NCBI GenBank assembly: GCA_009840005.1
Contig: VXOR01000091.1
Location: 33,696 to 97,695, forward strand
Origin: Gemmatimonadota bacterium
Lineage (GTDB): Bacteria > Latescibacterota > UBA2968 > UBA8231
Direction: 5' to 3'
DNA: 64,000 bases
The position numbers and the translations under genes were made by a program. Shown here piece by piece: positions 1-64,000 of the stretch (its first letter is position 1; each line of letters opens with the position of its first letter). Under the pieces are notes generated by a model. It searched no databases, was not told the DNA's origin, and saw only the letters and a program-made list of their open reading frames with translations.

Positions 1-270
1 CGCACCCACCAAATCCGCGTACACCTAGCCCATATCGGCCATCCAGTTTTCGGCGACCCCGTGTATGGAGGCCGCGACCAAGCCAGAGGGGTTCGCCCCG
101 AGTATCGACGCCAAGCCAACTGGATGCTGAGCCTGATCAAACGCCAAGCCCTACACGCCAAAAAACTGCGCTTCGCGCATCCGACCACTGGCGAGATGAT
201 GGAGTTTACCGCGCCGCTGCCAGAGGACTTTCAGGCCGCATTAGAAGCGGCGCGGATGGAAAATGGATAG
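1..270 (+). CDS. RluA/RluD-family pseudouridine synthase, C-terminal part
   Basis: The reading frame is open from the first base, so the gene starts before the window; 89 codons remain. It opens with RTHQIRVHLAHIGHPVFGD followed by PVYGG, the conserved C-terminal motif of the RluA/C/D family that isomerises uridine to pseudouridine in rRNA. The tail contains the family's usual LHAKKLRFAHP segment. The catalytic Asp lies upstream, outside the window. It ends 39 bases before the PhyH gene on the same strand. The family is clear; whether it is RluD or another member cannot be decided from this piece. Confidence 0.9.
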   Translation, partial: RTHQIRVHLAHIGHPVFGDPVYGGRDQARGVRPEYRRQANWMLSLIKRQALHAKKLRFAHPTTGEMMEFTAPLPEDFQAALEAARMENG

Positions 271-309
271 TACGCGACGACCCTAGAAAACCGACGAGGA
301 GACCGGCCT

Positions 310-1671
310 GTGGACTTTCGACTCAACGACGACGAGATACTCGCCTTTATCGCACGCGGGTACCACATCTTCCACCCCGCGATCGACGCGGACATACACC
401 AAGCGGTTTGCGCCCATACTCACGCTGCCTTTGTCGAGGGCAAAAATCCCGGCAACGCCATCTACGAACAGGTCCCGGCACTTGTGCAGGTATTGTCGCA
501 TCCGCAGGTAGTGGGGGCGCTGACGAGCATCTTGGGCGCGGATTATCACATGCTCTGCCACCGCCACGCCCACCTGACCCAACCCGGCCAAGCAGCCGGC
601 GGATTTCACCAAGACGGGACACCACGAGCCCTGCGAGGCTGGACCCGCCCCTGGCGCTATGGGCACCGGCCGCGCAAAGTGCTGCTGGTGTACTTCCCCC
701 ATGCAGTGCCAAAAGAGTTGGGGCCGACGACCTTGGTACCCGGATCGCAGTACTATCGGCAACGGCCCGAAGCAATGGAGACCTTGGAATGCGAGGTCGA
801 AGGCGACGCCGGAGTGATGGCCATCTGCCATTTCTCTTCTTGGCACCGGGCCGGGGCCAACGTGAGCGATACCGAGCGGATTATGCTCAAATTTGTCTTC
901 GACCGCCGGGACGAGCCGCACGAGCCAAGCTGGCAGGCCGCAGCCTCCTACAATCCCGATTTTGCTGCAACCGCGCGCCAATGGTCGGCGCACCCCGACG
1001 GGCGCTTGTTGTGCCTGCCCAAGACTTGGCAGACGATGTGGAACTGGCTTGGCGGCCGCGGAGCCGAACGGCTCGGCGGCACGGCATCAATGGAGTCGCT
1101 ATTCCAAAATTTAGCGTCAGACCAAGAACACGAGGCGCTGGAGGCGGCCTATAGTCTGGGTGGGCAAGTAGATGCCGATGAGGCGCAGGCTTTAGTCGCT
1201 CGGATGCGCCACGGAGACGAGCAAGAGCGCGAGATGGCCGCGGTGGCGCTGAGTGCAGCGGGCCGCGTCGCCGTGGCTGCGCTGCGCGAGACGCTGGCGG
1301 ACCCCGATCCGTGGCTGCGGGCGATGGCTGCGGACATCGCGGGTGATCTGGGCCGCGAAAGCCTAGCGCTGATACCCGACATCGAGCGCGCTATCGACGA
1401 CGAGGATATCTGGGTGCGGCACAATGCGCTACAGGCGCTGGCACTATGGGGCCGGGAGGCACATGGTGCGGAGGATCGAGTAGTAGAGGCACTGACCGAC
1501 GCCGAGCCTTTTGTGCGCTTTAACGCCCTCGGCGCGTTGATGAGTATGCGTCCCTTGGATGCGCGTTGCGCCGAGTGGTTCCAGCATGTCGCCGCCAACG
1601 ATGAAGCGCATCCCCAATGGCGAGCACAAGATGCGCTGCTGCGATGGGACAACGCCGCGTTGCGCTATTAG
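310..1671 (+). CDS. Phytanoyl-CoA dioxygenase (PhyH) domain fused to HEAT repeats
   Basis: 453 residues from a GTG start preceded by AGGAG at 296-300. Residues about 1-200 form a PhyH-type Fe(II)/2-oxoglutarate oxygenase: the iron-binding HQD triad start is at H100-D102 and the distal histidine lies in the SSWHRAGAN motif (H179). From about residue 280 the protein switches to helical repeats with HEAT-like cadence (DPDPWLRAMAADIAGDLG, then DEDIWVRHNALQALALWG, then DAEPFVRFNALGAL). HEAT repeats are known as protein-binding scaffolds; the substrate is unknown. The ceramidase-like gene follows 19 bases downstream on the same strand, so the two are probably co-transcribed. The fusion is uncommon for PhyH proteins, which are usually about 260-300 residues. 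Confidence 0.85.
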   Translation: MDFRLNDDEILAFIARGYHIFHPAIDADIHQAVCAHTHAAFVEGKNPGNAIYEQVPALVQVLSHPQVVGALTSILGADYHMLCHRHAHLTQPGQAAGGFHQDGTPRALRGWTRPWRYGHRPRKVLLVYFPHAVPKELGPTTLVPGSQYYRQRPEAMETLECEVEGDAGVMAICHFSSWHRAGANVSDTERIMLKFVFDRRDEPHEPSWQAAASYNPDFAATARQWSAHPDGRLLCLPKTWQTMWNWLGGRGAERLGGTASMESLFQNLASDQEHEALEAAYSLGGQVDADEAQALVARMRHGDEQEREMAAVALSAAGRVAVAALRETLADPDPWLRAMAADIAGDLGRESLALIPDIERAIDDEDIWVRHNALQALALWGREAHGAEDRVVEALTDAEPFVRFNALGALMSMRPLDARCAEWFQHVAANDEAHPQWRAQDALLRWDNAALRY

Positions 1672-1690
1672 CTGCGCCGAAAGGAAAGTC

Positions 1691-3106
1691 ATGCACGAGA
1701 CCAACCTACTGCGAGCCGGAGCGGCGATGATCGACATCACCCCGCCGGCAGGGACGCATTTAGCAGGCAGCGGAGCTGGCGAACACCGTCCGGCCCAAGC
1801 CGTGATGGACCCACTCTTTGCCAAGGCCATCGTCTTTGCGGCAGGCGAGCGGCGCGTCTGTATGGTGATTTTGGATCTCACCATCGTCACCGGCTCCTAC
1901 ACGGACCAAATCCGCGCCGCCATCGGCGAGCAAACGGGTATCGCACCCGAGGCGATCATGGTCCAGGCGACCCAAACGCACTCCGCCCCGAGCCTCGGCT
2001 ACTTTATGCTGGACCCAGATTTCCCATTGGAGACCACCGCAGAGACCGAGTATCTGCGCGGGGCCGAGCGCGCCTACGGCGACCGGGCCGCTGCCGCCGC
2101 AGTCGAAGCCGCAGTCGAAGCAGTGAGCAAGCTGCAACCTGTGCGCATCGGTCTGGGACGCGGCGTGTTAGGGGATTTGGCCTTCAATCGCCGTGGCATA
2201 CGCCGGGACGGCACTATCGCCATGCCCAAGCCGCTGGGTCGGGAACAGCAGCCGTTTGGGATCGCGGATATCTGCTATCTCGAAGGGCCAATGGACCCGG
2301 AAGTCGGCGTGTGCTGCATCCAAGATATGAATATGCAGCCGCTGGCCTTTCTCCTGCACTACACCTGTCACCCGGTCAATGCGTTCGGACACCCCGAGAC
2401 CTACCGGGCCGTGTCGGCGGATTGGCCTGGTGCTTGGACGCGGGAAATGCAGCAGCTATTCGGCTCCGACGCCGTGCCGTTAGTCGTCAACGGCTGTTGC
2501 GGCAACATCAACCCCTGGCATCCCTTCGACCCGGATTGCCGGCCGGATCACCAGCGGATGGGGCGCGAATTGGCCCAGATAAGCGAACGCATCGTCCACA
2601 ATATGACGTTTGCCAACGACGCTGCATTGGATTGTAAGATGGAAAAGGTCGGCCTGCCCTTGCGCGAAATTCTGGCCGAGCGCTTGCGCGAGGTCAACGC
2701 GATCCTCGCTGAGAATCCGCAACCGCCGCGCGGAGCCAACGGCGAAGTGGACCCGCACTGGTTCCGGGCCGCATCGACCCGCAGCGTCGAACTGTGCCGA
2801 CAGCGGAACGCCGAGTTCCCCTATGAAATCCAAGCTTTCCGCATCGGCGACCTCGGCGTAATCGGCCTGCCTGGAGAACCTTTTGTCGAGGGACAACTCG
2901 CGCTCAAAACGAACTCAGCGGCCCCTTTTCTCTTTCCAGCGCACCTCACCACGCACTATGTCGGCTACCTGCCGACGCGGGCAGCCTACGCCCGAGGCGG
3001 ACACGAGGCCAACGAAGACGTTACCTACTGGGCCAAGCTCGCCCCCGGCAGCCTCGAAACGGTCGTCGAGCAGGCCCGGACGCTGGTGGAAGAACTGTTT
3101 GTATGA
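1691..3106 (+). CDS. Neutral/alkaline ceramidase-like hydrolase
   Basis: 471 residues from the ATG at 1691, chosen because AAGGAAAG sits just upstream and the family N-terminus (RAGAAMIDITPPAGTHLAGSG-like, residues about 7-27) begins there; the frame is open further upstream but that part overlaps the PhyH gene. Histidines typical of the zinc site occur in TQTHSAPS and HYTCHPV, and NGCCGNINPWHP matches the conserved Asn-Gly-Cys-rich motif. In bacteria, this family often belongs to carbohydrate or lipid-like catabolic clusters and the true substrate is rarely a ceramide. No signal peptide is visible, so it is probably cytoplasmic. Its stop overlaps the start of the thioredoxin gene by 4 bases. 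Confidence 0.8.
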   Translation: MHETNLLRAGAAMIDITPPAGTHLAGSGAGEHRPAQAVMDPLFAKAIVFAAGERRVCMVILDLTIVTGSYTDQIRAAIGEQTGIAPEAIMVQATQTHSAPSLGYFMLDPDFPLETTAETEYLRGAERAYGDRAAAAAVEAAVEAVSKLQPVRIGLGRGVLGDLAFNRRGIRRDGTIAMPKPLGREQQPFGIADICYLEGPMDPEVGVCCIQDMNMQPLAFLLHYTCHPVNAFGHPETYRAVSADWPGAWTREMQQLFGSDAVPLVVNGCCGNINPWHPFDPDCRPDHQRMGRELAQISERIVHNMTFANDAALDCKMEKVGLPLREILAERLREVNAILAENPQPPRGANGEVDPHWFRAASTRSVELCRQRNAEFPYEIQAFRIGDLGVIGLPGEPFVEGQLALKTNSAAPFLFPAHLTTHYVGYLPTRAAYARGGHEANEDVTYWAKLAPGSLETVVEQARTLVEELFV

Positions 3107-5157
3107 ACCATTTATCAAACGCATTCCTCGTCGCCGCAATAACCCTACTCACCGGTGCGGTCGCCTCCTTGGCTGAAGAAGGGATGCAGCCGCAAGTCGC
3201 GATCATCACTGGCGAATTTCGGGATCCCCACTCGCGGGAAATCGGGTTTCAATACGACTCTGCTCTGTCCCCAGCGCAGACCACGTCCCGCATCGTCCTA
3301 GACGAGCAGAACCGCTTCTCCCTCTCAGTGCCCACTGCGTGGGGGACCCTCGTCATCGGACGGTACGAAAGCGGGTTCCCTAGCTTGTGGCAGCTACTGA
3401 AGTTCATGGTCTTTGACAAGCGAGATCTGTTCGCCTTCTATGTCGAACCCGGCGACAGTTTGCACATCTTCGTGGAGGAGGGCTTTTTCGGGCCTTCTTA
3501 TTCGTTTAGCGGCCCAGGAGCCGACAATAACCGTTTCGTGGTCGAATGGATGTCCGAATTCGGTCCCTTCAGTCTAGACTACAAGGGGCTGGAAATCGCA
3601 GATTTCAAGCACCAAGTAGATCAGCGGCGGCAAGACCAGTTCGAATTTCTGGCCGAGGGACGCGAGGAGTACGCACTCACCCCGGGATTTGTCGATTATG
3701 CTACGGCATTCATCAAGTACGAATGGGCTCAACGCATGATTTCCTACCCGAGGCGTTACTATCTCGCCAATGGACGCGAGAACAAAGCTATTGTGCCGGC
3801 GTACTACGACTTCCTGTTAGATATTCCCCTAGCGGACGAAAAGGCCATAAGCACGCCGGATTATGACACATTTGTAGATCTTACGCTCGACTGGTTTGCG
3901 AAGATGGAAGAGGAAGATAGAGAGGAACACAAATCTCCTGCCATGTCTAAACTACTGAAACTGTCGCAGTACGGCCTGTCGGATTCGGCCCAAGCCCGCT
4001 TTGATTCGATATACGAAAAGAACAACGTTCCTATCCTAGGCCTGTCACCGCTAATCGATTTGTCTCGGTACGGTCTGTCGGATTCGCTCCAAGCTCGGCT
4101 CGATTCAAGTTACGAAAAGGCCGAGAAACCAAAACTGTCCGAACAATTCGACTTGTCGCGGCTAGGCGCGTCGCAAGCAAAGCAAACTCTCCTCGACTCG
4201 CTGTTTGCACAGACCAAATCCTATAGGAGTACCTATCCAAATGAAGACGCGCCGAGAGTCGATACTACGGACGGGAGGGTGGTCTTTCATCTCGCCAAAG
4301 AAGGACAGTTGGAAGAATTCGCCAAGACGCGCAAGCTCTCCGAGAAAATCAATATGTCGGGATTGGGTCTGTCGGATTCGCTCCAAGCTCAGCTCGATTC
4401 AAGTTACGCAAACCACAAACCGCGCAAGCTGTCGGACATCGTCGATCTAGCGCAGTTCGATTTGTCGGCAACAGCTCAAGCCCGCCTCGACTCGCTGTTC
4501 ACCGAACCACTAGGCTGGACGACCTGGGATTTTGCGCAGCGATACGATCAAGCGAAAAAATCCATGGAGGGGCGGGTGCTATATTGGTATCTGGCCGGGC
4601 AGGTAATCAAGGGATTTGAGGGTGGTAGCGAGCAATTTGAGCGAGCCCGCGAAAAGTGGGAGGATTTCAAGAAAATCAACCCGCACCCAGAATACACCGA
4701 GGCGATCGCAGCGGCGTTGCACAAGGCCCTTCGTCTGAGCCCAGGGCAGCCCGCTCCCGACTTCACCCTCTCCGACCTCGACGGCCAGCCAGTATCCCTG
4801 AGTCAGTTCAAAGAGAAGGCGGTATTCTTGGATTTCTGGGCAAGTTGGTGCGGACCGTGTATCGGCGACCTAGTTTTTCTGCGACAGATCAAAGCGCAAA
4901 TGGCTGATCAGCCAGTCGTATTTCTCAATATCTCGTTGGACGAAAGCGCTTCCGCTTGGCGCAAGGCCGTCGCCGAACACGAGATCAAAGGAATCCACGT
5001 GCGGGCGCACGGATCGGGCTCCGAAGTGGCGAAAAGCTATAACGTAACGAGCTTGCCCGAATACTACATAGTGGACGCGCAGGGGTTGATTGCGGAGCGC
5101 CTATCTACAGTGCACGATACAGACGAGATTGTAGCAACGATCGAAAAGAGCTTGTGA
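3103..5157 (+). CDS. Secreted TlpA-like thioredoxin with internal repeats
   Basis: 684 residues; the ATG overlaps the upstream stop (ATGA), which supports this start. A hydrophobic signal peptide covers residues about 5-24. The C-terminal 150 residues are a TlpA/AhpC-TSA thioredoxin fold with WASWCGPC (C583, C586) and a cis-Pro in TSLPEYY. The N-terminal half resembles the large DUF4369-type extensions of TlpA-like proteins of Bacteroidetes, without a firm match. Residues about 283-466 hold five imperfect copies of a unit with core GLSDSLQARLDS. Likely an envelope thiol-disulfide protein. Co-transcription with a ceramidase-like gene gives no clear partner. The thioredoxin call is safe; the role of the repeats is unknown. 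Confidence 0.8.
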   Translation: MNHLSNAFLVAAITLLTGAVASLAEEGMQPQVAIITGEFRDPHSREIGFQYDSALSPAQTTSRIVLDEQNRFSLSVPTAWGTLVIGRYESGFPSLWQLLKFMVFDKRDLFAFYVEPGDSLHIFVEEGFFGPSYSFSGPGADNNRFVVEWMSEFGPFSLDYKGLEIADFKHQVDQRRQDQFEFLAEGREEYALTPGFVDYATAFIKYEWAQRMISYPRRYYLANGRENKAIVPAYYDFLLDIPLADEKAISTPDYDTFVDLTLDWFAKMEEEDREEHKSPAMSKLLKLSQYGLSDSAQARFDSIYEKNNVPILGLSPLIDLSRYGLSDSLQARLDSSYEKAEKPKLSEQFDLSRLGASQAKQTLLDSLFAQTKSYRSTYPNEDAPRVDTTDGRVVFHLAKEGQLEEFAKTRKLSEKINMSGLGLSDSLQAQLDSSYANHKPRKLSDIVDLAQFDLSATAQARLDSLFTEPLGWTTWDFAQRYDQAKKSMEGRVLYWYLAGQVIKGFEGGSEQFERAREKWEDFKKINPHPEYTEAIAAALHKALRLSPGQPAPDFTLSDLDGQPVSLSQFKEKAVFLDFWASWCGPCIGDLVFLRQIKAQMADQPVVFLNISLDESASAWRKAVAEHEIKGIHVRAHGSGSEVAKSYNVTSLPEYYIVDAQGLIAERLSTVHDTDEIVATIEKSL
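3952..4500 (+). repeat. Five in-frame imperfect repeats inside the thioredoxin gene
   Basis: Units start near 3952, 4051, 4144, 4336 and 4429 and each encodes a hydrophobic-start/LS.(Y/L)GLSDS.QA.LDS.Y-like helix pair. Copies two and four are nearly identical in DNA over TCGGATTCGCTCCAAGCTC, which suggests recent duplication rather than only ancient homology. Spacing is irregular. Confidence 0.7.
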
Positions 5158-5245
5158 AGGAGAAAGAAGAAAGAGTTGTTTGTCTGAGCTAGGGAACTCA
5201 GGCGTTCAGGTGCGGGTGGATGGGGAATCAGGTTTACTAAAAGCG

Positions 5246-5521
5246 CTAGTCGCTAAACGCCTTGAACGCCAGCCCGGCAATCGCCAAAATCGTCGTTATC
5301 TGGAGCGGTACAACCCAGCGGTATAATCGGTCGATTTTGGTTTCCAGCGACTCCCGATTGGCGTCAATTTTGCCGTCTAACTCCGCACGGGTGGCGTCGA
5401 TCTTGGTTTCGATGCGGCCCAGCCGCACGTCGATTTGCTCGACAATGCCCTCTAGCCGGGCGATACGCCCCTCGTGATCTAACGGATACGGACGCTCCGG
5501 CGGCGGATGGTGCTCACTCAC
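5246..5521 (-). CDS. Small coiled-coil protein with C-terminal membrane anchor
   Basis: 91 residues from a GTG start with GAGGAGG just upstream (5530-5536 region). Residues about 18-66 show heptad-like periodicity (RIARLEGIVEQIDVRLGRIE and repeated KID units), predicted coiled coil; residues about 69-88 form one transmembrane helix (WVVPLQITTILAIAGLAF). The layout resembles short DUF1640/hemolysin-XhlA-like proteins, but I cannot name a family. It converges with the upstream thioredoxin gene and is alone on its strand. Confidence 0.65.
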   Translation of the reverse strand: MSEHHPPPERPYPLDHEGRIARLEGIVEQIDVRLGRIETKIDATRAELDGKIDANRESLETKIDRLYRWVVPLQITTILAIAGLAFKAFSD

Positions 5522-5691
5522 GATCCGACCTCCTCAGTGTTAAAGCGTGAACAGCGCGAACCCTCCGTACTGGATATTCGCAAAATCCATGCCACGGCGG
5601 CAGTGCAGTGGGGAAGGACTGAGCCGTGCGGATCAGACTGTATCGGACACAACCCATCTGTGAGACCTTTAGGGAGCACCCTCTAAGGGTA

Positions 5692-5762
5692 GTGCGTCAG
5701 GTCGAAAATTTCAATCCCTTGGTAAAGAGACAAAATATCCAAGAAAATTCAACCTGACGCAT
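5692..5762. repeat. Imperfect inverted repeat in the 5522-5828 intergenic gap
   Basis: The 307-base gap before the antitoxin gene has no convincing gene. It contains TGCGTCAGGT at 5693-5702 and its exact reverse complement ACCTGACGCA at 5752-5761, with further partial pairing (CGAAAATTT against AAAATTCAA) inside. Arms separated by about 49 bases could be a hairpin or the ends of a very small mobile-like element. Confidence 0.5.
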
Positions 5763-5802
5763 TATCTCTCCTCCACGCAGCCTGTCGGAATTGATACGGT
5801 GT

Positions 5803-5834
5803 AGGCATGACAGTAGATTCCTGATATCATGCCT
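5803..5834 (+). promoter_or_regulatory. Candidate operator of the antitoxin gene
   Basis: AGGCATGA (5803-5810) and its exact reverse complement TCATGCCT (5827-5834) flank 16 bases, and the right arm contains the ATG of the antitoxin. Ribbon-helix-helix antitoxins are known to bind such inverted repeats and repress their own operon; here that role is inferred from position and symmetry. Confidence 0.4.
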
Positions 5835-6074
5835 GTTAATCAGATTACTCTTCGCAATGTCGATCCCGAACTTTTGCGGAGGCTTCGCGCTATCAGCACA
5901 GAACGCGGCGAGAGCCTAAACGGCACCGTGCTGCGCCTCCTGCGAGACGCGGTAGGGTTGGATGCGCGTTACGACCGCCTTCGCCGATACGTCACATGGA
6001 CAGCAGACGATCTCTCGGATTTTACCGATGCGCTACATGCACAGCGAGTCGCCAATGAGCGGCACTGGCAGTGA
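5829..6074 (+). CDS. FitA/VapB-like ribbon-helix-helix antitoxin
   Basis: 81 residues. The N-terminus (ITLRNVDPELLRRLRAIS, then ERGESLNGTVLRLLRDAVGL) fits a ribbon-helix-helix DNA-binding domain, and the C-terminal W..DDLSDFTDAL..QR..NE..W tail is typical of antitoxins that embrace a PIN toxin. The stop overlaps the next start by 4 bases, the usual antitoxin-toxin arrangement. The partner toxin is broken, so this antitoxin is probably an orphan remnant. Confidence 0.75.
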   Translation: MPVNQITLRNVDPELLRRLRAISTERGESLNGTVLRLLRDAVGLDARYDRLRRYVTWTADDLSDFTDALHAQRVANERHWQ

Positions 6075-6169
6075 ACCCGACCGACCGACTTGTCCTCAAC
6101 ACCAGCGTTTACTCACACCTTCTTACCGGCCATCCACAGGTGATCAACTATGTGGATGCTCCCACCTCG
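6071..6169 (+). pseudogene. Truncated VapC-like PIN toxin
   Basis: Only the first 30 or so codons resemble a PIN domain (RLVLNTSVYSHLLTGHPQV); then the frame runs into the 3' end of the opposite-strand Gfo/Idh/MocA gene and loses all similarity. The first conserved PIN aspartate (LVLDTS in the family) is Asn here (residue 10). Both the truncation and the Asp-to-Asn change argue that the RNase is dead. The junction at about 6165-6170 marks a rearrangement. Confidence 0.65.
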
Positions 6170-7201
6170 TCAACTACTGAACCCAACTTCGCGCTCCCTC
6201 CTGTCAGCCACCTCCTGAATGCGAATGACGTTGCGCGTCGAGTTCAGTACCGCGGCGGTGTCGAGGCCGTTGGCGGGCACTTCGCCAGCGATGTCGTCGA
6301 GGAAGGAGCGCAGGTAGCCACCCCGTTGGGCCGGGGGTAGTGGCTCGATCTGCACGGTGTCATCTTCCCTGCCGAGCACTTGAATTTCCTTGGCCGTAGT
6401 CGCAGTCTCGATTACTCCATCCCGTCCCCAAAACGTGGTCCGCCAGTAATAGGGCATCGTATATCCGGCCTTATCGGGTGCGAAGTACGACACGTCGCCC
6501 AAGACCCCGCAGCCATTGTCCATCTCCAGCATCATCTGCCCGGCGTCCTGCATGTGGAGATCTTCGGGAACGAGAGCCCGCCAGCAGCGGGCGGCGTTGA
6601 TTTTCGCCCACTGGCGGCCTGTAACCCAAGGCAAGGCGTCGATGGCGTGGATACCAATATCAGTGATGGTGCCGCCGTGTTTGCCCTGTTCAAAATACCA
6701 GCCGGGCCGCGAGCCCAAGAGCAGCGGGTGTTGGCCACCAAAGGCAATGGCGTGGACCTCGCCGATGCGGCCAGCTTGGATCAGGTTGCGCACGCCGATA
6801 AACGCAGCCGAGTCGCGCATGGTCAACATGCAGCCGACCTTGAGGTTTTTCTCGTGCGCCAGCGCCTCAATGCGGTCGAGGTCGTCCATTTTGGTACACA
6901 GAGGCTTGTCGCTGATGACGTGTTTGCCACGCGCCAAGGCCTCGATCAGCACCGAGCCGCGACCGGCAAAATAGGTGCCAGTGGCAACGATATCGCAGTC
7001 CACCTCGTCGAGCATCTGCTCGATCCGGTCGTGGGTAATTGCGGCGGTGCCCTTTGCGCGGATTTCGGCGCACGTCTCCGCGTGCTCCTCGCACGCAGCT
7101 ACCACTTCGAGCGCGGGCGACGCACAGGCTAGTGCGTAGAGGTCGAAGATGTGACCGTGGCGGAAGCCAGCGAAGGCGATTTTGTAAGGGGCTTCACCCA
7201 T
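6170..7201 (-). CDS. Gfo/Idh/MocA family oxidoreductase
   Basis: 343 residues. The N-terminal Rossmann fold has a FAGFRHGH nucleotide-binding start and the family signature SDKPLCTKMDD (normally EKP; here Asp replaces Glu) near residue 98. The C-terminal half carries GGTITDIGIHAIDALPW, the conserved substrate-side helix of GFO_IDH_MocA. Such enzymes are NAD(P)-dependent dehydrogenases of sugars and inositols; the substrate cannot be read here. The gene follows RraA-like by 6 bases, so it belongs to the minus-strand cluster 9212 to 6170. Confidence 0.85.
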   Translation of the reverse strand: MGEAPYKIAFAGFRHGHIFDLYALACASPALEVVAACEEHAETCAEIRAKGTAAITHDRIEQMLDEVDCDIVATGTYFAGRGSVLIEALARGKHVISDKPLCTKMDDLDRIEALAHEKNLKVGCMLTMRDSAAFIGVRNLIQAGRIGEVHAIAFGGQHPLLLGSRPGWYFEQGKHGGTITDIGIHAIDALPWVTGRQWAKINAARCWRALVPEDLHMQDAGQMMLEMDNGCGVLGDVSYFAPDKAGYTMPYYWRTTFWGRDGVIETATTAKEIQVLGREDDTVQIEPLPPAQRGGYLRSFLDDIAGEVPANGLDTAAVLNSTRNVIRIQEVADRREREVGFSS

Positions 7202-7207
7202 TCCTTA

Positions 7208-7936
7208 TCACGCTTCCTCTTCCTCGTCGCCGTACGAGTGGCCGCCAAAAATGGCCCGCAGTTCGGCCGCGGATGTGGCTTGGCGCATCTGGGCCATGCG
7301 CTCGGCCTCGTGTTTTTGCAGGGCGCGGACGTTTTCCAGCACAGCGCTGAGCTTGTCGGCGGGAAATTTCACTGCGCCGTTTTCGTCCATGTGGATGATC
7401 TCGCCAGGGGCTACGTCCATACCAGCAACCGAGACCGGCACATTGACCGCGTGAATGGCTTGGGCCCCGTGACCCGCGGTGACGCCGCTGAGCAAGTACT
7501 GGAACTTCATCGGGCGAATCTCGTCGATGTCGCGCGAAGGCCCGTTGGAAATCGCGCCGACACATCCAATGGCCTGCATGGCCGTGGTCATGTTGCCGCC
7601 AGCTAAGCCGACCTTGCCCTCGATTTCAGGCGGAAACTTCTGCTGGAAGACTAGGATCGTCGGCTTGGGCGAGGCGTCGAGGGCGTCGAGAACGTCCATG
7701 AAGCTAACGCCGCTGTAATTGGGGTCGGGCAGGCCAAACGTGCAGGTGACCGCGTAGCCGACCGTAGGGCCGAGCTCGGGATACATGCAGCGCAGCGACT
7801 GATCGGTGTACCAGTTTTCGCTCCAGGGATTATACAGCCCCAAGCACAAGGGGTCGCCCGGATAGGTGGCGACGACGTTGGTAATGGAAGGCGTGTCGAA
7901 GTTCTTCAACTCAGCGAGCATTTCTTGTTCGGTCAT
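7208..7936 (-). CDS. RraA-like (HMG/CHA aldolase-type) protein
   Basis: 242 residues, ATG with AGGAG upstream. The core AIGCVGAISNGPSRDIDEI and the following VPVSVAGMDVAPGEIIHMD-like stretch match the RraA/dimethylmenaquinone-methyltransferase-like family, in which the G.xxR.D motif (here SRDIDE) binds the metal and substrate. Members include 4-hydroxy-4-methyl-2-oxoglutarate aldolases and RraA, which inhibits RNase E. Location in a catabolic cluster with creatininase and Gfo/Idh/MocA favours an aldolase or decarboxylase role over RNase regulation. That choice is inference. Confidence 0.8.
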   Translation of the reverse strand: MTEQEMLAELKNFDTPSITNVVATYPGDPLCLGLYNPWSENWYTDQSLRCMYPELGPTVGYAVTCTFGLPDPNYSGVSFMDVLDALDASPKPTILVFQQKFPPEIEGKVGLAGGNMTTAMQAIGCVGAISNGPSRDIDEIRPMKFQYLLSGVTAGHGAQAIHAVNVPVSVAGMDVAPGEIIHMDENGAVKFPADKLSAVLENVRALQKHEAERMAQMRQATSAAELRAIFGGHSYGDEEEEA

Positions 7937-7966
7937 TAGAAACTCCTGATTAGGTAATGGAAAACG

Positions 7967-8356
7967 TCAACCTGCGTCCACCGCGTTTTTCTTCCACACA
8001 TGGTAAAACAGATTCGCCACGAGGCACATAGCGAGGATGGTTAAATACGCGCTTATGGTGCCTATCTCTTTCTTAAGAATGGCAAATACAGCATTGGTGA
8101 CAATCAACGCCGCGTACAGCACAAGGGTATGTCGCCACTCAAAGTTCCAACGGTCCATCGTACTTCCTTCTTGTGTCGTCGCTTTTTTCTTTCGCGCATG
8201 GTAAAGCACCTGAGGAGATAGGACGAGTACGCAGAGGATCAAATACGCGCTTATGAAACCTATCTCTTTCTCGAGCAGGGTCATCACACCATTGACGATG
8301 ACCAAGGCTGCGTATAATCCGAAAAAATGCCACCACTCAAAATTCCAACGGTCCAT
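7967..8356 (-). CDS. Tandem-duplicated small membrane protein
   Basis: 129 residues from ATG at 8356, preferred because AAGGAG ends 8 bases upstream; a GTG 9 bases earlier is in frame. The protein is two homologous halves of about 65 residues, each starting MDRWNFEW, with two predicted membrane helices and the shared core KEIG.ISAYL in each (so four helices in total). The second half begins with its own ATG preceded by AAGGAAG, as if two adjacent genes had fused or one had duplicated in frame. Family unknown. It lies between creatininase and the RraA-like gene in one transcription unit. Confidence 0.7.
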   Translation of the reverse strand: MDRWNFEWWHFFGLYAALVIVNGVMTLLEKEIGFISAYLILCVLVLSPQVLYHARKKKATTQEGSTMDRWNFEWRHTLVLYAALIVTNAVFAILKKEIGTISAYLTILAMCLVANLFYHVWKKNAVDAG

Positions 8357-8399
8357 GGCACCCACTCCTTATTCATGTGGTTCCAATATGCGCGTCACG

Positions 8400-9212
8400 T
8401 CAATGCTGGTCGCGGCGCGGCAAGATCGGCTGATTCTTCAACTCGCGGATTAGCTCTACAAGCCCCTCAGTCGCCGCTGCTAAAAATTTCTCGCCCTTTT
8501 CCTTGGTAGCTTTAGTCGCGTCGCCCATAACCCCGCTGCCCGTCTGTTGGCTCCAGTAGGGTATCAGCCGTGCACCCGATCCCTCGGGGTGCGTGCCACC
8601 CAACAGGTCGGTGCGAAAGCTGGGCGACAGCGGCGAGCGCTCGTCAACGGCCTTGTCCATTTCGACGAGTTCCGGCTTGAGCGCCAAGTAAAGCGAGGTC
8701 TCGTATTCGCCAGCGTGCGAGGTGCCCCCGTAGGACGAGTCGCGCAGTTCGTTGCCCACAGTCTTGGCACGGCGTATATCCCAGTGATTGACCGAGGCGC
8801 AGAGAATCTGGCCCTCGTATTCGAGAACAGTGAGGCGGGCCGCTAGGTCGAGCGGCGAGGTGTTGGAGCCGTGGCCATTGACGATGAGGATGCGCTTAAA
8901 GCCGTGGTGGGCCAAGCTGCAACACACGTCCTTGACGTAGCGGATAAAGGTGTCCCACGTAATGGTCAAGGTGCCGTGGAAATCCATGTGGTGCGGGCTA
9001 TAGCCGTGGGTGACGGGCGGGGCGAGCACAGCTTCTTCTGGGATGCGGGCCACAGCGCGCTCGCATATCCCGTGGCACAGCACTACGTCCGTATCCACTG
9101 GCAGATGCGGGCCGTGGTCTTCGTGGGTGGCGACGGGTAGCACGGCCACGCGGCCCGCGGCTGCGGCGTCCCGGGTCTCGTTCCAAATCATTTCAGCGTA
9201 GCGGTATTTCAC
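8400..9212 (-). CDS. Creatininase family amidohydrolase
   Basis: 270 residues from the GTG at 9212, chosen because AAAGGAGCG precedes it; the open frame upstream to 9335 encodes Cys-rich sequence unlike the family. Metal-site motifs are visible: THEDHGPHLPVDTD near residue 30, GHGSN near residue 116 and HAGEYETS near residue 170. The family includes creatinine amidohydrolase and enzymes of cofactor biosynthesis, using Zn/Mn to open cyclic amides. It is the first gene of the minus-strand cluster with RraA-like and Gfo/Idh/MocA, suggesting a catabolic role. It is divergent from ddl, with about 170 bases between them. Confidence 0.85.
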   Translation of the reverse strand: MKYRYAEMIWNETRDAAAAGRVAVLPVATHEDHGPHLPVDTDVVLCHGICERAVARIPEEAVLAPPVTHGYSPHHMDFHGTLTITWDTFIRYVKDVCCSLAHHGFKRILIVNGHGSNTSPLDLAARLTVLEYEGQILCASVNHWDIRRAKTVGNELRDSSYGGTSHAGEYETSLYLALKPELVEMDKAVDERSPLSPSFRTDLLGGTHPEGSGARLIPYWSQQTGSGVMGDATKATKEKGEKFLAAATEGLVELIRELKNQPILPRRDQH

Positions 9213-9380
9213 GGCGATTCGCTCCTTTAAGACAGTAGGATCAGCGCACGAGAACGCGGGAAGAAATACGCAATTCGCGCCGCAGGGGCAAGTTGCCGTT
9301 CCTCGACAGTTTTTGGCATCCCTTCTATATTTCAAGTAGAGTCATCTCTACTCGCAACTTAATCGAAGGAACAGCAATAC

Positions 9381-10475
9381 ATGGGTCGCAAGATACGCCT
9401 TGGTGTGCTCTGCGGCGGGCGCTCGGCCGAGCACGAGGTCTCGGTAATTTCGGCGCGCTCGATGTTGGAAGCCATCGACAAGGACAAGTACGAACTGGTG
9501 ATGATCGGCATCTCCAAGGAAGGACGGTGGCTGTCCACCGCAGACACGCAGCAGCTTCTAGCGTCCAGTCAGGTCCACGAAGATGGGCTAACGCCAGTGG
9601 CGCTGGACTATCTGGGGACGCGCTCGCTCGTGGCGCAGCGAGGCGATGGGCAGGACCAAGTCCTCGACATAATCTTCCCCCTTCTGCACGGTCCCTACGG
9701 CGAGGACGGCACCGTGCAGGGTCTGATGGAACTGGCCAATGTAGCCTATGTAGGAGCCGGAGTCGTCGGCTCGGCCGTGGGCATGGACAAAGAGCTGATG
9801 AAGCGGGTCTTCAAGGCCGAGGGATTGCCGCAGGTGGACTACCAAGTAGTGCGGCGCAGCCGTTGGGAAAAAAACCGCGCCGGGATGTGTGCCGAGATCG
9901 AAGCCGAGCTGGACTATCCCGTCTTCGTCAAGCCGGTGAATCTCGGTTCGAGCGTCGGAGTGAGCAAAGCCCGCGATGGTGCCGAGCTAGAGCAGGCCAT
10001 CGACGAAGCAGCGCAATACGACTACAAGATCGTGGTCGAGGCCGAGGCGAGCGGCTGCCGCGAAGTCGAGGTGGCGATTTTGGGCAACGAGTCGCCAGAA
10101 GCGTCCATCACCGGCGAGATCGTGCCGGGCAACGACTTTTACGACTACAACGCCAAATACATTGACGACAATTCCGATCTAATCATTCCAGCGCGTATCT
10201 CGCCCGCCACCCAAGAAGCCGTGCGCGAGCTGGGCATCCGGGCCTTTCAGGCGATAGAAGCCTGGGGGTTGGCGCGGGTAGATTTCTTCGTGCGTGAGAG
10301 CGACGAGGCGATTTTCGTCAACGAGATCAACACCATGCCGGGGTTTACGCCCATTAGCATGTATCCCAAGTTGTGGGAGGCGAGCGGCGTGAGCTACGGT
10401 GAGTTGATCGACCGCTTAGTTCAGTTGGGAATCGAGCGGCACGAAGACAAGCAGAAGACGAAGACGGCCCGGTGA
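9381..10475 (+). CDS. ddl: D-alanine--D-alanine ligase
   Basis: 364 residues, ATG with GAAGGAA upstream. Makes the D-Ala-D-Ala dipeptide for peptidoglycan in the cytoplasm with ATP. Ddl landmarks are present: GGRSAEHEVSVISA near residue 12, LHGPYGEDGTVQG, FVKPVNLGSSVGVSKA (ATP-grasp lid), and EINTMPGFTPISMYP near the C-terminus, which contributes Mg ligands and the Ser/Tyr pair of the substrate site. Length fits the family. The Arg/Lys-rich last ten residues are an extension with no clear role. Confidence 0.95.
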   Translation: MGRKIRLGVLCGGRSAEHEVSVISARSMLEAIDKDKYELVMIGISKEGRWLSTADTQQLLASSQVHEDGLTPVALDYLGTRSLVAQRGDGQDQVLDIIFPLLHGPYGEDGTVQGLMELANVAYVGAGVVGSAVGMDKELMKRVFKAEGLPQVDYQVVRRSRWEKNRAGMCAEIEAELDYPVFVKPVNLGSSVGVSKARDGAELEQAIDEAAQYDYKIVVEAEASGCREVEVAILGNESPEASITGEIVPGNDFYDYNAKYIDDNSDLIIPARISPATQEAVRELGIRAFQAIEAWGLARVDFFVRESDEAIFVNEINTMPGFTPISMYPKLWEASGVSYGELIDRLVQLGIERHEDKQKTKTAR

Positions 10476-10500
10476 AACTAGGTTTTGCGATCTATTGCGC

Positions 10501-10601
10501 TGTCATTCTGAGCGCAGCGCAGCGAAGTCGAAGAATCTCCTACCGGCGAGTCTGGGGAGGTAACAGATGCTTCGTCAGCCTACGGCTTCCTCAGCATGAC
10601 A
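10501..10601. repeat. Dispersed hairpin repeat (copy 1)
   Basis: Left arm 10501-10543 begins TGTCATTCTGAGCGCAGCG; an inverted arm at 10563-10601 ends CTCAGCATGACA. The two arms could fold into a hairpin. Related sequences occur at 23145-23242 and 42304-42340. It lies in the ddl-DUF445 gap. Confidence 0.7.
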
Positions 10602-10625
10602 TGCGGGATCCCGACAGTATGCACA

Positions 10626-10655
10626 TTCTGTGTCCATCTGCGTCCATCTGCGGAT
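10626..10655 (+). repeat. Short dispersed repeat (copy 1)
   Basis: A 30-base segment containing CATCTGCGTCCATCTGCGG that recurs with few changes at 15621-15650. It immediately precedes the DUF445 start. Function unknown. Confidence 0.6.
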
Positions 10656-10658
10656 AAT

Positions 10659-11384
10659 ATGCTTGCGAATCGATCTATGAAAAAAGTGCGCTGGGAAAAA
10701 GGCAACGTCAGCAACCTGATTTCGCTTGCCCTGCTGGTAGCGGGCCTCTGGGGGCGCGTCGAGGGAGTCAATGGCAGCGACTGGGTCCTGGCGGTTGGAT
10801 TGTTTGGCTTTGCCGGCGGCACGACCAACTGGTTGGCAGTAAAGATGCTCTTCGACCGGGTGCCCCTGCTGTACGGGTCGGGGGTGATCCCAGCGCGATT
10901 TCGCGCCATCCGGGAAGCGGTCAAAGACGCCATCATGCGCTACTTCTTCGACGAGGAGTATCTAGAGCGATTCTTCGCCGAGCGGATGGCCGGAGACGAT
11001 GTGGGAGAAAAGGTGCAAACGGTGCTGGCGTCCGACGAGGTTGACGCGATCATCGACCGCAAGCTCGAAGAGTTGGCGGAATCGCCGCAGGGGATGATGC
11101 TCCAGTTGGTGGGGACACAGACGGTCAAGCCACTGGTCAAGCAGTTCGTAATTGGGTTCGGAAGCGAGATTGCGCCGCTTTTGGCCGGCGAAGCAGGCCC
11201 TGACGTCAGCGCCATGCGGACACAGGTTGACGAGCTGCTGGAGACCAAGCTAGAGGAATTGACCCCCGACCGAGTCAAGGAGATGATGGAGGAAGTAATC
11301 CGCGAGCACTTGGGCTGGCTAATCGTCTGGGGCAATGTGTTCGGCGGCACTATTGGACTTTTATCTAAAGCACTGGGGTATTAA
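10659..11384 (+). CDS. DUF445 family membrane protein
   Basis: About 241 residues if started at the ATG 10659; ATG 10677 is equally possible, and neither has a strong ribosome site. Codons further upstream fall in a dispersed repeat and were excluded. Two N-terminal membrane helices (ISLALLVAGLWG and DWVLAVGLFGFAGG) bracket the family signature TNWLAVKMLF near residue 46, followed by an amphipathic alpha-helical region. DUF445 proteins (YheB/YjiN type) are inner-membrane proteins of unknown function. The SDR gene follows after 2 bases, so they are likely co-transcribed. Confidence 0.8.
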   Translation: MLANRSMKKVRWEKGNVSNLISLALLVAGLWGRVEGVNGSDWVLAVGLFGFAGGTTNWLAVKMLFDRVPLLYGSGVIPARFRAIREAVKDAIMRYFFDEEYLERFFAERMAGDDVGEKVQTVLASDEVDAIIDRKLEELAESPQGMMLQLVGTQTVKPLVKQFVIGFGSEIAPLLAGEAGPDVSAMRTQVDELLETKLEELTPDRVKEMMEEVIREHLGWLIVWGNVFGGTIGLLSKALGY

Positions 11385-11386
11385 AA

Positions 11387-12193
11387 ATGAGTCAATGGAA
11401 TTTGCACGGCGAAGTAGTAGTAGTCATCGGCGGCACCGGCGTATTGGGCGGGGCAATGGCCCAGGGATTGGCCGAGGCTGGAGCCTCCGTAGCAGTGTTG
11501 GGACGAGACCACGAGCGGGGGCATAAGCGAGTTGCGGCGATAAAGGCCGCAGGAGGCACGGGCGTTTTCGCCGCTTGCGACGCCACAGACAAAGCGTCGC
11601 TCAAGGCCGCCCACGAAGCGGTCGTCGCAGCATTGGGTCCCGTCAACGTGCTCCTCAACGCAGCCGGCGGTAATCAGCCGCAGGTGACCCTGAGCGACGA
11701 CCTAGACTTCGCCGCGATAGCAACCGACGATTGGCAGCGCTGTTTCGACCTGAACTTGGGGGCTGGCGCGCTGTTGCCCTGCCAAGAATTCGGATCGGCC
11801 ATGGCCGCACAGGGCCGGGGCAGCATCGTCAACATCGCCTCAATCGCCGCCCACCTGCCGGTTTCACGGGTGGTGGCGTACTCCGCAGCCAAAGCAGCCG
11901 TATTGAACCTAACCCAGTTCCTCGCGCGCGAGTGGGCCGACAAAGGCGTGCGGGTCAACTCCATCACCCCGGGCTTTTTCCCCGCCGAGCAGAACCGCCG
12001 CCTGCTCTTTGAAGACGACGGCACCCCAACCGAACGCGGCCAACAAATCCTCTCCCACACGCCCATGGACCGCTTTGGCCGCCCCGAGGAACTGATCGGC
12101 GCAGCGGTGTTCCTCGCGTCGGACAAGGCCAGCGGCTTTGTCACCGGCACGGATATCCGCGTTGATGGGGGATTTTTGGCGACGACGATTTAA
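11387..12193 (+). CDS. SDR family oxidoreductase (mannonate-oxidoreductase-like)
   Basis: 268 residues. NAD(P)-binding GGTGVLGGAMAQ at about residue 15, NAAGG at about residue 92, and the catalytic Ser...Tyr-x-x-x-Lys in YSAAKAAV. The FFPAEQNRRLL segment after the PG motif is characteristic of SDRs annotated as D-mannonate oxidoreductase. With two UxuA-like genes elsewhere in the window, a fructuronate/mannonate step is plausible but inferred. Its last 70 bases recur twice downstream (12719-12792 and 15828-15866). Confidence 0.8.
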   Translation: MSQWNLHGEVVVVIGGTGVLGGAMAQGLAEAGASVAVLGRDHERGHKRVAAIKAAGGTGVFAACDATDKASLKAAHEAVVAALGPVNVLLNAAGGNQPQVTLSDDLDFAAIATDDWQRCFDLNLGAGALLPCQEFGSAMAAQGRGSIVNIASIAAHLPVSRVVAYSAAKAAVLNLTQFLAREWADKGVRVNSITPGFFPAEQNRRLLFEDDGTPTERGQQILSHTPMDRFGRPEELIGAAVFLASDKASGFVTGTDIRVDGGFLATTI

Positions 12194-12206
12194 ATTTGTA
12201 GTCGGC

Positions 12207-12443
12207 ATGGATTTTGAAATTCTCGGTGAAATTACGCATATCGAACCAATTGCCAGAGGGCCAGGAGTTCGCGCTCGCGTCCGATTAAACAAATTTTACG
12301 GCCAAGGTAGATGGCGTAAACTCAAGGGAGTCGCGCAGGTTCGCCTACTTGATGGAACAATTCGCCTTGCCGAAATTCATTGGTATGAAGCCCACGGCAT
12401 AGGCCGAAAGGAATTCAAACTCAAACTTCCTTTCCTTGGGTAA
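12207..12443 (+). CDS. Small protein of unknown function
   Basis: 78 residues from ATG at 12207, the first start after the SDR stop; the same frame is open upstream but overlaps the SDR gene. The sequence is basic and beta-rich (ARVRLNKFYGQGRWRKLKG, then VRLLDGTIRLAEIHWYEAHG), as seen in short hypothetical proteins found beside toxin-like pairs. No catalytic motif. It overlaps the next small gene's frame and both lie between two copies of the SDR 3' end, so they may have arrived as a cassette. Confidence 0.6.
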   Translation: MDFEILGEITHIEPIARGPGVRARVRLNKFYGQGRWRKLKGVAQVRLLDGTIRLAEIHWYEAHGIGRKEFKLKLPFLG

Positions 12444-12450
12444 TTCTACA

Positions 12451-12681
12451 GTGAAGAAAAAAACATCACAGTTTGCGATTTGTCTCAACAACGAAGGCTA
12501 TGAGGCTTCTCTTGAAGTAGGAAAAGTGTATCGCGTAATTCCCGACCAAGAGGCGGCTGCTCACGGGTACATTCGCATGGTGGATGAAAGTGGCGAAGAT
12601 TACGCATTTGATGCCGACCGCTTTTACAAGGTCGAATTCCCACCCCCGGTTGAAGCAACGCTAGACGCTGCTCTGCACTAA
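12451..12681 (+). CDS. Small conserved protein of unknown function
   Basis: 76 residues from GTG at 12451 (a TTG 15 bases earlier is possible). The sequence FAICLNNEGYEASLEVGKVY followed by a DESGEDYAFDADRFYKVEFP-like end resembles a family of short proteins common in cyanobacteria and other environmental bacteria, with an SH3-like beta pattern; function unknown. It is coupled to the preceding 78-aa gene and sits in the same bracketed cassette. Confidence 0.6.
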   Translation: MKKKTSQFAICLNNEGYEASLEVGKVYRVIPDQEAAAHGYIRMVDESGEDYAFDADRFYKVEFPPPVEATLDAALH

Positions 12682-12718
12682 GGCATCACTGTCGGGTCAG
12701 TTTTACCTATCTAGCAGC

Positions 12719-12792
12719 CCGATAAACCGAGCGGCTTCGTCACCGGCACGGACATCCGCGTTGACGGGGGATTTTTGGCGACGACGATTTAA
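12719..12792 (+). pseudogene. Second copy of the SDR gene 3' end
   Basis: Encodes PSGFVTGTDIRVDGG plus FLATTI and a stop, the same 22 C-terminal residues as the SDR gene at 12122-12193. Differences between the two copies are almost all silent (Asp, Lys, Phe codons) apart from one Ala-to-Pro change, so this is a fragment of a diverged homologue and not a fresh duplication. No start or upstream SDR sequence is present. Confidence 0.85.
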
Positions 12793-13157
12793 GAAATATC
12801 TTCGATGACGTCTGGCTCAGGCATCTGTGCAAATTGGACGGCCTTGATCGTCGCAGTCCCTTCGAGCAAGGCTCGAGCCAGACGGTGACCGCCGTCCATC
12901 AGACGACCGTTCTCGTTTATAATAACGGGGCATTCGGTGTTGGTCTCGTTGATCCGTTTGCAGTGAGCGGCCACCTCTCGGATGGTCGGCGTACGACCCG
13001 TGCCAAACCAGCAGTCCTGGTCCAGTTCCTGAAAACTCTCCACCTCGATTTCAAATTCAGGTAGGTCTTGGGCTAGCTTCCATAGCCGATCCGTGTACCA
13101 GATGTACCGCTTACCCTTGATTTCCGTCGAGTGGGTTTGTCGTTTACGCCTCTGCAA
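12789..13157 (-). CDS. Small ParB-like nuclease-domain protein
   Basis: 122 residues. The segment PVIINENGRLMDGGHRLARA (residues about 77-96) matches the core ParB/Srx motif (usually I.DGHHR), here DGGHR. No HTH domain follows, so it is a stand-alone short version rather than a chromosome-partition ParB. Its stop overlaps the SDR remnant on the opposite strand. Such stand-alone proteins are frequent in mobile regions; function unknown. Confidence 0.65.
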   Translation of the reverse strand: MQRRKRQTHSTEIKGKRYIWYTDRLWKLAQDLPEFEIEVESFQELDQDCWFGTGRTPTIREVAAHCKRINETNTECPVIINENGRLMDGGHRLARALLEGTATIKAVQFAQMPEPDVIEDIS

Positions 13158-13214
13158 TGCTTCTCTCCTTTTGGCTTTCGCTTAACGTTCTCGGCACTCA
13201 CGAACCCGCACCGC

Positions 13215-13595
13215 TCAATCGTCAATCGAAAATGGCGTTCCTTGATGGAACCTCAGCTTCCAACCACCAGATGACCGCGTCCAGATTGAGCTCCTTCGTG
13301 CCTCCTCGATATTTTCGCCATAGGTGACGACACTATTGTACGTTACTTGGGCAACACCTTCACAAAGAAGACGCGCATCAAAGGCTGGAAGTGGAATCAC
13401 CGCTTCTATGGGCGTTGGAGGTACCGAAAGCGTGTCGGCGCGCTGGTAGATACGCCCGGACCTTCCAAACTCGAAAAAGTCCTCGGCGATGACTTCCTCC
13501 ATTCTCGATACGTCGAAACGCGTTTCCGCTCGCCACAATTCTTCTTCCAAGCGCTGTAAGAGTTGCCGATCTTCGGCCGTAAGTTCAGTCTCCAT
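13215..13595 (-). CDS. DUF4440/SnoaL-like (NTF2 fold) protein
   Basis: 126 residues from ATG at 13595, with GAGAGG upstream; a further 14 codons are open but unlike the family. LEEELWRAETRFDVSRMEEV, then DFFEFGRSGRIY and a C-terminal WTRSSGGWKLRFHQGTP segment match the DUF4440 group of small NTF2-fold proteins. Members are varied enzymes or binding proteins, often found with general metabolic genes. No specific substrate can be given. Confidence 0.7.
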   Translation of the reverse strand: METELTAEDRQLLQRLEEELWRAETRFDVSRMEEVIAEDFFEFGRSGRIYQRADTLSVPPTPIEAVIPLPAFDARLLCEGVAQVTYNSVVTYGENIEEARRSSIWTRSSGGWKLRFHQGTPFSIDD

Positions 13596-13638
13596 CGATG
13601 GTTGGTCCTCTCTGTTTCTATTCGATCCAATCAGCACC

Positions 13639-14436
13639 TCACACGGTGGTTATAGGCTGTAGGAGATCCCTCGCTTCCGCAACATTCAGCGGTCTAGATT
13701 TACCCATAAAATCCCCCATTAACCACTGGTGACGCGTCATGACAAGATCCACCAAAGCGGGAGAAAACTCCCCGCCGCTAAAATCCGTGAACGCGACACT
13801 GCCAGTGCCGACCCCGATCACATTAGCTGCACGAACATCCCGATGGCAAAAGATCCAAGGGACGCTTGCGTCAAGAGCCGCTGTATGGCTGCTTTCCAGT
13901 AGTTGCGCTAATTCGTGCACTGGCTGTGCGATTTCCTCATCAAGCCGACCGATCGCACTGGAAAGGCGACCTTGCGCCCAGCGATGGACAGGTCGCTCGC
14001 GCACCGGCTGTTCCTGAAATAATCCGGCAGCTTTGTGAATGCTCGCAAGAACCTTGCCCGCCTTCTTCAGATAGTCGAGATGGCGAGAATCTAACGGCTG
14101 GCCTAAAAGCAGGCCCCCCAAGGAGACTGTATAATCCCGATATGGAACTGAGAATTCGCCGTTAAGAGTTGGTACAGTCTTGGGAACTGGTGCTCCCGAA
14201 GATGAAAGGTGGTCCACAAATCGAACGATCAACTCTGGCGGAGAGGGACCATCCCACCCCGGATTGGTGCGAAGAACAGAATTTCCTTGCGCGCTGCGCA
14301 CAAAATGGACGTTCCTCGAAGTAGGCCTTTCCACTTGAACGGCTGCGATACCCCAGTGCTTCCAGAGAATGTCTGCAGCTTCCTCAGTCGTCACCATCGG
14401 TGACGTAGATTCTCGATCACGGGGGAATGAAGTCAT
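13639..14436 (-). CDS. Aminoglycoside phosphotransferase-like kinase
   Basis: 265 residues. FCHRDVRAANVIGVGTGS around residue 195 corresponds to the catalytic loop of the APH/choline-kinase family (usually HGDLHPGNVL), with His-Arg-Asp retained; VAFTDFSGGEFSPALVDL corresponds to the metal-binding DxD region, with Asp kept. The N-lobe is short but present. A phosphotransferase for a small molecule is likely. A resistance role is not supported by the sequence. Confidence 0.65.
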   Translation of the reverse strand: MTSFPRDRESTSPMVTTEEAADILWKHWGIAAVQVERPTSRNVHFVRSAQGNSVLRTNPGWDGPSPPELIVRFVDHLSSSGAPVPKTVPTLNGEFSVPYRDYTVSLGGLLLGQPLDSRHLDYLKKAGKVLASIHKAAGLFQEQPVRERPVHRWAQGRLSSAIGRLDEEIAQPVHELAQLLESSHTAALDASVPWIFCHRDVRAANVIGVGTGSVAFTDFSGGEFSPALVDLVMTRHQWLMGDFMGKSRPLNVAEARDLLQPITTV

Positions 14437-14462
14437 GACTCTTGCTGTTTTATGTAGACCAA

Positions 14463-15236
14463 TCAGGCTTTCTTCCTGCGAAATGCTAAAGCAGTTTCGT
14501 AGTGCTTGATGATCGATCCTCCGTAGTTCTTGTTTATCAGGTCAGCGATACCATCAAATAGATGCAGGCGATTGAATTCGGGTAGCGCGATGTGGTCAGA
14601 ATAAGTGCCAATGAGCTTGATGTACTGTTCCGCAGAATAGTTTGCTGTCCACGCGTACACTCGGTGGATAGGATCGGCAAAAGCGGCAGTTCCGGGTTCT
14701 GGAGACTCTGATGTCGTCGGATTACTGGGATCTCGAGGGGAATCTGAAACTACATAATGCTCGCTGTAAACTTCCTGGACTTCCACAAAGAAACCTTCGT
14801 CTTTTTTTACGTGCTGGTTGAAAAAGATGGCCAATGATCCCTTAGACTTCAGGGCGTCACGGGCTCTAATGAATCTGACTCTTGGACTCACCCAGTGGAA
14901 TGCAGTCGCGGCGATCACAAGGTCAAACTTGCTGGCCGAGTCCCAGTCTTCGAAAGGACACAGGACGAAGCGAACGTTCTTGTGGTTGTTGAGTCGTGCC
15001 CTCGCAATCTCGAGCAAATCTTGGCCAATATCCAAACAGGTCATTTCGCAACCGAGGGTGGCAAATAATCTCGACGCCTGTCCGGTTCCACACCCGACTT
15101 CCAAGATTTTTCCGTTTCCATCCAGTCTGGAGAGATCCAAGACATCCCTGACAAGCTCATCAGGGTATCCGGGCCTCACTTCGTCATAGAGTGAGGCAAC
15201 GGTATTGAAAGTGGTTTTTAGATCAGGACGGGGCAT
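14463..15236 (-). CDS. Class I SAM-dependent methyltransferase
   Basis: 257 residues. Motif I ILEVGCGTGQASRLF near residue 44, acidic loop CLDIGQDLLEIARARL, and AATAFHWVSPRVRF corresponding to motif IV-V of the UbiE/Methyltransf_11 group. Substrate unknown. Base composition looks lower in GC than ddl or htpG, in line with acquisition as part of the 12.8-15.8 kb patch. Its ATG lies within 90 bases of a gap with no strong features. Confidence 0.75.
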   Translation of the reverse strand: MPRPDLKTTFNTVASLYDEVRPGYPDELVRDVLDLSRLDGNGKILEVGCGTGQASRLFATLGCEMTCLDIGQDLLEIARARLNNHKNVRFVLCPFEDWDSASKFDLVIAATAFHWVSPRVRFIRARDALKSKGSLAIFFNQHVKKDEGFFVEVQEVYSEHYVVSDSPRDPSNPTTSESPEPGTAAFADPIHRVYAWTANYSAEQYIKLIGTYSDHIALPEFNRLHLFDGIADLINKNYGGSIIKHYETALAFRRKKA

Positions 15237-15306
15237 AATTTGGGTTTAGCAGCCAGCCAAGCCCGAGCCGGGGGTGCGTGTTAGCTGAAGTGATTTTTAT
15301 TTACTC

Positions 15307-15579
15307 TCAATGATCTGTTATTGCTTCAAATATGTTGTCTCTTGAGAGCATTCGCGGCAAGGTGACTCTAGTCCATATTGCCTGATTAACACTGACCCCA
15401 GGTGTATTCAGTTTTCCATCTTCAAAATCTTCCAGATAGAAATAGAGATAGTGGTTGTTTTTAAAAGGGCTGTCTGCAAAACTTCGATAGGGCATGTAGC
15501 TCTGAAAATCGGTCTGTGTGTACGCGGTACTTGCTATCATAGGAATTAGGAGTGCCGCATATATATAGCAATGCGGCAT
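15307..15579 (-). CDS. Truncated secreted protein (N-terminal fragment)
   Basis: 90 residues from ATG at 15579; the 39 codons upstream fall in a dispersed repeat and were dropped. The first 22 residues form a signal peptide (YIYAALLIPMIASTAYTQ). The mature part YLYFYLEDFEDGKLNTPGVS resembles the start of larger secreted proteins that carry C-terminal anchors, and the frame ends abruptly after 60 more residues, so this is probably a remnant. Function unknown. Confidence 0.5.
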   Translation of the reverse strand: MPHCYIYAALLIPMIASTAYTQTDFQSYMPYRSFADSPFKNNHYLYFYLEDFEDGKLNTPGVSVNQAIWTRVTLPRMLSRDNIFEAITDH

Positions 15580-15620
15580 GATTTGAATGATTCTATATGT
15601 GGATCGTCTTGTGCATCCTA

Positions 15621-15650
15621 TTCTGCGTCTATCTGCGTCCATCTGCGGAT
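15621..15650 (+). repeat. Short dispersed repeat (copy 2)
   Basis: Matches 10626-10655 over about 30 bases including ATCTGCGTCCATCTGCGG with a few changes. Just upstream of the truncated secreted-protein gene. Confidence 0.6.
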
Positions 15651-15827
15651 CACCTTGCAAATGATGTAAGATTGCTATATGAATCCTCACCAGCAATAAC
15701 TCCTTGCGGTATTCTTTAAGTCCATTTCAGCTAACAGCTTGTACCTGAACAAGTAATTAAGGTAACAGCCGCTATATGCGAAGCTACGTCCCTTGATGCA
15801 CAGTCGCAATCGCAACGAGCGGCCAGA

Positions 15828-15866
15828 TTGACCGGCACGGACATCCGCTTGGCGACGACAATCTAA
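15828..15866 (+). pseudogene. Third, degraded copy of the SDR gene 3' end
   Basis: Reads LTGTDIRLATTI followed by stop in the same order as the SDR C-terminus, but lacks the VDGGF codons. It abuts the stop of the opposite-strand geranylgeranyl-reductase gene (15870). It lies at the far side of the accessory patch that begins after the intact SDR gene. Confidence 0.75.
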
Positions 15867-15869
15867 CGC

Positions 15870-17111
15870 CTACTTCCACAGCAACCGAAGGTAAAACAGC
15901 GGATTCGTCAGCATCTTGCGTGGCACAGCATCGGCCATCATGCCGCAGATCATGTCGCTGACCTCGGCATTTTTGGCAGCCTTGCGAATGACCAAATTCA
16001 TCAGGTAGGGCCAGCGGCCCAAATTGTGCAGCTTGGTGCTCAGCTTCAGCTCGCTGCCCAGCGCATCCCACAGCCGATCCTCATAGCGCCGCAAAAAACC
16101 AGCCGAATAATCCCCAGCCTCCCGCGCTTGAGCCGCAGTCTCCACGGCAAAGCGGGCCGAGTACAGGGCATTGCCAATGCCCTCGCCCGTGAACGGGTCG
16201 ATCAGGCCGGCCGCATCGCCCAAGAGCAGAAAGCCGTTGCCGTGCGCCGGTCGCCGCCGCGAGCCAACCGGCAAATTCCAGCCGACCGGGTCTTCGAGGG
16301 GGCGGGCGTCGCGAAAGCGCTCGCCAAAAGTCGTGCTCGCCACCGCGGCTGCGAGCGCCTCCTTGAGGTCAATGCCGCGCGCCTTGATGTCTCGGTGATC
16401 CATGCCGATGCCGACATTGGCGCGGTCGCCTTCTAGGGGAAAAATCCAAAAATACCCGGGCCGCACTTCGTCTATAAAGTGCAATTCGATCCGATCGCTC
16501 AGACCCGCCACGCCCTCGAAGTACTGCCGCAGGGCCACCATCCAATCGCGGCTCTCGTGGCGGTACAACCCGCTCTTGCGGGCGACGATCGAATTGAAAC
16601 CATCGCACCCCAACACCAAGGGCGCACGAAATTCCAAGCGCGTGCCATCGGCGGTACGCCCCCCCACTCCACAGATCAGCTCACCTTCTCTGAGAAGCTC
16701 GCGCACGACAAAACCCTCCAAGGTGTGAACGGCTGCGGCCCGCGCTTTGGCAAAGAGAAAATCGTCGAAAACCTCGCGACGGATGACAAAGCCTTCCATC
16801 GGCAGCACCCGACCCGTCAAGGCGTTGTGCAGTTCATAGCGACTCAGGTCGATAGACGCAGCGCTCGCGTCCGGGCTGCCGAAGACAATGCGGGCAACAG
16901 CCGCCCCAGGCAGATCGCACACCTCCTCAAACAGCCCTAGCTCGTGGAGAATGGCCACCGTCTTGCCGGAGAGGGCGTCGCCGCAAACCTTGTCGCGGGG
17001 AAAGCACTGCTTGTCCAGCAGCAGAGCTGCCAACCCGTGGCGCTGCGCATACAGCGCGGCCGTGGCACCAGCCGGGCCGCCGCCGACGATGATGAGGTCA
17101 TAGGTTTGCAC
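15870..17111 (-). CDS. Geranylgeranyl-reductase family FAD-dependent oxidoreductase
   Basis: 413 residues from GTG. N-terminal FAD-binding IIVGGGPAGATAALYA, FPRDKVCGDALSGK (the PxxKxCG substrate-side motif of the family), LVLGCDGFNSIVARKSG, and FLLLGDAAGLIDPFTGEGIG (second FAD motif, about residue 295) are all present. The family saturates isoprenoid chains (menaquinone, archaeal-type or chlorophyll side chains), and also includes related monooxygenases. The start has only a weak ribosome site. Divergent from htpG. Confidence 0.85.
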   Translation of the reverse strand: MQTYDLIIVGGGPAGATAALYAQRHGLAALLLDKQCFPRDKVCGDALSGKTVAILHELGLFEEVCDLPGAAVARIVFGSPDASAASIDLSRYELHNALTGRVLPMEGFVIRREVFDDFLFAKARAAAVHTLEGFVVRELLREGELICGVGGRTADGTRLEFRAPLVLGCDGFNSIVARKSGLYRHESRDWMVALRQYFEGVAGLSDRIELHFIDEVRPGYFWIFPLEGDRANVGIGMDHRDIKARGIDLKEALAAAVASTTFGERFRDARPLEDPVGWNLPVGSRRRPAHGNGFLLLGDAAGLIDPFTGEGIGNALYSARFAVETAAQAREAGDYSAGFLRRYEDRLWDALGSELKLSTKLHNLGRWPYLMNLVIRKAAKNAEVSDMICGMMADAVPRKMLTNPLFYLRLLWK

Positions 17112-17231
17112 GTGGCCAGAAAATAGCTCGTCCAGCCCTCGCTACAAGGGCGCGGCCCGAATTTGCTTTGTAGGTGATCTTCCTTACATTTTCGGTTTCG
17201 TCAACGCAAGCACCAAAGGAGCTATAACGCG

Positions 17232-19157
17232 ATGTCCGAAGACGTCCAAACTGAAGATCCACAGGTCGAAAAACGGGCTTTTCAAACCGAGGTCCAACAG
17301 CTACTCCACCTGTTGGTTTACTCGCTGTACACGCAAAAAGAAATTTTCTTGCGCGAGCTGATTTCCAATGCCTCGGACGCCCTAGACAAAATCCACCACC
17401 GCTCGCTGACCGACCGCAATATCCTCGACCCAGACGCCGAATTAGACATTGAGATCGAGGTGTCGAGCAGCAACAAGACCCTGACGATCCGCGACCGCGG
17501 AATCGGCATGACCCGCGACGAGGTCAGTGAAAATATCGGCACCATTGCCCGCTCCGGCTCAGCCGAGTTTGCCGCCAAGCTAGCCGATGCCGACGACGAG
17601 CAAGAAAAGCTCAAGCTGATCGGCCAGTTCGGAGTGGGCTTCTACTCGGTCTTCATGGTCGCCGACCGAGTAGTAATCACCACGCGCGCGGCCGACCCAG
17701 AAGCCGACGGGGTGCTGTGGGAATCCACCGGCGATGGAGCCTATACCCTATCCCACGCCGACAAAGCCGCCCGCGGCACCGAGATCAAGCTCTACATCCG
17801 CTCGGACTGCGAGGAATTTCTCGACGCCCACCGGCTAGAAGCCATCATCCGCAAGCACTCGGATTTTGTTGCCTATCCCATCAAGGTCGCTGGCAAACAA
17901 GTCAACGACACGGCCGCGCTGTGGACCCGGCCGCGCAACGAAATCACCCCCGAGCAGTACAGCGAATTTTACACGCACCTAACCGGCGACCCCGAAGAGC
18001 CGCTCGCACGCGAGCACATCGTCGTGGATGTGCCGATCCAGTTCTACGCCGTGATCTACATCCCTAAGCGCACACCGATCCAATGGCTGCACACAGAGCC
18101 GACGATCTCGCTCAACCTGCACGTCGCGCGGGTCTTTATCCAAGACGACTGCAAGGAGCTTTTGCCGCTGTGGCTGCGCTTTGTGCGCGGAGTGGTTGAC
18201 TGCGACGACTTGCCACTCAACGTCTCGCGCGAAACCCTCCAGCAAAACCCCATCATCGGCAAAATCCGCGCCACCTTGGTGCGGCGCATCATCGGCATGT
18301 TAGAGAGCATGGCAAAGAAGGACGAAGAGCAGTACATGACCTTTTGGCACGCCTGCGGCACCATCCTCAAGGAGGGCGTGGCCACCGATGCCGCGCACCA
18401 AGCCCAACTCGCCAAGCTCTTGCGCTACCGCTCCTCGCTGACCGACGACGACACGCCTTACATCTCGCTGCAGACCTACGTCGATCGGATGCAGAGCGAG
18501 CAGGACAAAATCTACTACCTCGCCGGCGAGAGCAAAGAAGCCATCGCCCAAAGCCCCCTCTTGGAAACCTTCCGCAAGCGCGGCCTAGAGGTGCTCTACT
18601 TCGACGAGCCGGTCGATGAATGGGTCGTCCAAGGGCTGCAAAAGTTCGCCGACAAGGAATTCGTCGGCGTGGATGCGGCCGAACTGGATTTGGACGAGGA
18701 CGCAGTTGAGTTGGAGGGCGTCGATGAGCAGAAGGCCGAGACCATCGAACTGATCTCCTTTCTCAAGCAAAAGCTCGCCGGCCGAGTCGAAGACGTGGTC
18801 GAGTCCAAGCGGCTGACCGACAGCCCTTGCCTACTGGTCGCCAGCCAGGGCGGCTTGAGCCGCAACATGGAGCGGCTGATGCAAATGACCGGCCAAGAGT
18901 TCAAGGGCTCGCTGCGCACGCTAGAAATCAATCGCCAACACCCCATCATCCGCAACATGGCCGCGGTACTCAAGCGCGACCGCGACTCCGAGCAATTGGA
19001 AAGCTGGGCGCATTTTCTGGTTGATTTCGTATTGCTGGGCGAGGGCACGGTCGAGGATCCACAGCGGCTGAGCCAGAGCTTGCAGTCCATCATGGGCGCG
19101 GCCACAGAGCACGCGACCGAGGCTTCGACGACTCGACTGAGCTCGCCGAAGTCCTGA
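17232..19157 (+). CDS. htpG: HSP90 chaperone HtpG
   Basis: 641 residues, ATG with AAGGAG upstream. ATP-dependent cytosolic chaperone. GHKL motifs are visible: FLRELISNASDALDKI (residue about 39), DRGIGMTRDEV, GTIARSGSAEFA and GQFGVGFYSVFMVAD; the middle domain carries the conserved Arg in NVSRETLQQNP. Length matches the family. The last 12 codons (STTRLSSPKS) come from a dispersed-type palindromic sequence that continues past the stop, so the C-terminal tail may be repeat-derived. No CIRCE or other heat-shock operator seen upstream. Confidence 0.95.
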   Translation: MSEDVQTEDPQVEKRAFQTEVQQLLHLLVYSLYTQKEIFLRELISNASDALDKIHHRSLTDRNILDPDAELDIEIEVSSSNKTLTIRDRGIGMTRDEVSENIGTIARSGSAEFAAKLADADDEQEKLKLIGQFGVGFYSVFMVADRVVITTRAADPEADGVLWESTGDGAYTLSHADKAARGTEIKLYIRSDCEEFLDAHRLEAIIRKHSDFVAYPIKVAGKQVNDTAALWTRPRNEITPEQYSEFYTHLTGDPEEPLAREHIVVDVPIQFYAVIYIPKRTPIQWLHTEPTISLNLHVARVFIQDDCKELLPLWLRFVRGVVDCDDLPLNVSRETLQQNPIIGKIRATLVRRIIGMLESMAKKDEEQYMTFWHACGTILKEGVATDAAHQAQLAKLLRYRSSLTDDDTPYISLQTYVDRMQSEQDKIYYLAGESKEAIAQSPLLETFRKRGLEVLYFDEPVDEWVVQGLQKFADKEFVGVDAAELDLDEDAVELEGVDEQKAETIELISFLKQKLAGRVEDVVESKRLTDSPCLLVASQGGLSRNMERLMQMTGQEFKGSLRTLEINRQHPIIRNMAAVLKRDRDSEQLESWAHFLVDFVLLGEGTVEDPQRLSQSLQSIMGAATEHATEASTTRLSSPKS

Positions 19158-19175
19158 GCTCAGCCGAAGGAGAGT
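19125..19175. repeat. Palindromic repeat overlapping the htpG 3' end
   Basis: CTTCGACGACTCGACTGAGC is followed by CTCGCCGAAG and CTGAGCTCAGCCGAAGG, an inverted-repeat-rich stretch that codes for the final residues of HtpG and continues into the gap before proA. Could fold as an mRNA hairpin. Confidence 0.5.
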
Positions 19176-19180
19176 TAGAC

Positions 19181-20494
19181 ATGTCCGATCAAGTACGCCA
19201 ACAAGCCCTAGCGGCCCGCGCAGCATCGCGCGTGCTCGCCGCAACTTCCGCAGAGGTGCGCAACCAAGCCCTCGAAGCCATTGCCGCGGCCCTCGAAGCA
19301 AATCGCGAGCGCATCTTGGCAGCCAACGCCGAAGACCTAAAAGCCGGCGAGCAAGATGGGCTGGCCTCGCCCTTGCTCAAGCGGCTCGACCTGAGCGGGC
19401 ACAAATTCGCCAGCACAGTGGAGATGGTGCGCGACGTCTGCGCCCAGCCCGATCCCCTCGGCCAGACCCAGAGCGCGACCGAGCTAGACGACCGGCTCCA
19501 CCTCTATCGCGTGACCGTGCCCATCGGCGTGATCGGCGTGATCTTTGAATCCCGGCCCGACGCCTTGGTGCAGATCGCCTCCCTGTGCCTCAAGTCCGGC
19601 AATGCTGCCCTGCTCAAGGGAGGACGCGAGGCCACCGTAACGAATCAAACCCTCGCCGAGATGATGTGCCAAGCCACGCAAGGCATCCTGCCAGAGGGGT
19701 GGATGACGCTCCTGCCCGGCCGCGAGGAAGTCCGCGCCCTCCTCGGCGAAGAAGACCTCATCGACCTCATCATCCCGCGCGGCAGCAACGAGTTTGTGCA
19801 ATACATCATGCACAACACCAAGATTCCGGTCATGGGCCACGCCGACGGGGTCTGCCACGTGTACGTCGATGCCAGCGCAGATCTCGACAAGGCCGTGCAG
19901 ATCGCCGTCGATGCCAAGACCCAGTACGTGGCCGTGTGCAACGCAGCCGAAACCCTGCTCGTCCACAGTGGCATTGCCGCGGCCTTTTTGCAGCGTGCCG
20001 TGCCGGCACTGCTCGACAGGAACGTGGAACTGCGCGGCGACGAGCGCGCCCTCGCCCTTGCCAACGCCAACGGGCAAGTTAAACCAGCCACTGAATCCGA
20101 CTGGTCCACCGAATACTTGGACTTGATGCTGGCGGTAAAAGTCGTCGATAGCACGGCCGAGGCCATCGAGCACATCAACGCATACGGCAGCCATCACACC
20201 GACGCGATCGTGACCCAAGATTCGGAGGCTGCGCACACCTTTTTGCGCGAGGTGGATTCAGCCTCAGTGATTCACAATGCTTCGACGCGCTTTGCCGATG
20301 GCTTCAAATACGGGCTGGGAGCCGAGGTCGGCATCAGCACCAACCGTCTGCACAGTCGCGGCCCGGTGGGGTTAGAGGGCCTCGTCATCTACAAGTACAT
20401 TCTCCAAGGAGACGGCCACATCGTCGATATGTACGACGGCCAGCAGCAGCGCCCCTTCACCCATCGCCCCCTCGACCACCCCTGGGAGGCCTAA
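19181..20494 (+). CDS. proA: Glutamate-5-semialdehyde dehydrogenase (gamma-glutamyl phosphate reductase)
   Basis: 437 residues, ATG with GAAGGAGAG upstream. Second step of proline synthesis: NADPH reduction of gamma-glutamyl phosphate. Family signatures: [45 protein letters not shown], and the catalytic-Cys region [12 protein letters not shown] (usually PxACNAxETLLVH). C-terminal [11 protein letters not shown] is also typical. The proB partner is not in the window. Followed by the ferredoxin gene after 1 base. Confidence 0.95.
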
Positions 20495-20495
20495 T

Positions 20496-20852
20496 ATGAG
20501 CGAGCACATCACAGATCCGACCTACACTCCGGTGGAGCGCCACATCTTTCTCTGCGCCACGCCCACCAAGCCCAAGTGCCACAGCGACGGCACCGGGGCC
20601 GACTGCTGGGAGTACCTGAAAAAGCGGTTGTCCGAATTGGGCTACGGCCATCCGGGCAAGGGCGGCATCCACCGCACCAAGGCCGACTGCCTGCGCGTTT
20701 GCGAGTCCGGGCCAACCGTCGTAGTGTATCCCGAGGGCGTCTGGTACCACTCCATAACCGTCGAAAAACTAGAGCGCATCATCCAAGAGCACTTGCTCGG
20801 CGGGCAGGTCGTAGAAGAGTTGGTCAATAAGGAACCGTTCCGCAGCCTGTAG
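20496..20852 (+). CDS. Thioredoxin-like [2Fe-2S] ferredoxin
   Basis: 118 residues. [19 protein letters not shown] followed by [20 protein letters not shown] is the signature of stand-alone thioredoxin-fold [2Fe-2S] ferredoxins; likely cluster ligands are C20, C28, C65 and C69, with C37 an extra cysteine. These proteins shuttle single electrons in the cytosol. It begins one base after proA and precedes the adenylate-kinase-like gene by 21 bases, on the same strand. Confidence 0.85.
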
Positions 20853-20873
20853 CCAAACTGGCCACAAAAGCGC

Positions 20874-22058
20874 ATGGCGAGCAAATCCAAATCCAAACAC
20901 ATCGACCTCGAGATCAAAGACGCCAGCCTGATTTTCGCCCGCGTCTGGAGCGACCTAGAGCAAGAATTCGGTCGCGCCAAGCTCTGCTTTCCCGGAGAAA
21001 TCATCTGGCTCGGCGGTGCGCCCGGCGCGGGCAAGGGCACCAATACCCCCTTCATCCTCGAAGCGCGGGGCATTACGGCAGCGGCCATCGTGATCAGCGA
21101 CTTGCTCGACAGCCCCCGCGCCCAACAGATCAAGGACGCCGGTGGCTTAGTCGGCGACGAGGAGGTCACCTACCTGCTCTTGCACAAGCTGCTCGACCCA
21201 ATATACCAGCGCGGCGTGATCGTCGATGGTTTCCCACGCACCCAGGTGCAGGTCGAGTGCCTCAAGCTGTTCTACGACAAGATGACCGAATTGCGCGAGG
21301 AATTCCGCAATCACGATTTCCCGCGCCCCCTCTTCCGCACCGTGTTGCTCTTCGTCGATGAAGAGGTCAGCGTCGAGCGCCAGCTCCACCGCGGCCGGGA
21401 GGCCCAAGAGCACAACCGCAAGGCCACGGAGTTAGGCGTCGGCCAGTTCGCCGAGATCCGCGCCACTGACCTCGACCCAGAAGCTGCGCGCAAGCGCTAC
21501 CAAGTTTTCAAGGAGACGACCTTTGAGGCGTTGCGCTCGCTACGCGCCATTTTCCACTTTCGCTTCATCGACGCCAGCCAGTCGCTTGCCAAGGTGCAAC
21601 AGGAGATTGAGGAGGAGTTTTCCTACCAGAGTTCGCTGGAGCTTTCGCACAATACCTTTGACCGCGTCCGCACCATCACACCGGCCAGCCGCCTCGTGCT
21701 CTACGCCCGCCAAGATCTAGTCAAGCGGCTGGAGATCTACAACGAGGATCATCCCGGGCTGTTCCAGCATGTCATCGACAAAGTCAACTCCAAGTTCATG
21801 CCCATTGTCACCCGCTATGCCATTACCGGCATGACGCTCGTCAACTCCGAGGATGTGCTCTTTGACAATCCTCTGGCCTTGGCCATGCTGATCGACATCT
21901 TTTCCGAGCGCGGCTATCAGGCCCTCGTCGATGTCAACCACATCGAGGTCCCCCACCGCATTGACCCCGACACGCACAAAATCACCTGCCGACAAAAGCG
22001 CGTCTATCGCTTCCAGATTCGCTTTGCAGCCTCGGCCATCCGGCACGGAACCCACTAG
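20874..22058 (+). CDS. Adenylate-kinase-like NMP kinase with an extra C-terminal domain
   Basis: 394 residues, about twice the size of adenylate kinase (~215). P-loop GGAPGAGKGTNTPFIL at about residue 45, and VIVDGFPRTQVQVE with the conserved DGFPR Arg near residue 118, identify the kinase family. From residue about 250 a separate domain of about 140 residues (RLVLYARQDLVKRLEIYNED, later DVNHIEVPHRIDP) has no family I recognise. An N-terminal 40-residue extension precedes the P-loop. A canonical adk is not excluded elsewhere, so this may be a specialised kinase. Tail-to-tail with Gfo/Idh/MocA (4-base overlap). Confidence 0.75.
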   Translation: MASKSKSKHIDLEIKDASLIFARVWSDLEQEFGRAKLCFPGEIIWLGGAPGAGKGTNTPFILEARGITAAAIVISDLLDSPRAQQIKDAGGLVGDEEVTYLLLHKLLDPIYQRGVIVDGFPRTQVQVECLKLFYDKMTELREEFRNHDFPRPLFRTVLLFVDEEVSVERQLHRGREAQEHNRKATELGVGQFAEIRATDLDPEAARKRYQVFKETTFEALRSLRAIFHFRFIDASQSLAKVQQEIEEEFSYQSSLELSHNTFDRVRTITPASRLVLYARQDLVKRLEIYNEDHPGLFQHVIDKVNSKFMPIVTRYAITGMTLVNSEDVLFDNPLALAMLIDIFSERGYQALVDVNHIEVPHRIDPDTHKITCRQKRVYRFQIRFAASAIRHGTH

Positions 22059-23077
22059 CCCAGCCCGATCTGCCCCTCTTTTAGCATGGTAATCAGGGCC
22101 GAATCCTCCACGTCAAGAGGGAGCACCACCCGGCCGCGGCGGCGGCTCGACTCATAAGTAGCAAAAATCAACTCGGTCGCTTGCAGGGCCTTGCGCGCCG
22201 ACAAGCGCGGCTCCGCACCACTTGCGATACAGTCGATCAAGTCGAGCACCGACAGCACGGTGTCGTCACCCGGCGGCACGATATCGGCGATTTCTTCATC
22301 CGCGAAGTCCTGCCACGCCGCACCCGCACGCAAAAGCCGCAGCGGTGCCCGCTCTGCGCCACCGACTTCAATGATGCCCTCGCTGCCGATGAGCCGGTTG
22401 CGCGGACCTTGCACATGCGCAGCCCCCGTGCCGAGCAAGCCCTCAACGCCGTTTTGCCAGCGGATCCACGACAGCCCGCTGGTGTCTAAAGGCACGCCAA
22501 ACACCGAGCTCTCGGATTCAACGGCGATCTGGCCCATGACCCATTCGGCGGCCACTTCGTCGTTATAAAAGAAGAACATGTCAAACCAATGCGTGCCCCA
22601 GTCAAACAGGTTGGAGCACGCGCCTTCGAGCCGCTGAAGCGCGCCTATAGCTCCTGCGTCGAGCAACTGCTTGGCCTTGACAAACACAGCGCCAAAGCGG
22701 CGTTGATGGCAGAAGGTGAGGAGCACGCCGCGGTCGGCGCAGGCCCGCGCCAGCGCCTTGGCATCCCCCCACGTGCTGGCCATGGGCTTTTCGCAGTGGA
22801 TAGCTTTGACACCGGCCGCGGCCGCGGCTTCGACCATTTCTCGGTGCAGGCCGGTCCACGTGCAGATGCTCACTACATCGAGGACTTCGCTTTCTAACAT
22901 GGCGCGGTAATCTTCGTAATGAGACACCACAGCAAAGTCCTCGGCAAAGGACGCGCGGGCCGCTTCGACCGGATCGGCACAGGCTGCGATTGCGACTTGG
23001 GCAGAGGCTTGGTAGCCCTCGGCGTGGCGGCGACCGCGATTCCCGCAGCCGATCACACCGACTTTGTACTGAGTCAT
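22055..23077 (-). CDS. Gfo/Idh/MocA family oxidoreductase
   Basis: 340 residues, ATG with GGGAG upstream. Rossmann start VGVIGCGNRGRRHAEGY and the active-site signature IHCEKPMASTWGDAKA near residue 95 (EKP). NAD(P)-dependent sugar/inositol-type dehydrogenase; substrate not readable. Mid-protein FDWGTHWFDMFFF corresponds to the conserved DxGxH(x)D helix. It stands alone on its strand, divergent from the PhyH gene across the hairpin repeat region. Confidence 0.85.
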   Translation of the reverse strand: MTQYKVGVIGCGNRGRRHAEGYQASAQVAIAACADPVEAARASFAEDFAVVSHYEDYRAMLESEVLDVVSICTWTGLHREMVEAAAAAGVKAIHCEKPMASTWGDAKALARACADRGVLLTFCHQRRFGAVFVKAKQLLDAGAIGALQRLEGACSNLFDWGTHWFDMFFFYNDEVAAEWVMGQIAVESESSVFGVPLDTSGLSWIRWQNGVEGLLGTGAAHVQGPRNRLIGSEGIIEVGGAERAPLRLLRAGAAWQDFADEEIADIVPPGDDTVLSVLDLIDCIASGAEPRLSARKALQATELIFATYESSRRRGRVVLPLDVEDSALITMLKEGQIGLG

Positions 23078-23144
23078 TTTGTGCTCCCTATGAGTTTGCG
23101 TAAAATTTGCGCGTTGTAACTGACGTTACGCACGGGCTACTTCA

Positions 23145-23242
23145 GTATGAGATGCTTCGCTTCGCTCAGCATGACAGGTGCTAACGCGCTACTTCTCAAT
23201 GTCATGCTGAGCGGAGCGCAGCGGAATCGAAGCATCTCATAC
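23145..23242. repeat. Dispersed hairpin repeat (copy 2)
   Basis: GTATGAGATGCTTCG at 23145-23159 is the exact reverse complement of 23228-23242, and the arms extend through CTCAGCATGACA / TGTCATGCTGAG, giving a long hairpin with a ~23-base loop. The motif TGACGTTACGCA lies 13 bases before (23121-23132), as at the 42.3 kb copy. Intergenic, between Gfo/Idh/MocA and PhyH genes. Confidence 0.75.
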
Positions 23243-23315
23243 CCGGACCTGTGCGCAACATCAGTTTGTAAAATAGAGCTTCCATCGCCTCGCCAAAACT
23301 CAACAGGAGAACGCC

Positions 23316-24143
23316 ATGCCCATCACCGACGCCCTCCCCGACATGGAGCGCGAACTCAAATTTTTCAGCGCGCCCAACGACAACCCGCAAAAACTCACCC
23401 ACGCCCAGATCCGCCAGTTCAACGAACAGGGCTACATCTGCCCCTTGGACGTGTTCACGCCCGAGGAAGCCGCGGCCAATCGCCGCTATTTCGACGCGCT
23501 CATGGCCGAGGCCAAGACCAACGGACACAACAGCTATTCAATCAACGGCTGGCATCGCCACTGCCGAGGCATCTACGACTTGTTGCACGAGCCGCGCATT
23601 CTCGATTACGTCGAAGACCTCCTCGGCCCCAACCTCGTCAGTGTTATGACCCACTACTTTTGCAAGGAGCCGGGCGACCAAAAACAAGTCGTTTGGCACC
23701 AAGACGCCTCGTACTGGCCGCTGACCCCGAGCAAGGTGGTGACCGCGTGGCTGGCCATCGACGATGTGGATGAGGAAAACGGGCCGATGACCGTCGTCCC
23801 CGGCTCGCATTTGCACGGCCAGATTCCCTTTGAACGCAGCACCGCCGATGAGCAAAACGTCTTGGGACAGAGCGTGCACGATCCGCTCCAATGGGGCGGC
23901 GAGCCAGTGGCCTTTACCATGCGCGCTGGCCAGATGTCCCTGCACACCGACCTGCTGTTGCACGGCTCGGCCCCCAACCGCTCCACGCGCCGCCGCTGTG
24001 GCCTGACGCTGCGCTACATGCCACCCGAGGTACGCACCCGCGAGGAGAAGCGCACCCACGGCTATATCTGCCGCGGTACCGACCCGAGCGGCTACTGGAT
24101 CAACCACCCCGTGCCGACCGGCGACGAGATGCCGCCGAGGTAA
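23316..24143 (+). CDS. Phytanoyl-CoA dioxygenase (PhyH) family protein
   Basis: 275 residues, ATG with AGGAGAACGCC upstream. Fe(II)/2-oxoglutarate oxygenase: iron triad HQD at residues 128-130 and the distal His in LLLHGSAPNRS (about 216) with the 2OG-binding Arg shortly after. GPMTVVPGSHLHGQ is the typical beta-strand between them. Substrate unknown. It precedes the RNA methyltransferase by a few bases and is likely co-transcribed, although the functions are unrelated. Confidence 0.85.
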   Translation: MPITDALPDMERELKFFSAPNDNPQKLTHAQIRQFNEQGYICPLDVFTPEEAAANRRYFDALMAEAKTNGHNSYSINGWHRHCRGIYDLLHEPRILDYVEDLLGPNLVSVMTHYFCKEPGDQKQVVWHQDASYWPLTPSKVVTAWLAIDDVDEENGPMTVVPGSHLHGQIPFERSTADEQNVLGQSVHDPLQWGGEPVAFTMRAGQMSLHTDLLLHGSAPNRSTRRRCGLTLRYMPPEVRTREEKRTHGYICRGTDPSGYWINHPVPTGDEMPPR

Positions 24144-24148
24144 CTTCC

Positions 24149-25096
24149 ATGCCCCTGCCGGAAGCCTTTCGCGCCCGCTTACAGGCCATCCTCCCAGCCG
24201 AGCACTTTGCCGCCTGCTGGCAGAATTTGGCCGCCGAGCAGCCCACGGCCTTCCGCGCCAACGCGCTCAAGGGCACGCCTGACGCGCTCGTGGCCGAGCT
24301 AACGGCGGAGGGCTTTGCCCTGACGCCACTCGCCTGGAAAACCGACGCCTTTGTCGTCCCGGCTGCCCAGCGCCGCGCCCTCACCGAATGCGCGGCTTAC
24401 CGCGAAGATCGGCTCTACATCCAAAACCCCTCCAGCATGGTGCCGCCGATCCTCCTGGCACCGCAAAGCGAGGAGTGCATTCTCGACCTCGGGGCCGCCC
24501 CAGGCAGCAAGACCTTGCAACTCGCCGAAATGATGGGCAATCAAGGGCGCATCTGGGCTGTGGAGTCCGTGCGCGGCCGCTTCTTTCGCCTGCGGGACAA
24601 CCTAGCGCGGCACGGAGCTGAAAACGTGCAAACCCATCTCGCCGACGGCACCCGCTTCTGGCGTCGGCACTTAGAGCGCTTCGACCGCGTGCTGCTCGAC
24701 GCGCCGTGCTCGTCCGAAGGGCGATTCCGCGCCGATGCACCCAAAACCTATGCCTATTGGAGCGAGAAGAAGATCGCCGAGGCCAGCCGCAAACAACGCC
24801 GGCTCTGCTACTCAGCCGTACAATGTCTCAAGCCGGGCGGGGTGTTGGTCTATTCGACCTGCACCTTCGCGCCCGAAGAAAACGAAGCCATCATCAACCG
24901 AGTGCTACGGCAGTTCGCCGGTGCCCTAACCGTCGAAGACATCGCGCTACCTTTTGACAATGTGGCGTCGGGCTTGAGCCAGTGGCGGGAAAAGGCGTTT
25001 GACGATCAGGTACAACGGGCTAAGCGGATTTTGCCGCTAGAGGGGATGGAAGGGTTTTTCGTGTGCCGATTGCGGAAGACGGCGAGTACGAGGTAG
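24149..25096 (+). CDS. RsmB/NOP2-family RNA m5C methyltransferase
   Basis: 315 residues from ATG at 24149; the frame is open to 23891 but that part overlaps PhyH. SAM motif ILDLGAAPGSKTLQLAEMMG, the catalytic LLDAPCSSEGRFR with TCTFAPEENE (the second cysteine for m5C), and an N-terminal substrate-recognition part identify the NOL1/NOP2/Sun family. The C-terminus lacks the long RsmF extension, so specificity for rRNA or tRNA cannot be decided. Its stop is 7 bases from the end of the converging helicase gene. Confidence 0.85.
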   Translation: MPLPEAFRARLQAILPAEHFAACWQNLAAEQPTAFRANALKGTPDALVAELTAEGFALTPLAWKTDAFVVPAAQRRALTECAAYREDRLYIQNPSSMVPPILLAPQSEECILDLGAAPGSKTLQLAEMMGNQGRIWAVESVRGRFFRLRDNLARHGAENVQTHLADGTRFWRRHLERFDRVLLDAPCSSEGRFRADAPKTYAYWSEKKIAEASRKQRRLCYSAVQCLKPGGVLVYSTCTFAPEENEAIINRVLRQFAGALTVEDIALPFDNVASGLSQWREKAFDDQVQRAKRILPLEGMEGFFVCRLRKTASTR

Positions 25097-25102
25097 GGAT
25101 AG

Positions 25103-26794
25103 TCACGAACCGTGGCGGATTGGGTCAGTCACCTGATCTGATAGCAGACGACTGATTCCCACCTCGCTCAGTACTTGATGCCATATAGCATCTTCGCCGT
25201 GTGCTAGACGCTCCACGACGTTGTTGAAAAGCTCTCGCTTGGTTTCTAAGATTCGCTCTAGCACTTCTTCGATCGTCCCTCGACAACAGAAACGGTAAAT
25301 ACGCACCTTGCGGCGCTGACCGATCCGTACCACGCGGTCGCGAGCTTGGTCGTTGGCTGAGGGATTCCACCATTGGTTGAACAAAAAGACGTGGTTGGCC
25401 TCCACTAACGTGAGCCCTTCGCCCCCAACACGGCTTGAAGCAAGTAGCGCAAGCACTCGCTTGTCATCTCGAAAACGGGTCACGGCGTGATTTCGTTCAT
25501 CACTGTCCATTTCTCCCAACAAGAGCTCCGCTGATTCCTGCCCCCAACGTTTGGCAATCCTAGTCTGCAATTCTCGCAGCGGTTCAAGCCGATACGAAAA
25601 CACGACTGCTTTTTCATCCTGTTCGAGAATGCGCCCAAGCAGGTAGAGGATGCGGTCTACTTTGCAACTCCCTCGGCTATCGGGATCAATGTCGCAAAGC
25701 ATTTGCAACTTGGTCAGGAGCGCCAACTCCACTCCCTTTTCATCCGACCGGCGGTACTCATTCACTGCTGCTCGATAGGACCGTCCCTGTGCCTCCGACA
25801 GCTCCAGCGTCTCGACGGTATCGAGTACGGGCGGTAATTCCTGTAGGACTTCCTTTTTACGACGCCGCAACACGTATGGTTTCGCCCGGCTGCGTAACGA
25901 TGACGGGTGAAGCTTCGCGTCGGTGGGCGCAAAGCGGTTAGGGGCGACCAGGGACAATAACGTGGCCATATCCTCAAGGTCGCGTTCCAAGGGAGTGCCC
26001 GTAAGTGCCCAAAAACGCTTTGGTCGCAGTTCAAAAACCCCCGAAGTCACTTGTGCTCCGGATCTGCGCAGTCGATGAGCTTCGTCCGTGACGATTAAAT
26101 CTGGCGGCGTCCGTCGCAAGATTTCGGGAGGAGTGCGGAGTTGTTCGTAATTGGTCAATAACACGTGCCGCCGTCCGGTTACCGTTCTCCAAGCATCTTC
26201 GCGGAGACGTGCTGGAGGGACTAGTACCGCCACACCCAGTTCGGGAGCCCAGCGGCTAAACTCACGCTCCCAAGTTGCAATCAAACCTTTAGGACATATA
26301 ACCAAGGCAGTTCGGAGTTTTGCTCGGTTGAAAAGCAGGCGCATAGCTGAGATCACCTGCACCGTCTTCCCCAACCCCATATCATCAGCCAGAATACCGC
26401 CGCTTCGGTTGATGAGCCACTCTACGCCTTGATGCTGGAATGGATATAGCTGCTCCAGCTTCGGCGTATCTAGCAACAGGGGGCGGATCAGTGCGCCGAC
26501 ACTGAGCTGAAGTTTCCGGTAATTGGAGGGAGTCTCGCGCTCGACACGCCCGGCAACAATCCTTCGTCCGGCGGGGACGGTCACCTGTGGACTACCGCCC
26601 GCTCGGATCAGTTTTTGATACTGTGCGTCTAGTTCTAGTGCCCAATCGGCCGCACGTGCGAGCCGGTCAGCGACCGAGCCGTCAGTTTCGTTTTCGCATT
26701 CCGGACTCGGCCGAAGACGTAGTATCAAAGCACCGGACTCGGCGTCTTCCTCATTCTCAAAGCGTATCGAACAATCAAGAGCGAGTTGCGGCAT
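25103..26794 (-). CDS. SNF2-family helicase, last gene of the phosphorothioation-type operon
   Basis: 563 residues. Walker A GGILADDMGLGKT (residues about 132-144), DEAH at 237-240, TGTPL, and RVGGEGLTLVEANHV...RDRVVRIGQRRKVR in the C-terminal RecA lobe place it with the SNF2/RapA group, ATP-driven DNA translocases. No accessory nuclease, bromodomain or HARP motif is visible, so it is a bare translocase. It starts 19 bases after the 451-aa DGQHR gene and closes the operon. A DNA-remodelling or unloading role in PT-guided targeting is inference. Weak ribosome site. Confidence 0.85.
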   Translation of the reverse strand: MPQLALDCSIRFENEEDAESGALILRLRPSPECENETDGSVADRLARAADWALELDAQYQKLIRAGGSPQVTVPAGRRIVAGRVERETPSNYRKLQLSVGALIRPLLLDTPKLEQLYPFQHQGVEWLINRSGGILADDMGLGKTVQVISAMRLLFNRAKLRTALVICPKGLIATWEREFSRWAPELGVAVLVPPARLREDAWRTVTGRRHVLLTNYEQLRTPPEILRRTPPDLIVTDEAHRLRRSGAQVTSGVFELRPKRFWALTGTPLERDLEDMATLLSLVAPNRFAPTDAKLHPSSLRSRAKPYVLRRRKKEVLQELPPVLDTVETLELSEAQGRSYRAAVNEYRRSDEKGVELALLTKLQMLCDIDPDSRGSCKVDRILYLLGRILEQDEKAVVFSYRLEPLRELQTRIAKRWGQESAELLLGEMDSDERNHAVTRFRDDKRVLALLASSRVGGEGLTLVEANHVFLFNQWWNPSANDQARDRVVRIGQRRKVRIYRFCCRGTIEEVLERILETKRELFNNVVERLAHGEDAIWHQVLSEVGISRLLSDQVTDPIRHGS

Positions 26795-26813
26795 AGCCCG
26801 GCACTCACGTCAC

Positions 26814-28169
26814 TCAAGCACGAGTCACAATGCGCGTACGGGAATCCACGATCTCCTGCCACATCTCCTCGACCCGATGCTCTTCCGGAGGTTCGGGGTA
26901 CAGCCGGCCTTGCCAATCCGTACGCAGGGCCTTCGTATCGTCCTCATCAAGAGCATCGAGCCCCACGGTCCAACGAAGCAAACGCCCCGCGATCTCTAAG
27001 GCCGATTTTCGATCCTCGTTGCGCATACGCCAAGAGCTGTCTTCGGGTGACGCCGGTACGAGCAAAAGATAGAGCCAAGGGGCTCCGTGGAGGTTCCATG
27101 GCACTTCAGCCAATGGCTGCAGGGCGGCCTCCATCCCGGAAATCTCTGCATCGTCGCCGAGCTCCGCCCCGTCAAGCAGAGAACGGGCGATTTCAGCAAA
27201 CAGTTCCTGTCCAATTGGCCAGAACAGCAAATGATCCTGGTAGCCATCCGGATTGGGGTCGGGTAGATCATGCGTGCGCATGGTCTCCGGGTCTTCACGT
27301 AGGACCGGAACCGAGAGCAGTAGCGCGTCCCAGTAATTGGAAAGCGACTGATAGTAGCGGTCAATCTCGTTCTCATCCGGTCTGAATTGCAAGAAAACCT
27401 TGAGGTCCTTCGCCCTGCCCCACTGTCGGCGGCGTTCGGTTGTCATCAGTAGGATTTTGTTTACTTCATAGAGCGTCTGGAGGCTGATGAAGTGGGGAGC
27501 GCCCGGCCTCAGATTCTTTCCCTTAGTCTGAACTCGGAAGGATTGCTGCTCCGGATGCGGTGAACGGAAAAACTCATGATCAGTGATCAGCCGCCGCGTG
27601 ACGATAGCGAAGACGTCATCTTCATCCATGATGATGTTCGTGTCCGCGTCAGTCGGTTTCGCATATCGGTTCAAGCTTGAAAAGAGTCGCCGGTAGCGTT
27701 GCAGCCACAAGCCATCGTCCACATCCTGATCTTCGCGCACCACGACGATCACCGATAACTGTTCGTCTGCGAAGCCCGGCGGGGCACCCGCCGGATCCTC
27801 CATCAACTCCTTGATGGCTTTCAGGCGATGCTGCCCATCGAGAGCAAAGTATCGAGGATCAGTCTCGAAAGACAACTCTCCAAAAGTGTCCCGGAAGCGG
27901 GACTGATTAGGTGTCCAGGTCGGATTACCGCCGATAGCCGCCACGACTAAAGAAGAAAAAAAGCGATCGCTTCGGCGCGACAGGAAATTCACAATCTGTT
28001 GTTTGACTCGTGACTCGTCGAGCACCCGCTGAATGGCGTTGCTCAACGTCTTGTCTTCCCACAGATCACTCGCGAGTTGTACCTCACGTGCCACTTCGCG
28101 CATAGTCATGCGAACTATATAATAGTCCCAGTCGCCCATGCGTGACTTGATTGCCGGATAGAGTTGCAT
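26814..28169 (-). CDS. DGQHR-motif protein, DndB-like (1)
   Basis: 451 residues, ATG with AAGGAGACG. FALDGQHRLKAIKELM (residues about 108-123, DGQHR at 111-115) is the signature of the DGQHR family, to which DndB of phosphorothioation gene clusters belongs; DndB is known as a DNA-binding regulator there. The motif resembles the DGQQR of DUF262 in restriction effectors such as SspE. The rest is helical without other motifs. Distinct from its 608-aa neighbour despite the common core. Confidence in domain high, function inferred. Confidence 0.8.
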   Translation of the reverse strand: MQLYPAIKSRMGDWDYYIVRMTMREVAREVQLASDLWEDKTLSNAIQRVLDESRVKQQIVNFLSRRSDRFFSSLVVAAIGGNPTWTPNQSRFRDTFGELSFETDPRYFALDGQHRLKAIKELMEDPAGAPPGFADEQLSVIVVVREDQDVDDGLWLQRYRRLFSSLNRYAKPTDADTNIIMDEDDVFAIVTRRLITDHEFFRSPHPEQQSFRVQTKGKNLRPGAPHFISLQTLYEVNKILLMTTERRRQWGRAKDLKVFLQFRPDENEIDRYYQSLSNYWDALLLSVPVLREDPETMRTHDLPDPNPDGYQDHLLFWPIGQELFAEIARSLLDGAELGDDAEISGMEAALQPLAEVPWNLHGAPWLYLLLVPASPEDSSWRMRNEDRKSALEIAGRLLRWTVGLDALDEDDTKALRTDWQGRLYPEPPEEHRVEEMWQEIVDSRTRIVTRA

Positions 28170-28198
28170 CGTCTCCTTGTCTCCCGTTGTCCGTGAAC

Positions 28199-30025
28199 TC
28201 AGTCGGCCTTCGACGCGTCCTCAATCTTTTCCAACTCCCGTTCGAATCGGCGGAGTTGCTTTCCTGTCAGTTTTCCTGCTTCCCTATTCACCGCATCTGT
28301 CAGTTGTTTGCCGCCGTTCGGGTGTTCTGGTCTGAGTCTCGGCCGACATTCTCTCTTGTATCCGCGAAGGATCCTTGACTCCAGCCGGTCAAGAAGCTCT
28401 TCCTTCGACGCGGGCCAATTGACGGTCCATTCTTCTGGTATCGGCTGGCCATAAGCGACCACAAGGAGTTGCAAGTAGGCACCGAGGGCATGTTCAGCGT
28501 CCTCCAACCGGTAGTTGACGATGCTTTCATTGTGGTCCTCCACAACGTGGAGCAGAAACTTGCGACGTCTCGAAGAATGTAGATCAAGCCACTCATCCTT
28601 GTACAACAGGTTCAGTGCTCGTGTGAACCACTCTGCAAACGCCAGCCACTCCGGATTGTAGAAGCAACGACGTAGACTCCCGAATGCACAAACGACTCCA
28701 CGCATTCCAATGTCGAGGCTAACGAGAGTATGGAGCCGTTCTTTTTTTATTTCCTCGATTTTACTCTTTATGTTGGCAAGTGCTTCTTGCACTTTCGGTT
28801 TGATGGACTCTGGGGCAAGGTTCGTACCGAAGCGCAACTCGTAGAACGCATGGCGCGCCAGATCGCTTAGAGCCTCGTCTTCATATTCGCGCTCAAGTTC
28901 ATGCAATGCTTCTACGTACGAGCGATAAGGTGTGAAGTTCTCTAAAAGATGCGAGACAGCAGGCAATAATTCCTCCCTCACCAATTCGCGTAACGCCCTG
29001 GAATCCGCATGGTTGAGTTTCTCGTCATAAAACGCCCTCTTTAAAGAATAATGGACCGGAGTGATGCCAAGAGCGGTTTCCTGATCGTCGGAGAAGTCCT
29101 CTCCTATCACGTAATGCTCGAACCAGTCGCAGATCTCTTCAACACCCTTGACCGACGCGGGAGCATGGATACGCTGCTTTTCACTTTCTTCACCGCGCCA
29201 ATCGTAGAACAGTAGCGGCAAACGGACCGAAACGCGTTCCTCCGGTTGCAATAGGTCGTTATCGTGGGAAAGCTGAATGAGCTCTTGGGCACAAACTGCG
29301 TTCACGCTCTCATCCGAGAGCAGTATCTGTCTCGCACGGTTGACGATTCTGGCTTGGGTATTGATATAGACGAAGATGTTGCGCACGACCTCCAGTACGC
29401 TAGGCGGCTTAGTCCGCCTAGTTCCCACTCGGAAGGAGATGATTACCACTGGTATGCGCCACGTACTAAAGTCCTTATGGACTGTTGCCTCGTGGTCGGC
29501 CCAGAATCGCTTGAGTGCTGACAGCCGGTGCTGACCATCAATAGCGACGAGCTTGGTTCGAGTATCGCTCCATTCCAGCAAGGCGTATTGCGGATTGTCC
29601 TTCACCCAGCGCATGCGGTGGTAATCCTTTTTCTCAAAAAAGTCCCATTCGTAGCCGCCCTCCTGCATGGTGGACTCGGTTTCTTCCATAGGCATCTGTG
29701 ACAAAACGGAGTCATCGTTTTCGCTAATCGGCAACAGTATCAGCGTAAGCGGATTGAAAAATTTGATCTTCTCCCCATCTTGGAGGTAGGGGAGTAGTGA
29801 TCCTGTAATTCGCTCGTTATCAACATCACGCTGAAAGAGTTCGCGCACTGGCCAGCGTTCGGAGCCACGAAGGTCGCTGATCAGCGACACCAAGTCCAAC
29901 TGAGACGGTGTCAACGCAGATTGAAGATAAAAGGCATGAACTCCCGCTCCGGTTCCAAATTGCCCATAGACACCTGGTAATTGGTGGTTATACTGATGTT
30001 CAGTGGGTGGTGGACCAATTGACAT
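28199..30025 (-). CDS. DGQHR-motif protein, DndB-like (2), large
   Basis: 608 residues, ATG with AGGAG only 6 bases upstream. KLVAIDGQHRLSALKRFWAD (DGQHR at residues 163-167) identifies the family; RTKPPSVLEVVRNIFVYINT (residues about 209-228) is another conserved-looking stretch. It is longer than DndB (~360 aa), with a helical C-terminal half (coiled-coil-like LANIKSKIEEIKKERLH at about 429-445). It starts 9 bases after the GIY-YIG gene. Regulator, NTPase sensor or PT-reader are all possible; none shown by sequence. Confidence 0.8.
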   Translation of the reverse strand: MSIGPPPTEHQYNHQLPGVYGQFGTGAGVHAFYLQSALTPSQLDLVSLISDLRGSERWPVRELFQRDVDNERITGSLLPYLQDGEKIKFFNPLTLILLPISENDDSVLSQMPMEETESTMQEGGYEWDFFEKKDYHRMRWVKDNPQYALLEWSDTRTKLVAIDGQHRLSALKRFWADHEATVHKDFSTWRIPVVIISFRVGTRRTKPPSVLEVVRNIFVYINTQARIVNRARQILLSDESVNAVCAQELIQLSHDNDLLQPEERVSVRLPLLFYDWRGEESEKQRIHAPASVKGVEEICDWFEHYVIGEDFSDDQETALGITPVHYSLKRAFYDEKLNHADSRALRELVREELLPAVSHLLENFTPYRSYVEALHELEREYEDEALSDLARHAFYELRFGTNLAPESIKPKVQEALANIKSKIEEIKKERLHTLVSLDIGMRGVVCAFGSLRRCFYNPEWLAFAEWFTRALNLLYKDEWLDLHSSRRRKFLLHVVEDHNESIVNYRLEDAEHALGAYLQLLVVAYGQPIPEEWTVNWPASKEELLDRLESRILRGYKRECRPRLRPEHPNGGKQLTDAVNREAGKLTGKQLRRFERELEKIEDASKAD

Positions 30026-30034
30026 TCTTTTCTC

Positions 30035-30676
30035 CTATTTCAGACTGAATGGTGGGCGACAGAACCGCATCAGTATCTGCTCGACCAATCTTTCAAGGTC
30101 ATCTTCAGCGACTCCATGAGGCACTTGAGGTGTCTTCTGTTCGGTTTTGATACAAACAAAGAGTAGATCACTAACGTCGATTGCGAGATTTAAATTCGAG
30201 ACGTGTTCGGTGAAGCGGGAGTGGAAATCGTTCCTATCGTCACTATTTCCTCCCACGTGTTTCAGATAACGCCGTCTGAGATTTTTGGTTTTGCCAACGT
30301 AGAGAGGGGGCATCAGCAAGCTTGCTTCCAACATGGTCTGCTGTAGCTCCCCTTTCGCCTGTGCGTCGGCACATACGCGTTCCCAAGTCGAACGTATTTT
30401 TTTCGTAGTCTGAGTCTCGGCGGCGCGTCGTACTCTCAGTTTCACGGATTCCCAAGCAAATCGAACGTTTGCTTCCCTCTCCAGTTTGTTATCGTAATCG
30501 AGTACATCGCCCACAACTTGCATCAAATCATTCAAGTCGGAATGATAGAACCACAGCGGTAGGAACCAAGCATAGCAGCCTGGTTGTTCAGGAATCCTTT
30601 CCTTGGTTTCCTTCGTATAGAAACCGAGCCGGCTGTCGGTGTTCGTAAGATTACTGAAAACTTTTAGGAGATCCAT
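30035..30676 (-). CDS. GIY-YIG nuclease-like protein
   Basis: 213 residues. The GIY-type strand is GCYAWFLP at residues 33-40; the YIG-type motif is LYVGKTKNLRRRYLKHVGG (125-143), separated by about 85 residues rather than the usual 10-15. RxxxLKH supplies the conserved Arg and a second basic residue, and DLERLVEQILMRFCRPPFS near the C-terminus provides the conserved Glu and the P-F motif that precedes Asn in the family (here Ser). The insert is helical and basic. Likely an endonuclease of the operon; the long insert makes it unlike UvrC or restriction enzymes of this type. Catalysis unproven. Confidence 0.75.
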   Translation of the reverse strand: MDLLKVFSNLTNTDSRLGFYTKETKERIPEQPGCYAWFLPLWFYHSDLNDLMQVVGDVLDYDNKLEREANVRFAWESVKLRVRRAAETQTTKKIRSTWERVCADAQAKGELQQTMLEASLLMPPLYVGKTKNLRRRYLKHVGGNSDDRNDFHSRFTEHVSNLNLAIDVSDLLFVCIKTEQKTPQVPHGVAEDDLERLVEQILMRFCRPPFSLK

Positions 30677-30726
30677 AGATATCGCCTATTTTCTCAACTT
30701 TCGCAGGGAAGAACGACTTTACTGTC

Positions 30727-31215
30727 CTACGCTGCCTTTTCTTCTTTCAAGAGGGTGTCAACAGCATCGGACAGATTCCAGATCGGATCCGCATCTCCAT
30801 CCTTCAGCATTTCAATGACCTTTGGTAGCCCGGCCACGGCAAGACCGCTAGCGAGCGCCATCATCTTTCGCGGTTCCGATACAATCTGCACATCGCCTGT
30901 CATGCCAACTGCAATTAGCATCAGTGTCTGGACACGCCACGGATCGCTGCCAAAAATAGAGCCGTCGATGATTTTCCGCGTATCGTACTTGTTAATATCA
31001 GCCGGTTTTAACTCAAGACGCGCAGCAACGCAGACAGAAAAAAACCAGAGATCAACCATGCGTGGAAACGGCTTATCATCAATGCGCGTAGACGGCTTAT
31101 CATCAATGCTACTACTATCGCTCGTCCCTTGGCAGTACCGAACGAACGCCCCGTGGTGTCCGACTGGCACATTGATGTCGGTCGATTGGAACGGATTGAA
31201 GTAGCGATCCACCAC
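30727..31215 (-). CDS. Unknown 162-residue operon protein
   Basis: 162 residues, GTG start with GGAGG 5 bases upstream (a second GTG codon follows directly). The protein is mostly helical; WRVQTLMLIAVGMTGDVQIV in the middle and an acidic C-terminus DPIWNLSDAVDTLLKEEK are visible, with no catalytic motif. It resembles none of the known DndE/SspE proteins as far as I can tell. The gene is 9 bases after the SMC-like gene and 50 before the GIY-YIG gene. Function unknown; probably a structural or DNA-binding subunit by context. Confidence 0.55.
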   Translation of the reverse strand: MVDRYFNPFQSTDINVPVGHHGAFVRYCQGTSDSSSIDDKPSTRIDDKPFPRMVDLWFFSVCVAARLELKPADINKYDTRKIIDGSIFGSDPWRVQTLMLIAVGMTGDVQIVSEPRKMMALASGLAVAGLPKVIEMLKDGDADPIWNLSDAVDTLLKEEKAA

Positions 31216-31224
31216 CTTTGCCTC

Positions 31225-33351
31225 CTATAACACTATTTCTGGTTCGACTTCTACATCCGTGCGACGCTGGCATAGTTGGCATTCGCTCCTGTGATCGCAA
31301 TCGCAACGCAAAACCTTGCGATCGACGTCGCCAGGATCGTTAACAAGCACCTTCGGGTAATGCGCCGGATTGGTCAGCGTGACGATTTTGCCTGCGGTCT
31401 CGTCGATTATCTCTTCGCATCCGGCAATTTCGTCGTGAGTCAGAAACAGCACGAGTTGTGCGCTCTTCTGCACCCCTGTTCTCAAGATAGAATTTTTGAC
31501 ATAGCCGCTCGTCATACCGAGCGGCGTATCAATGACATTCGGTGCTTTGGCTTGGCTGACCTCCGTCAGCGCCAAGATGAAAGCAAGCGTCAAGGCACGG
31601 CGCGACGCACCGTTCAGGTCGCGGTCCGGGTTGAGCGTCCTCTTTTCGGGACCATAGACGATAATGTCGAAATCTTCGCTGATCTCCGCTCTCCGAATAA
31701 TAGCGCCCTGATCTGGATCCGCCCCGATCATTTCGAGAAAATTGTCGTTCATCTGCTCACTGACTTTGGTGAGTTCCTCGTTCGTAATTCGCTCATAAGC
31801 GCTCTTTAATACCTTGATTACATCCCTTTTGACATCTAGTCCTGACAGGATGTGCATGGCCTTTTTCTCTTTTTGTAGCAGCCGCTCGTGTTTGCCTTGA
31901 ACTTCTTTGATTTCTTTCTGCAAGTCGGTAAGCTTTGTTTCGATTTCCGTGGTAGTCCTTAAGTATTCATCGCGCTGCTCCCTATACATAGAGAGCTTTG
32001 ACCTCAGCTCCCGGATGTCAGTGTCAGACAGTTTGTCTAGTTGCTGTTCTAGCGTACGGAATCTGCGACCCGCTTGGTCTCGCTGGTCTTCCAGATTGTT
32101 CCGTTTTTCTAAGACCATCTTGTAGTCTTCTAGCCAAGTTTTACTCTCAGTATTTCGCATCTGCGAATAGCGAAAGAGACTCGTGATGGTCTTTTGGGCT
32201 TCATCAGCACACATGCTACTTTCGATAAGATGCTGAATATGTTCACGACGCCTCTTTCCGTCTGGATTATCGGATTTCAATGCCTCGCCGCAAATGCAGA
32301 TCTCTTCCGAGAGCCGCTCCTGAAGCATAGGAATCGTCGTATCCGTAATCTTAACTTGGTCATACTCCTCAAGTTTCTCATGAGCTCGGCTGAGAGGGGA
32401 GGCTAGCAGGTCTCTCGCAATAGCATGGCTACGGAACAATTCCGAATGCTCTTTTTTCGCATCAACTAACCTATCATCGAGTTCTTTGATTTCGCTTCGC
32501 GTGTTTTCAATATCTTTTTTTAGCTTTTCCTTATCGCCTTTCTGAAGTGCTACCATGATCTTGCTCTCGATTTCATTCACTTTCTCGCTACTCGCATTGA
32601 ACTGCTGTTTAGCGCCTTTGAGTCTGCATTCCAGTTTGTTCGTGTATTCTTCGAGCTTTTCAAGCTGCAAGGCGGTAGCTGTCAACTCATCACTGCTACT
32701 GACCTTTTTCGATTCCTTTGTTGCTGAGGCTTCCGACTTTCTGACATGGCCGATCGCGTCCTCAATGATACCTAAACCGAGAAGGGAGCGAATGGCGTTT
32801 GCCACACGCTCACGCTTGATTGCTTGGCTACCATGAGCTTCAATAAAGCTTAGTGCCCTATCGCCGTCCGTGAAAAAGACATCGCGCAATTCAGATGGCA
32901 TCTCCTCGTTAATAATCGCTTCAGGCTCTTCAAAGGAATGCGCCCCACTCTCATCTAGCTCAAACAGTTTCACGGTTGAGCTTGGACGGGGGGACTGACT
33001 GTCCACGACCTCAAACGCGGATCGCTCAAGCCTGTAATGCCGCTGAGTCTCACGTGTTTCACTACCCACCCTCCTATAGGTTGAGATCTTAAATTCTACT
33101 GTCGCGGTGATTGGAACGCGCGTATCATATCTTGTATCCCAGTCAATGGGATATAGGCGGAATCCGTTGCCATTGTTAGGCAATGCATCGTCTCCGTAGA
33201 GTGCCCATTTTAAGGCATGGAGAATCGTCGTTTTACCCGACTCGTTTGCCGCTCGGATGACCGTCAGATTTTTGTCAGGATCGCTAGCAAACTCAAGCTC
33301 CAAATCTCGGAGCAACCGAAAGTTCTGGAATTTCGCACGAATCAGCTTCAT
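31225..33351 (-). CDS. DndD/Rad50-like SMC ATPase
   Basis: 708 residues. Walker A VIRAANESGKTTILHALKWA (GKT at 39-41; Ala replaces the usual first Gly, as in AAA_23-type enzymes), long coiled coils from about 170 to 540 interrupted by a CICGEAL hook-like CxC (about 352), ABC-signature LNGASRRALTLAF and Walker B NVIDTPLG in the C-terminal half. The C-terminus CDCDHRSECQLCQRR offers a possible zinc site. It is DndD-like in layout, yet the operon already carries SspC. Start overlaps the 81-aa gene by 4 bases. Base composition is AT-richer than SspC. Confidence 0.85.
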   Translation of the reverse strand: MKLIRAKFQNFRLLRDLELEFASDPDKNLTVIRAANESGKTTILHALKWALYGDDALPNNGNGFRLYPIDWDTRYDTRVPITATVEFKISTYRRVGSETRETQRHYRLERSAFEVVDSQSPRPSSTVKLFELDESGAHSFEEPEAIINEEMPSELRDVFFTDGDRALSFIEAHGSQAIKRERVANAIRSLLGLGIIEDAIGHVRKSEASATKESKKVSSSDELTATALQLEKLEEYTNKLECRLKGAKQQFNASSEKVNEIESKIMVALQKGDKEKLKKDIENTRSEIKELDDRLVDAKKEHSELFRSHAIARDLLASPLSRAHEKLEEYDQVKITDTTIPMLQERLSEEICICGEALKSDNPDGKRRREHIQHLIESSMCADEAQKTITSLFRYSQMRNTESKTWLEDYKMVLEKRNNLEDQRDQAGRRFRTLEQQLDKLSDTDIRELRSKLSMYREQRDEYLRTTTEIETKLTDLQKEIKEVQGKHERLLQKEKKAMHILSGLDVKRDVIKVLKSAYERITNEELTKVSEQMNDNFLEMIGADPDQGAIIRRAEISEDFDIIVYGPEKRTLNPDRDLNGASRRALTLAFILALTEVSQAKAPNVIDTPLGMTSGYVKNSILRTGVQKSAQLVLFLTHDEIAGCEEIIDETAGKIVTLTNPAHYPKVLVNDPGDVDRKVLRCDCDHRSECQLCQRRTDVEVEPEIVL

Positions 33352-33593
33352 GAGTCCGATTCCTCCGAACCCGTATGGGAACCGCGTTTTTTTACAAGGA
33401 TCTGAGCAGCGTCATCGAATCTTTTGTTTATATCCTTTTGGATATTCGTTTTCGAGACGCGATGGCCATGTTCATACATAAGAATGTCGGTAATCACATC
33501 GCCAATATCTTCCCTGTAGCCGTTGTAACGTTCGTCTATTCCGGCACATTCTTCAGAGATGATCTCGATTATCTTTCTTTCGTTTAGCGGCAT
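33348..33593 (-). CDS. Small acidic operon protein, unknown
   Basis: 81 residues, ATG with GGAGGCGAG upstream. Helical sequence KIIEIISEECAGIDERYNGY, then VITDILMYEHGHRVSKTNI, followed by a basic C-terminus KKRGSHTGSE. No known family. Its stop overlaps the SMC start by 4 bases, so the two are translationally coupled, a common pattern for partner subunits; DndE (about 120 residues) is a comparison but there is no similarity I can see. Confidence 0.6.
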   Translation of the reverse strand: MPLNERKIIEIISEECAGIDERYNGYREDIGDVITDILMYEHGHRVSKTNIQKDINKRFDDAAQILVKKRGSHTGSEESDS

Positions 33594-33633
33594 CTCGCCT
33601 CCAGTCCCTTACAAGATCGGAGTCAACAATTCT

Positions 33634-34482
33634 TCACAGCGAACACACCGTACAAGCCTCAGTATCGTCCTCATCGTCGAGAGCTTCAGCGAGTGCCTCA
33701 ACCAACGGGACATTGGTCTTCTTCTTACCGGCGCGATCCATAGCAGCTTTGTGCCGTGCGAGAATTTCCTCGCGGCGCTTGAGCAGTTGAACAAGCGTCT
33801 CGCCACCTGACCATGTATATTGGCGGCCACGCATGGCTCGGTCAGAGAAATCAGCATCGCCGTCAACACCAGCGTCACGCAGCACTTTCTGCTCGATGGC
33901 AATGGCTCGGTCGAAGAGTTCGGGATGGCGCTCGGCAAGGCCGATCCACTCGGCTTTGCGCTGGTAAAAGCAGAAATAACACCCGGAGCGAGTTCGCCAC
34001 TCGTAGTATTCGGGGAGGCCAATGCCAGCATCTTCGAGGATGCGGAGGACGTCGTCGTGTGTCACGCCATCTTCGACAAACGGGAAGCGAGTCTTGATGT
34101 TGGGCTTGGTGGAAATGTAGCCCTTGCGATTGGACTCGTCGGCGCGAATGGCGACGTACGAAATGACCGGCTCATCGCCTACCCACTCCTCAATCGGCTT
34201 GATTTTCATGTTTCTGGTACACCACCGCATCTGCGGAGACGGCAGCGCACCTCGGAACACCTCAAACCAGTGTTCAAAGCCACGTGAGGCATTGAGCCTA
34301 GCTATCGGCTTGCCGAGTATGACCTCAAGCCGGGTCAAGTATTCGTAAGTCTCGGGCAGTTCAGCCCCGGTGTCGCAGAAAAAGTACTCCATATCCGGAA
34401 CCTCGCGGCGCATGTACACAGCGAGAGCGCTGGAGTCCTTGCCCCCTGAAATGCCACAAATGTGGCGCGTGTTATCAGCCAT
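33634..34482 (-). CDS. sspD: SspD-like PAPS-reductase/PP-loop protein (phosphorothioation)
   Basis: 282 residues from ATG at 34482, with GAGGAGA upstream; 57 codons further upstream are open but overlap SspC. PP-loop ISGGKDSSALAVY (residues 11-23), then CDTGAELPETYEYLT, RWCTRNMKIKP (C88) and SGCYFCFYQRK (C168, C171), the arrangement of DndC/SspD. These enzymes activate DNA backbone for sulfur transfer from the desulfurase. The C-terminus has another CTVC pair. It starts 8 bases inside SspC, which argues for coupled translation. Confidence 0.8.
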   Translation of the reverse strand: MADNTRHICGISGGKDSSALAVYMRREVPDMEYFFCDTGAELPETYEYLTRLEVILGKPIARLNASRGFEHWFEVFRGALPSPQMRWCTRNMKIKPIEEWVGDEPVISYVAIRADESNRKGYISTKPNIKTRFPFVEDGVTHDDVLRILEDAGIGLPEYYEWRTRSGCYFCFYQRKAEWIGLAERHPELFDRAIAIEQKVLRDAGVDGDADFSDRAMRGRQYTWSGGETLVQLLKRREEILARHKAAMDRAGKKKTNVPLVEALAEALDDEDDTEACTVCSL

Positions 34483-37400
34483 GTTGTCTCCTCTCTTCAG
34501 TAGGCGCATCCTGTTCAGACGCAGGTAGGAGCCTTTCGCCAAGCAATGCGAGGAGTGTTTGCTGGGCACGGGCTGGGGAGCCGGTAAGGTCAGTAAGGCG
34601 CGCAAGCGCAGTGTCGAGAGCCCCCTCGCAGGCATCTCGCTGGTCTTGGTCAACTCCGACGAGGCGGACGTACTCAGTGCCGTCGGCCCGAGTGACGGTC
34701 AGCCTCATAGCGTCTGAGTCAACTCCGGCGGCGTGGAGAGCGACGAGCCGCTGGAAAGACGCGATTTGCTGAGATAGCTCTGTGCGGAAGCGGTCGCAGT
34801 CGGCGTCCGTCCACTCAGCCGGGGCTTTTTTGGCGACAACAGTCGCAATGGTCTGAATCCAATCAATATCGGAATCAATGCCATCGTTGGCGAGTGCAAG
34901 GACAAATGCACGCACCTCAGAATCGAGTACCTCGCCATCGAGTGCAGCAGCTTGTTCCGCAATAGCGAGGCGGGTGGTCTCTCCACTAACAGAAAACAAC
35001 TCATTGAGCATCTCATCCACAAGGCGTTGGTAGGAGCCTGTCAATTCTTCAAGCGCACTAGCGACGGAGTCCGCATACTCGCTCGCCTTGCTGTAAGTCT
35101 TGGTCGCGGCCGGGACGGGGCTATAGCCAAGGGCCTCTGGGATCGCGGCGAAGAGCAATTCGTCGGGTTCCACAGCGGCAGCGAGGGCCTCGCGGAGGGC
35201 AACAGCGGTATCCGAAAGATTGCACGTGCGCCTTGTGTAGTTGTCGAGCTGTCTTACCTGCGACACGAGTTCGCCAACGACAGCGAGGACATTGGAGACG
35301 CGGTGCTTGCGGAAGCGAGGACGGACCTCGAGCCGAGCGGCGAGTGCTCCAATGACTTGGCGACGCGCACCGGACGTGTTGGCGAAATGCTTGATGTCAA
35401 AGTGCTTGGGGTTGCGAACCATCCGCTCGGAGAGATCATCGGTGAGAAGCGGCCTGAACGTGCCGTGCTCGTAAATTGCGACTTCGTTACTGAACGCTAG
35501 CAGCCCAACTGTGACGAAGACGGGAATCACCTCGGCCTTCATCCCAATCGGCGGCGACAGCAAGGCTGCGTAGATGTCCGCAAGATTGATTCGACGGGTT
35601 CGGGCGCGGCGGAATTCGGATTCGAGAAGGTCCCATGCCGGCTGCAATTTCTTATCAGTCGGCGAGCGGAAAACCATGACTTCATTGCGCTTATCCCAGC
35701 CGTGCATGCCCGTTCCTTTAATAAAGGCATGGTACATAGCCACTTCAGGGCCATGTCCTTCGAGCTTGAGGTCAACATGGTTGCCGAATTCGATCATGGC
35801 TTCAAGCAACATGCGCCGGGCCTTAGCCCCTTGCGAGGTAACGTCCGTGCGGTTGAGCATCTCGTTGCCCACGGTCGGCGTCTTTGAGTAAGCGCGGTCG
35901 GCTGCCGCTGAGAGCGCGGCACTGCCCCGGCGTCTAGCCGTACCAGCTAGAAGATTGGTCGGCCCGTCGGGACCGAGCAGGACCCAACGGCAAACCTCGG
36001 CGTTGAACGTGGCTTCTATAGCATTACTCAATGCGGTCTCAGCTTGGGCGAGTCGTTCCCCGATTTCGCGCCGCGCAACCCAATCGTCTTTTACGCTATC
36101 GTGGTCGAGGACATCGGCAACGGCTGCAACCTCACGGGCTGCATCGTCGAGGAGGGCAAGATCGTCCGGAATGGCGGCAACGACAGGTTTTGCATTTTCA
36201 CCAGCTTGAGCGAGCGTTGGTATGGAATCTGGCGCGACCGTTAGCAGGACCTCCCCGTCGTAGGGAGAGAACGGGTCCAGCGGGGTGACCGGCTCAGTAC
36301 CGTCAACGTAGCGGCGGGCAAACACGCGCAGGATGTCGTGTTCGGCACTGTGCCGAGCTGCAACCACGGGTTCAGGTTTGTGGATTGAAGCGAGGATTTC
36401 CACGAGCGGCTGACGCTGCACTTTGGCGTGAGCGGCCTTGATAAGCCCGCGAATATCAACGTCCGTGCCGTGCCAGATTCGGAACTCGTCGGCAAAATCA
36501 CGATATGTGACGATACCGGCGTCTTGTAGGCTTGTTAGGGCCTTTGCTGCGCCGTTGAGAGCGATGTCGAGCACTTGGGCGGAGGCGCGGGCGGCACCAC
36601 CGGTGGAAACGAGGTTGAGGATGGCGATCGACTTGGCCAGCTTCGTTTGGCTTTCCGTCAGACCATGGGCGTCGCGCAGCCGGGTGGCGATCTCTGACCA
36701 CCGCTGCGAATAGCCAACCGCGCCTGCTCCGCCCGCGACGAAGTAGTTATAGACAGCATCTAGGCCGAGCGATGGCAATACACCCCGATCCGACAAGGGG
36801 GCAGAGGACAAGAACGAAGCGGCAGTGGCCGAGTCAGCTCCGGTTAGGAATGAGAAGAGAGTACGCTCGTGCTGTCCGTAGCGGCTGCACAGTTCTGGGA
36901 GCACTAGGGCGGTAAGGGGATGCAGCGGATAGCACGCCTCGACCGCAGCGGCAGTAGCGAGGTCGGCGACTCCGAGCGCGCGCATCTCTTTAGCATGGGT
37001 CCCAGCCCATCGTCTGATGCGGGGTTGTAGATCATCGTCAATCTCGAAAACCGTTCCGATCAGGGCGCGGGTCTGAGCGGCAGACTCGATATACGCGACA
37101 TCTTCAAATCGGCCTTGGACCTTTGCCCACTCCCTCCGTCGCGGCCCATCAATGCCAACGAGATAATCCTCAAAGGACAAGTGTTGTAGCGTTAGCGCGA
37201 AGATCGGGAGGCCAGCTCCTTGTCCTGCCTCGGCGAGTTGTTGCAGGAGATAGGGGTCGGCATCCGATCCATCGCTGATTGCTTCGAGGTTTTTACCAAA
37301 TTCGTCGATGATGAGCAGCAATGGGGCGTCTTCGGCCAAGCAGCGGGCCACTTCGAGCAGGTCCGCTGGCGAGGGACCAACTCGACGCGGGTCATCGGAT

Positions 37401-37909
37401 GCAGCGTCAGCGAGTGCGGTCTTGAGTGTTTTAGCCCCCCGGAATGTGCGCGTCGAGGGGATGGTTCCATAGGTCCGGATGACGGCAGACTCAAGCGCTC
37501 GCAGGACGGTGTGGTGCAGTGGCTCACGACTCGCGGTAACTACAGCGCGGTGGAACCCCCGCTCATCGGTTCCACGGGCTTGATGTGCGCGAGCGAGGAG
37601 GTCGGCTACGGCCGGCGATGTCTCCTCAATGAGTTCAGTCGCAGCAGCTCGCATGGCACTGCGTTCGCCAAATGCGGCGTCGAGAAGTAACGCGAGCGAT
37701 GATTTGCCCGATCCGTAAGGACCGGTCAACGACCAAGCTCCGCCTGCTGCACCGTTAGCGGCCGTGGTGGCAATGCGCTCCACCACATCGAGTGCCCGGG
37801 CAGTGACAACATAGCCATCGAGTGGCTCGCGACGGGCGATGTCGCGCTCTAAGCTAGCCGAGCGAGCAAATCGCCCCACAACGCCAATGTAGTCTGCTAG
37901 CGCTCCCAT
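34475..37909 (-). CDS. sspC: SspC-like large P-loop ATPase
   Basis: 1144 residues. Walker A SLTGPYGSGKSSLALLLDA at residues 61-79 and Walker B LLIIDEFGKNLE at about 198-209. The rest is a long, mainly helical protein with no other recognised domains. In phosphorothioation systems, SspC is the ATPase encoded between SspB and SspD; order and orientation match that here. It starts one base inside SspB's stop and ends inside SspD. High GC compared with the SMC gene. Biochemical role in PT is ATP hydrolysis; the present protein is untested. Confidence 0.75.
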   Translation of the reverse strand: MGALADYIGVVGRFARSASLERDIARREPLDGYVVTARALDVVERIATTAANGAAGGAWSLTGPYGSGKSSLALLLDAAFGERSAMRAAATELIEETSPAVADLLARAHQARGTDERGFHRAVVTASREPLHHTVLRALESAVIRTYGTIPSTRTFRGAKTLKTALADAASDDPRRVGPSPADLLEVARCLAEDAPLLLIIDEFGKNLEAISDGSDADPYLLQQLAEAGQGAGLPIFALTLQHLSFEDYLVGIDGPRRREWAKVQGRFEDVAYIESAAQTRALIGTVFEIDDDLQPRIRRWAGTHAKEMRALGVADLATAAAVEACYPLHPLTALVLPELCSRYGQHERTLFSFLTGADSATAASFLSSAPLSDRGVLPSLGLDAVYNYFVAGGAGAVGYSQRWSEIATRLRDAHGLTESQTKLAKSIAILNLVSTGGAARASAQVLDIALNGAAKALTSLQDAGIVTYRDFADEFRIWHGTDVDIRGLIKAAHAKVQRQPLVEILASIHKPEPVVAARHSAEHDILRVFARRYVDGTEPVTPLDPFSPYDGEVLLTVAPDSIPTLAQAGENAKPVVAAIPDDLALLDDAAREVAAVADVLDHDSVKDDWVARREIGERLAQAETALSNAIEATFNAEVCRWVLLGPDGPTNLLAGTARRRGSAALSAAADRAYSKTPTVGNEMLNRTDVTSQGAKARRMLLEAMIEFGNHVDLKLEGHGPEVAMYHAFIKGTGMHGWDKRNEVMVFRSPTDKKLQPAWDLLESEFRRARTRRINLADIYAALLSPPIGMKAEVIPVFVTVGLLAFSNEVAIYEHGTFRPLLTDDLSERMVRNPKHFDIKHFANTSGARRQVIGALAARLEVRPRFRKHRVSNVLAVVGELVSQVRQLDNYTRRTCNLSDTAVALREALAAAVEPDELLFAAIPEALGYSPVPAATKTYSKASEYADSVASALEELTGSYQRLVDEMLNELFSVSGETTRLAIAEQAAALDGEVLDSEVRAFVLALANDGIDSDIDWIQTIATVVAKKAPAEWTDADCDRFRTELSQQIASFQRLVALHAAGVDSDAMRLTVTRADGTEYVRLVGVDQDQRDACEGALDTALARLTDLTGSPARAQQTLLALLGERLLPASEQDAPTEERRQHG

Positions 37910-38907
37910 TAACGTGTCTCCACGGTGACGACACTATCCTCAGCGTCGAATAACCCAAGCTGGTCGCCTTTGCCGACCTCAGTATCTGGGGTGATGTCGT
38001 AGTAAGACGAAAGCACCTCGTTAGCCACAGTCGCGGGGTCGCCGGACCAAGACAACTGAGGCGCACCGGTCGGCGAGGCAAGTTCCAGCGCATTAGTGGT
38101 CGTCGCCGTCTGTTGAAGCGCGTCGAACATATCCGCTTCTGTCAGCTTGAAAGCATGGCCCGGTGCCCCTGGTTCATGCGTTAGGCGGCTAAGGGTCGCG
38201 GTGTTCCCCCCGGTTTCAGTGCGAGCGAGATAGTCGAGTGCAGCATAGCTCACAATCTCCGGTGGCAGTGTTGGTTTCGCCCCGAGAACGAATCGGTAGC
38301 TACCGGTGGCTTGGGATCGTCTGATTAAACCTAGTTCACGCAAAGGACAATCGAGGCGGTCGTCAATGCTGCGCCCGGCGCGTTTTGAGCGCTCGGCTGG
38401 TGCGTAGGTCCGCAATAGAGCACTCACGTCCTTCTTCAAGGATGAAGGATGCGGCTTCGTCCACCCCCCTACCGACTCCAGCCCAACGGCGACGACGTGG
38501 TCAAGTGCTTCGTCAGTGAACTCGACCGGGTGAAACTCATTGAATGCGATCCACCACACAGGTAGGAGCGACGGCGGTGCCAATAGCTGCCAGTGCAGTA
38601 ACCAGAGCGTACCCGGATCCTCCATGTATGGATCCCATCCCGATTCGCCGAACAACTCGTGACCGAACTTCGTCGAGACCAACCCCGGCCCTTGCCGATC
38701 CTCTTCGATCAGCTTGGCCGCGAGTCCCCAAAACCGAATAGCCCGAACCATGTTCTTGCCAACCCCAATCAAAACTGGAGCCTCTACATGGGTAAATATC
38801 TGAGGATCGCGCTCCGTCACGGCGTATGCCTTGCGAAACCAGCCGTAGCGGGGATGGAACGTCTCGTGTCGAGCGAAAGTTGGCTTGGCCGCCTCGACCA
38901 ATCGCAT
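37909..38907 (-). CDS. sspB: SspB-like DUF4007 protein
   Basis: 332 residues. The N-terminus FARHETFHPRYGWFRKAY and then VLIGVGKNMVRAIRFWG (about residues 45-61) are the DUF4007 signature. DUF4007 is the family of SspB, the DNA nickase of the SspABCD single-strand phosphorothioation system as I recall it; here it lies directly between a cysteine desulfurase and a large ATPase, the SspA-B-C order. Both ends overlap neighbours by one base. Nickase activity is inferred. Confidence 0.8.
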   Translation of the reverse strand: MRLVEAAKPTFARHETFHPRYGWFRKAYAVTERDPQIFTHVEAPVLIGVGKNMVRAIRFWGLAAKLIEEDRQGPGLVSTKFGHELFGESGWDPYMEDPGTLWLLHWQLLAPPSLLPVWWIAFNEFHPVEFTDEALDHVVAVGLESVGGWTKPHPSSLKKDVSALLRTYAPAERSKRAGRSIDDRLDCPLRELGLIRRSQATGSYRFVLGAKPTLPPEIVSYAALDYLARTETGGNTATLSRLTHEPGAPGHAFKLTEADMFDALQQTATTTNALELASPTGAPQLSWSGDPATVANEVLSSYYDITPDTEVGKGDQLGLFDAEDSVVTVETR

Positions 38908-40064
38908 TACGCTTCTCCTCCATTCATGGCCCGCACGTAATCGACTGCGGCAATGGTTTTCTGAGCTGCGATCTCGATCTCCTCCGTCGTGGTAAACCGG
39001 CCCAAACTGAACCGCACAGACTCAAAGGCCGCTTCCCGCGACAACCCCATCGCCAGCAGCACCGCAGAAGGTTCAATAGCACCGGCACTACACGCACTGC
39101 CGGTCGATACCGCCACCGGGTCCATGTTGGCAACTACTGCCTCAGCGTCCGCCCCCGTGAAGCGGATGTTCACCGTGTTGGAGAGGCGGCAGTCAATGTC
39201 TCCATTTTCCTCGACTTCGGATAGACCACGCTTCAACTCGGCAACGAGGCGGTCGCGGAGAGGACGTATCCGATCCGCTTCCTGCACGCGCTCTTCGACG
39301 GCAATCTCAGCAGCGGCCCCAAACCCAACGATACCGACGACGTTCAGCGACCCAGAGCGCAAGCCCCTTTCGTGACCGCCGCCGTGAATGATGGGGCGCA
39401 GCCGCCCGCTGGATTTCGCGGCGACGAGAGCCCCGACGCCGCCAGGACCACAGATTTTGTGGCTACTAAGTGACACCAAATCAGCACCTATGTCGGAGAG
39501 ATCGAAGGGGAGTCGACCCGCGTATTGGGTCGCGTCGCAGTGAAACAGAGCACCGGCAGCATGAGCGCGTTCCGCGATCTCTACCACCGGATTCAGTACG
39601 CCGGTCTCGCTATTAGCAGCCATGACCGACACGAGCAGGACATCGTTGCCGAGCAAAGCCTCAAGTGCGTCGAGATCAACGGCCCCGCCGCTAGTCACCG
39701 AGATCGCATCGACTTCGGCAAGCGACTGATCGCTTAACCACCGAGCCGTCTCCCGGACTGAGGCGTGTTCCACTGAGGAGACAAGAATCCGGCCCCGATC
39801 CGCTGGCCGAGCAGCAACAATTCCGCTAAGAGCGAGATTATTGGCTTCGGTAGCTCCGGCTGTAAAAATAACATGCGTTGGCCGACCCCCAACGAGCGAC
39901 GCGACGCGAGCGCGAGCATCTTCGACCGCAGCAGCTTGCCGCCGACCAAACCGATGCGTAGATGAAGCGTTGCCGTACCACTCAGCGAGAGCGGGCCACA
40001 TGGCCTTGCCCACGCGGGGATCAAGAGGGGAGGAGCCGTTGTAGTCGAGGTAAACCTCGATCAC
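38907..40064 (-). CDS. sspA: SspA/DndA-like cysteine desulfurase
   Basis: 385 residues from GTG with AGGTGG nearby. Type I PLP-dependent desulfurase: N-terminal VYLDYNGSSPLDP, PLP-Lys in SLSSHKICGPGGVGAL (K203), HGGGHERGLRSGS and catalytic Cys in STGSACSAGAIEPSAV (C325). It supplies persulfide sulfur, in such operons to SspD/DndC. First gene of the 11-gene minus-strand operon. A general IscS or NifS role is also possible, but location points to DNA phosphorothioation. Confidence 0.85.
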   Translation of the reverse strand: MIEVYLDYNGSSPLDPRVGKAMWPALAEWYGNASSTHRFGRRQAAAVEDARARVASLVGGRPTHVIFTAGATEANNLALSGIVAARPADRGRILVSSVEHASVRETARWLSDQSLAEVDAISVTSGGAVDLDALEALLGNDVLLVSVMAANSETGVLNPVVEIAERAHAAGALFHCDATQYAGRLPFDLSDIGADLVSLSSHKICGPGGVGALVAAKSSGRLRPIIHGGGHERGLRSGSLNVVGIVGFGAAAEIAVEERVQEADRIRPLRDRLVAELKRGLSEVEENGDIDCRLSNTVNIRFTGADAEAVVANMDPVAVSTGSACSAGAIEPSAVLLAMGLSREAAFESVRFSLGRFTTTEEIEIAAQKTIAAVDYVRAMNGGEA

Positions 40065-40179
40065 GATGCCACCTGCTTAGGTCAACAGATTGAACTGACA
40101 CATACGGCAGAATTTTGTTCCCGGAGTATTTATAGAATCAAGCCATTTACTTCGTCTGCGTCAATCCACAGACAGCAAC

Positions 40180-42273
40180 TCAATCCCCAATCCATCCCCC
40201 AATTCCCAAGCGCCAAGTGCGGCCCGCAGCGGGTTCAAAGAAGCGCCCGCCAAAAGCGTTGGGAACCACCGAGCCGTTGTACCGGGCATCAAACAGGTTA
40301 TCGACCGCGACAAAGGGCCTCGCTGCGCGATAGTCAATCCCCAATCGCAGATCGACTCGCAGGTACGCACTATTGAAAAACTCATCGGACACGGCGTCGC
40401 TTCCGGGCGGCGGGCCGTTGAAATCGTTGGCCCAATAGCGACCGACCCGCTCTAATTCGACCTCAGTAAACAAGCCCTGCGGGCTCTCGTAACTCAGCGC
40501 GGCGAAGAGCCGATGGCGCGGCACGCCCGGCACCTCATTGCCAGCAAGCTGAACAAGTCCGTCTCCGTCCTCGACTTCATAGTCCTCAAAAACATAATCG
40601 CCAAAAGTGTACGCGAGCGTGGTCCGCAGCCCAGGATGCGGCACCGCCGAAAGCGACAGTTCCAACCCGCGATTGCGCGCTTGGCCGGCGTTGCGGAAGT
40701 AAATCTCCTCGCTGTCTTCACTCTCGACCTGAAAGGGAATCAGCGCATCGGCGATCTGGAGTTGGTACAGGGCCACCTCCAGATCCAAGCGCACCCGGCG
40801 CACATGGCGGCGCAATCCCGTCTCCAACCCAAGGACGCGCTCAGGGCCTAGCTCCGGGTTGAAGCCGCCCTCGCCGCTGGGCCGGTTGCCCAACTCAGAG
40901 GTGGTGGGCGTCTGAAAGGCCGTGGCAACATGGGCGTACCAGCGCGAGAAGGGATCAAGGCGGTACACCACGCCGACCATCGGACTGAACTGATCCATGT
41001 CGCGCGACTGGTCGTCAACGGCAAATCGGTAGCGGTCGTAGCGGCCGCCAACGGTCGCAGTCAGCGCATCACCCAAGTCCTGTTCCAAAGAGACAAACGG
41101 CCCAAAGCTCTGCACTTGTTCCTCTTGATCCACTTGGCTATCGCCGTATTGCACGAGCTCAAATACGCGCTCGTCTTCTACGCGCACGCCCTCGGGCAGG
41201 CCCTCGTTGGCAAACTCGCGGCGGTCGTCGCGTTGGAAGTCCAAGTCGAGGCCAGTCACGAGGCGCGTACTGGTCCAGGAAAATTGGTGCTCAGTGCGCA
41301 GGCCGCCGGCGCGGCGGTCGAGCTCGATAATGCGGCCCGGAATGGGGTTTTTGAGCGCACGGCCAACGCCGTACAGCACGAGACTCGACGCACGGTGGTG
41401 CACAGCGTGCGGCGGTCGATATTCGAGGCGAATGCCGCCTTGGCCCTGGCGCACCTGCTTGGATGCCCCCTGCCCTACCACAAACCCACGTGCGCTGCGT
41501 GGAGCATCTCGGGCAGCATCCGCAGCGAGCGAACTCGGATTGAACAAGTACGGGGCATCGTACAAATGCATCAGGAGCGTCAACTCAGTATTAGGGGTGA
41601 GGGCGTGGCCGACGAGTGCGTTGAGGCCGCGCGCGCGGGCATCGGCATGGTCTCGGTAGCCCTCGCTTTGCAGGTCGTACACGCTGGCAAACGCGTGAGT
41701 ATTATCAGTTCGTCCCGCAAGGCTCGTCTGCGCGCGGAACAGGCCGTTGCTGCCGGCGATCAAGCGCGGCTCCACGCGCCAACCCGCCTCGACCGGAGCT
41801 TGGGTGTGAGCTGCGAGTACGCCACCGCCCGCATTGCCGTACAGCGAAGAGCTAGGGCCGCGTAGGATCTCGATGCGGCCGGTTGACCCCAAGTCGAGAT
41901 TGTTGAGCTGGCTCTGGCCGTCGGGCATGGTCAGGGGGATGCCGTCGAGCAAGACCTTGATCCCGCGAACGCCAAAGGCTGCGCGCGCCCCTAGGCCGCG
42001 CACACTGAGCCGGTCGCCTTGGGAGAGATTGTGGCGGTTGGCGATAAACAGCCCAGGTACCGGCCGCAGCGACTCGGCCAGCGAGAGCCCGGGCCGGGCG
42101 CGCCCGACCTCCGCGATCACGGTCGTAGCCAACGGCAGATCAAATCCCTCGCGGGGCGCACGCGTCGCCGTGATTTCGATGGGAGGCATTTGGTAGCGGG
42201 GCTCAGGATCGTCGGCGCGGGCGGCGGCGATCAGGAATAGCGCTAGGCACTGGATTAACTTGTTTTTTTTCAT
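40180..42273 (-). CDS. TonB-dependent receptor
   Basis: 697 residues. Signal peptide (IQCLALFLIAAARAD), TonB box region IEITATRAPREG, plug domain with VPGLFIANRHNLSQGDRLSV and IKVLLDGIPLTMPDGQSQLN, and GPSSSLYGNAGGGVLA at the plug end. C-terminal barrel of about 550 residues. The last residue is Asp and not Phe, unusual for outer-membrane barrels. Ligand unknown (similar receptors carry siderophores, vitamin B12 or polysaccharides). Upstream of sspA but separated by 115 bases and an unrelated function; not part of the defence operon. Confidence 0.85.
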   Translation of the reverse strand: MKKNKLIQCLALFLIAAARADDPEPRYQMPPIEITATRAPREGFDLPLATTVIAEVGRARPGLSLAESLRPVPGLFIANRHNLSQGDRLSVRGLGARAAFGVRGIKVLLDGIPLTMPDGQSQLNNLDLGSTGRIEILRGPSSSLYGNAGGGVLAAHTQAPVEAGWRVEPRLIAGSNGLFRAQTSLAGRTDNTHAFASVYDLQSEGYRDHADARARGLNALVGHALTPNTELTLLMHLYDAPYLFNPSSLAADAARDAPRSARGFVVGQGASKQVRQGQGGIRLEYRPPHAVHHRASSLVLYGVGRALKNPIPGRIIELDRRAGGLRTEHQFSWTSTRLVTGLDLDFQRDDRREFANEGLPEGVRVEDERVFELVQYGDSQVDQEEQVQSFGPFVSLEQDLGDALTATVGGRYDRYRFAVDDQSRDMDQFSPMVGVVYRLDPFSRWYAHVATAFQTPTTSELGNRPSGEGGFNPELGPERVLGLETGLRRHVRRVRLDLEVALYQLQIADALIPFQVESEDSEEIYFRNAGQARNRGLELSLSAVPHPGLRTTLAYTFGDYVFEDYEVEDGDGLVQLAGNEVPGVPRHRLFAALSYESPQGLFTEVELERVGRYWANDFNGPPPGSDAVSDEFFNSAYLRVDLRLGIDYRAARPFVAVDNLFDARYNGSVVPNAFGGRFFEPAAGRTWRLGIGGWIGD

Positions 42274-42283
42274 AGCATTATTA

Positions 42284-42340
42284 TGACGTTACGCATTTTC
42301 CTTGTCATGCTGAGCGGAGCGAAGCATCCCATACCCAAGA
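42284..42340. repeat. Dispersed repeat (copy 3, single arm)
   Basis: TGACGTTACGCA (42284-42295), also found at 23121-23132, is followed by TTGTCATGCTGAGCGGAGCG and GAAGCATCCCATACCC at 42302-42340, the same family as the hairpin arms at 10.5 and 23.2 kb. Only one arm is seen here. Confidence 0.65.
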
Positions 42341-42407
42341 AGCCGTACCTATTTTTAAAGAACACTACGAAGAAATACAGACGCAAACCGAGAGTTAGGA
42401 CCAAGCC

Positions 42408-42857
42408 ATGAGCATCGGGATCGCCCTAATGCTGTTGCTAGGCGGATGCTTCGCCGCAGAGGACGGACCAAGCGGCGCAGTAGAAGCCCTCCGCAGCGAG
42501 GTGGAGTTCGTCGAGGACGAGGGATTGGAGGGCAGCGTGTCGATCGACAGCTTGACTTGGTTGCCGTTTTTTCCAGAGCCGGGATTCGGGGGAACAGCGG
42601 AATTCGAGGGGATTTTTGTGGCCGTATTCCGCAATGTCGGCGCAGCAACCGTGTGGGTGCGCTACGACTTGCGGTTTTTCGACCAAGAGGAATTTCTAAT
42701 CGACGCGTTTATACCGATTGGACAGCCGGTAGTTCTCAGCGTCGGGGAAACGCGCCGCGTAGAGGGAGATTTTCTAATCCGCACCGACGATCCGCGCGAT
42801 TTTGAGCGACTCGCCCTGATGAGGCTCGTAGCGCGCATCAGACGACCCGAGGAGTAG
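42408..42857 (+). CDS. Predicted lipoprotein
   Basis: 149 residues, ATG with AGGA upstream. Lipobox LLLGGC at residues about 9-14 in a short N-terminal hydrophobic stretch predicts lipid anchoring. The mature part is beta-rich with VAVFRNVGAATVWVRYDLRFF and a later VGETRRVEGDFLI, reminiscent of FxLYD-type small domains of surface lipoproteins; this is weak. Function unknown. It is alone on the plus strand and tail-to-tail with SDR at 42864. Confidence 0.7.
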   Translation: MSIGIALMLLLGGCFAAEDGPSGAVEALRSEVEFVEDEGLEGSVSIDSLTWLPFFPEPGFGGTAEFEGIFVAVFRNVGAATVWVRYDLRFFDQEEFLIDAFIPIGQPVVLSVGETRRVEGDFLIRTDDPRDFERLALMRLVARIRRPEE

Positions 42858-42863
42858 GAGCAA

Positions 42864-43661
42864 TCAAAACGCCACAAAGCCCCCGCACACCGGAATGCAC
42901 TGGCCGGTGACGTAATCCGACAGATCGGACGCCAAAAACTCCACCACCTTAGCGCAATCCTCGGGCGTGCCCAAGCGGCGGAGGGGAATCTGCGGCTCTA
43001 AGCGCTCGCGCGATTCCTCGCTGTTGCGGCCCTGGGCCACAGCGCGAGACGACAAAATTAGGCCCGGAGCAATGCAGTTGACGTGGATGCCATAAGGGCC
43101 TAGCTCGGCGGCGAGCACCCGCGTGTAGTGGACGATACCGGCCTTGGCCACCTTGTAAGGCATCCCGCCGCCATCGCGCCCGCTCCACAGGCCCGCTTGC
43201 GAGGCCACGTTGATGATTTTGCCGGACTGGGCTTCCTTCATGGCCGCACTGACCGCTTGACAGCAGTGGATGGTGGCGGTGAGGTTGATGTCCATTATGT
43301 AGCGGTAGTGGGCTTCCGCAGCCAAAGAAGCAGCTTGCTCCTCGTGTGAGCGCAAGTTGCCGCCGGCGTTGTTGACGAGTATGTCGATGCGGCCAAAAGT
43401 ATCGAGTCCCTCGGCGACCAAGGCATCTACGGCTTGACGGTCGGTGACATCTACGGCGACACCCACGCCGCGGCGACCGAGATTTACTACTTCGGCTTCC
43501 ACGGTCTCGGCCGTGAGTTCTTCGCCGTATTCGCAGGCGGCCTGCAGGTCTATGTCGGCGATGACAATATCCGCGCCCAAGCGGGCCAGATGGAGGACGT
43601 AAGCGCGTCCCAAGCCGCGCGCGCCACCAGTGATGAGAGCTACCTTGCCTTCGAGCGACAT
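42864..43661 (-). CDS. SDR family oxidoreductase (FabG-like)
   Basis: 265 residues from ATG at 43661 with AAAAAGGAG upstream. NAD(P)-binding ALITGGARGLGRAYVLHLA, NNAGGN, and catalytic Ser...MPYKVAKAG (Tyr/Lys) are the classical SDR motifs, followed by NCIAPGLIL. Could reduce a ketosugar or a ketoacyl group; context (a truncated esterase and Gfo/Idh/MocA nearby) favours sugar metabolism. Not linked in one operon with neighbours. Confidence 0.85.
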   Translation of the reverse strand: MSLEGKVALITGGARGLGRAYVLHLARLGADIVIADIDLQAACEYGEELTAETVEAEVVNLGRRGVGVAVDVTDRQAVDALVAEGLDTFGRIDILVNNAGGNLRSHEEQAASLAAEAHYRYIMDINLTATIHCCQAVSAAMKEAQSGKIINVASQAGLWSGRDGGGMPYKVAKAGIVHYTRVLAAELGPYGIHVNCIAPGLILSSRAVAQGRNSEESRERLEPQIPLRRLGTPEDCAKVVEFLASDLSDYVTGQCIPVCGGFVAF

Positions 43662-43846
43662 CAAAAATCTCCTTTTTCAATAATTAGGACACGACATCAA
43701 TCGTCGGCAATCCACGAGAATCCAGGAGAATTGGAGAAAACTTGCATGACAAGAGGAGCGTTTGGCAAATTAGGTGCTGACGAATGCGCGCTACCTAACG
43801 GAAAGAGGTCGAATCCGCAGGAGGGCTTTACCGGCTGGAGACGCGG

Positions 43847-44956
43847 TTGCGGACGGCGGACAATCCGGCTGGGGAATGGTCGCCGCGCGGGGATATGCGG
43901 CACTTTTTGGGGGTAGGCGATTTGTGGGTGATTGCCGGACAGAGCAATTCAGCCGGATACGGGCGCGGGCCTTACGAAGATCCAGTGGAACTGGGAGTAC
44001 ACCTGTTTAGGAACAGCGAGCACTGGGCACTGGCGACGCATCCGATGAACGAATCGACCGATACCCAACACGCCGTGAACCGCGAGGCCGCCAACCCAGG
44101 GCACTCGCCCTACCTGCAATTTGGCCGCACGCTCAAAAGGGTGCTTGCGCACCCGGTGGGTTTGGTACAGACGGCATTGGGAGGCTCTCCCCTCACTCGT
44201 TGGAATCCCGGCGAGTCTGGGGCGGCGGATTTGTTCGACAATATGGTGCAGTGCGTGGACAAGGTAGGGGGAAAGGTCCAGGGGATTGTGTGGTACCAAG
44301 GAGAAAGCGATGCCGGGACGGACGCGGACGCCACCAGTTACGCGCAGCGGTTCCAGCAAGCAGTCGCCGCTTGGTGGGAGGCCCTTGCCGATGCGGAGTT
44401 GCCGGTGCTCACCGTGCAGTTAAACCGCGTGTACCAACCCGCCGACCCGGATGTTGACCGGCGCTGGAGCCAAGTGCGCGAGACCCGGCGGCAGGTGGCG
44501 CGGCAAGTGCCGAGGATAGGCGTGGTGCCCGCACTCGACTTGCCGCTTGCGGATCTGATCCACACCAGCCCCGCCGGCAACATGCTCTTGGGCGAGCGGT
44601 TGGCGCAGGTGGCTTTGAGGCTGGTCTATGGCCAACCAGTAGCCTGGCAAGCACCGGATTTAGCGGCGGCCCGGCGGCGGGAGGATCGCGTCGAATTGGA
44701 GTTTACTGCCGTCGAGAGCCGGATGAACAGCATTGACCTAGAGGCCAATAGCTTCCGGGTCGAGGATGAAGCCGGTGAGGCGCCATTCGCAGCAGTGGTC
44801 TATCCCCAAGACCACCGCGTCGAACTGGTCTTGGAGCGGCCCCTGCAAGGGTCGGCTAAAGTCCACGGCGGCTACGGCAAATGCCCAGCAACCGTACCGG
44901 CGGATATGGAGCGGTTCTTGCCCATGTTGGGCTTTGGGGGCGTGGAGATTGTCTGA
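43847..44956 (+). CDS. SASA/DUF303-family esterase, 5'-truncated
   Basis: 369 residues if started at TTG 43847; ATG 43895 would be the first ATG. GQSNSAGYG at residue about 32 supplies the nucleophilic Ser, GIVWYQGESDAGTD the oxyanion block, and DLIHTSPAGNMLL the Asp-His pair. This family removes O-acetyl groups from sialic acid-like sugars. Family members have about 80-100 residues before the nucleophile motif, whereas a stop at 43796 closes the frame just upstream; the ESAGGLYRLETR-like end of that domain is readable at 43811-43846. So the 5' part is lost. Neither start has a ribosome site. Confidence 0.65.
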   Translation: MRTADNPAGEWSPRGDMRHFLGVGDLWVIAGQSNSAGYGRGPYEDPVELGVHLFRNSEHWALATHPMNESTDTQHAVNREAANPGHSPYLQFGRTLKRVLAHPVGLVQTALGGSPLTRWNPGESGAADLFDNMVQCVDKVGGKVQGIVWYQGESDAGTDADATSYAQRFQQAVAAWWEALADAELPVLTVQLNRVYQPADPDVDRRWSQVRETRRQVARQVPRIGVVPALDLPLADLIHTSPAGNMLLGERLAQVALRLVYGQPVAWQAPDLAAARRREDRVELEFTAVESRMNSIDLEANSFRVEDEAGEAPFAAVVYPQDHRVELVLERPLQGSAKVHGGYGKCPATVPADMERFLPMLGFGGVEIV

Positions 44957-45672
44957 TGATTAGGATACGCGCAAGCATCTTATCGGTTGCCCTGCTGTTC
45001 GGCAGCACTGGAGCGCAAGCGAATCTGGTAGGTTCCTGGGAGGGCTGCCAGAGCGAGTTTGGCTCCTTCGTAGAGCATTTCTATATCGAGTTCAATAGCA
45101 ATGGGCGCTTCCGCCGCGTCGCGCTCCGAGACGATTCCGAGCGGCCGGTAACAGAAGATCAAGGCCAGTACGAAGCCGCTGACGGCGTTGTCACCCTGCG
45201 CTATACCGCCAACGTCAGCGGGGTGCTAGCCGAACAAAGCGAGACTGTGCCCTTCCAGCTAGAGGACGATACCCTGTATTGGGGAGCCGAACCCGCAATC
45301 GCCTTGGCGCGAGCACAGGAACTAGGCGACGAACTGTTGGGTCGGTGGGGCATCGTCAATTTTGCCGATGGAACGCTGGCCGGACACGTGGTATTCCGGG
45401 GCGATGGGACCTATGAGCTAGAGTTAGGCGGCGTCGGGCACAGCGGGTTGTGGTCGCGAGCGGGATCGGGCGTGGTCCACTGGCCGACCGCGGCCGACGA
45501 CGCTGGAGTCATCGGATTGCCAGCGGTGTGGACCAATGTGCGCGTCGAGGGCGACCAGCTCTTCTACGACATCGCCTGTAGTTTCACCGTTGAGGCCGTG
45601 CGGTTGGCCACGGCCGTGGCGGAGGTGTCTTGGGGGGTGATTAAGCGCCGTCTCGCAGGCCCGCCAAAATAG
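44956..45672 (+). CDS. Secreted beta-rich protein, unknown
   Basis: 238 residues. ATG 44956 overlaps the TGA of the esterase (TGATG), which supports this start. Signal peptide with AQA cleavage site at about residue 22. The mature protein has two lipocalin-like halves beginning LVGSWEGCQSEFGSF and LLGRWGIVNFADG, each ending in a beta-rich segment. Lipocalin-like folds are suggested only by the G-W motif spacing. It converges with the Gfo/Idh/MocA gene and overlaps it by 32 bases. Confidence 0.65.
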   Translation: MIRIRASILSVALLFGSTGAQANLVGSWEGCQSEFGSFVEHFYIEFNSNGRFRRVALRDDSERPVTEDQGQYEAADGVVTLRYTANVSGVLAEQSETVPFQLEDDTLYWGAEPAIALARAQELGDELLGRWGIVNFADGTLAGHVVFRGDGTYELELGGVGHSGLWSRAGSGVVHWPTAADDAGVIGLPAVWTNVRVEGDQLFYDIACSFTVEAVRLATAVAEVSWGVIKRRLAGPPK

Positions 45673-46594
45673 CCGTCGCAAGCTCCATCGTCGCGATGGC
45701 CTCGTCCAAGTCCGCAGCCGGTGGGCCGATGGGACGACCGGCTTTGATGCAGTCAAAAAAGTGAGCCGCTTGGGCTAGGGTGCTGTCCACACCCTCCTTT
45801 TGCAAGTGCTTGCGCTCCCCGTCGCAGACCAACTCGCAGGTGGAAATCCCCTCTATATAGGCCGAGATGTCGCGGCCGTGGATTTCGTAGCGCTCTAGGC
45901 GGGCGTCGGTGGTGTAGTTGGCGCAGATCTGGGCGACGCAGTCGTTCTCAAAGACGACCAAGGCGGCGTGGACGTCCTTGTAGGCGGATGCACGCCGGAC
46001 GAAGCTATTTACTTCGGTGACCGGCGCTCCCCCCAAATGGCGCACCAAGTCAATCGCGTGGATCGGGCTTTCGAGCAGCATGTTGTCCATGACGATTTCG
46101 GGGAAGCGGCCACCGGCGATAAAACCGCTCATGCTCTTGTGGAACTCGCCGACTAGCTGGTAGATCGGGCCGCGAGACTCAATCTCCTCGCGCACTTGCA
46201 AAACCAGTGGATCAAAGCGGCGATTCCAGCCGACCATGCCGCGAGCACCGCTGGCCTCAGCGGCCTCTTTAAGGGCGCGGGTCTGGCCCAAGCTCATGCC
46301 CGGCGGCTTCTCCAGCAGAGTATCGATACCCCGCTCCAAGCACGGCAGAGCCGCCTCGGCGTTGAGATGAGCCGGAGTAGCGACGATCGCCGCGGCCAAT
46401 TCCTCGGCGTTGAGCATGGCCTCTACCTCCGCGTAACGGCGCTCAATCCCCCACTCGTCGCCCACCTGTTCGCGGCTTGCCGCAACCGGATCGCAGACGG
46501 CGACCAACTCGACGTCCGTCAGCGCGTGCAGGGCGCGCACGTGGCCGCGACCGCGACCGCCGCAGCCAATTAATCCAACAGGTATATTCGCCAT
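45641..46594 (-). CDS. Gfo/Idh/MocA family oxidoreductase
   Basis: 317 residues, ATG with GGGGAA upstream. Rossmann start VGLIGCGGRGRGHVRAL, EKP signature in LLEKPPGMSLGQ near residue 90, and the conserved LESPIHAIDLVRHLG helix. NAD(P)-dependent dehydrogenase of unknown sugar. Third member of the family in the window; about 30% of its length at the C-terminus overlaps nothing except the 32-base convergent tail. Confidence 0.85.
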   Translation of the reverse strand: MANIPVGLIGCGGRGRGHVRALHALTDVELVAVCDPVAASREQVGDEWGIERRYAEVEAMLNAEELAAAIVATPAHLNAEAALPCLERGIDTLLEKPPGMSLGQTRALKEAAEASGARGMVGWNRRFDPLVLQVREEIESRGPIYQLVGEFHKSMSGFIAGGRFPEIVMDNMLLESPIHAIDLVRHLGGAPVTEVNSFVRRASAYKDVHAALVVFENDCVAQICANYTTDARLERYEIHGRDISAYIEGISTCELVCDGERKHLQKEGVDSTLAQAAHFFDCIKAGRPIGPPAADLDEAIATMELATAILAGLRDGA

Positions 46595-46621
46595 GCCAGT
46601 TCCCCTTTCCCACCAAAGCGA

Positions 46622-46651
46622 AACGGGCTACGTCGTTTGACGCAACCCGTT
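46622..46651 (-). terminator. Candidate terminator of the tRNA-Arg(ACG) gene
   Basis: On the minus strand: AACGGG-T-TGCGTC, loop AAAC, GACGTA-G-CCCGTT, a 13-base stem with one G-U and one bulge on each side, just after the tRNA. No strict T-run follows (TTTCGCTTT), so Rho-independent activity is only likely. Confidence 0.55.
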
Positions 46652-46659
46652 GTTTTTAA

Positions 46660-46736
46660 TGGCGCACCCACAGGGACTCGAACCCCGAACCTTCTGATCC
46701 GTAGTCAGGTGCTCTATCCAATTGAGCTATGGGTGC
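46660..46736 (-). tRNA. tRNA-Arg (anticodon ACG)
   Basis: Minus-strand cloverleaf of 77 bases: acceptor GCACCCA pairing TGGGTGC, D arm GCTCAATTGGATAGAGC, anticodon stem CTGAC/ATCAG variant around loop CTACGGA giving ACG, T arm GGGGTTCGAGTCCC, discriminator G and encoded CCA. ACG would be modified to inosine for CGN codons. Confidence 0.9.
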
Positions 46737-46774
46737 AAAGCAGTTTTATAAAATAGACGCCGCCCCCATTCTCG

Positions 46775-47944
46775 TCAATACACGAGCCCCTCGGACAGCG
46801 CCTCCAAGTACTTGTAACCCGACCCCGTATTGAAGAGCACCACGCGCTCGTCCGAGGCCACGAGTCCCTGCTCCTTGAGCTTGATTAGAGCCGCTAACGT
46901 GGCCCCGCCTTCGGGTGCGGGAAAAATGCCCGCGTGCGCCGCCATACTGTGCGAATGTGCGATCAATTCCTCGTCGCTGACGGCAATAGCAGTGCCACCG
47001 CTTTCTCGTAACGCCTGCAACATCAGAAAGTCGCCGACCGCACTGGGGACGCGCAGGCCCGAGGCTACTGTGTGGGCACCTTCCCACGCCTCGGCGGCTT
47101 CATCGCCGCGAGCAAAAGCCCGCACAATCGGCGCACAGCCCTCAGCCTGCACCGAGATCATCCGCGGCCGGTGCTGGCCAATCCAGCCGAGTTGCTCCAT
47201 CTCGGCGAATGCCTTCCACATCCCGATCAGCCCCGTGCCCCCGCCAGTAGGGTAAATCACCACGTCGGGCAGGGACCAATCCATCTGCTCGGCCAGCTCG
47301 TAGCCCAGCGTTTTCTTGCCCTCGATGCGGTACGGCTCCTTGAGCGTCGATACCTCAAACCACCCCTCAGCTTCCTTGCGCTCGCCGACGATGCGGCCGC
47401 AATCGCTGATTAGCCCGTCAACCAACTCGACCTCAGCGCCGCAGGAGCGGCACTCGGCGACAAAGGCCTGCGGCGTATCGCGGGGCATGAAGACAATCGC
47501 CGGCAGGCCACAGGCGGCGGCGTAGGCTGCCATCGCGCCACCGGCATTGCCCGCCGTGGGGATGGCCAGCTTTTTCGCACCGCGCACACGGGCACAGGTA
47601 ACGGCAGCCGAGAGGCCGCGCGCCTTGAAGGAGCCGGTGGGGTTGGGCGATTCGTCTTTGATGTAGAGTTGGGAAAAGCCCGTCCAGCAACCTAAGCGCT
47701 CCGGGCGCAGCAACGGGGTGAAGCCTTCACCGAGGGAGACGATCTCCTCGGGCGTGCGGATGGGCATGACTTCCCGGTAGCGCCACATCGACGGCGGGCG
47801 AGTGCTGAGCGCAGCGCGGTCCAACGCGTGACAAGCCTGGTCGAGATCGTAGCGGGCGAGAAGGGGCGCACCGACCTCCGACAGGTTCTGCAACACGTCG
47901 GCGTCGTAGCGCGTGCCCGTACGGGAGCACTCTAAATGCGTCAT
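46775..47944 (-). CDS. thrC: Threonine synthase
   Basis: 389 residues; ATG 47944 overlaps the nadD stop as ATGA, preferred over GTG 47950. PLP enzyme that converts O-phosphohomoserine to threonine. SPNPTGSFKARGLSAA carries the PLP lysine; N-terminal CSRTGTRYDAD resembles the short zinc-ribbon-like start of the long class; TAGNAGGAMAAYAA and VIYPTGGGTGLIGMWKA form the phosphate and cofactor loops. Length fits bacterial ThrC. Neighbours (nadD, bamD) share the direction but not the pathway. Confidence 0.9.
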   Translation of the reverse strand: MTHLECSRTGTRYDADVLQNLSEVGAPLLARYDLDQACHALDRAALSTRPPSMWRYREVMPIRTPEEIVSLGEGFTPLLRPERLGCWTGFSQLYIKDESPNPTGSFKARGLSAAVTCARVRGAKKLAIPTAGNAGGAMAAYAAACGLPAIVFMPRDTPQAFVAECRSCGAEVELVDGLISDCGRIVGERKEAEGWFEVSTLKEPYRIEGKKTLGYELAEQMDWSLPDVVIYPTGGGTGLIGMWKAFAEMEQLGWIGQHRPRMISVQAEGCAPIVRAFARGDEAAEAWEGAHTVASGLRVPSAVGDFLMLQALRESGGTAIAVSDEELIAHSHSMAAHAGIFPAPEGGATLAALIKLKEQGLVASDERVVLFNTGSGYKYLEALSEGLVY

Positions 47945-48528
47945 GAACACGGGGTGGCGTACAATCCTTTCGCAAGTATGTGGGCCTCGACCGCTTCGGG
48001 CACCATGTAGCGAACCGACAGGCCAGCGGCCCGGCGCGACCTAATCTCGGTCGAGGATAGCTCAATGAGCGGAGTATCTATGAAATGCAGACGCGCCAGT
48101 AGCTTGGGGTCGTCGCTCGCCACCTCGCCGGGACGCGCCCCCGCCACCACCGTACACTGGGCAAAAATGCCCTCAAGATCGTGCCACTCGTCTAGCTGGC
48201 CGATGTTGTCCGCGCCGATGATGAAAAACAGTTCAGTGCGAGGATAGCGCTGGTGCAGCAGGCGCAGGGTTTCAACGGTATAGGACTTGCCCGGGCGGTC
48301 TAGCTCCAAGCGCGAGGCTGCAAAATCAGCGCAGTCAGCCACGGCTAGTTCAACCATAGCCCAGCGCTCCTCGGCCGGCGCGTACGCGCCCTGCTTGAGC
48401 GGCTGATCGGCCGCCGGAATGAAGAGCACTTCGTCGAGGGGAATTTGCTCTAAGGCGAAGCGGGCCAAGAGCAGGTGGCCGTGGTGGATGGGGTCAAAAC
48501 TGCCGCCGATGACGCCGATGCGCCGCAT
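47941..48528 (-). CDS. nadD: Nicotinate-nucleotide adenylyltransferase
   Basis: 195 residues from ATG at 48528; the frame is open 97 codons upstream but that part overlaps bamD and lacks family similarity. GGSFDPIHHGHLLLA holds the HxGH active site of nucleotidyltransferases and SSTEIRSRRAAGLSV the ISSTxIR motif; NAD biosynthesis in the cytosol. It starts 2 bases after the bamD stop, consistent with the usual bacterial cluster. Confidence 0.92.
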   Translation of the reverse strand: MRRIGVIGGSFDPIHHGHLLLARFALEQIPLDEVLFIPAADQPLKQGAYAPAEERWAMVELAVADCADFAASRLELDRPGKSYTVETLRLLHQRYPRTELFFIIGADNIGQLDEWHDLEGIFAQCTVVAGARPGEVASDDPKLLARLHFIDTPLIELSSTEIRSRRAAGLSVRYMVPEAVEAHILAKGLYATPCS

Positions 48529-48530
48529 CT

Positions 48531-49277
48531 TTAGCCCGGCGATTGGCTCAGCCCGGACAGGTGTTTCTGCACGCCCTCCACCAGTTCCGGATCGCCGCTG
48601 TCCTGCAGTACTTCCTTCCAATAGCGCACCGCTAGATCCACATCGCCTTGCTCGTGGGCGATTTCGCCCATGCGGAAAAGCGTGGTGTAATACCATTCGC
48701 CAACATCCGGGTACTCGCGCAAAATTTCCTCGTAGGTCATTTTGGCCGCGTCGAGATGGCCCTGTTTGTGGTACAGGCGGCCACTTAGGTACTGCTTTTG
48801 CGCTAGGCGGCCCCGGCACTCGACGATGCGCTCGCGCGCCTGGTCCGCCAAGGGCGAGTCGGGCTGGTCCTCAATAAAGTTGCGGAAAGCCGTCAGGGCC
48901 TCAAAGGTCTCCTTCTGGTCCAACTCTGGACGGCGCAATTGCTTGAAGTACGACTCGCCTACCTTGAACTGCGCCTCAACCGCCCACTCGCTAGACGGGT
49001 AAATATCGACGATGCGCTGATATTCAAAGGCCGCGTTGACCCAATCGCGATTGCAAAAGTGCGCTTCGGCGAGGAGGAACTGCGCTTCGGCCACCCGGCG
49101 CGAACCGGGAAAGTTGCTGACTAGGCGCTTGAAGTGCTCGGAGGCCTCTAGGCAGCGGTTTTTCTCCATGGCCTTTTGGCCTTCTTCAAAGTAGTAATCC
49201 GCACCTTGGAGTTTCTCAGACGGCGTGCTGGCGCAGGCGGCGACGCACAGGGCGAGCGGGAAGGCAAGGTATTTCAT
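48531..49277 (-). CDS. bamD: BamD-like outer membrane assembly lipoprotein
   Basis: 248 residues. Lipobox VAACAS (Cys about residue 15) after a short signal; then TPR-like repeats with the BamD/YfiO pattern: YYFEEGQKAMEKNRCLEASEHF, then DWVNAAFEYQRIVDIYPSSEWAVEAQF and PDSPLADQARERI, then LYHKQGHLDAAKMTYEEIL. Outer membrane beta-barrel assembly. It precedes nadD by 2 bases and follows the 208-aa gene. Confidence 0.85.
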   Translation of the reverse strand: MKYLAFPLALCVAACASTPSEKLQGADYYFEEGQKAMEKNRCLEASEHFKRLVSNFPGSRRVAEAQFLLAEAHFCNRDWVNAAFEYQRIVDIYPSSEWAVEAQFKVGESYFKQLRRPELDQKETFEALTAFRNFIEDQPDSPLADQARERIVECRGRLAQKQYLSGRLYHKQGHLDAAKMTYEEILREYPDVGEWYYTTLFRMGEIAHEQGDVDLAVRYWKEVLQDSGDPELVEGVQKHLSGLSQSPG

Positions 49278-49279
49278 AG

Positions 49280-49906
49280 CTAGCGATTAGAAAAGAACAA
49301 ATAGATAAGCCCACCGAGCACGGTGGAGACGATCACAGGTTCGACGAACTTGCTCCACGTTTGTTCCTCTAACTCGGTCTGGGCGAATTTGAATTGGTCG
49401 TGCTGGAGTATGTCTAGCTGCTTTTTGGGGATCTGATCGCGCTGCGTGCGAGTGATCTCGTCCTGCCAGTGGACCACATCGTCGCGCTCGTCGCTCAAGC
49501 GCAGGGCGAGCGTTACCCGGCCCTGGCGGCTGACTTTGCTGCCGCGCAGTCCCGAGTACGCGGAGGCTCCCAAGTCGAGCACTCGGTAGGACAGGCGCAT
49601 ACTCGCCGGTTGGGCCGCGGTCGAATCCAAGGTCACGCTAAAGCCGCGCGTCAGCAGCCGATTGGCCAGCAGGTGTTCGACCATCCAATTGGCGTCGTGC
49701 TTGCTCTGCGCCACGATCAACAAGGGAGCCGACGCGGCATCCGCCGGCATTTCAATGCGCCCCAAACTCTCATCGACCGCACTCGCCACCGTCTCGACCA
49801 ACAAGTCCATATTGGTGGGAAAAGGAATGGCGACCGACGCGGTGGCACAGATCATCAGCGTGGCCAAAAGACGATAACAAATTCGCAGCAAGATCGTTCT
49901 CATCAA
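49280..49906 (-). CDS. Secreted/membrane protein of unknown function (LptE-like position)
   Basis: 208 residues. Signal-anchor (RICYRLLATLMICATASVAI) and a C-terminal helix VSTVLGGLIYLFF make a periplasmic protein attached at one end. The middle LLIVAQSKHDANWMVEHLLA and MRLSYRVLDLGASAYSGLRG segments have no family I know. It lies between BamD-like and CpoB-like genes, start overlapping the latter by 4 bases, so an envelope-assembly role is likely by context only. Confidence 0.6.
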   Translation of the reverse strand: MMRTILLRICYRLLATLMICATASVAIPFPTNMDLLVETVASAVDESLGRIEMPADAASAPLLIVAQSKHDANWMVEHLLANRLLTRGFSVTLDSTAAQPASMRLSYRVLDLGASAYSGLRGSKVSRQGRVTLALRLSDERDDVVHWQDEITRTQRDQIPKKQLDILQHDQFKFAQTELEEQTWSKFVEPVIVSTVLGGLIYLFFSNR

Positions 49907-50646
49907 CCGTCGAGGTGTTTTATCTGTTCGCGGGCTGTGGGCACATATTCGCTGTCTGGATACTCATCGACCAGCTTGCGCAAGGCCGCAAGTGCCCGGT
50001 CGCGCTCGTCCAAAGCGAGGTGACAGCGGGCAATTTTTAGCTGGGCGTCGTCGGCCTTATCCGTATTGCTGAAGGCAAACACCTTGGTGAATTCGATCAG
50101 CGCCTGCTGGTATTGGCGCAGCCCGTAATAGCACTCGCCTTTCCAATACTGGGCGTTATCGGACCATTCGCTCATGGGGGCTTCCCGCAGCAAGCGGTCA
50201 AACTCGGCCAAGGCGCGGTCGTATTGTTTGTGGCGATAGTAGTAAAGCGCACCTTGGTACATGTTGAACGCATCGCTTTTGCTTCTGTCGGACATCGCCG
50301 CGACTTGGGGAGCACGGCGGCTAGTGCTGGCGGTGGGGCGCGGCGACTGGGCGCGGCGCGGTAAAGAATCCAGTCGCGCACTTAGGACGCGGCTTTGGCC
50401 TTGGAGGGCTCTGAGTGCTTGCCGCAACTGGGCGTTGGACGCCTCTAGCTGGCGCACGCGCTCGGCCATGGCCTGCTCGCGCTCGTACGCGGCTGCAACG
50501 GCGCGTTCGAGGGACTGAAATGCTTCGCTTTCCTCTGGCTGGACCTCTTCCCGCTGGACGAGGGATTGTTCGACCGACGGCACAGGCGGCGTAGCGCAAG
50601 CCCCAAGGACCAAGACCAACGCCAATGCGCTTTTCGCGCTTTTCAT
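49903..50646 (-). CDS. CpoB/YbgF-like TPR lipoprotein
   Basis: 247 residues from ATG at 50646, where the signal/lipobox LVLVLGACAT starts; longer frame upstream is not signal-like. An N-terminal coiled coil AMAERVRQLEASNAQLRQAL (residues about 60-80) is followed by a TPR region with YYYRHKQYDRALAEFDRLL, QYQQALIEFTKVFAFSN and LDERDRALAALRKLVDEYP, as in YbgF/CpoB of the Tol-Pal system, which co-ordinates outer membrane constriction. Tol-Pal genes are not in the window. Confidence 0.8.
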   Translation of the reverse strand: MKSAKSALALVLVLGACATPPVPSVEQSLVQREEVQPEESEAFQSLERAVAAAYEREQAMAERVRQLEASNAQLRQALRALQGQSRVLSARLDSLPRRAQSPRPTASTSRRAPQVAAMSDRSKSDAFNMYQGALYYYRHKQYDRALAEFDRLLREAPMSEWSDNAQYWKGECYYGLRQYQQALIEFTKVFAFSNTDKADDAQLKIARCHLALDERDRALAALRKLVDEYPDSEYVPTAREQIKHLDG

Positions 50647-50734
50647 CGCACTTTTAATCGGAAACACAAATGAACCATCTTTGACGAAAAATATAGCATA
50701 ATCCCCCTCCCAAACCAAATGGCAGCAAGAGGCG

Positions 50735-51223
50735 TTACGCGCTGGGTAGCGCCTTGATGCGCTCGATTAATTGGGTGGTGGAAAAGTCTGGCCACAGCGG
50801 CAGGGCGCGAACTTGGCCGCCGTGCGCTTCGACATGTTGGCGGCCGACAATGGCGGCCGGGGTGTAATCGCCACCCTTGACCAAGACATCGGGCGCGAGC
50901 GCAGCCACGAGGCTCTCGACGCTCTCACCTGAAAAGATGCACACATGCGAAACGCATTCCAAGGCCGCCAGCACAGCGGCGCGGTCGTCTTGCGGGCACA
51001 AGGGTCGGCCCTGTCCCTTGAGGGCGCGGACTCCATCGTCATCGTTTAACCCCACCGCAAGGCAGTCGCCCAAGGCGCTTGCCGCACGTAGGTACTCGAC
51101 GTGACCGCGATGCAGCAAGTCAAAGCATCCATTGGTGAAGACAAAGATCTGTCGCGCTTTTTTCAATTGGCTACGGACGGCGAGCAACTGGTCACACGTA
51201 ATGATTTTGGCGGGATCGGCCAA
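50735..51223 (-). CDS. rfaE2: D-glycero-beta-D-manno-heptose 1-phosphate adenylyltransferase
   Basis: 162 residues from TTG 51223; no ATG or GTG start in frame before the family motif. Nucleotidyltransferase FTNGCFDLLHRGHVEYLRAA (HxGH at residues about 36-39), GLNDDDGVRALKGQGRPLCP and VKGGDYTP mark RfaE domain II (HldE C-terminal). Makes ADP-heptose for lipopolysaccharide. The kinase domain is a separate gene here or missing. tRNA-His lies just beyond its 5' end. Confidence 0.85.
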   Translation of the reverse strand: MADPAKIITCDQLLAVRSQLKKARQIFVFTNGCFDLLHRGHVEYLRAASALGDCLAVGLNDDDGVRALKGQGRPLCPQDDRAAVLAALECVSHVCIFSGESVESLVAALAPDVLVKGGDYTPAAIVGRQHVEAHGGQVRALPLWPDFSTTQLIERIKALPSA

Positions 51224-51245
51224 GGGCGACTACATGGCGAAAGAT

Positions 51246-51321
51246 GGGGTGGATGACGGGAGTTGAACCCGCGCCCTCCAGGGCCACAACCTGGCGCTCT
51301 AACCAACTGAGCTACACCCAC
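51246..51321 (-). tRNA. tRNA-His (anticodon GTG)
   Basis: Minus strand: acceptor GTGGGTG pairing CATCCAC, D arm GCTCAGTTGGTTAGAGC, anticodon arm CCAGG TTGTGGC CCTGG giving GTG, T arm GCGGGTTCAACTCCCG, discriminator C and encoded CCA. The extra G at position -1 (51322) is encoded too. Confidence 0.9.
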
Positions 51322-51342
51322 CACTAGGTCTTGAGGACTGCA

Positions 51343-51419
51343 TGGCGTGCCCAGTAGGACTCGAACCTACGACCGTCTGCTTAGAAGGCAGATGCTCTAT
51401 CCAACTGAGCTATGGGCAC
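51343..51419 (-). tRNA. tRNA-Arg (anticodon TCT)
   Basis: Minus strand: acceptor GTGCCCA pairing TGGGCAC, D arm GCTCAGTTGGATAGAGC, anticodon stem TCTGC / GCAGA with loop CTTCTAA giving TCT, T arm GTAGGTTCGAGTCCTAC, discriminator G and encoded CCA. Twenty-one bases upstream of tRNA-His, so the two probably form one transcript. Confidence 0.9.
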
Positions 51420-51490
51420 ATCGCCAAAGCGGCTGCGAAGCACTCAAAGATATTAGGGGCAATTGCGCGCAAAGTCAACGCACCGCGCGG

Positions 51491-52546
51491 CTAGGCCGGG
51501 CCACCGCTTTCGTTGTTGACGGCCTGCACCAGCGCCCGCATATAGGCGATGGAGTACGCGACGCCCACGCGACTTCCGCCGAGCATATCGGGGATGTGGT
51601 CGGGAATGATCGCCCCATCGAACTCAACGGTGCGCAAAGCCTGCATCACGCAGTGCATGTCCTGATAGCCGTCGTCCATCAGGGTCTCGGTCCACGGTTC
51701 GGGCATGGGGTTGGAGACGTTGCGGAAGTGAATTTTGAAGAGCTTGTTGCGCGATCCAAAGTAGTATATCGCCTCTTCGACCGATGCCCCCATGCCCTGC
51801 TTGCCCCCTTCCAACCAGCAGCCGACGCACAGACAGACGCCGATATTGGGACTGTCGGCGATGTCCATCGCCCGTTTGTACCCAGCGAAGTTGCCGAAGA
51901 TGCAGCGCGGTATTCCGCCTAGCGCATAGACCGGCGGATCGTCGGGGTGGATGCCGATATAGACTCCGGCTTCCTCGGCGACCGGCGCGACCTTGCGGAT
52001 CATGTACTCGTAATTTTCCCACAGTTCATCTTCCGTATAGGCGCGTCCGTGGGTCAGGTCGCCTACAAAGGTCTCGCTGCCCCAGCGCCCTATGGCGTTT
52101 TTGATGTCGAGAGTTCGTGCGCTCATGCCGCCGCGGCGAGTGGTGCGGCCGGTGCTCCAGATGCCGTTGCCCATGTGGGCGTACGTGTGGTAGCGGATAC
52201 CAGCGGCACCGAGGTCGCGGATGAACTGAATCAGTTCTTCGACTTTCTCGTCGCGGCCGGGCAGGTTGAGCGTAATCTCCGGAACGTTGTGGACCGCGTG
52301 ATTGGCGATGCGGTAGATCTGTAGGCCATAGGCGGCAAAGCGCGCCGCGAATTGCTTGTAGTGTTCGACGCTGTGCAACGCCGAGTCGTCAATGCCGAGC
52401 ATGACCCATTCGACGCCGAGTTGTTGGAAGAATTGCAAATCCTCGTCGCTGGCCTTGTGCGAGGTCTGAACGGCGACTTGGATTCCCGGTTTGCTGGCGT
52501 ACAAACCGGGGACGGTGCGCAGTGCGTAGGGTCTGTTGGCGGTCAT
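51491..52546 (-). CDS. UxuA-like mannonate dehydratase/TIM-barrel protein
   Basis: 351 residues; its ATG overlaps the PhyH stop by 4 bases. AGVYIGIHPDDPPVYALGG, LFKIHFRNVSNPMP and AIIPDHIPDMLGG (metal-site His/Asp of UxuA) match the mannonate dehydratase family, which dehydrates D-mannonate to 2-keto-3-deoxygluconate. Its divergence from the second copy (54918-55889) suggests substrate specialisation. Linked with a PhyH oxygenase and a 119-aa protein in one minus-strand operon. Confidence 0.75.
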   Translation of the reverse strand: MTANRPYALRTVPGLYASKPGIQVAVQTSHKASDEDLQFFQQLGVEWVMLGIDDSALHSVEHYKQFAARFAAYGLQIYRIANHAVHNVPEITLNLPGRDEKVEELIQFIRDLGAAGIRYHTYAHMGNGIWSTGRTTRRGGMSARTLDIKNAIGRWGSETFVGDLTHGRAYTEDELWENYEYMIRKVAPVAEEAGVYIGIHPDDPPVYALGGIPRCIFGNFAGYKRAMDIADSPNIGVCLCVGCWLEGGKQGMGASVEEAIYYFGSRNKLFKIHFRNVSNPMPEPWTETLMDDGYQDMHCVMQALRTVEFDGAIIPDHIPDMLGGSRVGVAYSIAYMRALVQAVNNESGGPA

Positions 52547-53331
52547 GGAGTACCTTCCTTTATCAGTTCGGAGACCGGCTGCGACCTTTCCCAGCGCAGC
52601 GCGACTTCTTGGTCAATACCGCAAAGCCAGTTCCAAGTGCGGATGCGCCGCACCCGGTCGCGGTAGGATTCAACTTCGGTCACGTACGGCAGGCGCAGAC
52701 GATCGCGATAGGTGGGAATCTCCGCCGCATCGCAGAGCCAGTCTCGCTGTGGTGCAGCCGTGCGGTGGTAGGAAAACTTGATCATGCTGCGGGCGCGGTC
52801 GTTGGTTTTAGGACCGGCCTTGTGCCAGATGCCATAGCGGGTCAGCACCACAGTGCCAGCCGGCACTGTCAGCGAGACTTGGCCGCAGATATCGCCGTAG
52901 TGGGCGATGGCTTCGCGATCGACGGCGCGGCAATGCGAGCCGGGTAGAACCATGGTTGGCCCATCGGCGAGCGCGACGCTGTGAGGGTAATAATAGCATT
53001 GGAGTTCAAAGACATCGTAGCCACTGCCCGAAAGCCCGTCCGAATGCCAAGTCTGGCCGAGGTGCGGCTCCTTGAAAAAGTGATGGTGGCCGCCTCGGGG
53101 CACCAAGAATTCCTCGCCCAACAGCGAGCGAGCGACCCCGGCGACTTGGGGATGCAGGAGCACCTGCTGGGTGTAGTCGTCCGAGGCGATAAAGGCGTCG
53201 CAATTGCCGGGAGTGAGGTCGTCGCAGCAGCGGTTGAAGTTCTCGTCGATGACGCTTTCGAGGACCACCAAGCCGGAGGCTACAAAGTCCATGACACCAT
53301 CGTCGTCTAGCGTCGGTTTAATTGGCGACAT
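52543..53331 (-). CDS. Phytanoyl-CoA dioxygenase (PhyH) family protein
   Basis: 262 residues, ATG with GAGGAA upstream. Iron triad HSD in GQTWHSDGLSGSGYD and distal His in GIWHKAGPKTNDRARS (with the 2OG-binding Arg following). GPTMVLPGSHCRAVD is the conserved strand. Substrate unknown; it sits directly ahead of a UxuA-like enzyme, hinting at oxidation of a sugar acid or a related metabolite. Ten bases after the 119-aa gene. Confidence 0.85.
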   Translation of the reverse strand: MSPIKPTLDDDGVMDFVASGLVVLESVIDENFNRCCDDLTPGNCDAFIASDDYTQQVLLHPQVAGVARSLLGEEFLVPRGGHHHFFKEPHLGQTWHSDGLSGSGYDVFELQCYYYPHSVALADGPTMVLPGSHCRAVDREAIAHYGDICGQVSLTVPAGTVVLTRYGIWHKAGPKTNDRARSMIKFSYHRTAAPQRDWLCDAAEIPTYRDRLRLPYVTEVESYRDRVRRIRTWNWLCGIDQEVALRWERSQPVSELIKEGTP

Positions 53332-53340
53332 CCGTTCCTC

Positions 53341-53700
53341 CTAAGCGAATTTTTCGAGTACGAACTCATAGCCGAGGTAGTCGTTGTCCTGGCCTTCGTA
53401 CGCGTAGAGCTTGGCGATGGGAAACTGTACCACGCGCCAGCCATCGGCCACGGCCGCGAGCACTGATTCGTAGGGCGGTTCGTCGCTGGGCAGGGTCGGC
53501 ATTTGCGGCTGGGTGGCGTCGTACAAGGCCCAGCTAGCCAGCGGCGAGCGCATATTGGTCGATTTGGCATAGAGGTAGAGAATCTGCTGGCGGGGTTCGG
53601 CGAGCAAGTCATCGAGGCGGTCGAGATCCACAGTGGTAATCGCCTCGGTGCGGAGCTTGTCGCGGCACTGTGCCAACCAGTCTTTTACAGCTTCGTGCAT
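53341..53700 (-). CDS. Unknown 119-residue protein
   Basis: 119 residues from ATG 53700, with a weak upstream site. Composition: helical start MHEAVKDWLAQCRDKLRT, then a mixed middle with YDATQPQMPTLPSDEPPYES and a C-terminal VQFPIAKLYAYEGQDNDYLG. No known family. It precedes PhyH by 9 bases and is probably co-transcribed, which suggests a small accessory subunit of the same pathway. Confidence 0.55.
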   Translation of the reverse strand: MHEAVKDWLAQCRDKLRTEAITTVDLDRLDDLLAEPRQQILYLYAKSTNMRSPLASWALYDATQPQMPTLPSDEPPYESVLAAVADGWRVVQFPIAKLYAYEGQDNDYLGYEFVLEKFA

Positions 53701-53771
53701 ATCGGCTCCCTATGGCGTCGGCGACATAAGAAAGCGCCCCCATGTAGCGCGGTCAACAAACAGCAGTGCTC

Positions 53772-54794
53772 CTAGTAGTCAACCACCACCTTGACGGTTT
53801 GGGGCTGGAGCGCTGAGTCGAAACCAGCGACCAAGTCGGGAAAAGGGACGCACTGCGAGATGAGAGGAGTCACGTCGAGTTGCTGCCGCGCCAACAGGTC
53901 CAGGGCCTGGGGAAATACGTGAGCGAAGCGGAAGGAGCCGCGGACGGTCAATTCCTTTTGCATGACCAAGTTGACCGGCAATTCAATCGGGCCGCCCTGA
54001 ACGCCCAACTGCACGATGGTGCCACCGGCCTTGCAGTGCGCGTACGCGGCTTGCAGGGCAGCCGGAGCGCCAGAGGCTTCCACGACGACGTCGAATCCCT
54101 CGCCCGCCGACCGCGCCATAGCCACCGAATCGTCAGCGCGCACGGGCTGATCGGCCCACAGCGACGCCGCCAAGTCAAGCGCACTTTGGCGAATATCGCT
54201 GACGACAAGGTGAGCCGCTCCGTAGTGCCGGGCGGCCAAGCCGATGAGCTGGCCAATGGGACCAGCGCCCGTCACCAGCACGCGCTTGCCAGCAATGCCC
54301 CCTGCTTGGCCGACGCCGTGGACGGCGATAGATAGTGGTTCGAGGAGGGCCGCTTGGCGATAGTCCATCGCCGTGGGCAGCGGATGGCAGTTGTGCGCAT
54401 GGACTTGCACGTATTCGCGGAACGAGCCGTCTTGAGGCGGGCTACAGGCCGCAGAGCCAAAGTAGCGCATTTGCGGGCAGAGATTGTAGCGGCCTTGGCG
54501 GCAGTGGGCGCATCTGCGACAGGGGTGGGACGGATCGATGGCCACTCGGCTGCCCGTCGGCAGCACATCTGCGAACGCGCCCGCATCGACGACTTCCCCG
54601 GCCGACTCGTGTCCAAGGACAAAGGGGCGCGCTGGGACGAAATCGCCGTTTCTGCCGTGGACGTAGTAGTGCAGGTCCGAACCGCAAATGCCGGTGGCGC
54701 GAATCTGCACCAAGACTTCGTCTGCGGCGATCTGCGGTCGCTCGATTTCCGCGGCCCGCAGGTCGCGGGCACCGTGTAGGTAAAAAGCTCTCAT
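53772..54794 (-). CDS. Zinc-dependent alcohol/sorbitol dehydrogenase family protein
   Basis: 340 residues from ATG 54794 (MRAFYLHGARDL); the frame 12 codons upstream is unlike the family. Catalytic zinc: GICGSDLHYYVHG (Cys), GHESAGEVVDAG (His-Glu). Structural zinc: CRRCAHCRQGRYNLC with four Cys. NAD-binding VLVTGAGPIGQLIGLAA. The SDH/Tdh-like group oxidises sugar or threonine-type alcohols; the two UxuA-like genes nearby favour a hexonate. Confidence 0.85.
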   Translation of the reverse strand: MRAFYLHGARDLRAAEIERPQIAADEVLVQIRATGICGSDLHYYVHGRNGDFVPARPFVLGHESAGEVVDAGAFADVLPTGSRVAIDPSHPCRRCAHCRQGRYNLCPQMRYFGSAACSPPQDGSFREYVQVHAHNCHPLPTAMDYRQAALLEPLSIAVHGVGQAGGIAGKRVLVTGAGPIGQLIGLAARHYGAAHLVVSDIRQSALDLAASLWADQPVRADDSVAMARSAGEGFDVVVEASGAPAALQAAYAHCKAGGTIVQLGVQGGPIELPVNLVMQKELTVRGSFRFAHVFPQALDLLARQQLDVTPLISQCVPFPDLVAGFDSALQPQTVKVVVDY

Positions 54795-54917
54795 GCAGCC
54801 GATAGTAGCGGCCACAGTACGGCGCGTCAAGGGAAGGGCCAGCCGCGGCGAGATTTGCCTGCCGCAGGCGTTGTGCGTACTGTGCAGACACCATTCTCGT
54901 TAGAAAGGAAACCTACC

Positions 54918-55889
54918 ATGAAACTCGGTCTCAAGTTCGGCCTCGACACACTTAGCAAAGAAAACCTGCAATTCGCCCAGCAGATGGGCGTCACGCACAT
55001 CGTCGTTCACAGCCCCCGCCTCGGCAACGAGGGCGTGCTCGATTACTTCGAGTTGTTGCGGATGAAAAAATTCATCGACTCGTTCGGCTTGGAGCTGTGC
55101 GCCATTGAGAACTTGCCCGGCGACCACATGCACCCCATCACCCACGCGACGCCAGCGCGCGACGCCCAGTTGGCGAAAGTCTGCACGTCCATTGAAAACA
55201 TGGGGAAAATCGGCATCCCGATCCTCGGCTACTACTTCAGTTTGGCCGGCGTCTCCGGCCACTGGCGCACGTACGAAAGCGGCGGCGGGCGCGGTGGTGC
55301 CGGCCTCAAGAGCTTCGACTACAGCTTAGTCCAAGACGCGCCGCCGATCGTCGATGAACCGGTCTCAGTCGCCGAGATGTGGGAGCGGTTGGCCTATTTT
55401 CTCGAATGGGTAGTGCCCGTCGCCGAAAACGCTGGCGTCAAACTCGCCGCCCACCAAGACGATCCCCCGGCCGAAACCCTCTTCAGCACGGGGCGGCTCT
55501 TGACCAATCACGACGCCATGCAGCGGCTGATCGACCTCGTGCCCAGTCCGAGCAATGGGTTGGAGTTTTGTCAGGGAACCGTGGCGGAGATGGGGCCGGA
55601 CGAGACGATTGCAGCCGTGCGCCGCTTCGCCGCTCAGGGCAAGATATTCTACGTGCATTTCCGCAATGTGCGCGGCGGTTTCCCCAAGTTCGACGAGGTC
55701 TTTATCGACGAGGGCGACGTCGACATGATCGCCGCACTCAAAGCCTATCGCGACGCGGGCTACGACGGGGTCATCACGCCCGACCACACGCCGCGCGTAA
55801 TCGGCGACGAGCCGTATGGGCACCGGGGCCGCGCTTTCGCCCTAGGGTACATTCGCGCCGGAATGCAGGCGCTGGAATTATTGGATTAA
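54918..55889 (+). CDS. UxuA-like mannonate dehydratase (copy 2)
   Basis: 323 residues from ATG 54918, with AGAAAGGAA upstream. VKLAAHQDDPPAETLFSTG and YVHFRNVRGGFPKFDEVFI, DGVITPDHTPRVIGDEP carry the metal and substrate residues of the mannonate dehydratase family. Divergent from the zinc dehydrogenase, with about 120 bases between starts. A short frame before ATG is open but not family-like. Confidence 0.85.
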   Translation: MKLGLKFGLDTLSKENLQFAQQMGVTHIVVHSPRLGNEGVLDYFELLRMKKFIDSFGLELCAIENLPGDHMHPITHATPARDAQLAKVCTSIENMGKIGIPILGYYFSLAGVSGHWRTYESGGGRGGAGLKSFDYSLVQDAPPIVDEPVSVAEMWERLAYFLEWVVPVAENAGVKLAAHQDDPPAETLFSTGRLLTNHDAMQRLIDLVPSPSNGLEFCQGTVAEMGPDETIAAVRRFAAQGKIFYVHFRNVRGGFPKFDEVFIDEGDVDMIAALKAYRDAGYDGVITPDHTPRVIGDEPYGHRGRAFALGYIRAGMQALELLD

Positions 55890-55897
55890 GGGGCTAG

Positions 55898-55985
55898 TGG
55901 TGCCGAGGGCCGGACTCGAACCGGCACGTCCTAAGCGGACAGTGGATTTTAAGTCCACCGCGTCTACCAATTCCGCCACCCCGGC
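55898..55985 (-). tRNA. tRNA-Leu (anticodon TAA)
   Basis: Minus strand, class II tRNA with long variable arm: acceptor GCCGGGG pairing CCTCGGC (one G-U), D arm GGCGGAATTGGTAGACGC, anticodon loop ACTTAAAA giving TAA, long variable region TGTCCGCTTAGGACGT, T arm GCCGGTTCGAGTCCGGC, encoded CCA. Confidence 0.9.
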
Positions 55986-56000
55986 GCACCGACAAAAAAA

Positions 56001-56074
56001 TGGAGGCGACGCCCGGACTCGAACCGGGGATAAGGGCTTTGCAGGCCCCTGCCTTACCACTTGGCCACGTCGCC
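56001..56074 (-). tRNA. tRNA-Cys (anticodon GCA)
   Basis: Minus strand: acceptor GGCGACG pairing CGTCGCC, D arm GGCCAAGTGGTAAGGC, anticodon stem GGGGC/GCCCT-type with loop CTGCAAA giving GCA, T arm CCCGGTTCGAGTCCGGG, discriminator T and encoded CCA. Sixteen bases from tRNA-Leu. Confidence 0.9.
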
Positions 56075-56210
56075 TCAAACAGGGATTTGAAAGTACGCGG
56101 CAGGTACGCTCCTGTCAACCGGTCCGCCGCCCGTTTGCGCCATCTGTTCCGGGCCAAGTAAGGTTACACCTTGTCTATAGCGAAACCAAAGACGACCACA
56201 CAAAACGCCT

Positions 56211-56238
56211 TTGACACGGTGCACAAAACCTATAAACT
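56211..56238 (+). promoter_or_regulatory. Candidate thyA promoter
   Basis: TTGACA at 56211-56216 is a perfect -35 hexamer; TAAACT (56233-56238), 16 bases later, matches 4 of 6 of the -10 consensus, and TATAAA overlaps it 2 bases earlier. It lies 18-25 bases before the thyA ATG, so the 5' leader would be very short. Confidence 0.4.
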
Positions 56239-56255
56239 CAAAAAGAGCTTTCACA

Positions 56256-57047
56256 ATGCGACAATACCTCGACCTAGTAAGCCATTGCCTCGACCACGGC
56301 GAGGCCAAAGCCGACCGCACGGGCGTCGGCACTCTCGCCATCTTTGGCTATCAGATGCGCTTTGATCTCGCGGACGGGTTCCCCTGCCTGACCACCAAGA
56401 AGCTGCATTTGCGCTCCATCCTCCACGAACTTCTGTGGTTCCTCAAAGGCGACACCAACACGGCCTATTTGCAAAAGGAAAAGGTCAGCATCTGGGACGA
56501 ATGGGCCGATGAAAATGGCGACCTCGGCCCGATATACGGCAAGCAGTGGCGCGAGTGGTCAACTCCAGGCGGCCCCATCGACCAAATTCAACGCGCCATT
56601 GATCTGATTAAGACCAATCCCGATTCGCGCCGCATCCTCGTCAGCGCGTGGAACGTCGGCGAGTTGGAACAAATGGCCCTCATGCCTTGCCACTGCCTGT
56701 TTCAGCTTTTCGTCACTCGTGGTCGGCTTTCCTGCCAGCTTTATCAACGCTCTTGCGACGTGGGGCTTGGCGTGCCGTTCAACATCGCCAGCTACAGCCT
56801 GCTGACCATGATGATGGCCCAAGTCTGTGGTTTGCAGCCCGGGGAATTCGTCTGGACCGGCGGCGATGTCCACATCTATCAGAACCATGTCGCCGCGCTG
56901 AGCCAACAACTCGCCCGCACCCCCCGGTCACTACCAGTTATGACCATTAAAGATCGCGGCCAGTCGATTTCCGACTTCCGCTACGACGACTTCAAACTGC
57001 TCAACTACCATCCCCATCCCTCCATCCGCATGGAAATCGCCGTCTGA
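56256..57047 (+). CDS. thyA: Thymidylate synthase
   Basis: 263 residues from ATG 56256; the frame is open 15 codons earlier but the family start [15 protein letters not shown] is here. Methylates dUMP to dTMP with 5,10-methylene-THF. Catalytic Cys in [12 protein letters not shown] (C145), [38 protein letters not shown] and [12 protein letters not shown] are all as expected for the family. Length typical (264). No folA next door. Confidence 0.95.
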
Positions 57048-57092
57048 CGGGCCGATTTTCACCGACCAGAACGGTCGGCGGATACAACCTTC

Positions 57093-57449
57093 TCAGTCTT
57101 GGTTCAAGGTCTTTACCTGCGGATGTGCAGCATCTATGGTCCAAGCCCCAGGCTGACCGTCCCCGTCCAAATCGGCCCGCACCACCAACCAGAATCCTGT
57201 GCTCATAGGCCAGAATTCCCAAGTATAACCCTCTATCTGCCACCAAGCGCGCCGAATTCCCTTGTCATTCGGGTCGAAGTAGCGACCATGCTTGGCAAAA
57301 TAGGCTTTTTCGAACAGGTAGAGCTGCTCCAAGCACGCCTCCATTTGGATCAGGTCCCGCTCATGTGGGGTCAAGCGAGAAAAATGCACAACCCCTAAGC
57401 CTATGAGCACCAGCACCAAAAACGTCAACTCGATCACTCTCAGCGGCAT
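57093..57449 (-). CDS. Membrane-anchored pseudopilin-like protein
   Basis: 118 residues. One N-terminal membrane helix (ELTFLVLVLIGLGVVHF, residues about 7-23) precedes a periplasmic part with EACLEQLYLFEKAYFAKHGR and the end DLDGDGQPGAWTIDAAHPQV, reminiscent of type IV pilin-like or GspG-like proteins though the normal prepilin peptidase motif is not convincing (no Gly-Phe-T-x-x-E). The gene starts 9 bases inside the Ig-lipoprotein gene and is probably translated with it. Confidence 0.55.
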   Translation of the reverse strand: MPLRVIELTFLVLVLIGLGVVHFSRLTPHERDLIQMEACLEQLYLFEKAYFAKHGRYFDPNDKGIRRAWWQIEGYTWEFWPMSTGFWLVVRADLDGDGQPGAWTIDAAHPQVKTLNQD

Positions 57450-59002
57450 GGGATATCTACCTCTTCGACGATTTGGTCCTCATCTAAGTCAATCGGCTCG
57501 CCATAGCGTCCATAAGGCTCGGAATAGCGAAAGGGGCTGAGCGAGCCACTGCTGTACTCGCCGTTGCCATCGCGATCTACAAACGCCCACAGCAAATAGA
57601 TCCCGGCCAGCAGACCATTTAGATCAAATCGCCCCTTTTCGTCCGCCCACTCGGCGTACGTCCGCCCGTCCTCGTTGATGGCCGCGATTCGGACGCGACC
57701 TTCTTCCCCGGCCTGCACCTGCCCTCGAATCGCCGCAGTCTCCGCGCCAACGGTAAAAGAAAGCGTCAGCAGGCTGTCGGCGAGGCTATTGCCGGCCCGG
57801 TCCACGAGTTGGGCAGCCGATCCTGCGAGCCGATACGCACCCACTGCCAGTGGTTCGGCGGGCGCGAAGCGGACATGATTGGGTGCCGGCCACAGCCAAT
57901 CCCCCGCTAATGCTTGCGTCGAATCGCTCGCCATCCAAAACCCTGCCAATGCGGCCGGCTGCATGGCTTCGGAAAAAAGCAAGTCCAGCGCGTCGCTTGG
58001 GGCCAGTCGATTCCGCGTCAGTCCGACAAAAGAGGGTGGTTTGCGGTCGGACCGCGCACTGCCGCGAACGAGTGCGTCCCACTGCACGGGCGCACCAGCG
58101 AACACAAGCTGTAAAGCATAGCGTTGGTCTGGCTCTTGCGTTGCCGTCTCGACGTAAATTTTCTCCGCCGCATCTGGGGCCGCATACAGCGACTCCACCG
58201 ACAACCCGAAGACTTCCAACTCTAAATCCTGTGGCTCCACAGCCTCGGCAAAAAGCAACATCAACCGCCCGGCGTGTATGGCTTGGACCCGCTTGAGCAC
58301 GGGCGCAGATATCTGCTGACGCGCGAGCGCTAAGTCGCCAGCCAGCACCTCTTCCTCCCCCACTTCCACAGACGCCGACGGCAGGGCCAACCACTCGTCG
58401 GCGTCTGGCAGAGCGTTGCGATTTGCATCCCTAAAGGCCAGCACTCGATAGTAACCCGGAGCAAGGCGAACAAACTCGTAGCCCCCGTCGGCTCCACTCT
58501 GCGTCTGATAGGATGGTTCGTCCAACCCTACCTCCCCGCTAAAGGTTCCCAAATCATAGGCCCAAACATGGGCACCGGCCACGGGTTGATGATCTTGGTA
58601 CACCCGGCCCTGTACCAAACCCTGGTCGAGTTGCAAGCCGGTGGCAAAAGCTAAAGTAAAGGATTTTGTCAAGGCATTGCCCCGCATATCCCGCGCCCCA
58701 GTACCCACTGTCAACACATAAGTTCGCTCCTCGGCCAAGGGCATCGCAATACGCAGTCGTGGACCGTGCCACGACAGTTGCAACGGCCCGACCGGCGAGG
58801 TAAAAAGAGCGGCTTCGGTCTGCTCGCGATTCATGGGTTCGCTGAAGACGATTTCTACTTCGGTGTCCCGCGCTACTTCCAAGGCGTCGCTCTCTGGGTA
58901 GTGAGACAGAATGCGGGGCGACTCTTTGTCCACCGGCCCTCCGATGGGCGGCCCGACCTTGGCACAGCCCAACAACAAGGCGACCAAGATGCTAATCAGC
59001 AC
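57440..59002 (-). CDS. Lipoprotein with Ig-like (Big_5) domain
   Basis: 520 residues from GTG 59002. Lipobox LVALLLGCAKVG with Cys at about residue 13. Residues about 27-120 form a SbsA/Big_5 Ig-like domain (SPRILSHYPESDALEVARDT, then EIVFSEPMNREQ). The remainder has carboxypeptidase-regulatory-type beta domains (VQGRVYQDHQPVAGAHVWAY) and a repeat of the Big-like motif near the C-terminus (IRGQVQAGEEGRVRIAAIN). Outer surface or periplasm. Start overlaps the recombinase stop by 11 bases. Confidence 0.75.
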   Translation of the reverse strand: MLISILVALLLGCAKVGPPIGGPVDKESPRILSHYPESDALEVARDTEVEIVFSEPMNREQTEAALFTSPVGPLQLSWHGPRLRIAMPLAEERTYVLTVGTGARDMRGNALTKSFTLAFATGLQLDQGLVQGRVYQDHQPVAGAHVWAYDLGTFSGEVGLDEPSYQTQSGADGGYEFVRLAPGYYRVLAFRDANRNALPDADEWLALPSASVEVGEEEVLAGDLALARQQISAPVLKRVQAIHAGRLMLLFAEAVEPQDLELEVFGLSVESLYAAPDAAEKIYVETATQEPDQRYALQLVFAGAPVQWDALVRGSARSDRKPPSFVGLTRNRLAPSDALDLLFSEAMQPAALAGFWMASDSTQALAGDWLWPAPNHVRFAPAEPLAVGAYRLAGSAAQLVDRAGNSLADSLLTLSFTVGAETAAIRGQVQAGEEGRVRIAAINEDGRTYAEWADEKGRFDLNGLLAGIYLLWAFVDRDGNGEYSSGSLSPFRYSEPYGRYGEPIDLDEDQIVEEVDIPCR

Positions 59003-59948
59003 CGTGCGGATGGGCCTCGGCGTAGATGGCTTGCAGGTGCTCCAAGCTCACTTCAGTATAGCTTTGAGTCGCGGCCAAGGTCGCGTGGCCGAGGAGTTCT
59101 TTGACGGCTACTAAATCGGCACCAGCGTCGAGCAGATGGGCGGCAAAAGAGTGGCGCAGACGATGCGGGCTGAGCGAATCGTCTTCTGAGACAGCGCACA
59201 GATGGCGCTCGACGATGCGCTGCACGGTGCGGCGACTCAAGCGCTTGCCGCGCCCGTTGAGGAAGAGGGCACCGGCTTCTACTTGCGACATGTCGCATTC
59301 GAGCAGGACCTCGGCGCGACGTTGCAAATACGCTTCAAGTGCCTCTTGTGCCTTCGCGCCAATGGGAGCGATGCGCTCCTTGCGGCCCTTGCCCATCACC
59401 TTGATGGTGCCTTCGGCCAGATCCAGCGACGAGAGATTGAGCGCCACCAACTCCCCAAGGCGAATGCCCCCCCCGTAGAACACCTCTAGAATGGCTCGAT
59501 CCCGCACGCCACTAAACCGCTCGGTCGCCGGAGCCTCCATGGCCTCGACGACCTGCTCTACGGGCAGGTGCCGCGGCAATGCGCGCTCGACCAAGGGCGA
59601 TGCCACCGCACCTGCCGGGTTGGCGACGAGCGCGCCCTCGCGACAGAGATAGCGGAAAAGCGAGCGCAGAGCCGCCAATTTACGGGCAACAGTGCTGGCC
59701 TTAAGGCTCTTTTCCTCTAGGTCGGCAACAAAGGCCTGCACCTGCTCGCGCTGCACCACTCGCAGCGGCAGTTGCAAATTATCGACTCGCGGATAGAGAA
59801 AGCGGGCGAATTGCTGCAAGTCACAGCGATATGAACTGAGGGTGTACTCGGCGCAGTTGCGCTCTTTGTCCAAGTATTCCAAGAAGCGGACAATGCCCTC
59901 TTCGAGGCTGGATCCGGCGTGTAGAGCGCTCTGCGGTGCATCGGCCAT
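58992..59948 (-). CDS. Tyrosine recombinase XerC/XerD-like
   Basis: 318 residues. N-terminal SAM-like core-binding domain (residues about 16-105) and catalytic domain with all six residues: R163 (GGGIRLGELVAL), K187 (MGKGRKERIAPIG), H262 and R265 (SPHRLRHSFAAHLLD), H288 (LLGHATLAAT) and the nucleophile Y297 (TQSYTEV). Length and motif spacing fit Xer chromosome-dimer recombinases rather than integron or phage integrases. It lies just before topA on the minus strand, as in many Xer loci. XerC versus XerD cannot be separated here. Confidence 0.9.
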   Translation of the reverse strand: MADAPQSALHAGSSLEEGIVRFLEYLDKERNCAEYTLSSYRCDLQQFARFLYPRVDNLQLPLRVVQREQVQAFVADLEEKSLKASTVARKLAALRSLFRYLCREGALVANPAGAVASPLVERALPRHLPVEQVVEAMEAPATERFSGVRDRAILEVFYGGGIRLGELVALNLSSLDLAEGTIKVMGKGRKERIAPIGAKAQEALEAYLQRRAEVLLECDMSQVEAGALFLNGRGKRLSRRTVQRIVERHLCAVSEDDSLSPHRLRHSFAAHLLDAGADLVAVKELLGHATLAATQSYTEVSLEHLQAIYAEAHPHGAD

Positions 59949-59978
59949 GGCGGTAGTAAGCCAAGGAGGAAAGAATGC

Positions 59979-62264
59979 TTAGGCAGCTTGGGCGCTTTTG
60001 TCCTTTTCGCCCTCTTCGCTTTCGTACTCGGTGCCGCAAATCCGGCAGTACATGGCAGGGGCACCCGAGCGACTCCCCTTTTCGTAGAGCAAGGCAGCGT
60101 CGCAATGGGTGCACTTGCGATCTATGGGACGGTCCCAGCTAGCGAACTTGCACTGGGGATAGGTGCTGCAACCAAAGAAGACCTTGCCTTTGCGCGACCG
60201 CTTCTCCACAATCTGCCCTTCGCAACCGTCCTCTGGACACTGAATCCCAAGGACATAGGGCTTGACGTTTTTGCAATCTGGATAGCTGCTACAAGCCAAG
60301 AAGCGGCCATAGCGACCCGTCTTGACGACCATGGGCGCACTGCACTGATCACAAACTTCGTCGGTCTCCACCTCGCTTTGCTCTTCGAGAGGTTTTGTAT
60401 TTTTGCACTTGGGGTAACCAGAGCACGCGAGGAAGCGACCATTGCGCCCCCACTTGACGACCATGTCGGCCCCGCATTCCTCGCAGTCTTCGTCCGACAC
60501 CTCTTGCAGCGCACGCTTTAGCTCTTTGCGACGGTTGTTGGCCGAGTCTAAGTCACCCTTCCACGAGTCGTAGAACTGCTGCACGATCTCCACCCAGTTG
60601 GTGCCCCCATCTTCGACCTGATCGAGCTTGTCCTCCATGTTGGCCGTGAAAGCTACGTTGAAGAGGTGCGGAAAGGTATCGACGAGTAGTTTGTTGACGG
60701 TCTGGCCGCGCTCAGTGGCCACGAAGTAGCGGTTATCGACCTTTTCGACGTACTTGCGGTCGAGGATGGTAGTAATGATTTGCGCGTAGGTCGAGGGACG
60801 GCCAATGCCCTCGGATTCCAGTTGCTTGACGAGCGAAGCCTCCGTAAAGCGCGGCGGAGGCTTCGTAAAGTGCTGTTCAGGAGCAATCTGCTCTAACTTT
60901 AGCACCTCGCCCTCGGCGATATCAGCGGGCATGGTCCGCGACGCGTCTTCCCCCTCGGCCATGCCATTAGACACGGCCTCCGACTTATCCTCTTCTTCCT
61001 TGCTCTCGCTGTAGAGCAGGGTAAAGCCTAGAAACTTGACGACGCTCCCCGAAGCGCGGAGCAAGTAGGGTCCGGCCTCGACGTTGGCCGTCGTGATGTT
61101 GAGAACCTGCGGCTTCATCTGCGAGGTCACGAATCGCTTCCATATCAAGGAATACACCCGCGCCTGATCTGGCTTGAGCAAGTGCTCGACTTTGTCTGGA
61201 TGCAGGGCTACGGAGGTGGGGCGTATGGCCTCGTGAGCGTCTTGAGCGCTGTTTTTGGTCCGGTAGTGATTGGGCGTCTCGGGCACGTAATCGCGGCCGT
61301 AGAGGGAGTCAATCTGCTCGCGAACCTCGGCGATGGCGTCGGCTGCAACGCGCACCGAATCCGTGCGCATATAGGTAATCAGGCCACGGGTTTCGCCCTC
61401 GGCCTCAATGCCTTCGTATAGCTGCTGAGCTACAGCCATGGTGCGCTTGACCGAAAAGCGCATCCGCCGAGCACATTCCTGCTGCAAGGTGCTGGTCGTG
61501 AAGGGCGGGGCTGGACGGCGCACTTGGTCGCGTTCCTTGACCTCTTTGACCGCTATATCTTGCGCGGCCAGTTCGGCGGCGATGCGATTAGCCTCCTCCT
61601 GATTGCCGATATCGAGCTTATCGCCGTCTTTGGCCAACAGGCGCGCCCAGAACGAACCTTGGCTCTCGCGGCCCAAAAGGGCCTCAATCGACCAGTACTC
61701 TTGAGGCTCAAATGCCTTGATCTCGCGGTCGCGGTCACAGATTAACCGCACGGCTACGGACTGCACGCGGCCGGCTGAGAGCCCGGAGTGTATGACCTTC
61801 CACAAAAGCGGACTGATCTCGTAGCCGACTAAGCGGTCGAGTACGCGCCGCGCCTGTTGGGCATCGACCTTGTGGAGATCCAGCACGCCCGAGTGCTCTA
61901 GCGACTCGTGTACCGCTTTGGGCGTAATCTCGTTGAAGAGAATTCGCTTAACGTTGTCGTTCTTATGGGAGATGGCTTGAGCCACGTGCCAAGCAATGGC
62001 TTCGCCCTCGCGGTCGGGGTCAGTAGCCAAGTAGGTGGTATCGGCGGCTTGGGCTGCTTTGCGGAGGCCGCTGAGGATCTTGCCCTTGCCCCGAATGGTC
62101 ACGTAGCGCGGCTTGAAGCCGTCTTCAACGTCGATGCCTAGCTCTTTGGGCGGCAGATCCCGCACGTGACCCATACAGGGTTTAACCACAAAATCCTTGC
62201 CCAAGATTTTGTTGATTGTCTTAGCCTTAGCCGGCGACTCAACAACCACCAATGACTTGCCCAT
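59979..62264 (-). CDS. topA: DNA topoisomerase I
   Basis: 761 residues, ATG with GAGGGAGCAG upstream. Type IA enzyme that relaxes negative supercoils. TOPRIM VVVESPAKAKTINKILG and DPDREGEAIAWHVAQ, catalytic Tyr in RGLITYMRTDSVRV (Y298), and four C-terminal zinc-binding Topo_C units, CEECGADMVVKWG...CSGYPKC, CDQCSAPMVVKTG...CSSYPDC, CPEDGCEGQIVEKRS...CSTYPQC and CTHCDAALLYEKG...CRIC. Acidic Lys-rich tail. Length typical. It is upstream of xer on the same strand and divergent from map. Confidence 0.95.
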   Translation of the reverse strand: MGKSLVVVESPAKAKTINKILGKDFVVKPCMGHVRDLPPKELGIDVEDGFKPRYVTIRGKGKILSGLRKAAQAADTTYLATDPDREGEAIAWHVAQAISHKNDNVKRILFNEITPKAVHESLEHSGVLDLHKVDAQQARRVLDRLVGYEISPLLWKVIHSGLSAGRVQSVAVRLICDRDREIKAFEPQEYWSIEALLGRESQGSFWARLLAKDGDKLDIGNQEEANRIAAELAAQDIAVKEVKERDQVRRPAPPFTTSTLQQECARRMRFSVKRTMAVAQQLYEGIEAEGETRGLITYMRTDSVRVAADAIAEVREQIDSLYGRDYVPETPNHYRTKNSAQDAHEAIRPTSVALHPDKVEHLLKPDQARVYSLIWKRFVTSQMKPQVLNITTANVEAGPYLLRASGSVVKFLGFTLLYSESKEEEDKSEAVSNGMAEGEDASRTMPADIAEGEVLKLEQIAPEQHFTKPPPRFTEASLVKQLESEGIGRPSTYAQIITTILDRKYVEKVDNRYFVATERGQTVNKLLVDTFPHLFNVAFTANMEDKLDQVEDGGTNWVEIVQQFYDSWKGDLDSANNRRKELKRALQEVSDEDCEECGADMVVKWGRNGRFLACSGYPKCKNTKPLEEQSEVETDEVCDQCSAPMVVKTGRYGRFLACSSYPDCKNVKPYVLGIQCPEDGCEGQIVEKRSRKGKVFFGCSTYPQCKFASWDRPIDRKCTHCDAALLYEKGSRSGAPAMYCRICGTEYESEEGEKDKSAQAA

Positions 62265-62299
62265 CTGCTCCCTCGGTTGATATTACTGAAAGCTGTACG

Positions 62300-62316
62300 T
62301 TACGTAAGTTACGTAA
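62300..62316. promoter_or_regulatory. Double TTACGTAA palindrome between topA and map
   Basis: TTACGTAA (62300-62307), G, TTACGTAA (62309-62316): two perfect 8-base palindromes one base apart. Equidistant from the divergent topA and map starts, hence a possible operator; a DNA hairpin is an alternative. Confidence 0.35.
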
Positions 62317-62433
62317 TTTGCTGAATATATGGACGCCCTAAGACATTCGCAAGACGCGCTCTTGACAAACCAGAGCCACCGTCTTTTTGTAACGCGTTCA
62401 GTATTGTGCGCTACATTCTCTGGGGTTTGCACC

Positions 62434-63189
62434 TTGATTCACCGCAAAAAATCAAGCGAAATAGAGCACATTGCCGCGAGTTGCGAAATCGTCTTCGCCG
62501 TCCAGCAGAAGCTCGAAGCGCTCATCGCGCCTGGCGTCAGCCCCCTCGAGCTGGATCAAGTCGCCGAGGCCGAAATCCGCGCCTTAGGAGCGGTGCCCGC
62601 CTTCAAGGGATACCACGGCTTCCCCTACTCGATTTGCGCCTCAGTAAACGCCGCAATCGTGCATGGGTTCCCCGACGAAACTCCGCTGCAAGAGGGCGAC
62701 ATCGTCAGCATTGACGTGGGTGCCTGTCTCGATAATTACTATGGCGACGGAGCCTTTACCGTCGCGGTTGGCGCAATCAGCAAGCAGGCACAGCACCTCA
62801 TCAATGGCACCCTCGACTGCCTCGCACGGGGCATTGACCGAGCGCGGCCCGGCGGGCGGCTCTCCGACATTTCGCACGCCATCCAGCGCCACGCCGAAAG
62901 CCAAGGACTGGCCGTAGTGCGCGAGTACGGAGGCCACGGCATTGGCCGCGAACTACACGAGTCGCCCTACATCGAAAACTATGGCTCGCCCGGCAAAGGC
63001 CCGCTGCTCAAGCCTGGGCACGTATTCTGTATCGAACCGATTCTCTGCCTAGGGAACCCTCAAATCGACCATCTCGGCGATTGGACCACCCTTACCTCTG
63101 ACCGCTCGCTCGCCGCCCACGCCGAGCACACCGTCGCCATTACGGAGGACGGGCCGCGGATTCTGACCCTGCCCGCTGTGCCAGCATGA
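62434..63189 (+). CDS. map: Methionine aminopeptidase type I
   Basis: 251 residues if translation starts at TTG 62434; an ATG at 62329 exists but gives 35 extra residues unlike the family. The family start IHRKKSSEIEHIAASCEIV (residues about 2-20) fits TTG. Metal site: IDVGACLDNYYGDGAF (two Asp), GHGIGRELHESP (His), IEPIL (Glu) and EHTVAIT (Glu). Removes the initiator Met. The ribosome site before TTG (GGGG) is weak. Overlaps the MBL gene by 4 bases. Confidence 0.85.
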   Translation: MIHRKKSSEIEHIAASCEIVFAVQQKLEALIAPGVSPLELDQVAEAEIRALGAVPAFKGYHGFPYSICASVNAAIVHGFPDETPLQEGDIVSIDVGACLDNYYGDGAFTVAVGAISKQAQHLINGTLDCLARGIDRARPGGRLSDISHAIQRHAESQGLAVVREYGGHGIGRELHESPYIENYGSPGKGPLLKPGHVFCIEPILCLGNPQIDHLGDWTTLTSDRSLAAHAEHTVAITEDGPRILTLPAVPA

Positions 63190-63950
63190 AGATCACCTTC
63201 CTCGGCACCGGCACCTCTATCGGAGTGCCGCGCATCGGCTGCTATTGCCCGGTTTGTACCTCGGACGATCCGAAAAACAAGCGCTTGCGCTGCGCCTTAC
63301 ACCTAGCACATCAAGGCCGGTCCATTCTCGTCGATGCTGGCCCAGATCTCAGAACTCAAGCCTTGCGCTATCAGATCGACCGCGTCGATTGCGTACTGTT
63401 GACACACGGCCACGCCGATCACCTGCACGGCCTCGACGACGTGCGCTCCTATTGCTTTGACCGCGATCAACCGCTGCCCTGCTATGCGGATCCACACACC
63501 ATTGCACGCATCGAACGAGTATTCGACTACGCCTTTGACAAAGACGCTCCAAGCGCGACGCCACAGCTAACCCTGCGTCCGATTGCCGGACCGTTCACAG
63601 CTTGCGGACTCGCCATCGAGCCGCTCACCATCTATCACGGCCGCTCTCCAGTCCTGGCCTTCCGCATCGGCAACTTCGCCTACGTCACGGACACCAATTA
63701 TATCCCAGAGGCAGCCATGGCGCGGCTGCACGGCCTAGAGGTCTTGGTCCTCGACGCACTGCGCTACAAAGAACATCCCACCCATTTCAACGTCGAGCAG
63801 GCGTTGGCCGTTGTCGCCGAGCTCCAGCCCGCTCGCACGTACTTCACGCATATAGCCCATGACCTCGACCACCATCAGACCAATGCCGAACTCCCCCCAA
63901 GTGTGGAACTCGCCTACGACGGATTGGTGCTAGAGTTAGAATTAAAATAA
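63186..63950 (+). CDS. MBL-fold metallohydrolase (PhnP/lipoate-operon type)
   Basis: 254 residues, start overlapping the map stop (ATGA). Metal motif LTHGHADHLHGLDDVRSY (HxHxDH), the GTGTSIGVPRIGCYCPVC with CDPKNKR-like Cys pair at residues about 19-27, and C-terminal HIAHDLDHH are typical of PhnP-like phosphodiesterases that cleave cyclic or adenosine-phosphate-type substrates. No phn or lip genes near. Substrate unknown. Ends 50 bases before the window edge. Confidence 0.85.
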   Translation: MKITFLGTGTSIGVPRIGCYCPVCTSDDPKNKRLRCALHLAHQGRSILVDAGPDLRTQALRYQIDRVDCVLLTHGHADHLHGLDDVRSYCFDRDQPLPCYADPHTIARIERVFDYAFDKDAPSATPQLTLRPIAGPFTACGLAIEPLTIYHGRSPVLAFRIGNFAYVTDTNYIPEAAMARLHGLEVLVLDALRYKEHPTHFNVEQALAVVAELQPARTYFTHIAHDLDHHQTNAELPPSVELAYDGLVLELELK

Positions 63951-64000
63951 AGGCTCATTATGGATTTCGGGGAGGTATTCCCAGAATGCCTTTAATGAGG

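What the first reader, a model, noticed from the sequence alone, without database searches (positions are those of the whole stretch)
25103..40064. SspABCD phosphorothioation operon continued by seven genes including SMC ATPase, GIY-YIG nuclease, two DGQHR proteins and a SNF2 helicase
Eleven genes on the minus strand follow each other with gaps of -8 to 50 bases. The first four carry motifs of SspA (cysteine desulfurase, C325), SspB (DUF4007), SspC (P-loop ATPase) and SspD (PP-loop SGGKDSS). Known SspABCD partners are SspE (DUF262/DUF1524) and SspFGH; I see no SspE-like gene, and cannot compare SspFGH by sequence here. The downstream set adds a DndD-like SMC protein, a GIY-YIG nuclease-like protein, two DGQHR-motif proteins, two small unknown proteins and a SNF2 helicase. 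I infer a single-strand phosphorothioation system with a new restriction module, where SMC/GIY-YIG/SNF2 would act on unmodified DNA. Order and packing are seen; the function is inference.
Basis: partly seen in the sequence, partly recalled or inferred. Interest (0 to 1): 0.92.

Follow-up and report, generated by a model that had tools for sequence, protein, structure and literature searches.

The report
Hybrid phosphorothioate-based defence operon
An eleven-gene bacterial operon that very probably marks the cell's own DNA with sulphur carries, behind the marking genes, three genes of one known defence module and four genes of a little-noticed second module (nuclease, two sensor-like proteins, DNA motor); it may name one of the missing cutting partners of this marking system.

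Summary
In detail: eleven tightly packed minus-strand genes, 25103-40064. Genes 1-4 are SspA-D by PADLOC models. The 'seven-gene new module' is two modules. Genes 5-7 are the described PbeB-PbeC-PbeD set; the 'SMC' is a CxC zinc-hook ABC ATPase. Their usual nuclease-helicase PbeA, present in 19 of 22 related loci (the other 3 contigs start in or at gene 6), is absent from the window. Genes 8-11 (GIY-YIG nuclease, two DGQHR/DndB-type proteins, SNF2 helicase) recur beside sspBCDA without PbeBCD: all four in 2 unnamed Acidobacteriota-phylum genomes, some in 2 more, of 5 genomes found with gene 9. Contig lengths link genes 8 and 9 in 51 of 120 entries, gene 7 with neither. In the listings and passages I saw, no paper describes this cassette with Ssp. 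Two close host relatives lack exactly 25100-40204, so the operon came or went as a unit. Best reading: SspABCD marks self DNA and genes 8-11 form a phosphorothioate-gated restriction module; PbeBCD is a graft, either re-wired to the new nuclease and motor or a remnant. Function is inferred; nothing was tested at the bench.

The parts
38907..40064 (-). sspA: cysteine desulfurase (385 aa, C325)
   Evidence: PADLOC SspA 1.8e-129; DndA 8.6e-127; SACS motif at 323
37909..38907 (-). sspB: DUF4007 protein (332 aa)
   Evidence: PF13182 6.5e-84; PADLOC SspB 2.7e-102
34475..37909 (-). sspC: large P-loop ATPase (1144 aa)
   Evidence: PADLOC SspC 1034 bits; Walker A GPYGSGKS at 63
33634..34482 (-). sspD: PP-loop/PAPS-reductase-like sulfurtransferase (282 aa, start ATG 34482)
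   Evidence: PADLOC SspD 7.7e-111; SGGKDSS
33348..33593 (-). gene 5: small protein, PbeB equivalent (81 aa)
   Evidence: matched in 19 of 22 gene-7 loci; 27% over 51 aa to the small protein of a SspABCD-PbeABCD plasmid locus
31225..33351 (-). gene 6: CxC-type ABC ATPase, PbeC equivalent (708 aa, CIC zinc hook at 352)
   Evidence: PADLOC PbeC 1e-53 above DndD 4e-35; a CxC at residue 330-376 in 19 of 19 related ORFs over 600 aa
30727..31215 (-). gene 7: PbeD/DndE-like protein (162 aa)
   Evidence: hhalign to a six-protein PbeD set 92.5% probability, E 4.8e-7; TIGR04062 in 2 of 16 aligned members, best 3.7e-5, not in the window's own copy; strand-helix-helix twice in the model
30035..30676 (-). 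gene 8: GIY-YIG (URI) nuclease (213 aa)
   Evidence: PF01541 in 19 of 32 aligned members; invariant GCY 33-35, YVG 126-128, R136, H140, E199
28199..30025 (-). gene 9: DGQHR protein with a long helical C-terminal part (608 aa)
   Evidence: TIGR03187 6.1e-7, below its cut-off; hhalign to a DndB/gene-10 set 97.8%, 1.1e-12; model
26814..28169 (-). gene 10: DndB-family DGQHR protein (451 aa)
   Evidence: PF14072 1.7e-29; 67% to the G1180 and G1134 copies
25103..26794 (-). gene 11: SNF2-family helicase/translocase (563 aa), no nuclease domain found
   Evidence: PF00176 4.5e-46 and PF00271 1.5e-16; Walker A, DEAH and RVVRIGQ present
25100..40204 (.). unit that is absent from two close host relatives
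   Evidence: empty site in G480 and G483: flanks match to 25099 and 25090 and again from 40205

Best explanation
A horizontally moving phosphorothioate (PT) defence operon. SspA-D put sulphur into the backbone of part of the host's own DNA at a short motif (inferred from family). Genes 8-11 are its restriction arm: the two DGQHR/DndB-type proteins sense PT and hydrolyse NTP, as SspE and DndI do with a DGQQR motif; the SNF2 protein moves along DNA; the GIY-YIG protein cuts or nicks DNA that lacks the mark. Genes 5-7 (PbeBCD) are the DNA-scanning core of a second, known PT partner that has lost or exchanged its nuclease-helicase PbeA. In this operon the GIY-YIG nuclease and the SNF2 motor stand where PbeA's nuclease and helicase normally act. 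Shown here: gene identities, conservation of the motifs named, recurrence of the cassette beside sspBCDA, absence of PbeA from the 64-kb window, absence of the operon as one unit in two relatives. Inferred: every activity, the order of events, mobility, and any contact between PbeBCD and genes 8-11.
For: SspABCD identity. sspB-C-D-A-8-9-10-11 in G1180; sspB-C-D-A-9-8-9-10-11 in G1134; sspB-C-D-A-9-10 in G1176, whose contig ends 485 bases further; sspD-A-9 in G565, whose contig ends in gene 9. Genes 8 and 9 share 51 contig lengths in their two top-120 lists (mean 0.26, at most 3, in 1000 shifted controls); gene 7 shares 0 with either. Putative catalytic GIY-YIG residues invariant in 32 aligned sequences. 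Gene 9 shares a profile with DndB/gene 10. PT-stimulated NTPase gating is reported for SspE (PMC9646914, passages; DGQQR of SspE from PMC10952713, passage) and DndI (PMC11662687, passages). 2211 of 2678 sspBCD loci were without sspE and sspFGH (PMC8092258 section 9). Empty sites.
Against: No function was tested. Genes 8-11 are complete in only 2 of 5 gene-9 genomes besides the window. In G1176 and G565 there is no room for gene 8 between sspA and gene 9 (under 200 bases), so gene 8 is not always there. G960 has gene 9 beside a different partner set. DndB is discussed as a regulator (PMC12839542 passage), and stand-alone URI nucleases were proposed as backup suicide effectors (PMC10853773 section 17). 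Window SspC and SspD sit on long branches outside the G1180 clade. PbeABCD was not counted in the 2678-locus survey and pairs with ssp genes in 18 of my 22 loci, so part of the partnerless loci may simply have PbeABCD.
Confidence: 0.55

Rival explanations
1. Two stacked modules that only share the PT mark: genes 8-11 work alone with SspABCD, and PbeBCD is an inactive remnant of PbeABCD left after PbeA was lost.
For: G1180 and G1134 have genes 8-11 with sspBCDA and no PbeBCD match in the fetched stretches; PbeA lies before gene 5 in 19 of 22 loci, and the other 3 contigs start in or at gene 6; a plasmid carries sspABCD-pbeABCD in the window's order, with PbeA between sspD and pbeB; deletion of single pbe genes impaired defence in the archaeal system (PMC6459918, passages).
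Against: In the same archaeal work pbeBCD without pbeA still gave a low level of resistance. Genes 5-7 are intact ORFs and close relatives of gene 7 (85-96% identity, 6 clusters, 45 member sequences) exist, so they seem to be kept; the whole operon is absent as one unit in two relatives.
Confidence: 0.4
2. Genes 9 and 10 only regulate the amount of PT, and gene 8 is a suicide nuclease that acts when the main system fails; the SNF2 protein is its partner.
For: DndB is proposed to limit ATP for phosphorothioation (PMC12839542 passage); stand-alone URI nucleases were proposed as backup effectors (PMC10853773 section 17); gene 8 is missing beside gene 9 in G1176 and G565.
Against: Then no main restriction component would remain in the G1180 locus, where only sspBCDA and genes 8-11 were recognised. 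Gene 8 lies inside the operon, not at its border.
Confidence: 0.2
3. It is one of the described Ssp partners (SspE, SspFGH) or type 4 BREX under diverged sequences.
For: SspC resembles BrxC and SspD resembles BrxP in part.
Against: No SspE, PglZ or BrxL among the PADLOC matches shown for the eleven proteins (genes 6 and 11 cut at 25 rows), although the SspE model finds the GmrSD-type protein of L002 at 1.5e-282. No FtsK/HerA-type Pfam domain, as reported for SspH (PMC8092258 section 6), in genes 5-11.
Confidence: 0.04

Closest known systems
SspABCD-SspE / SspABCD-SspFGH
   Same: the four modification genes; a downstream partner that would read PT; DGQHR resembles the DGQQR NTPase motif of SspE-type proteins
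   Different: no DUF262-DUF1524 protein and no FtsK/HerA-type domain found; partners are GIY-YIG, two DGQHR proteins and SNF2
PbeABCD (CxC ABC ATPase-DndE systems)
   Same: PbeB, PbeC and PbeD equivalents in the usual order directly behind sspD
   Different: PbeA (HKD/PLD nuclease fused to SF2 helicase) is missing from the window; GIY-YIG nuclease and SNF2 helicase are separate genes further down
SspABCD-PbeABCD on Sphingomonadaceae plasmid CP099618.1 (L037)
   Same: sspA-B-C-D then Pbe genes, collinear with genes 1-7
   Different: PbeA present, genes 8-11 not annotated there; PbeC 40% identical
   Same: all four cassette genes in the same order (52, 49, 67, 63% identity)
   Different: no PbeBCD match; SspC only about 29% identical to the window's; SspA last instead of first
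URI nucleases near Dnd/CxC systems (PMC10853773)
   Same: GIY-YIG-type nuclease near a PT system
   Different: there tending to lie at borders, sometimes on the other strand; here inside the operon and linked to gene 9 on many contigs

Membership tests
SspABCD modification system | four proteins SspA, SspB (DUF4007), SspC, SspD in one operon | tested here: met
   PADLOC best models for all four
SspABCD modification system | PT in host DNA at a single-strand motif | not testable with these tools
   needs mass spectrometry or iodine cleavage
PbeABCD | PbeC: CxC-type ABC ATPase | tested here: met
   PbeC 1e-53; CIC at 352; CxC at 330-376 in 19 of 19 related ORFs
PbeABCD | PbeD: DndE cognate | tested here: met
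   hhalign 92.5%, 4.8e-7; TIGR04062 in 2 of 16 aligned members, none in the window's own copy; Foldseek gave no significant match and no DndE
PbeABCD | PbeB: small protein before PbeC | tested here: met
   matched in 19 of 22 loci; plasmid PbeB 27% over 51 aa; no PADLOC match
PbeABCD | PbeA: HKD/PLD nuclease fused to SF2 helicase | tested here: not met
   tblastn of the L003 PbeA against the 64-kb window: no match at 1e-3; the rest of the genome is not held
SspE partner | DUF262 + DUF1524 protein | tested here: not met
   no SspE among PADLOC matches shown; positive control; gene 10 GmrSD_N 0.017 is below cut-off
SspFGH partner | Walker-A SspF, SspG, SspH with FtsK/SpoIIIE-like C-terminus | tested here: inconclusive
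   no such match shown and no FtsK domain in genes 5-11; whether PADLOC holds these models was not checked with a control
DndABCDE | DndC and DndD equivalogs | tested here: not met
   sspD 19.4 bits vs 290.4 for DndC; gene 6 105.7 vs 245.85 for DndD
GIY-YIG (URI) nuclease superfamily | GIY, YIG, Arg and Glu active-site residues | tested here: met
   invariant in 32 aligned sequences; that these are the active-site residues is recalled; the window copy alone is below the Pfam cut-off
DndB / DGQHR (ParB-like) | DGQHR motif and DndB profile | tested here: met
   gene 10 PF14072 1.7e-29; gene 9 below the TIGR03187 cut-off (29.5 vs 58.85) but hhalign 97.8%
Type 4 BREX | PglZ and BrxL with PT genes | tested here: not met
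   no PglZ or BrxL among PADLOC matches shown for the eleven proteins (genes 6 and 11 cut at 25 rows)
Zorya / Dpd / DISARM (SNF2 helicase) | whole-protein ZorD, DpdE or DrmD | tested here: not met
   gene 11 matches only the helicase part of these models; all 11 NCBIfam cut-offs missed

The most novel reading that the evidence does not exclude
Genes 8-11 are an undescribed PT-gated restriction module (GIY-YIG nuclease, two DGQHR sensors, SNF2 motor) that partners SspABCD in several phyla, and in this operon the PbeBCD scanning core has been re-wired to it, so that the nuclease-helicase PbeA of a CxC-DndE system was exchanged for a separate nuclease and motor.
Probability: 0.3. Interest if true: 0.8.

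Novelty: new variant of a known kind. Interest (0 to 1): 0.6.

Why it matters
Most sspBCD loci (2211 of 2678 in PMC8092258, section 9) had neither sspE nor sspFGH. Genes 8-11 are a concrete, testable candidate partner, with 488 gene-9 relatives and 168 gene-8 relatives at E<=0.001. The operon also suggests that the nuclease and motor of a phosphorothioate system can be swapped while the scanning core stays, which would help to explain the mix-and-match organisation of these systems.

Tried and rejected
Rejected: SMC identity of gene 6 (CxC hook, PbeC best). SspE, BREX 4 and Dnd readings. The idea that all seven genes form one conserved set: 0 of 22 gene-7 loci have genes 8 or 11, 0 of 22 of those genomes have gene 9 at 1e-10, and the stretches of the 5 gene-9 genomes show no genes 5-7.
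Full report
WHAT IS THERE. Eleven minus-strand genes lie between 25103 and 40064 with gaps of -8 to 50 bases. The first four are SspA, SspB (DUF4007), SspC and SspD by PADLOC, with SACS (C325), Walker A and SGGKDSS motifs. GC at third codon positions is 0.63-0.65 in the ssp genes, 0.48-0.58 in genes 5-9, 0.64 in gene 10 and 0.56 in gene 11, against 0.72-0.83 in eight flanking genes measured. The operon therefore looks foreign to its host.

GENES 5-7 ARE PbeBCD. Gene 6 matches PbeC models (1e-53) better than DndD (4e-35) and carries a CxC zinc hook, as do 19 of 19 related ORFs over 600 aa. PMC10853773 (sections 14, 16, 17 and passages seen) states that PbeC is a CxC-type ABC ATPase misnamed SMC, PbeB a fast-evolving small protein, PbeD a DndE cognate and PbeA an HKD nuclease fused to an SF2 helicase. 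Gene 7 is a PbeD homologue by profile comparison with six proteins that follow the ATPase in plasmid pbe loci (92.5%, E 4.8e-7); one of the six is annotated DNA phosphorothioation-associated protein 4. TIGR04062 matches 2 of 16 aligned gene-7 proteins, not the window's own. The model (mean pLDDT 79.5) shows strand-helix-helix twice, as expected for two ribbon-helix-helix units, but Foldseek found no DndE. A scan of one genome per species with gene 7 gave 22 loci in several phyla. Of these 22, 19 have PbeA upstream of gene 5; the other 3 contigs begin in or at gene 6; 18 have at least one ssp gene; 0 have gene 8 or 11. The PbeA of L003 hits the PADLOC PbeA model at 3.9e-196 and helicase plus PLD-like Pfam models (the PLD one just below its cut-off). 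A Sphingomonadaceae plasmid has sspABCD-pbeABCD collinear with genes 1-7. PbeA has no match in the window.

GENES 8-11 ARE A SEPARATE CASSETTE. Gene 8: 19 of 32 aligned proteins (window plus 31 of 120 listed relatives) match GIY-YIG, best 1.7e-5; GCY 33-35, YVG 126-128, R136, H140 and E199 are invariant in the 32 (that these are catalytic residues is recalled). Gene 9 and gene 10 share a DndB-type profile (97.8%, 1.1e-12) and both carry DGQHR. Gene 11 is a SNF2 helicase without a nuclease domain in Pfam or NCBIfam. Gene 9 was sought in whole genomes: 0 of 22, 0 of 398 (32), 0 of 16 (34), 0 of 64 (41), 1 of 296 (43), 2 of 347 (44), 4 of 72 (49, two of them already found), 0 of 200 (52), 0 of 198 (53), 1 of 9 (73, the one). 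The sets overlap in part, the E-value limit was 1e-10, 1e-30 and 1e-20 later, and only up to 3-6 candidates a genome were scored. That makes 5 distinct genomes. Ssp genes lie on the same fetched stretch in 5 of 5. G1180: sspB-C-D-A-8-9-10-11. G1134: sspB-C-D-A-9-8-9-10-11. G1176: sspB-C-D-A-9-10, no room for gene 8 between sspA and gene 9, and the contig ends 485 bases after gene 10 without a gene-11 match. G565: sspD-A-9, again no room for gene 8 before gene 9, and the contig ends in gene 9. G960: gene 9 near three genes that by position and length resemble the PLD, ATP-binding and helicase genes of L038/L039 (not tested by profile), with ssp genes closer to those of L003. None of the five shows genes 5-7 in these stretches. 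An independent link: among the 120 best relatives of each, genes 8 and 9 share 51 longest-contig lengths (27 among contigs of 20 kb or more, of 48 and 58), while shifted lengths share 0.26 on average and at most 3 in 1000 trials; genes 7 and 9 share 0, genes 7 and 8 share 0 (correcting). Only the top 120 of 811, 488 and 168 relatives were compared, clusters are represented by their longest contig, and equal length is a proxy for the same contig. Names given by sources put gene-9 relatives in Gammaproteobacteria and Spirochaetaceae records and a gene-8 relative in an Acidobacteria record.

ONE UNIT. The window's TopA is 92-96% identical to that of 8 of 64 genomes in the phylum of G006, the genome of L006, a record titled Candidatus Latescibacterota; none of the 64 has gene 9 at 1e-20. 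In G480 the flanks match up to 25099 and from 40205, in G483 up to 25090 and from 40205: the 15.1-kb unit is absent there, with 18 and 26 bases in its place. That it was inserted rather than lost is inferred from its composition. G484 keeps about 160 bases of the sspA start at the same place, followed by other genes, so the operon, or one with the same sspA start, seems to have been there.

HOW IT MAY WORK. SspE and DndI are PT-sensing NTPases with DGQQR whose NTP hydrolysis governs nicking or release from self DNA (PMC9646914, PMC10952713 and PMC11662687, passages). By analogy genes 9 and 10 would sense PT, gene 11 would move along DNA and gene 8 would cut unmarked DNA. PbeBCD would add DNA scanning, or be a remnant; in the archaeal system pbeBCD without pbeA kept a low level of resistance (PMC6459918, passage).

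KNOWN OR NEW. Searches of the held library: SspFGH 21 papers, PbeABCD 10, sspBCD with GIY-YIG 0, DGQHR 6, phosphorothioa with sspBCD and pbeABCD 1, which lists both without joining them, phosphorothioa with SspABCD and SNF2 4, phosphorothioat with GIY-YIG and DndB 5, SspABCD with restriction and DndB 20, 15 listed, SspABCD with PbeABCD 9. I saw passages or sections of PMC8092258, PMC10853773, PMC6459918, PMC12839542, PMC10952713, PMC8053081, PMC12421847, PMC9646914, PMC12707154, PMC11662687, PMC9239217, PMC7461809 and PMC11676413, none in full; the rest only as listings. In what I saw neither the cassette nor a SspABCD-PbeABCD pairing is described. Supplementary gene tables could not be read, and PMC10853773 reports URI nucleases near Dnd/CxC cores, so single cases may be listed there. 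Hence: new variant of a known kind.

LIMITS. The window's eleven-gene order was not found in any other locus I could fetch. Close relatives of genes 7, 8 and 9 exist in the protein lists (gene 7 85-96%, gene 8 77-93%, gene 9 83-94% identity), but their contigs could not be fetched. No whole genome is held for the window, so PbeA elsewhere in the genome is not excluded.

Noticed in passing
L037 (CP099618.1) 3208-14306: Sphingomonadaceae plasmid with sspABCD directly followed by pbeABCD; 18 of 22 gene-7 loci also hold ssp genes near Pbe genes, a pairing not described in the paper passages I saw.
   Followed up: partly
L038 (Trichormus plasmid), L039 (Roseobacter pROLI83), L029/L030 (G960): SspABCD beside another partner set: DEAD/DEAH helicase of about 540-555 aa, ATP-binding protein of about 610-645 aa, phospholipase-D-family protein of about 305-320 aa, and a DndB/DGQHR protein (annotations in L038 and L039; in G960 by position and length only).
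   Followed up: no
L001, L005, L009 downstream of gene 7: Large genes beside PbeABCD: a 790-aa protein (two HATPase matches in L005), a 632-635-aa protein (no Pfam match in L005), and in L001 and L005 a third (HNH, AAA_16 and TPR matches in L005). Only the L005 copies were scanned.
   Followed up: partly
L040 (G483), about 1209-21990; window equivalent 46603-46605: A close host relative has a 21-kb island with sspABCD and Pbe-like genes about 55 bases from the tRNA-Arg gene (window 46660-46736).
   Followed up: partly
L042 (G484), 18883 and beyond: Remnant of the sspA start at the operon's site, followed by about 40 kb without a match to the window, including an ORF that looks DUF262-like by eye.
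   Followed up: partly
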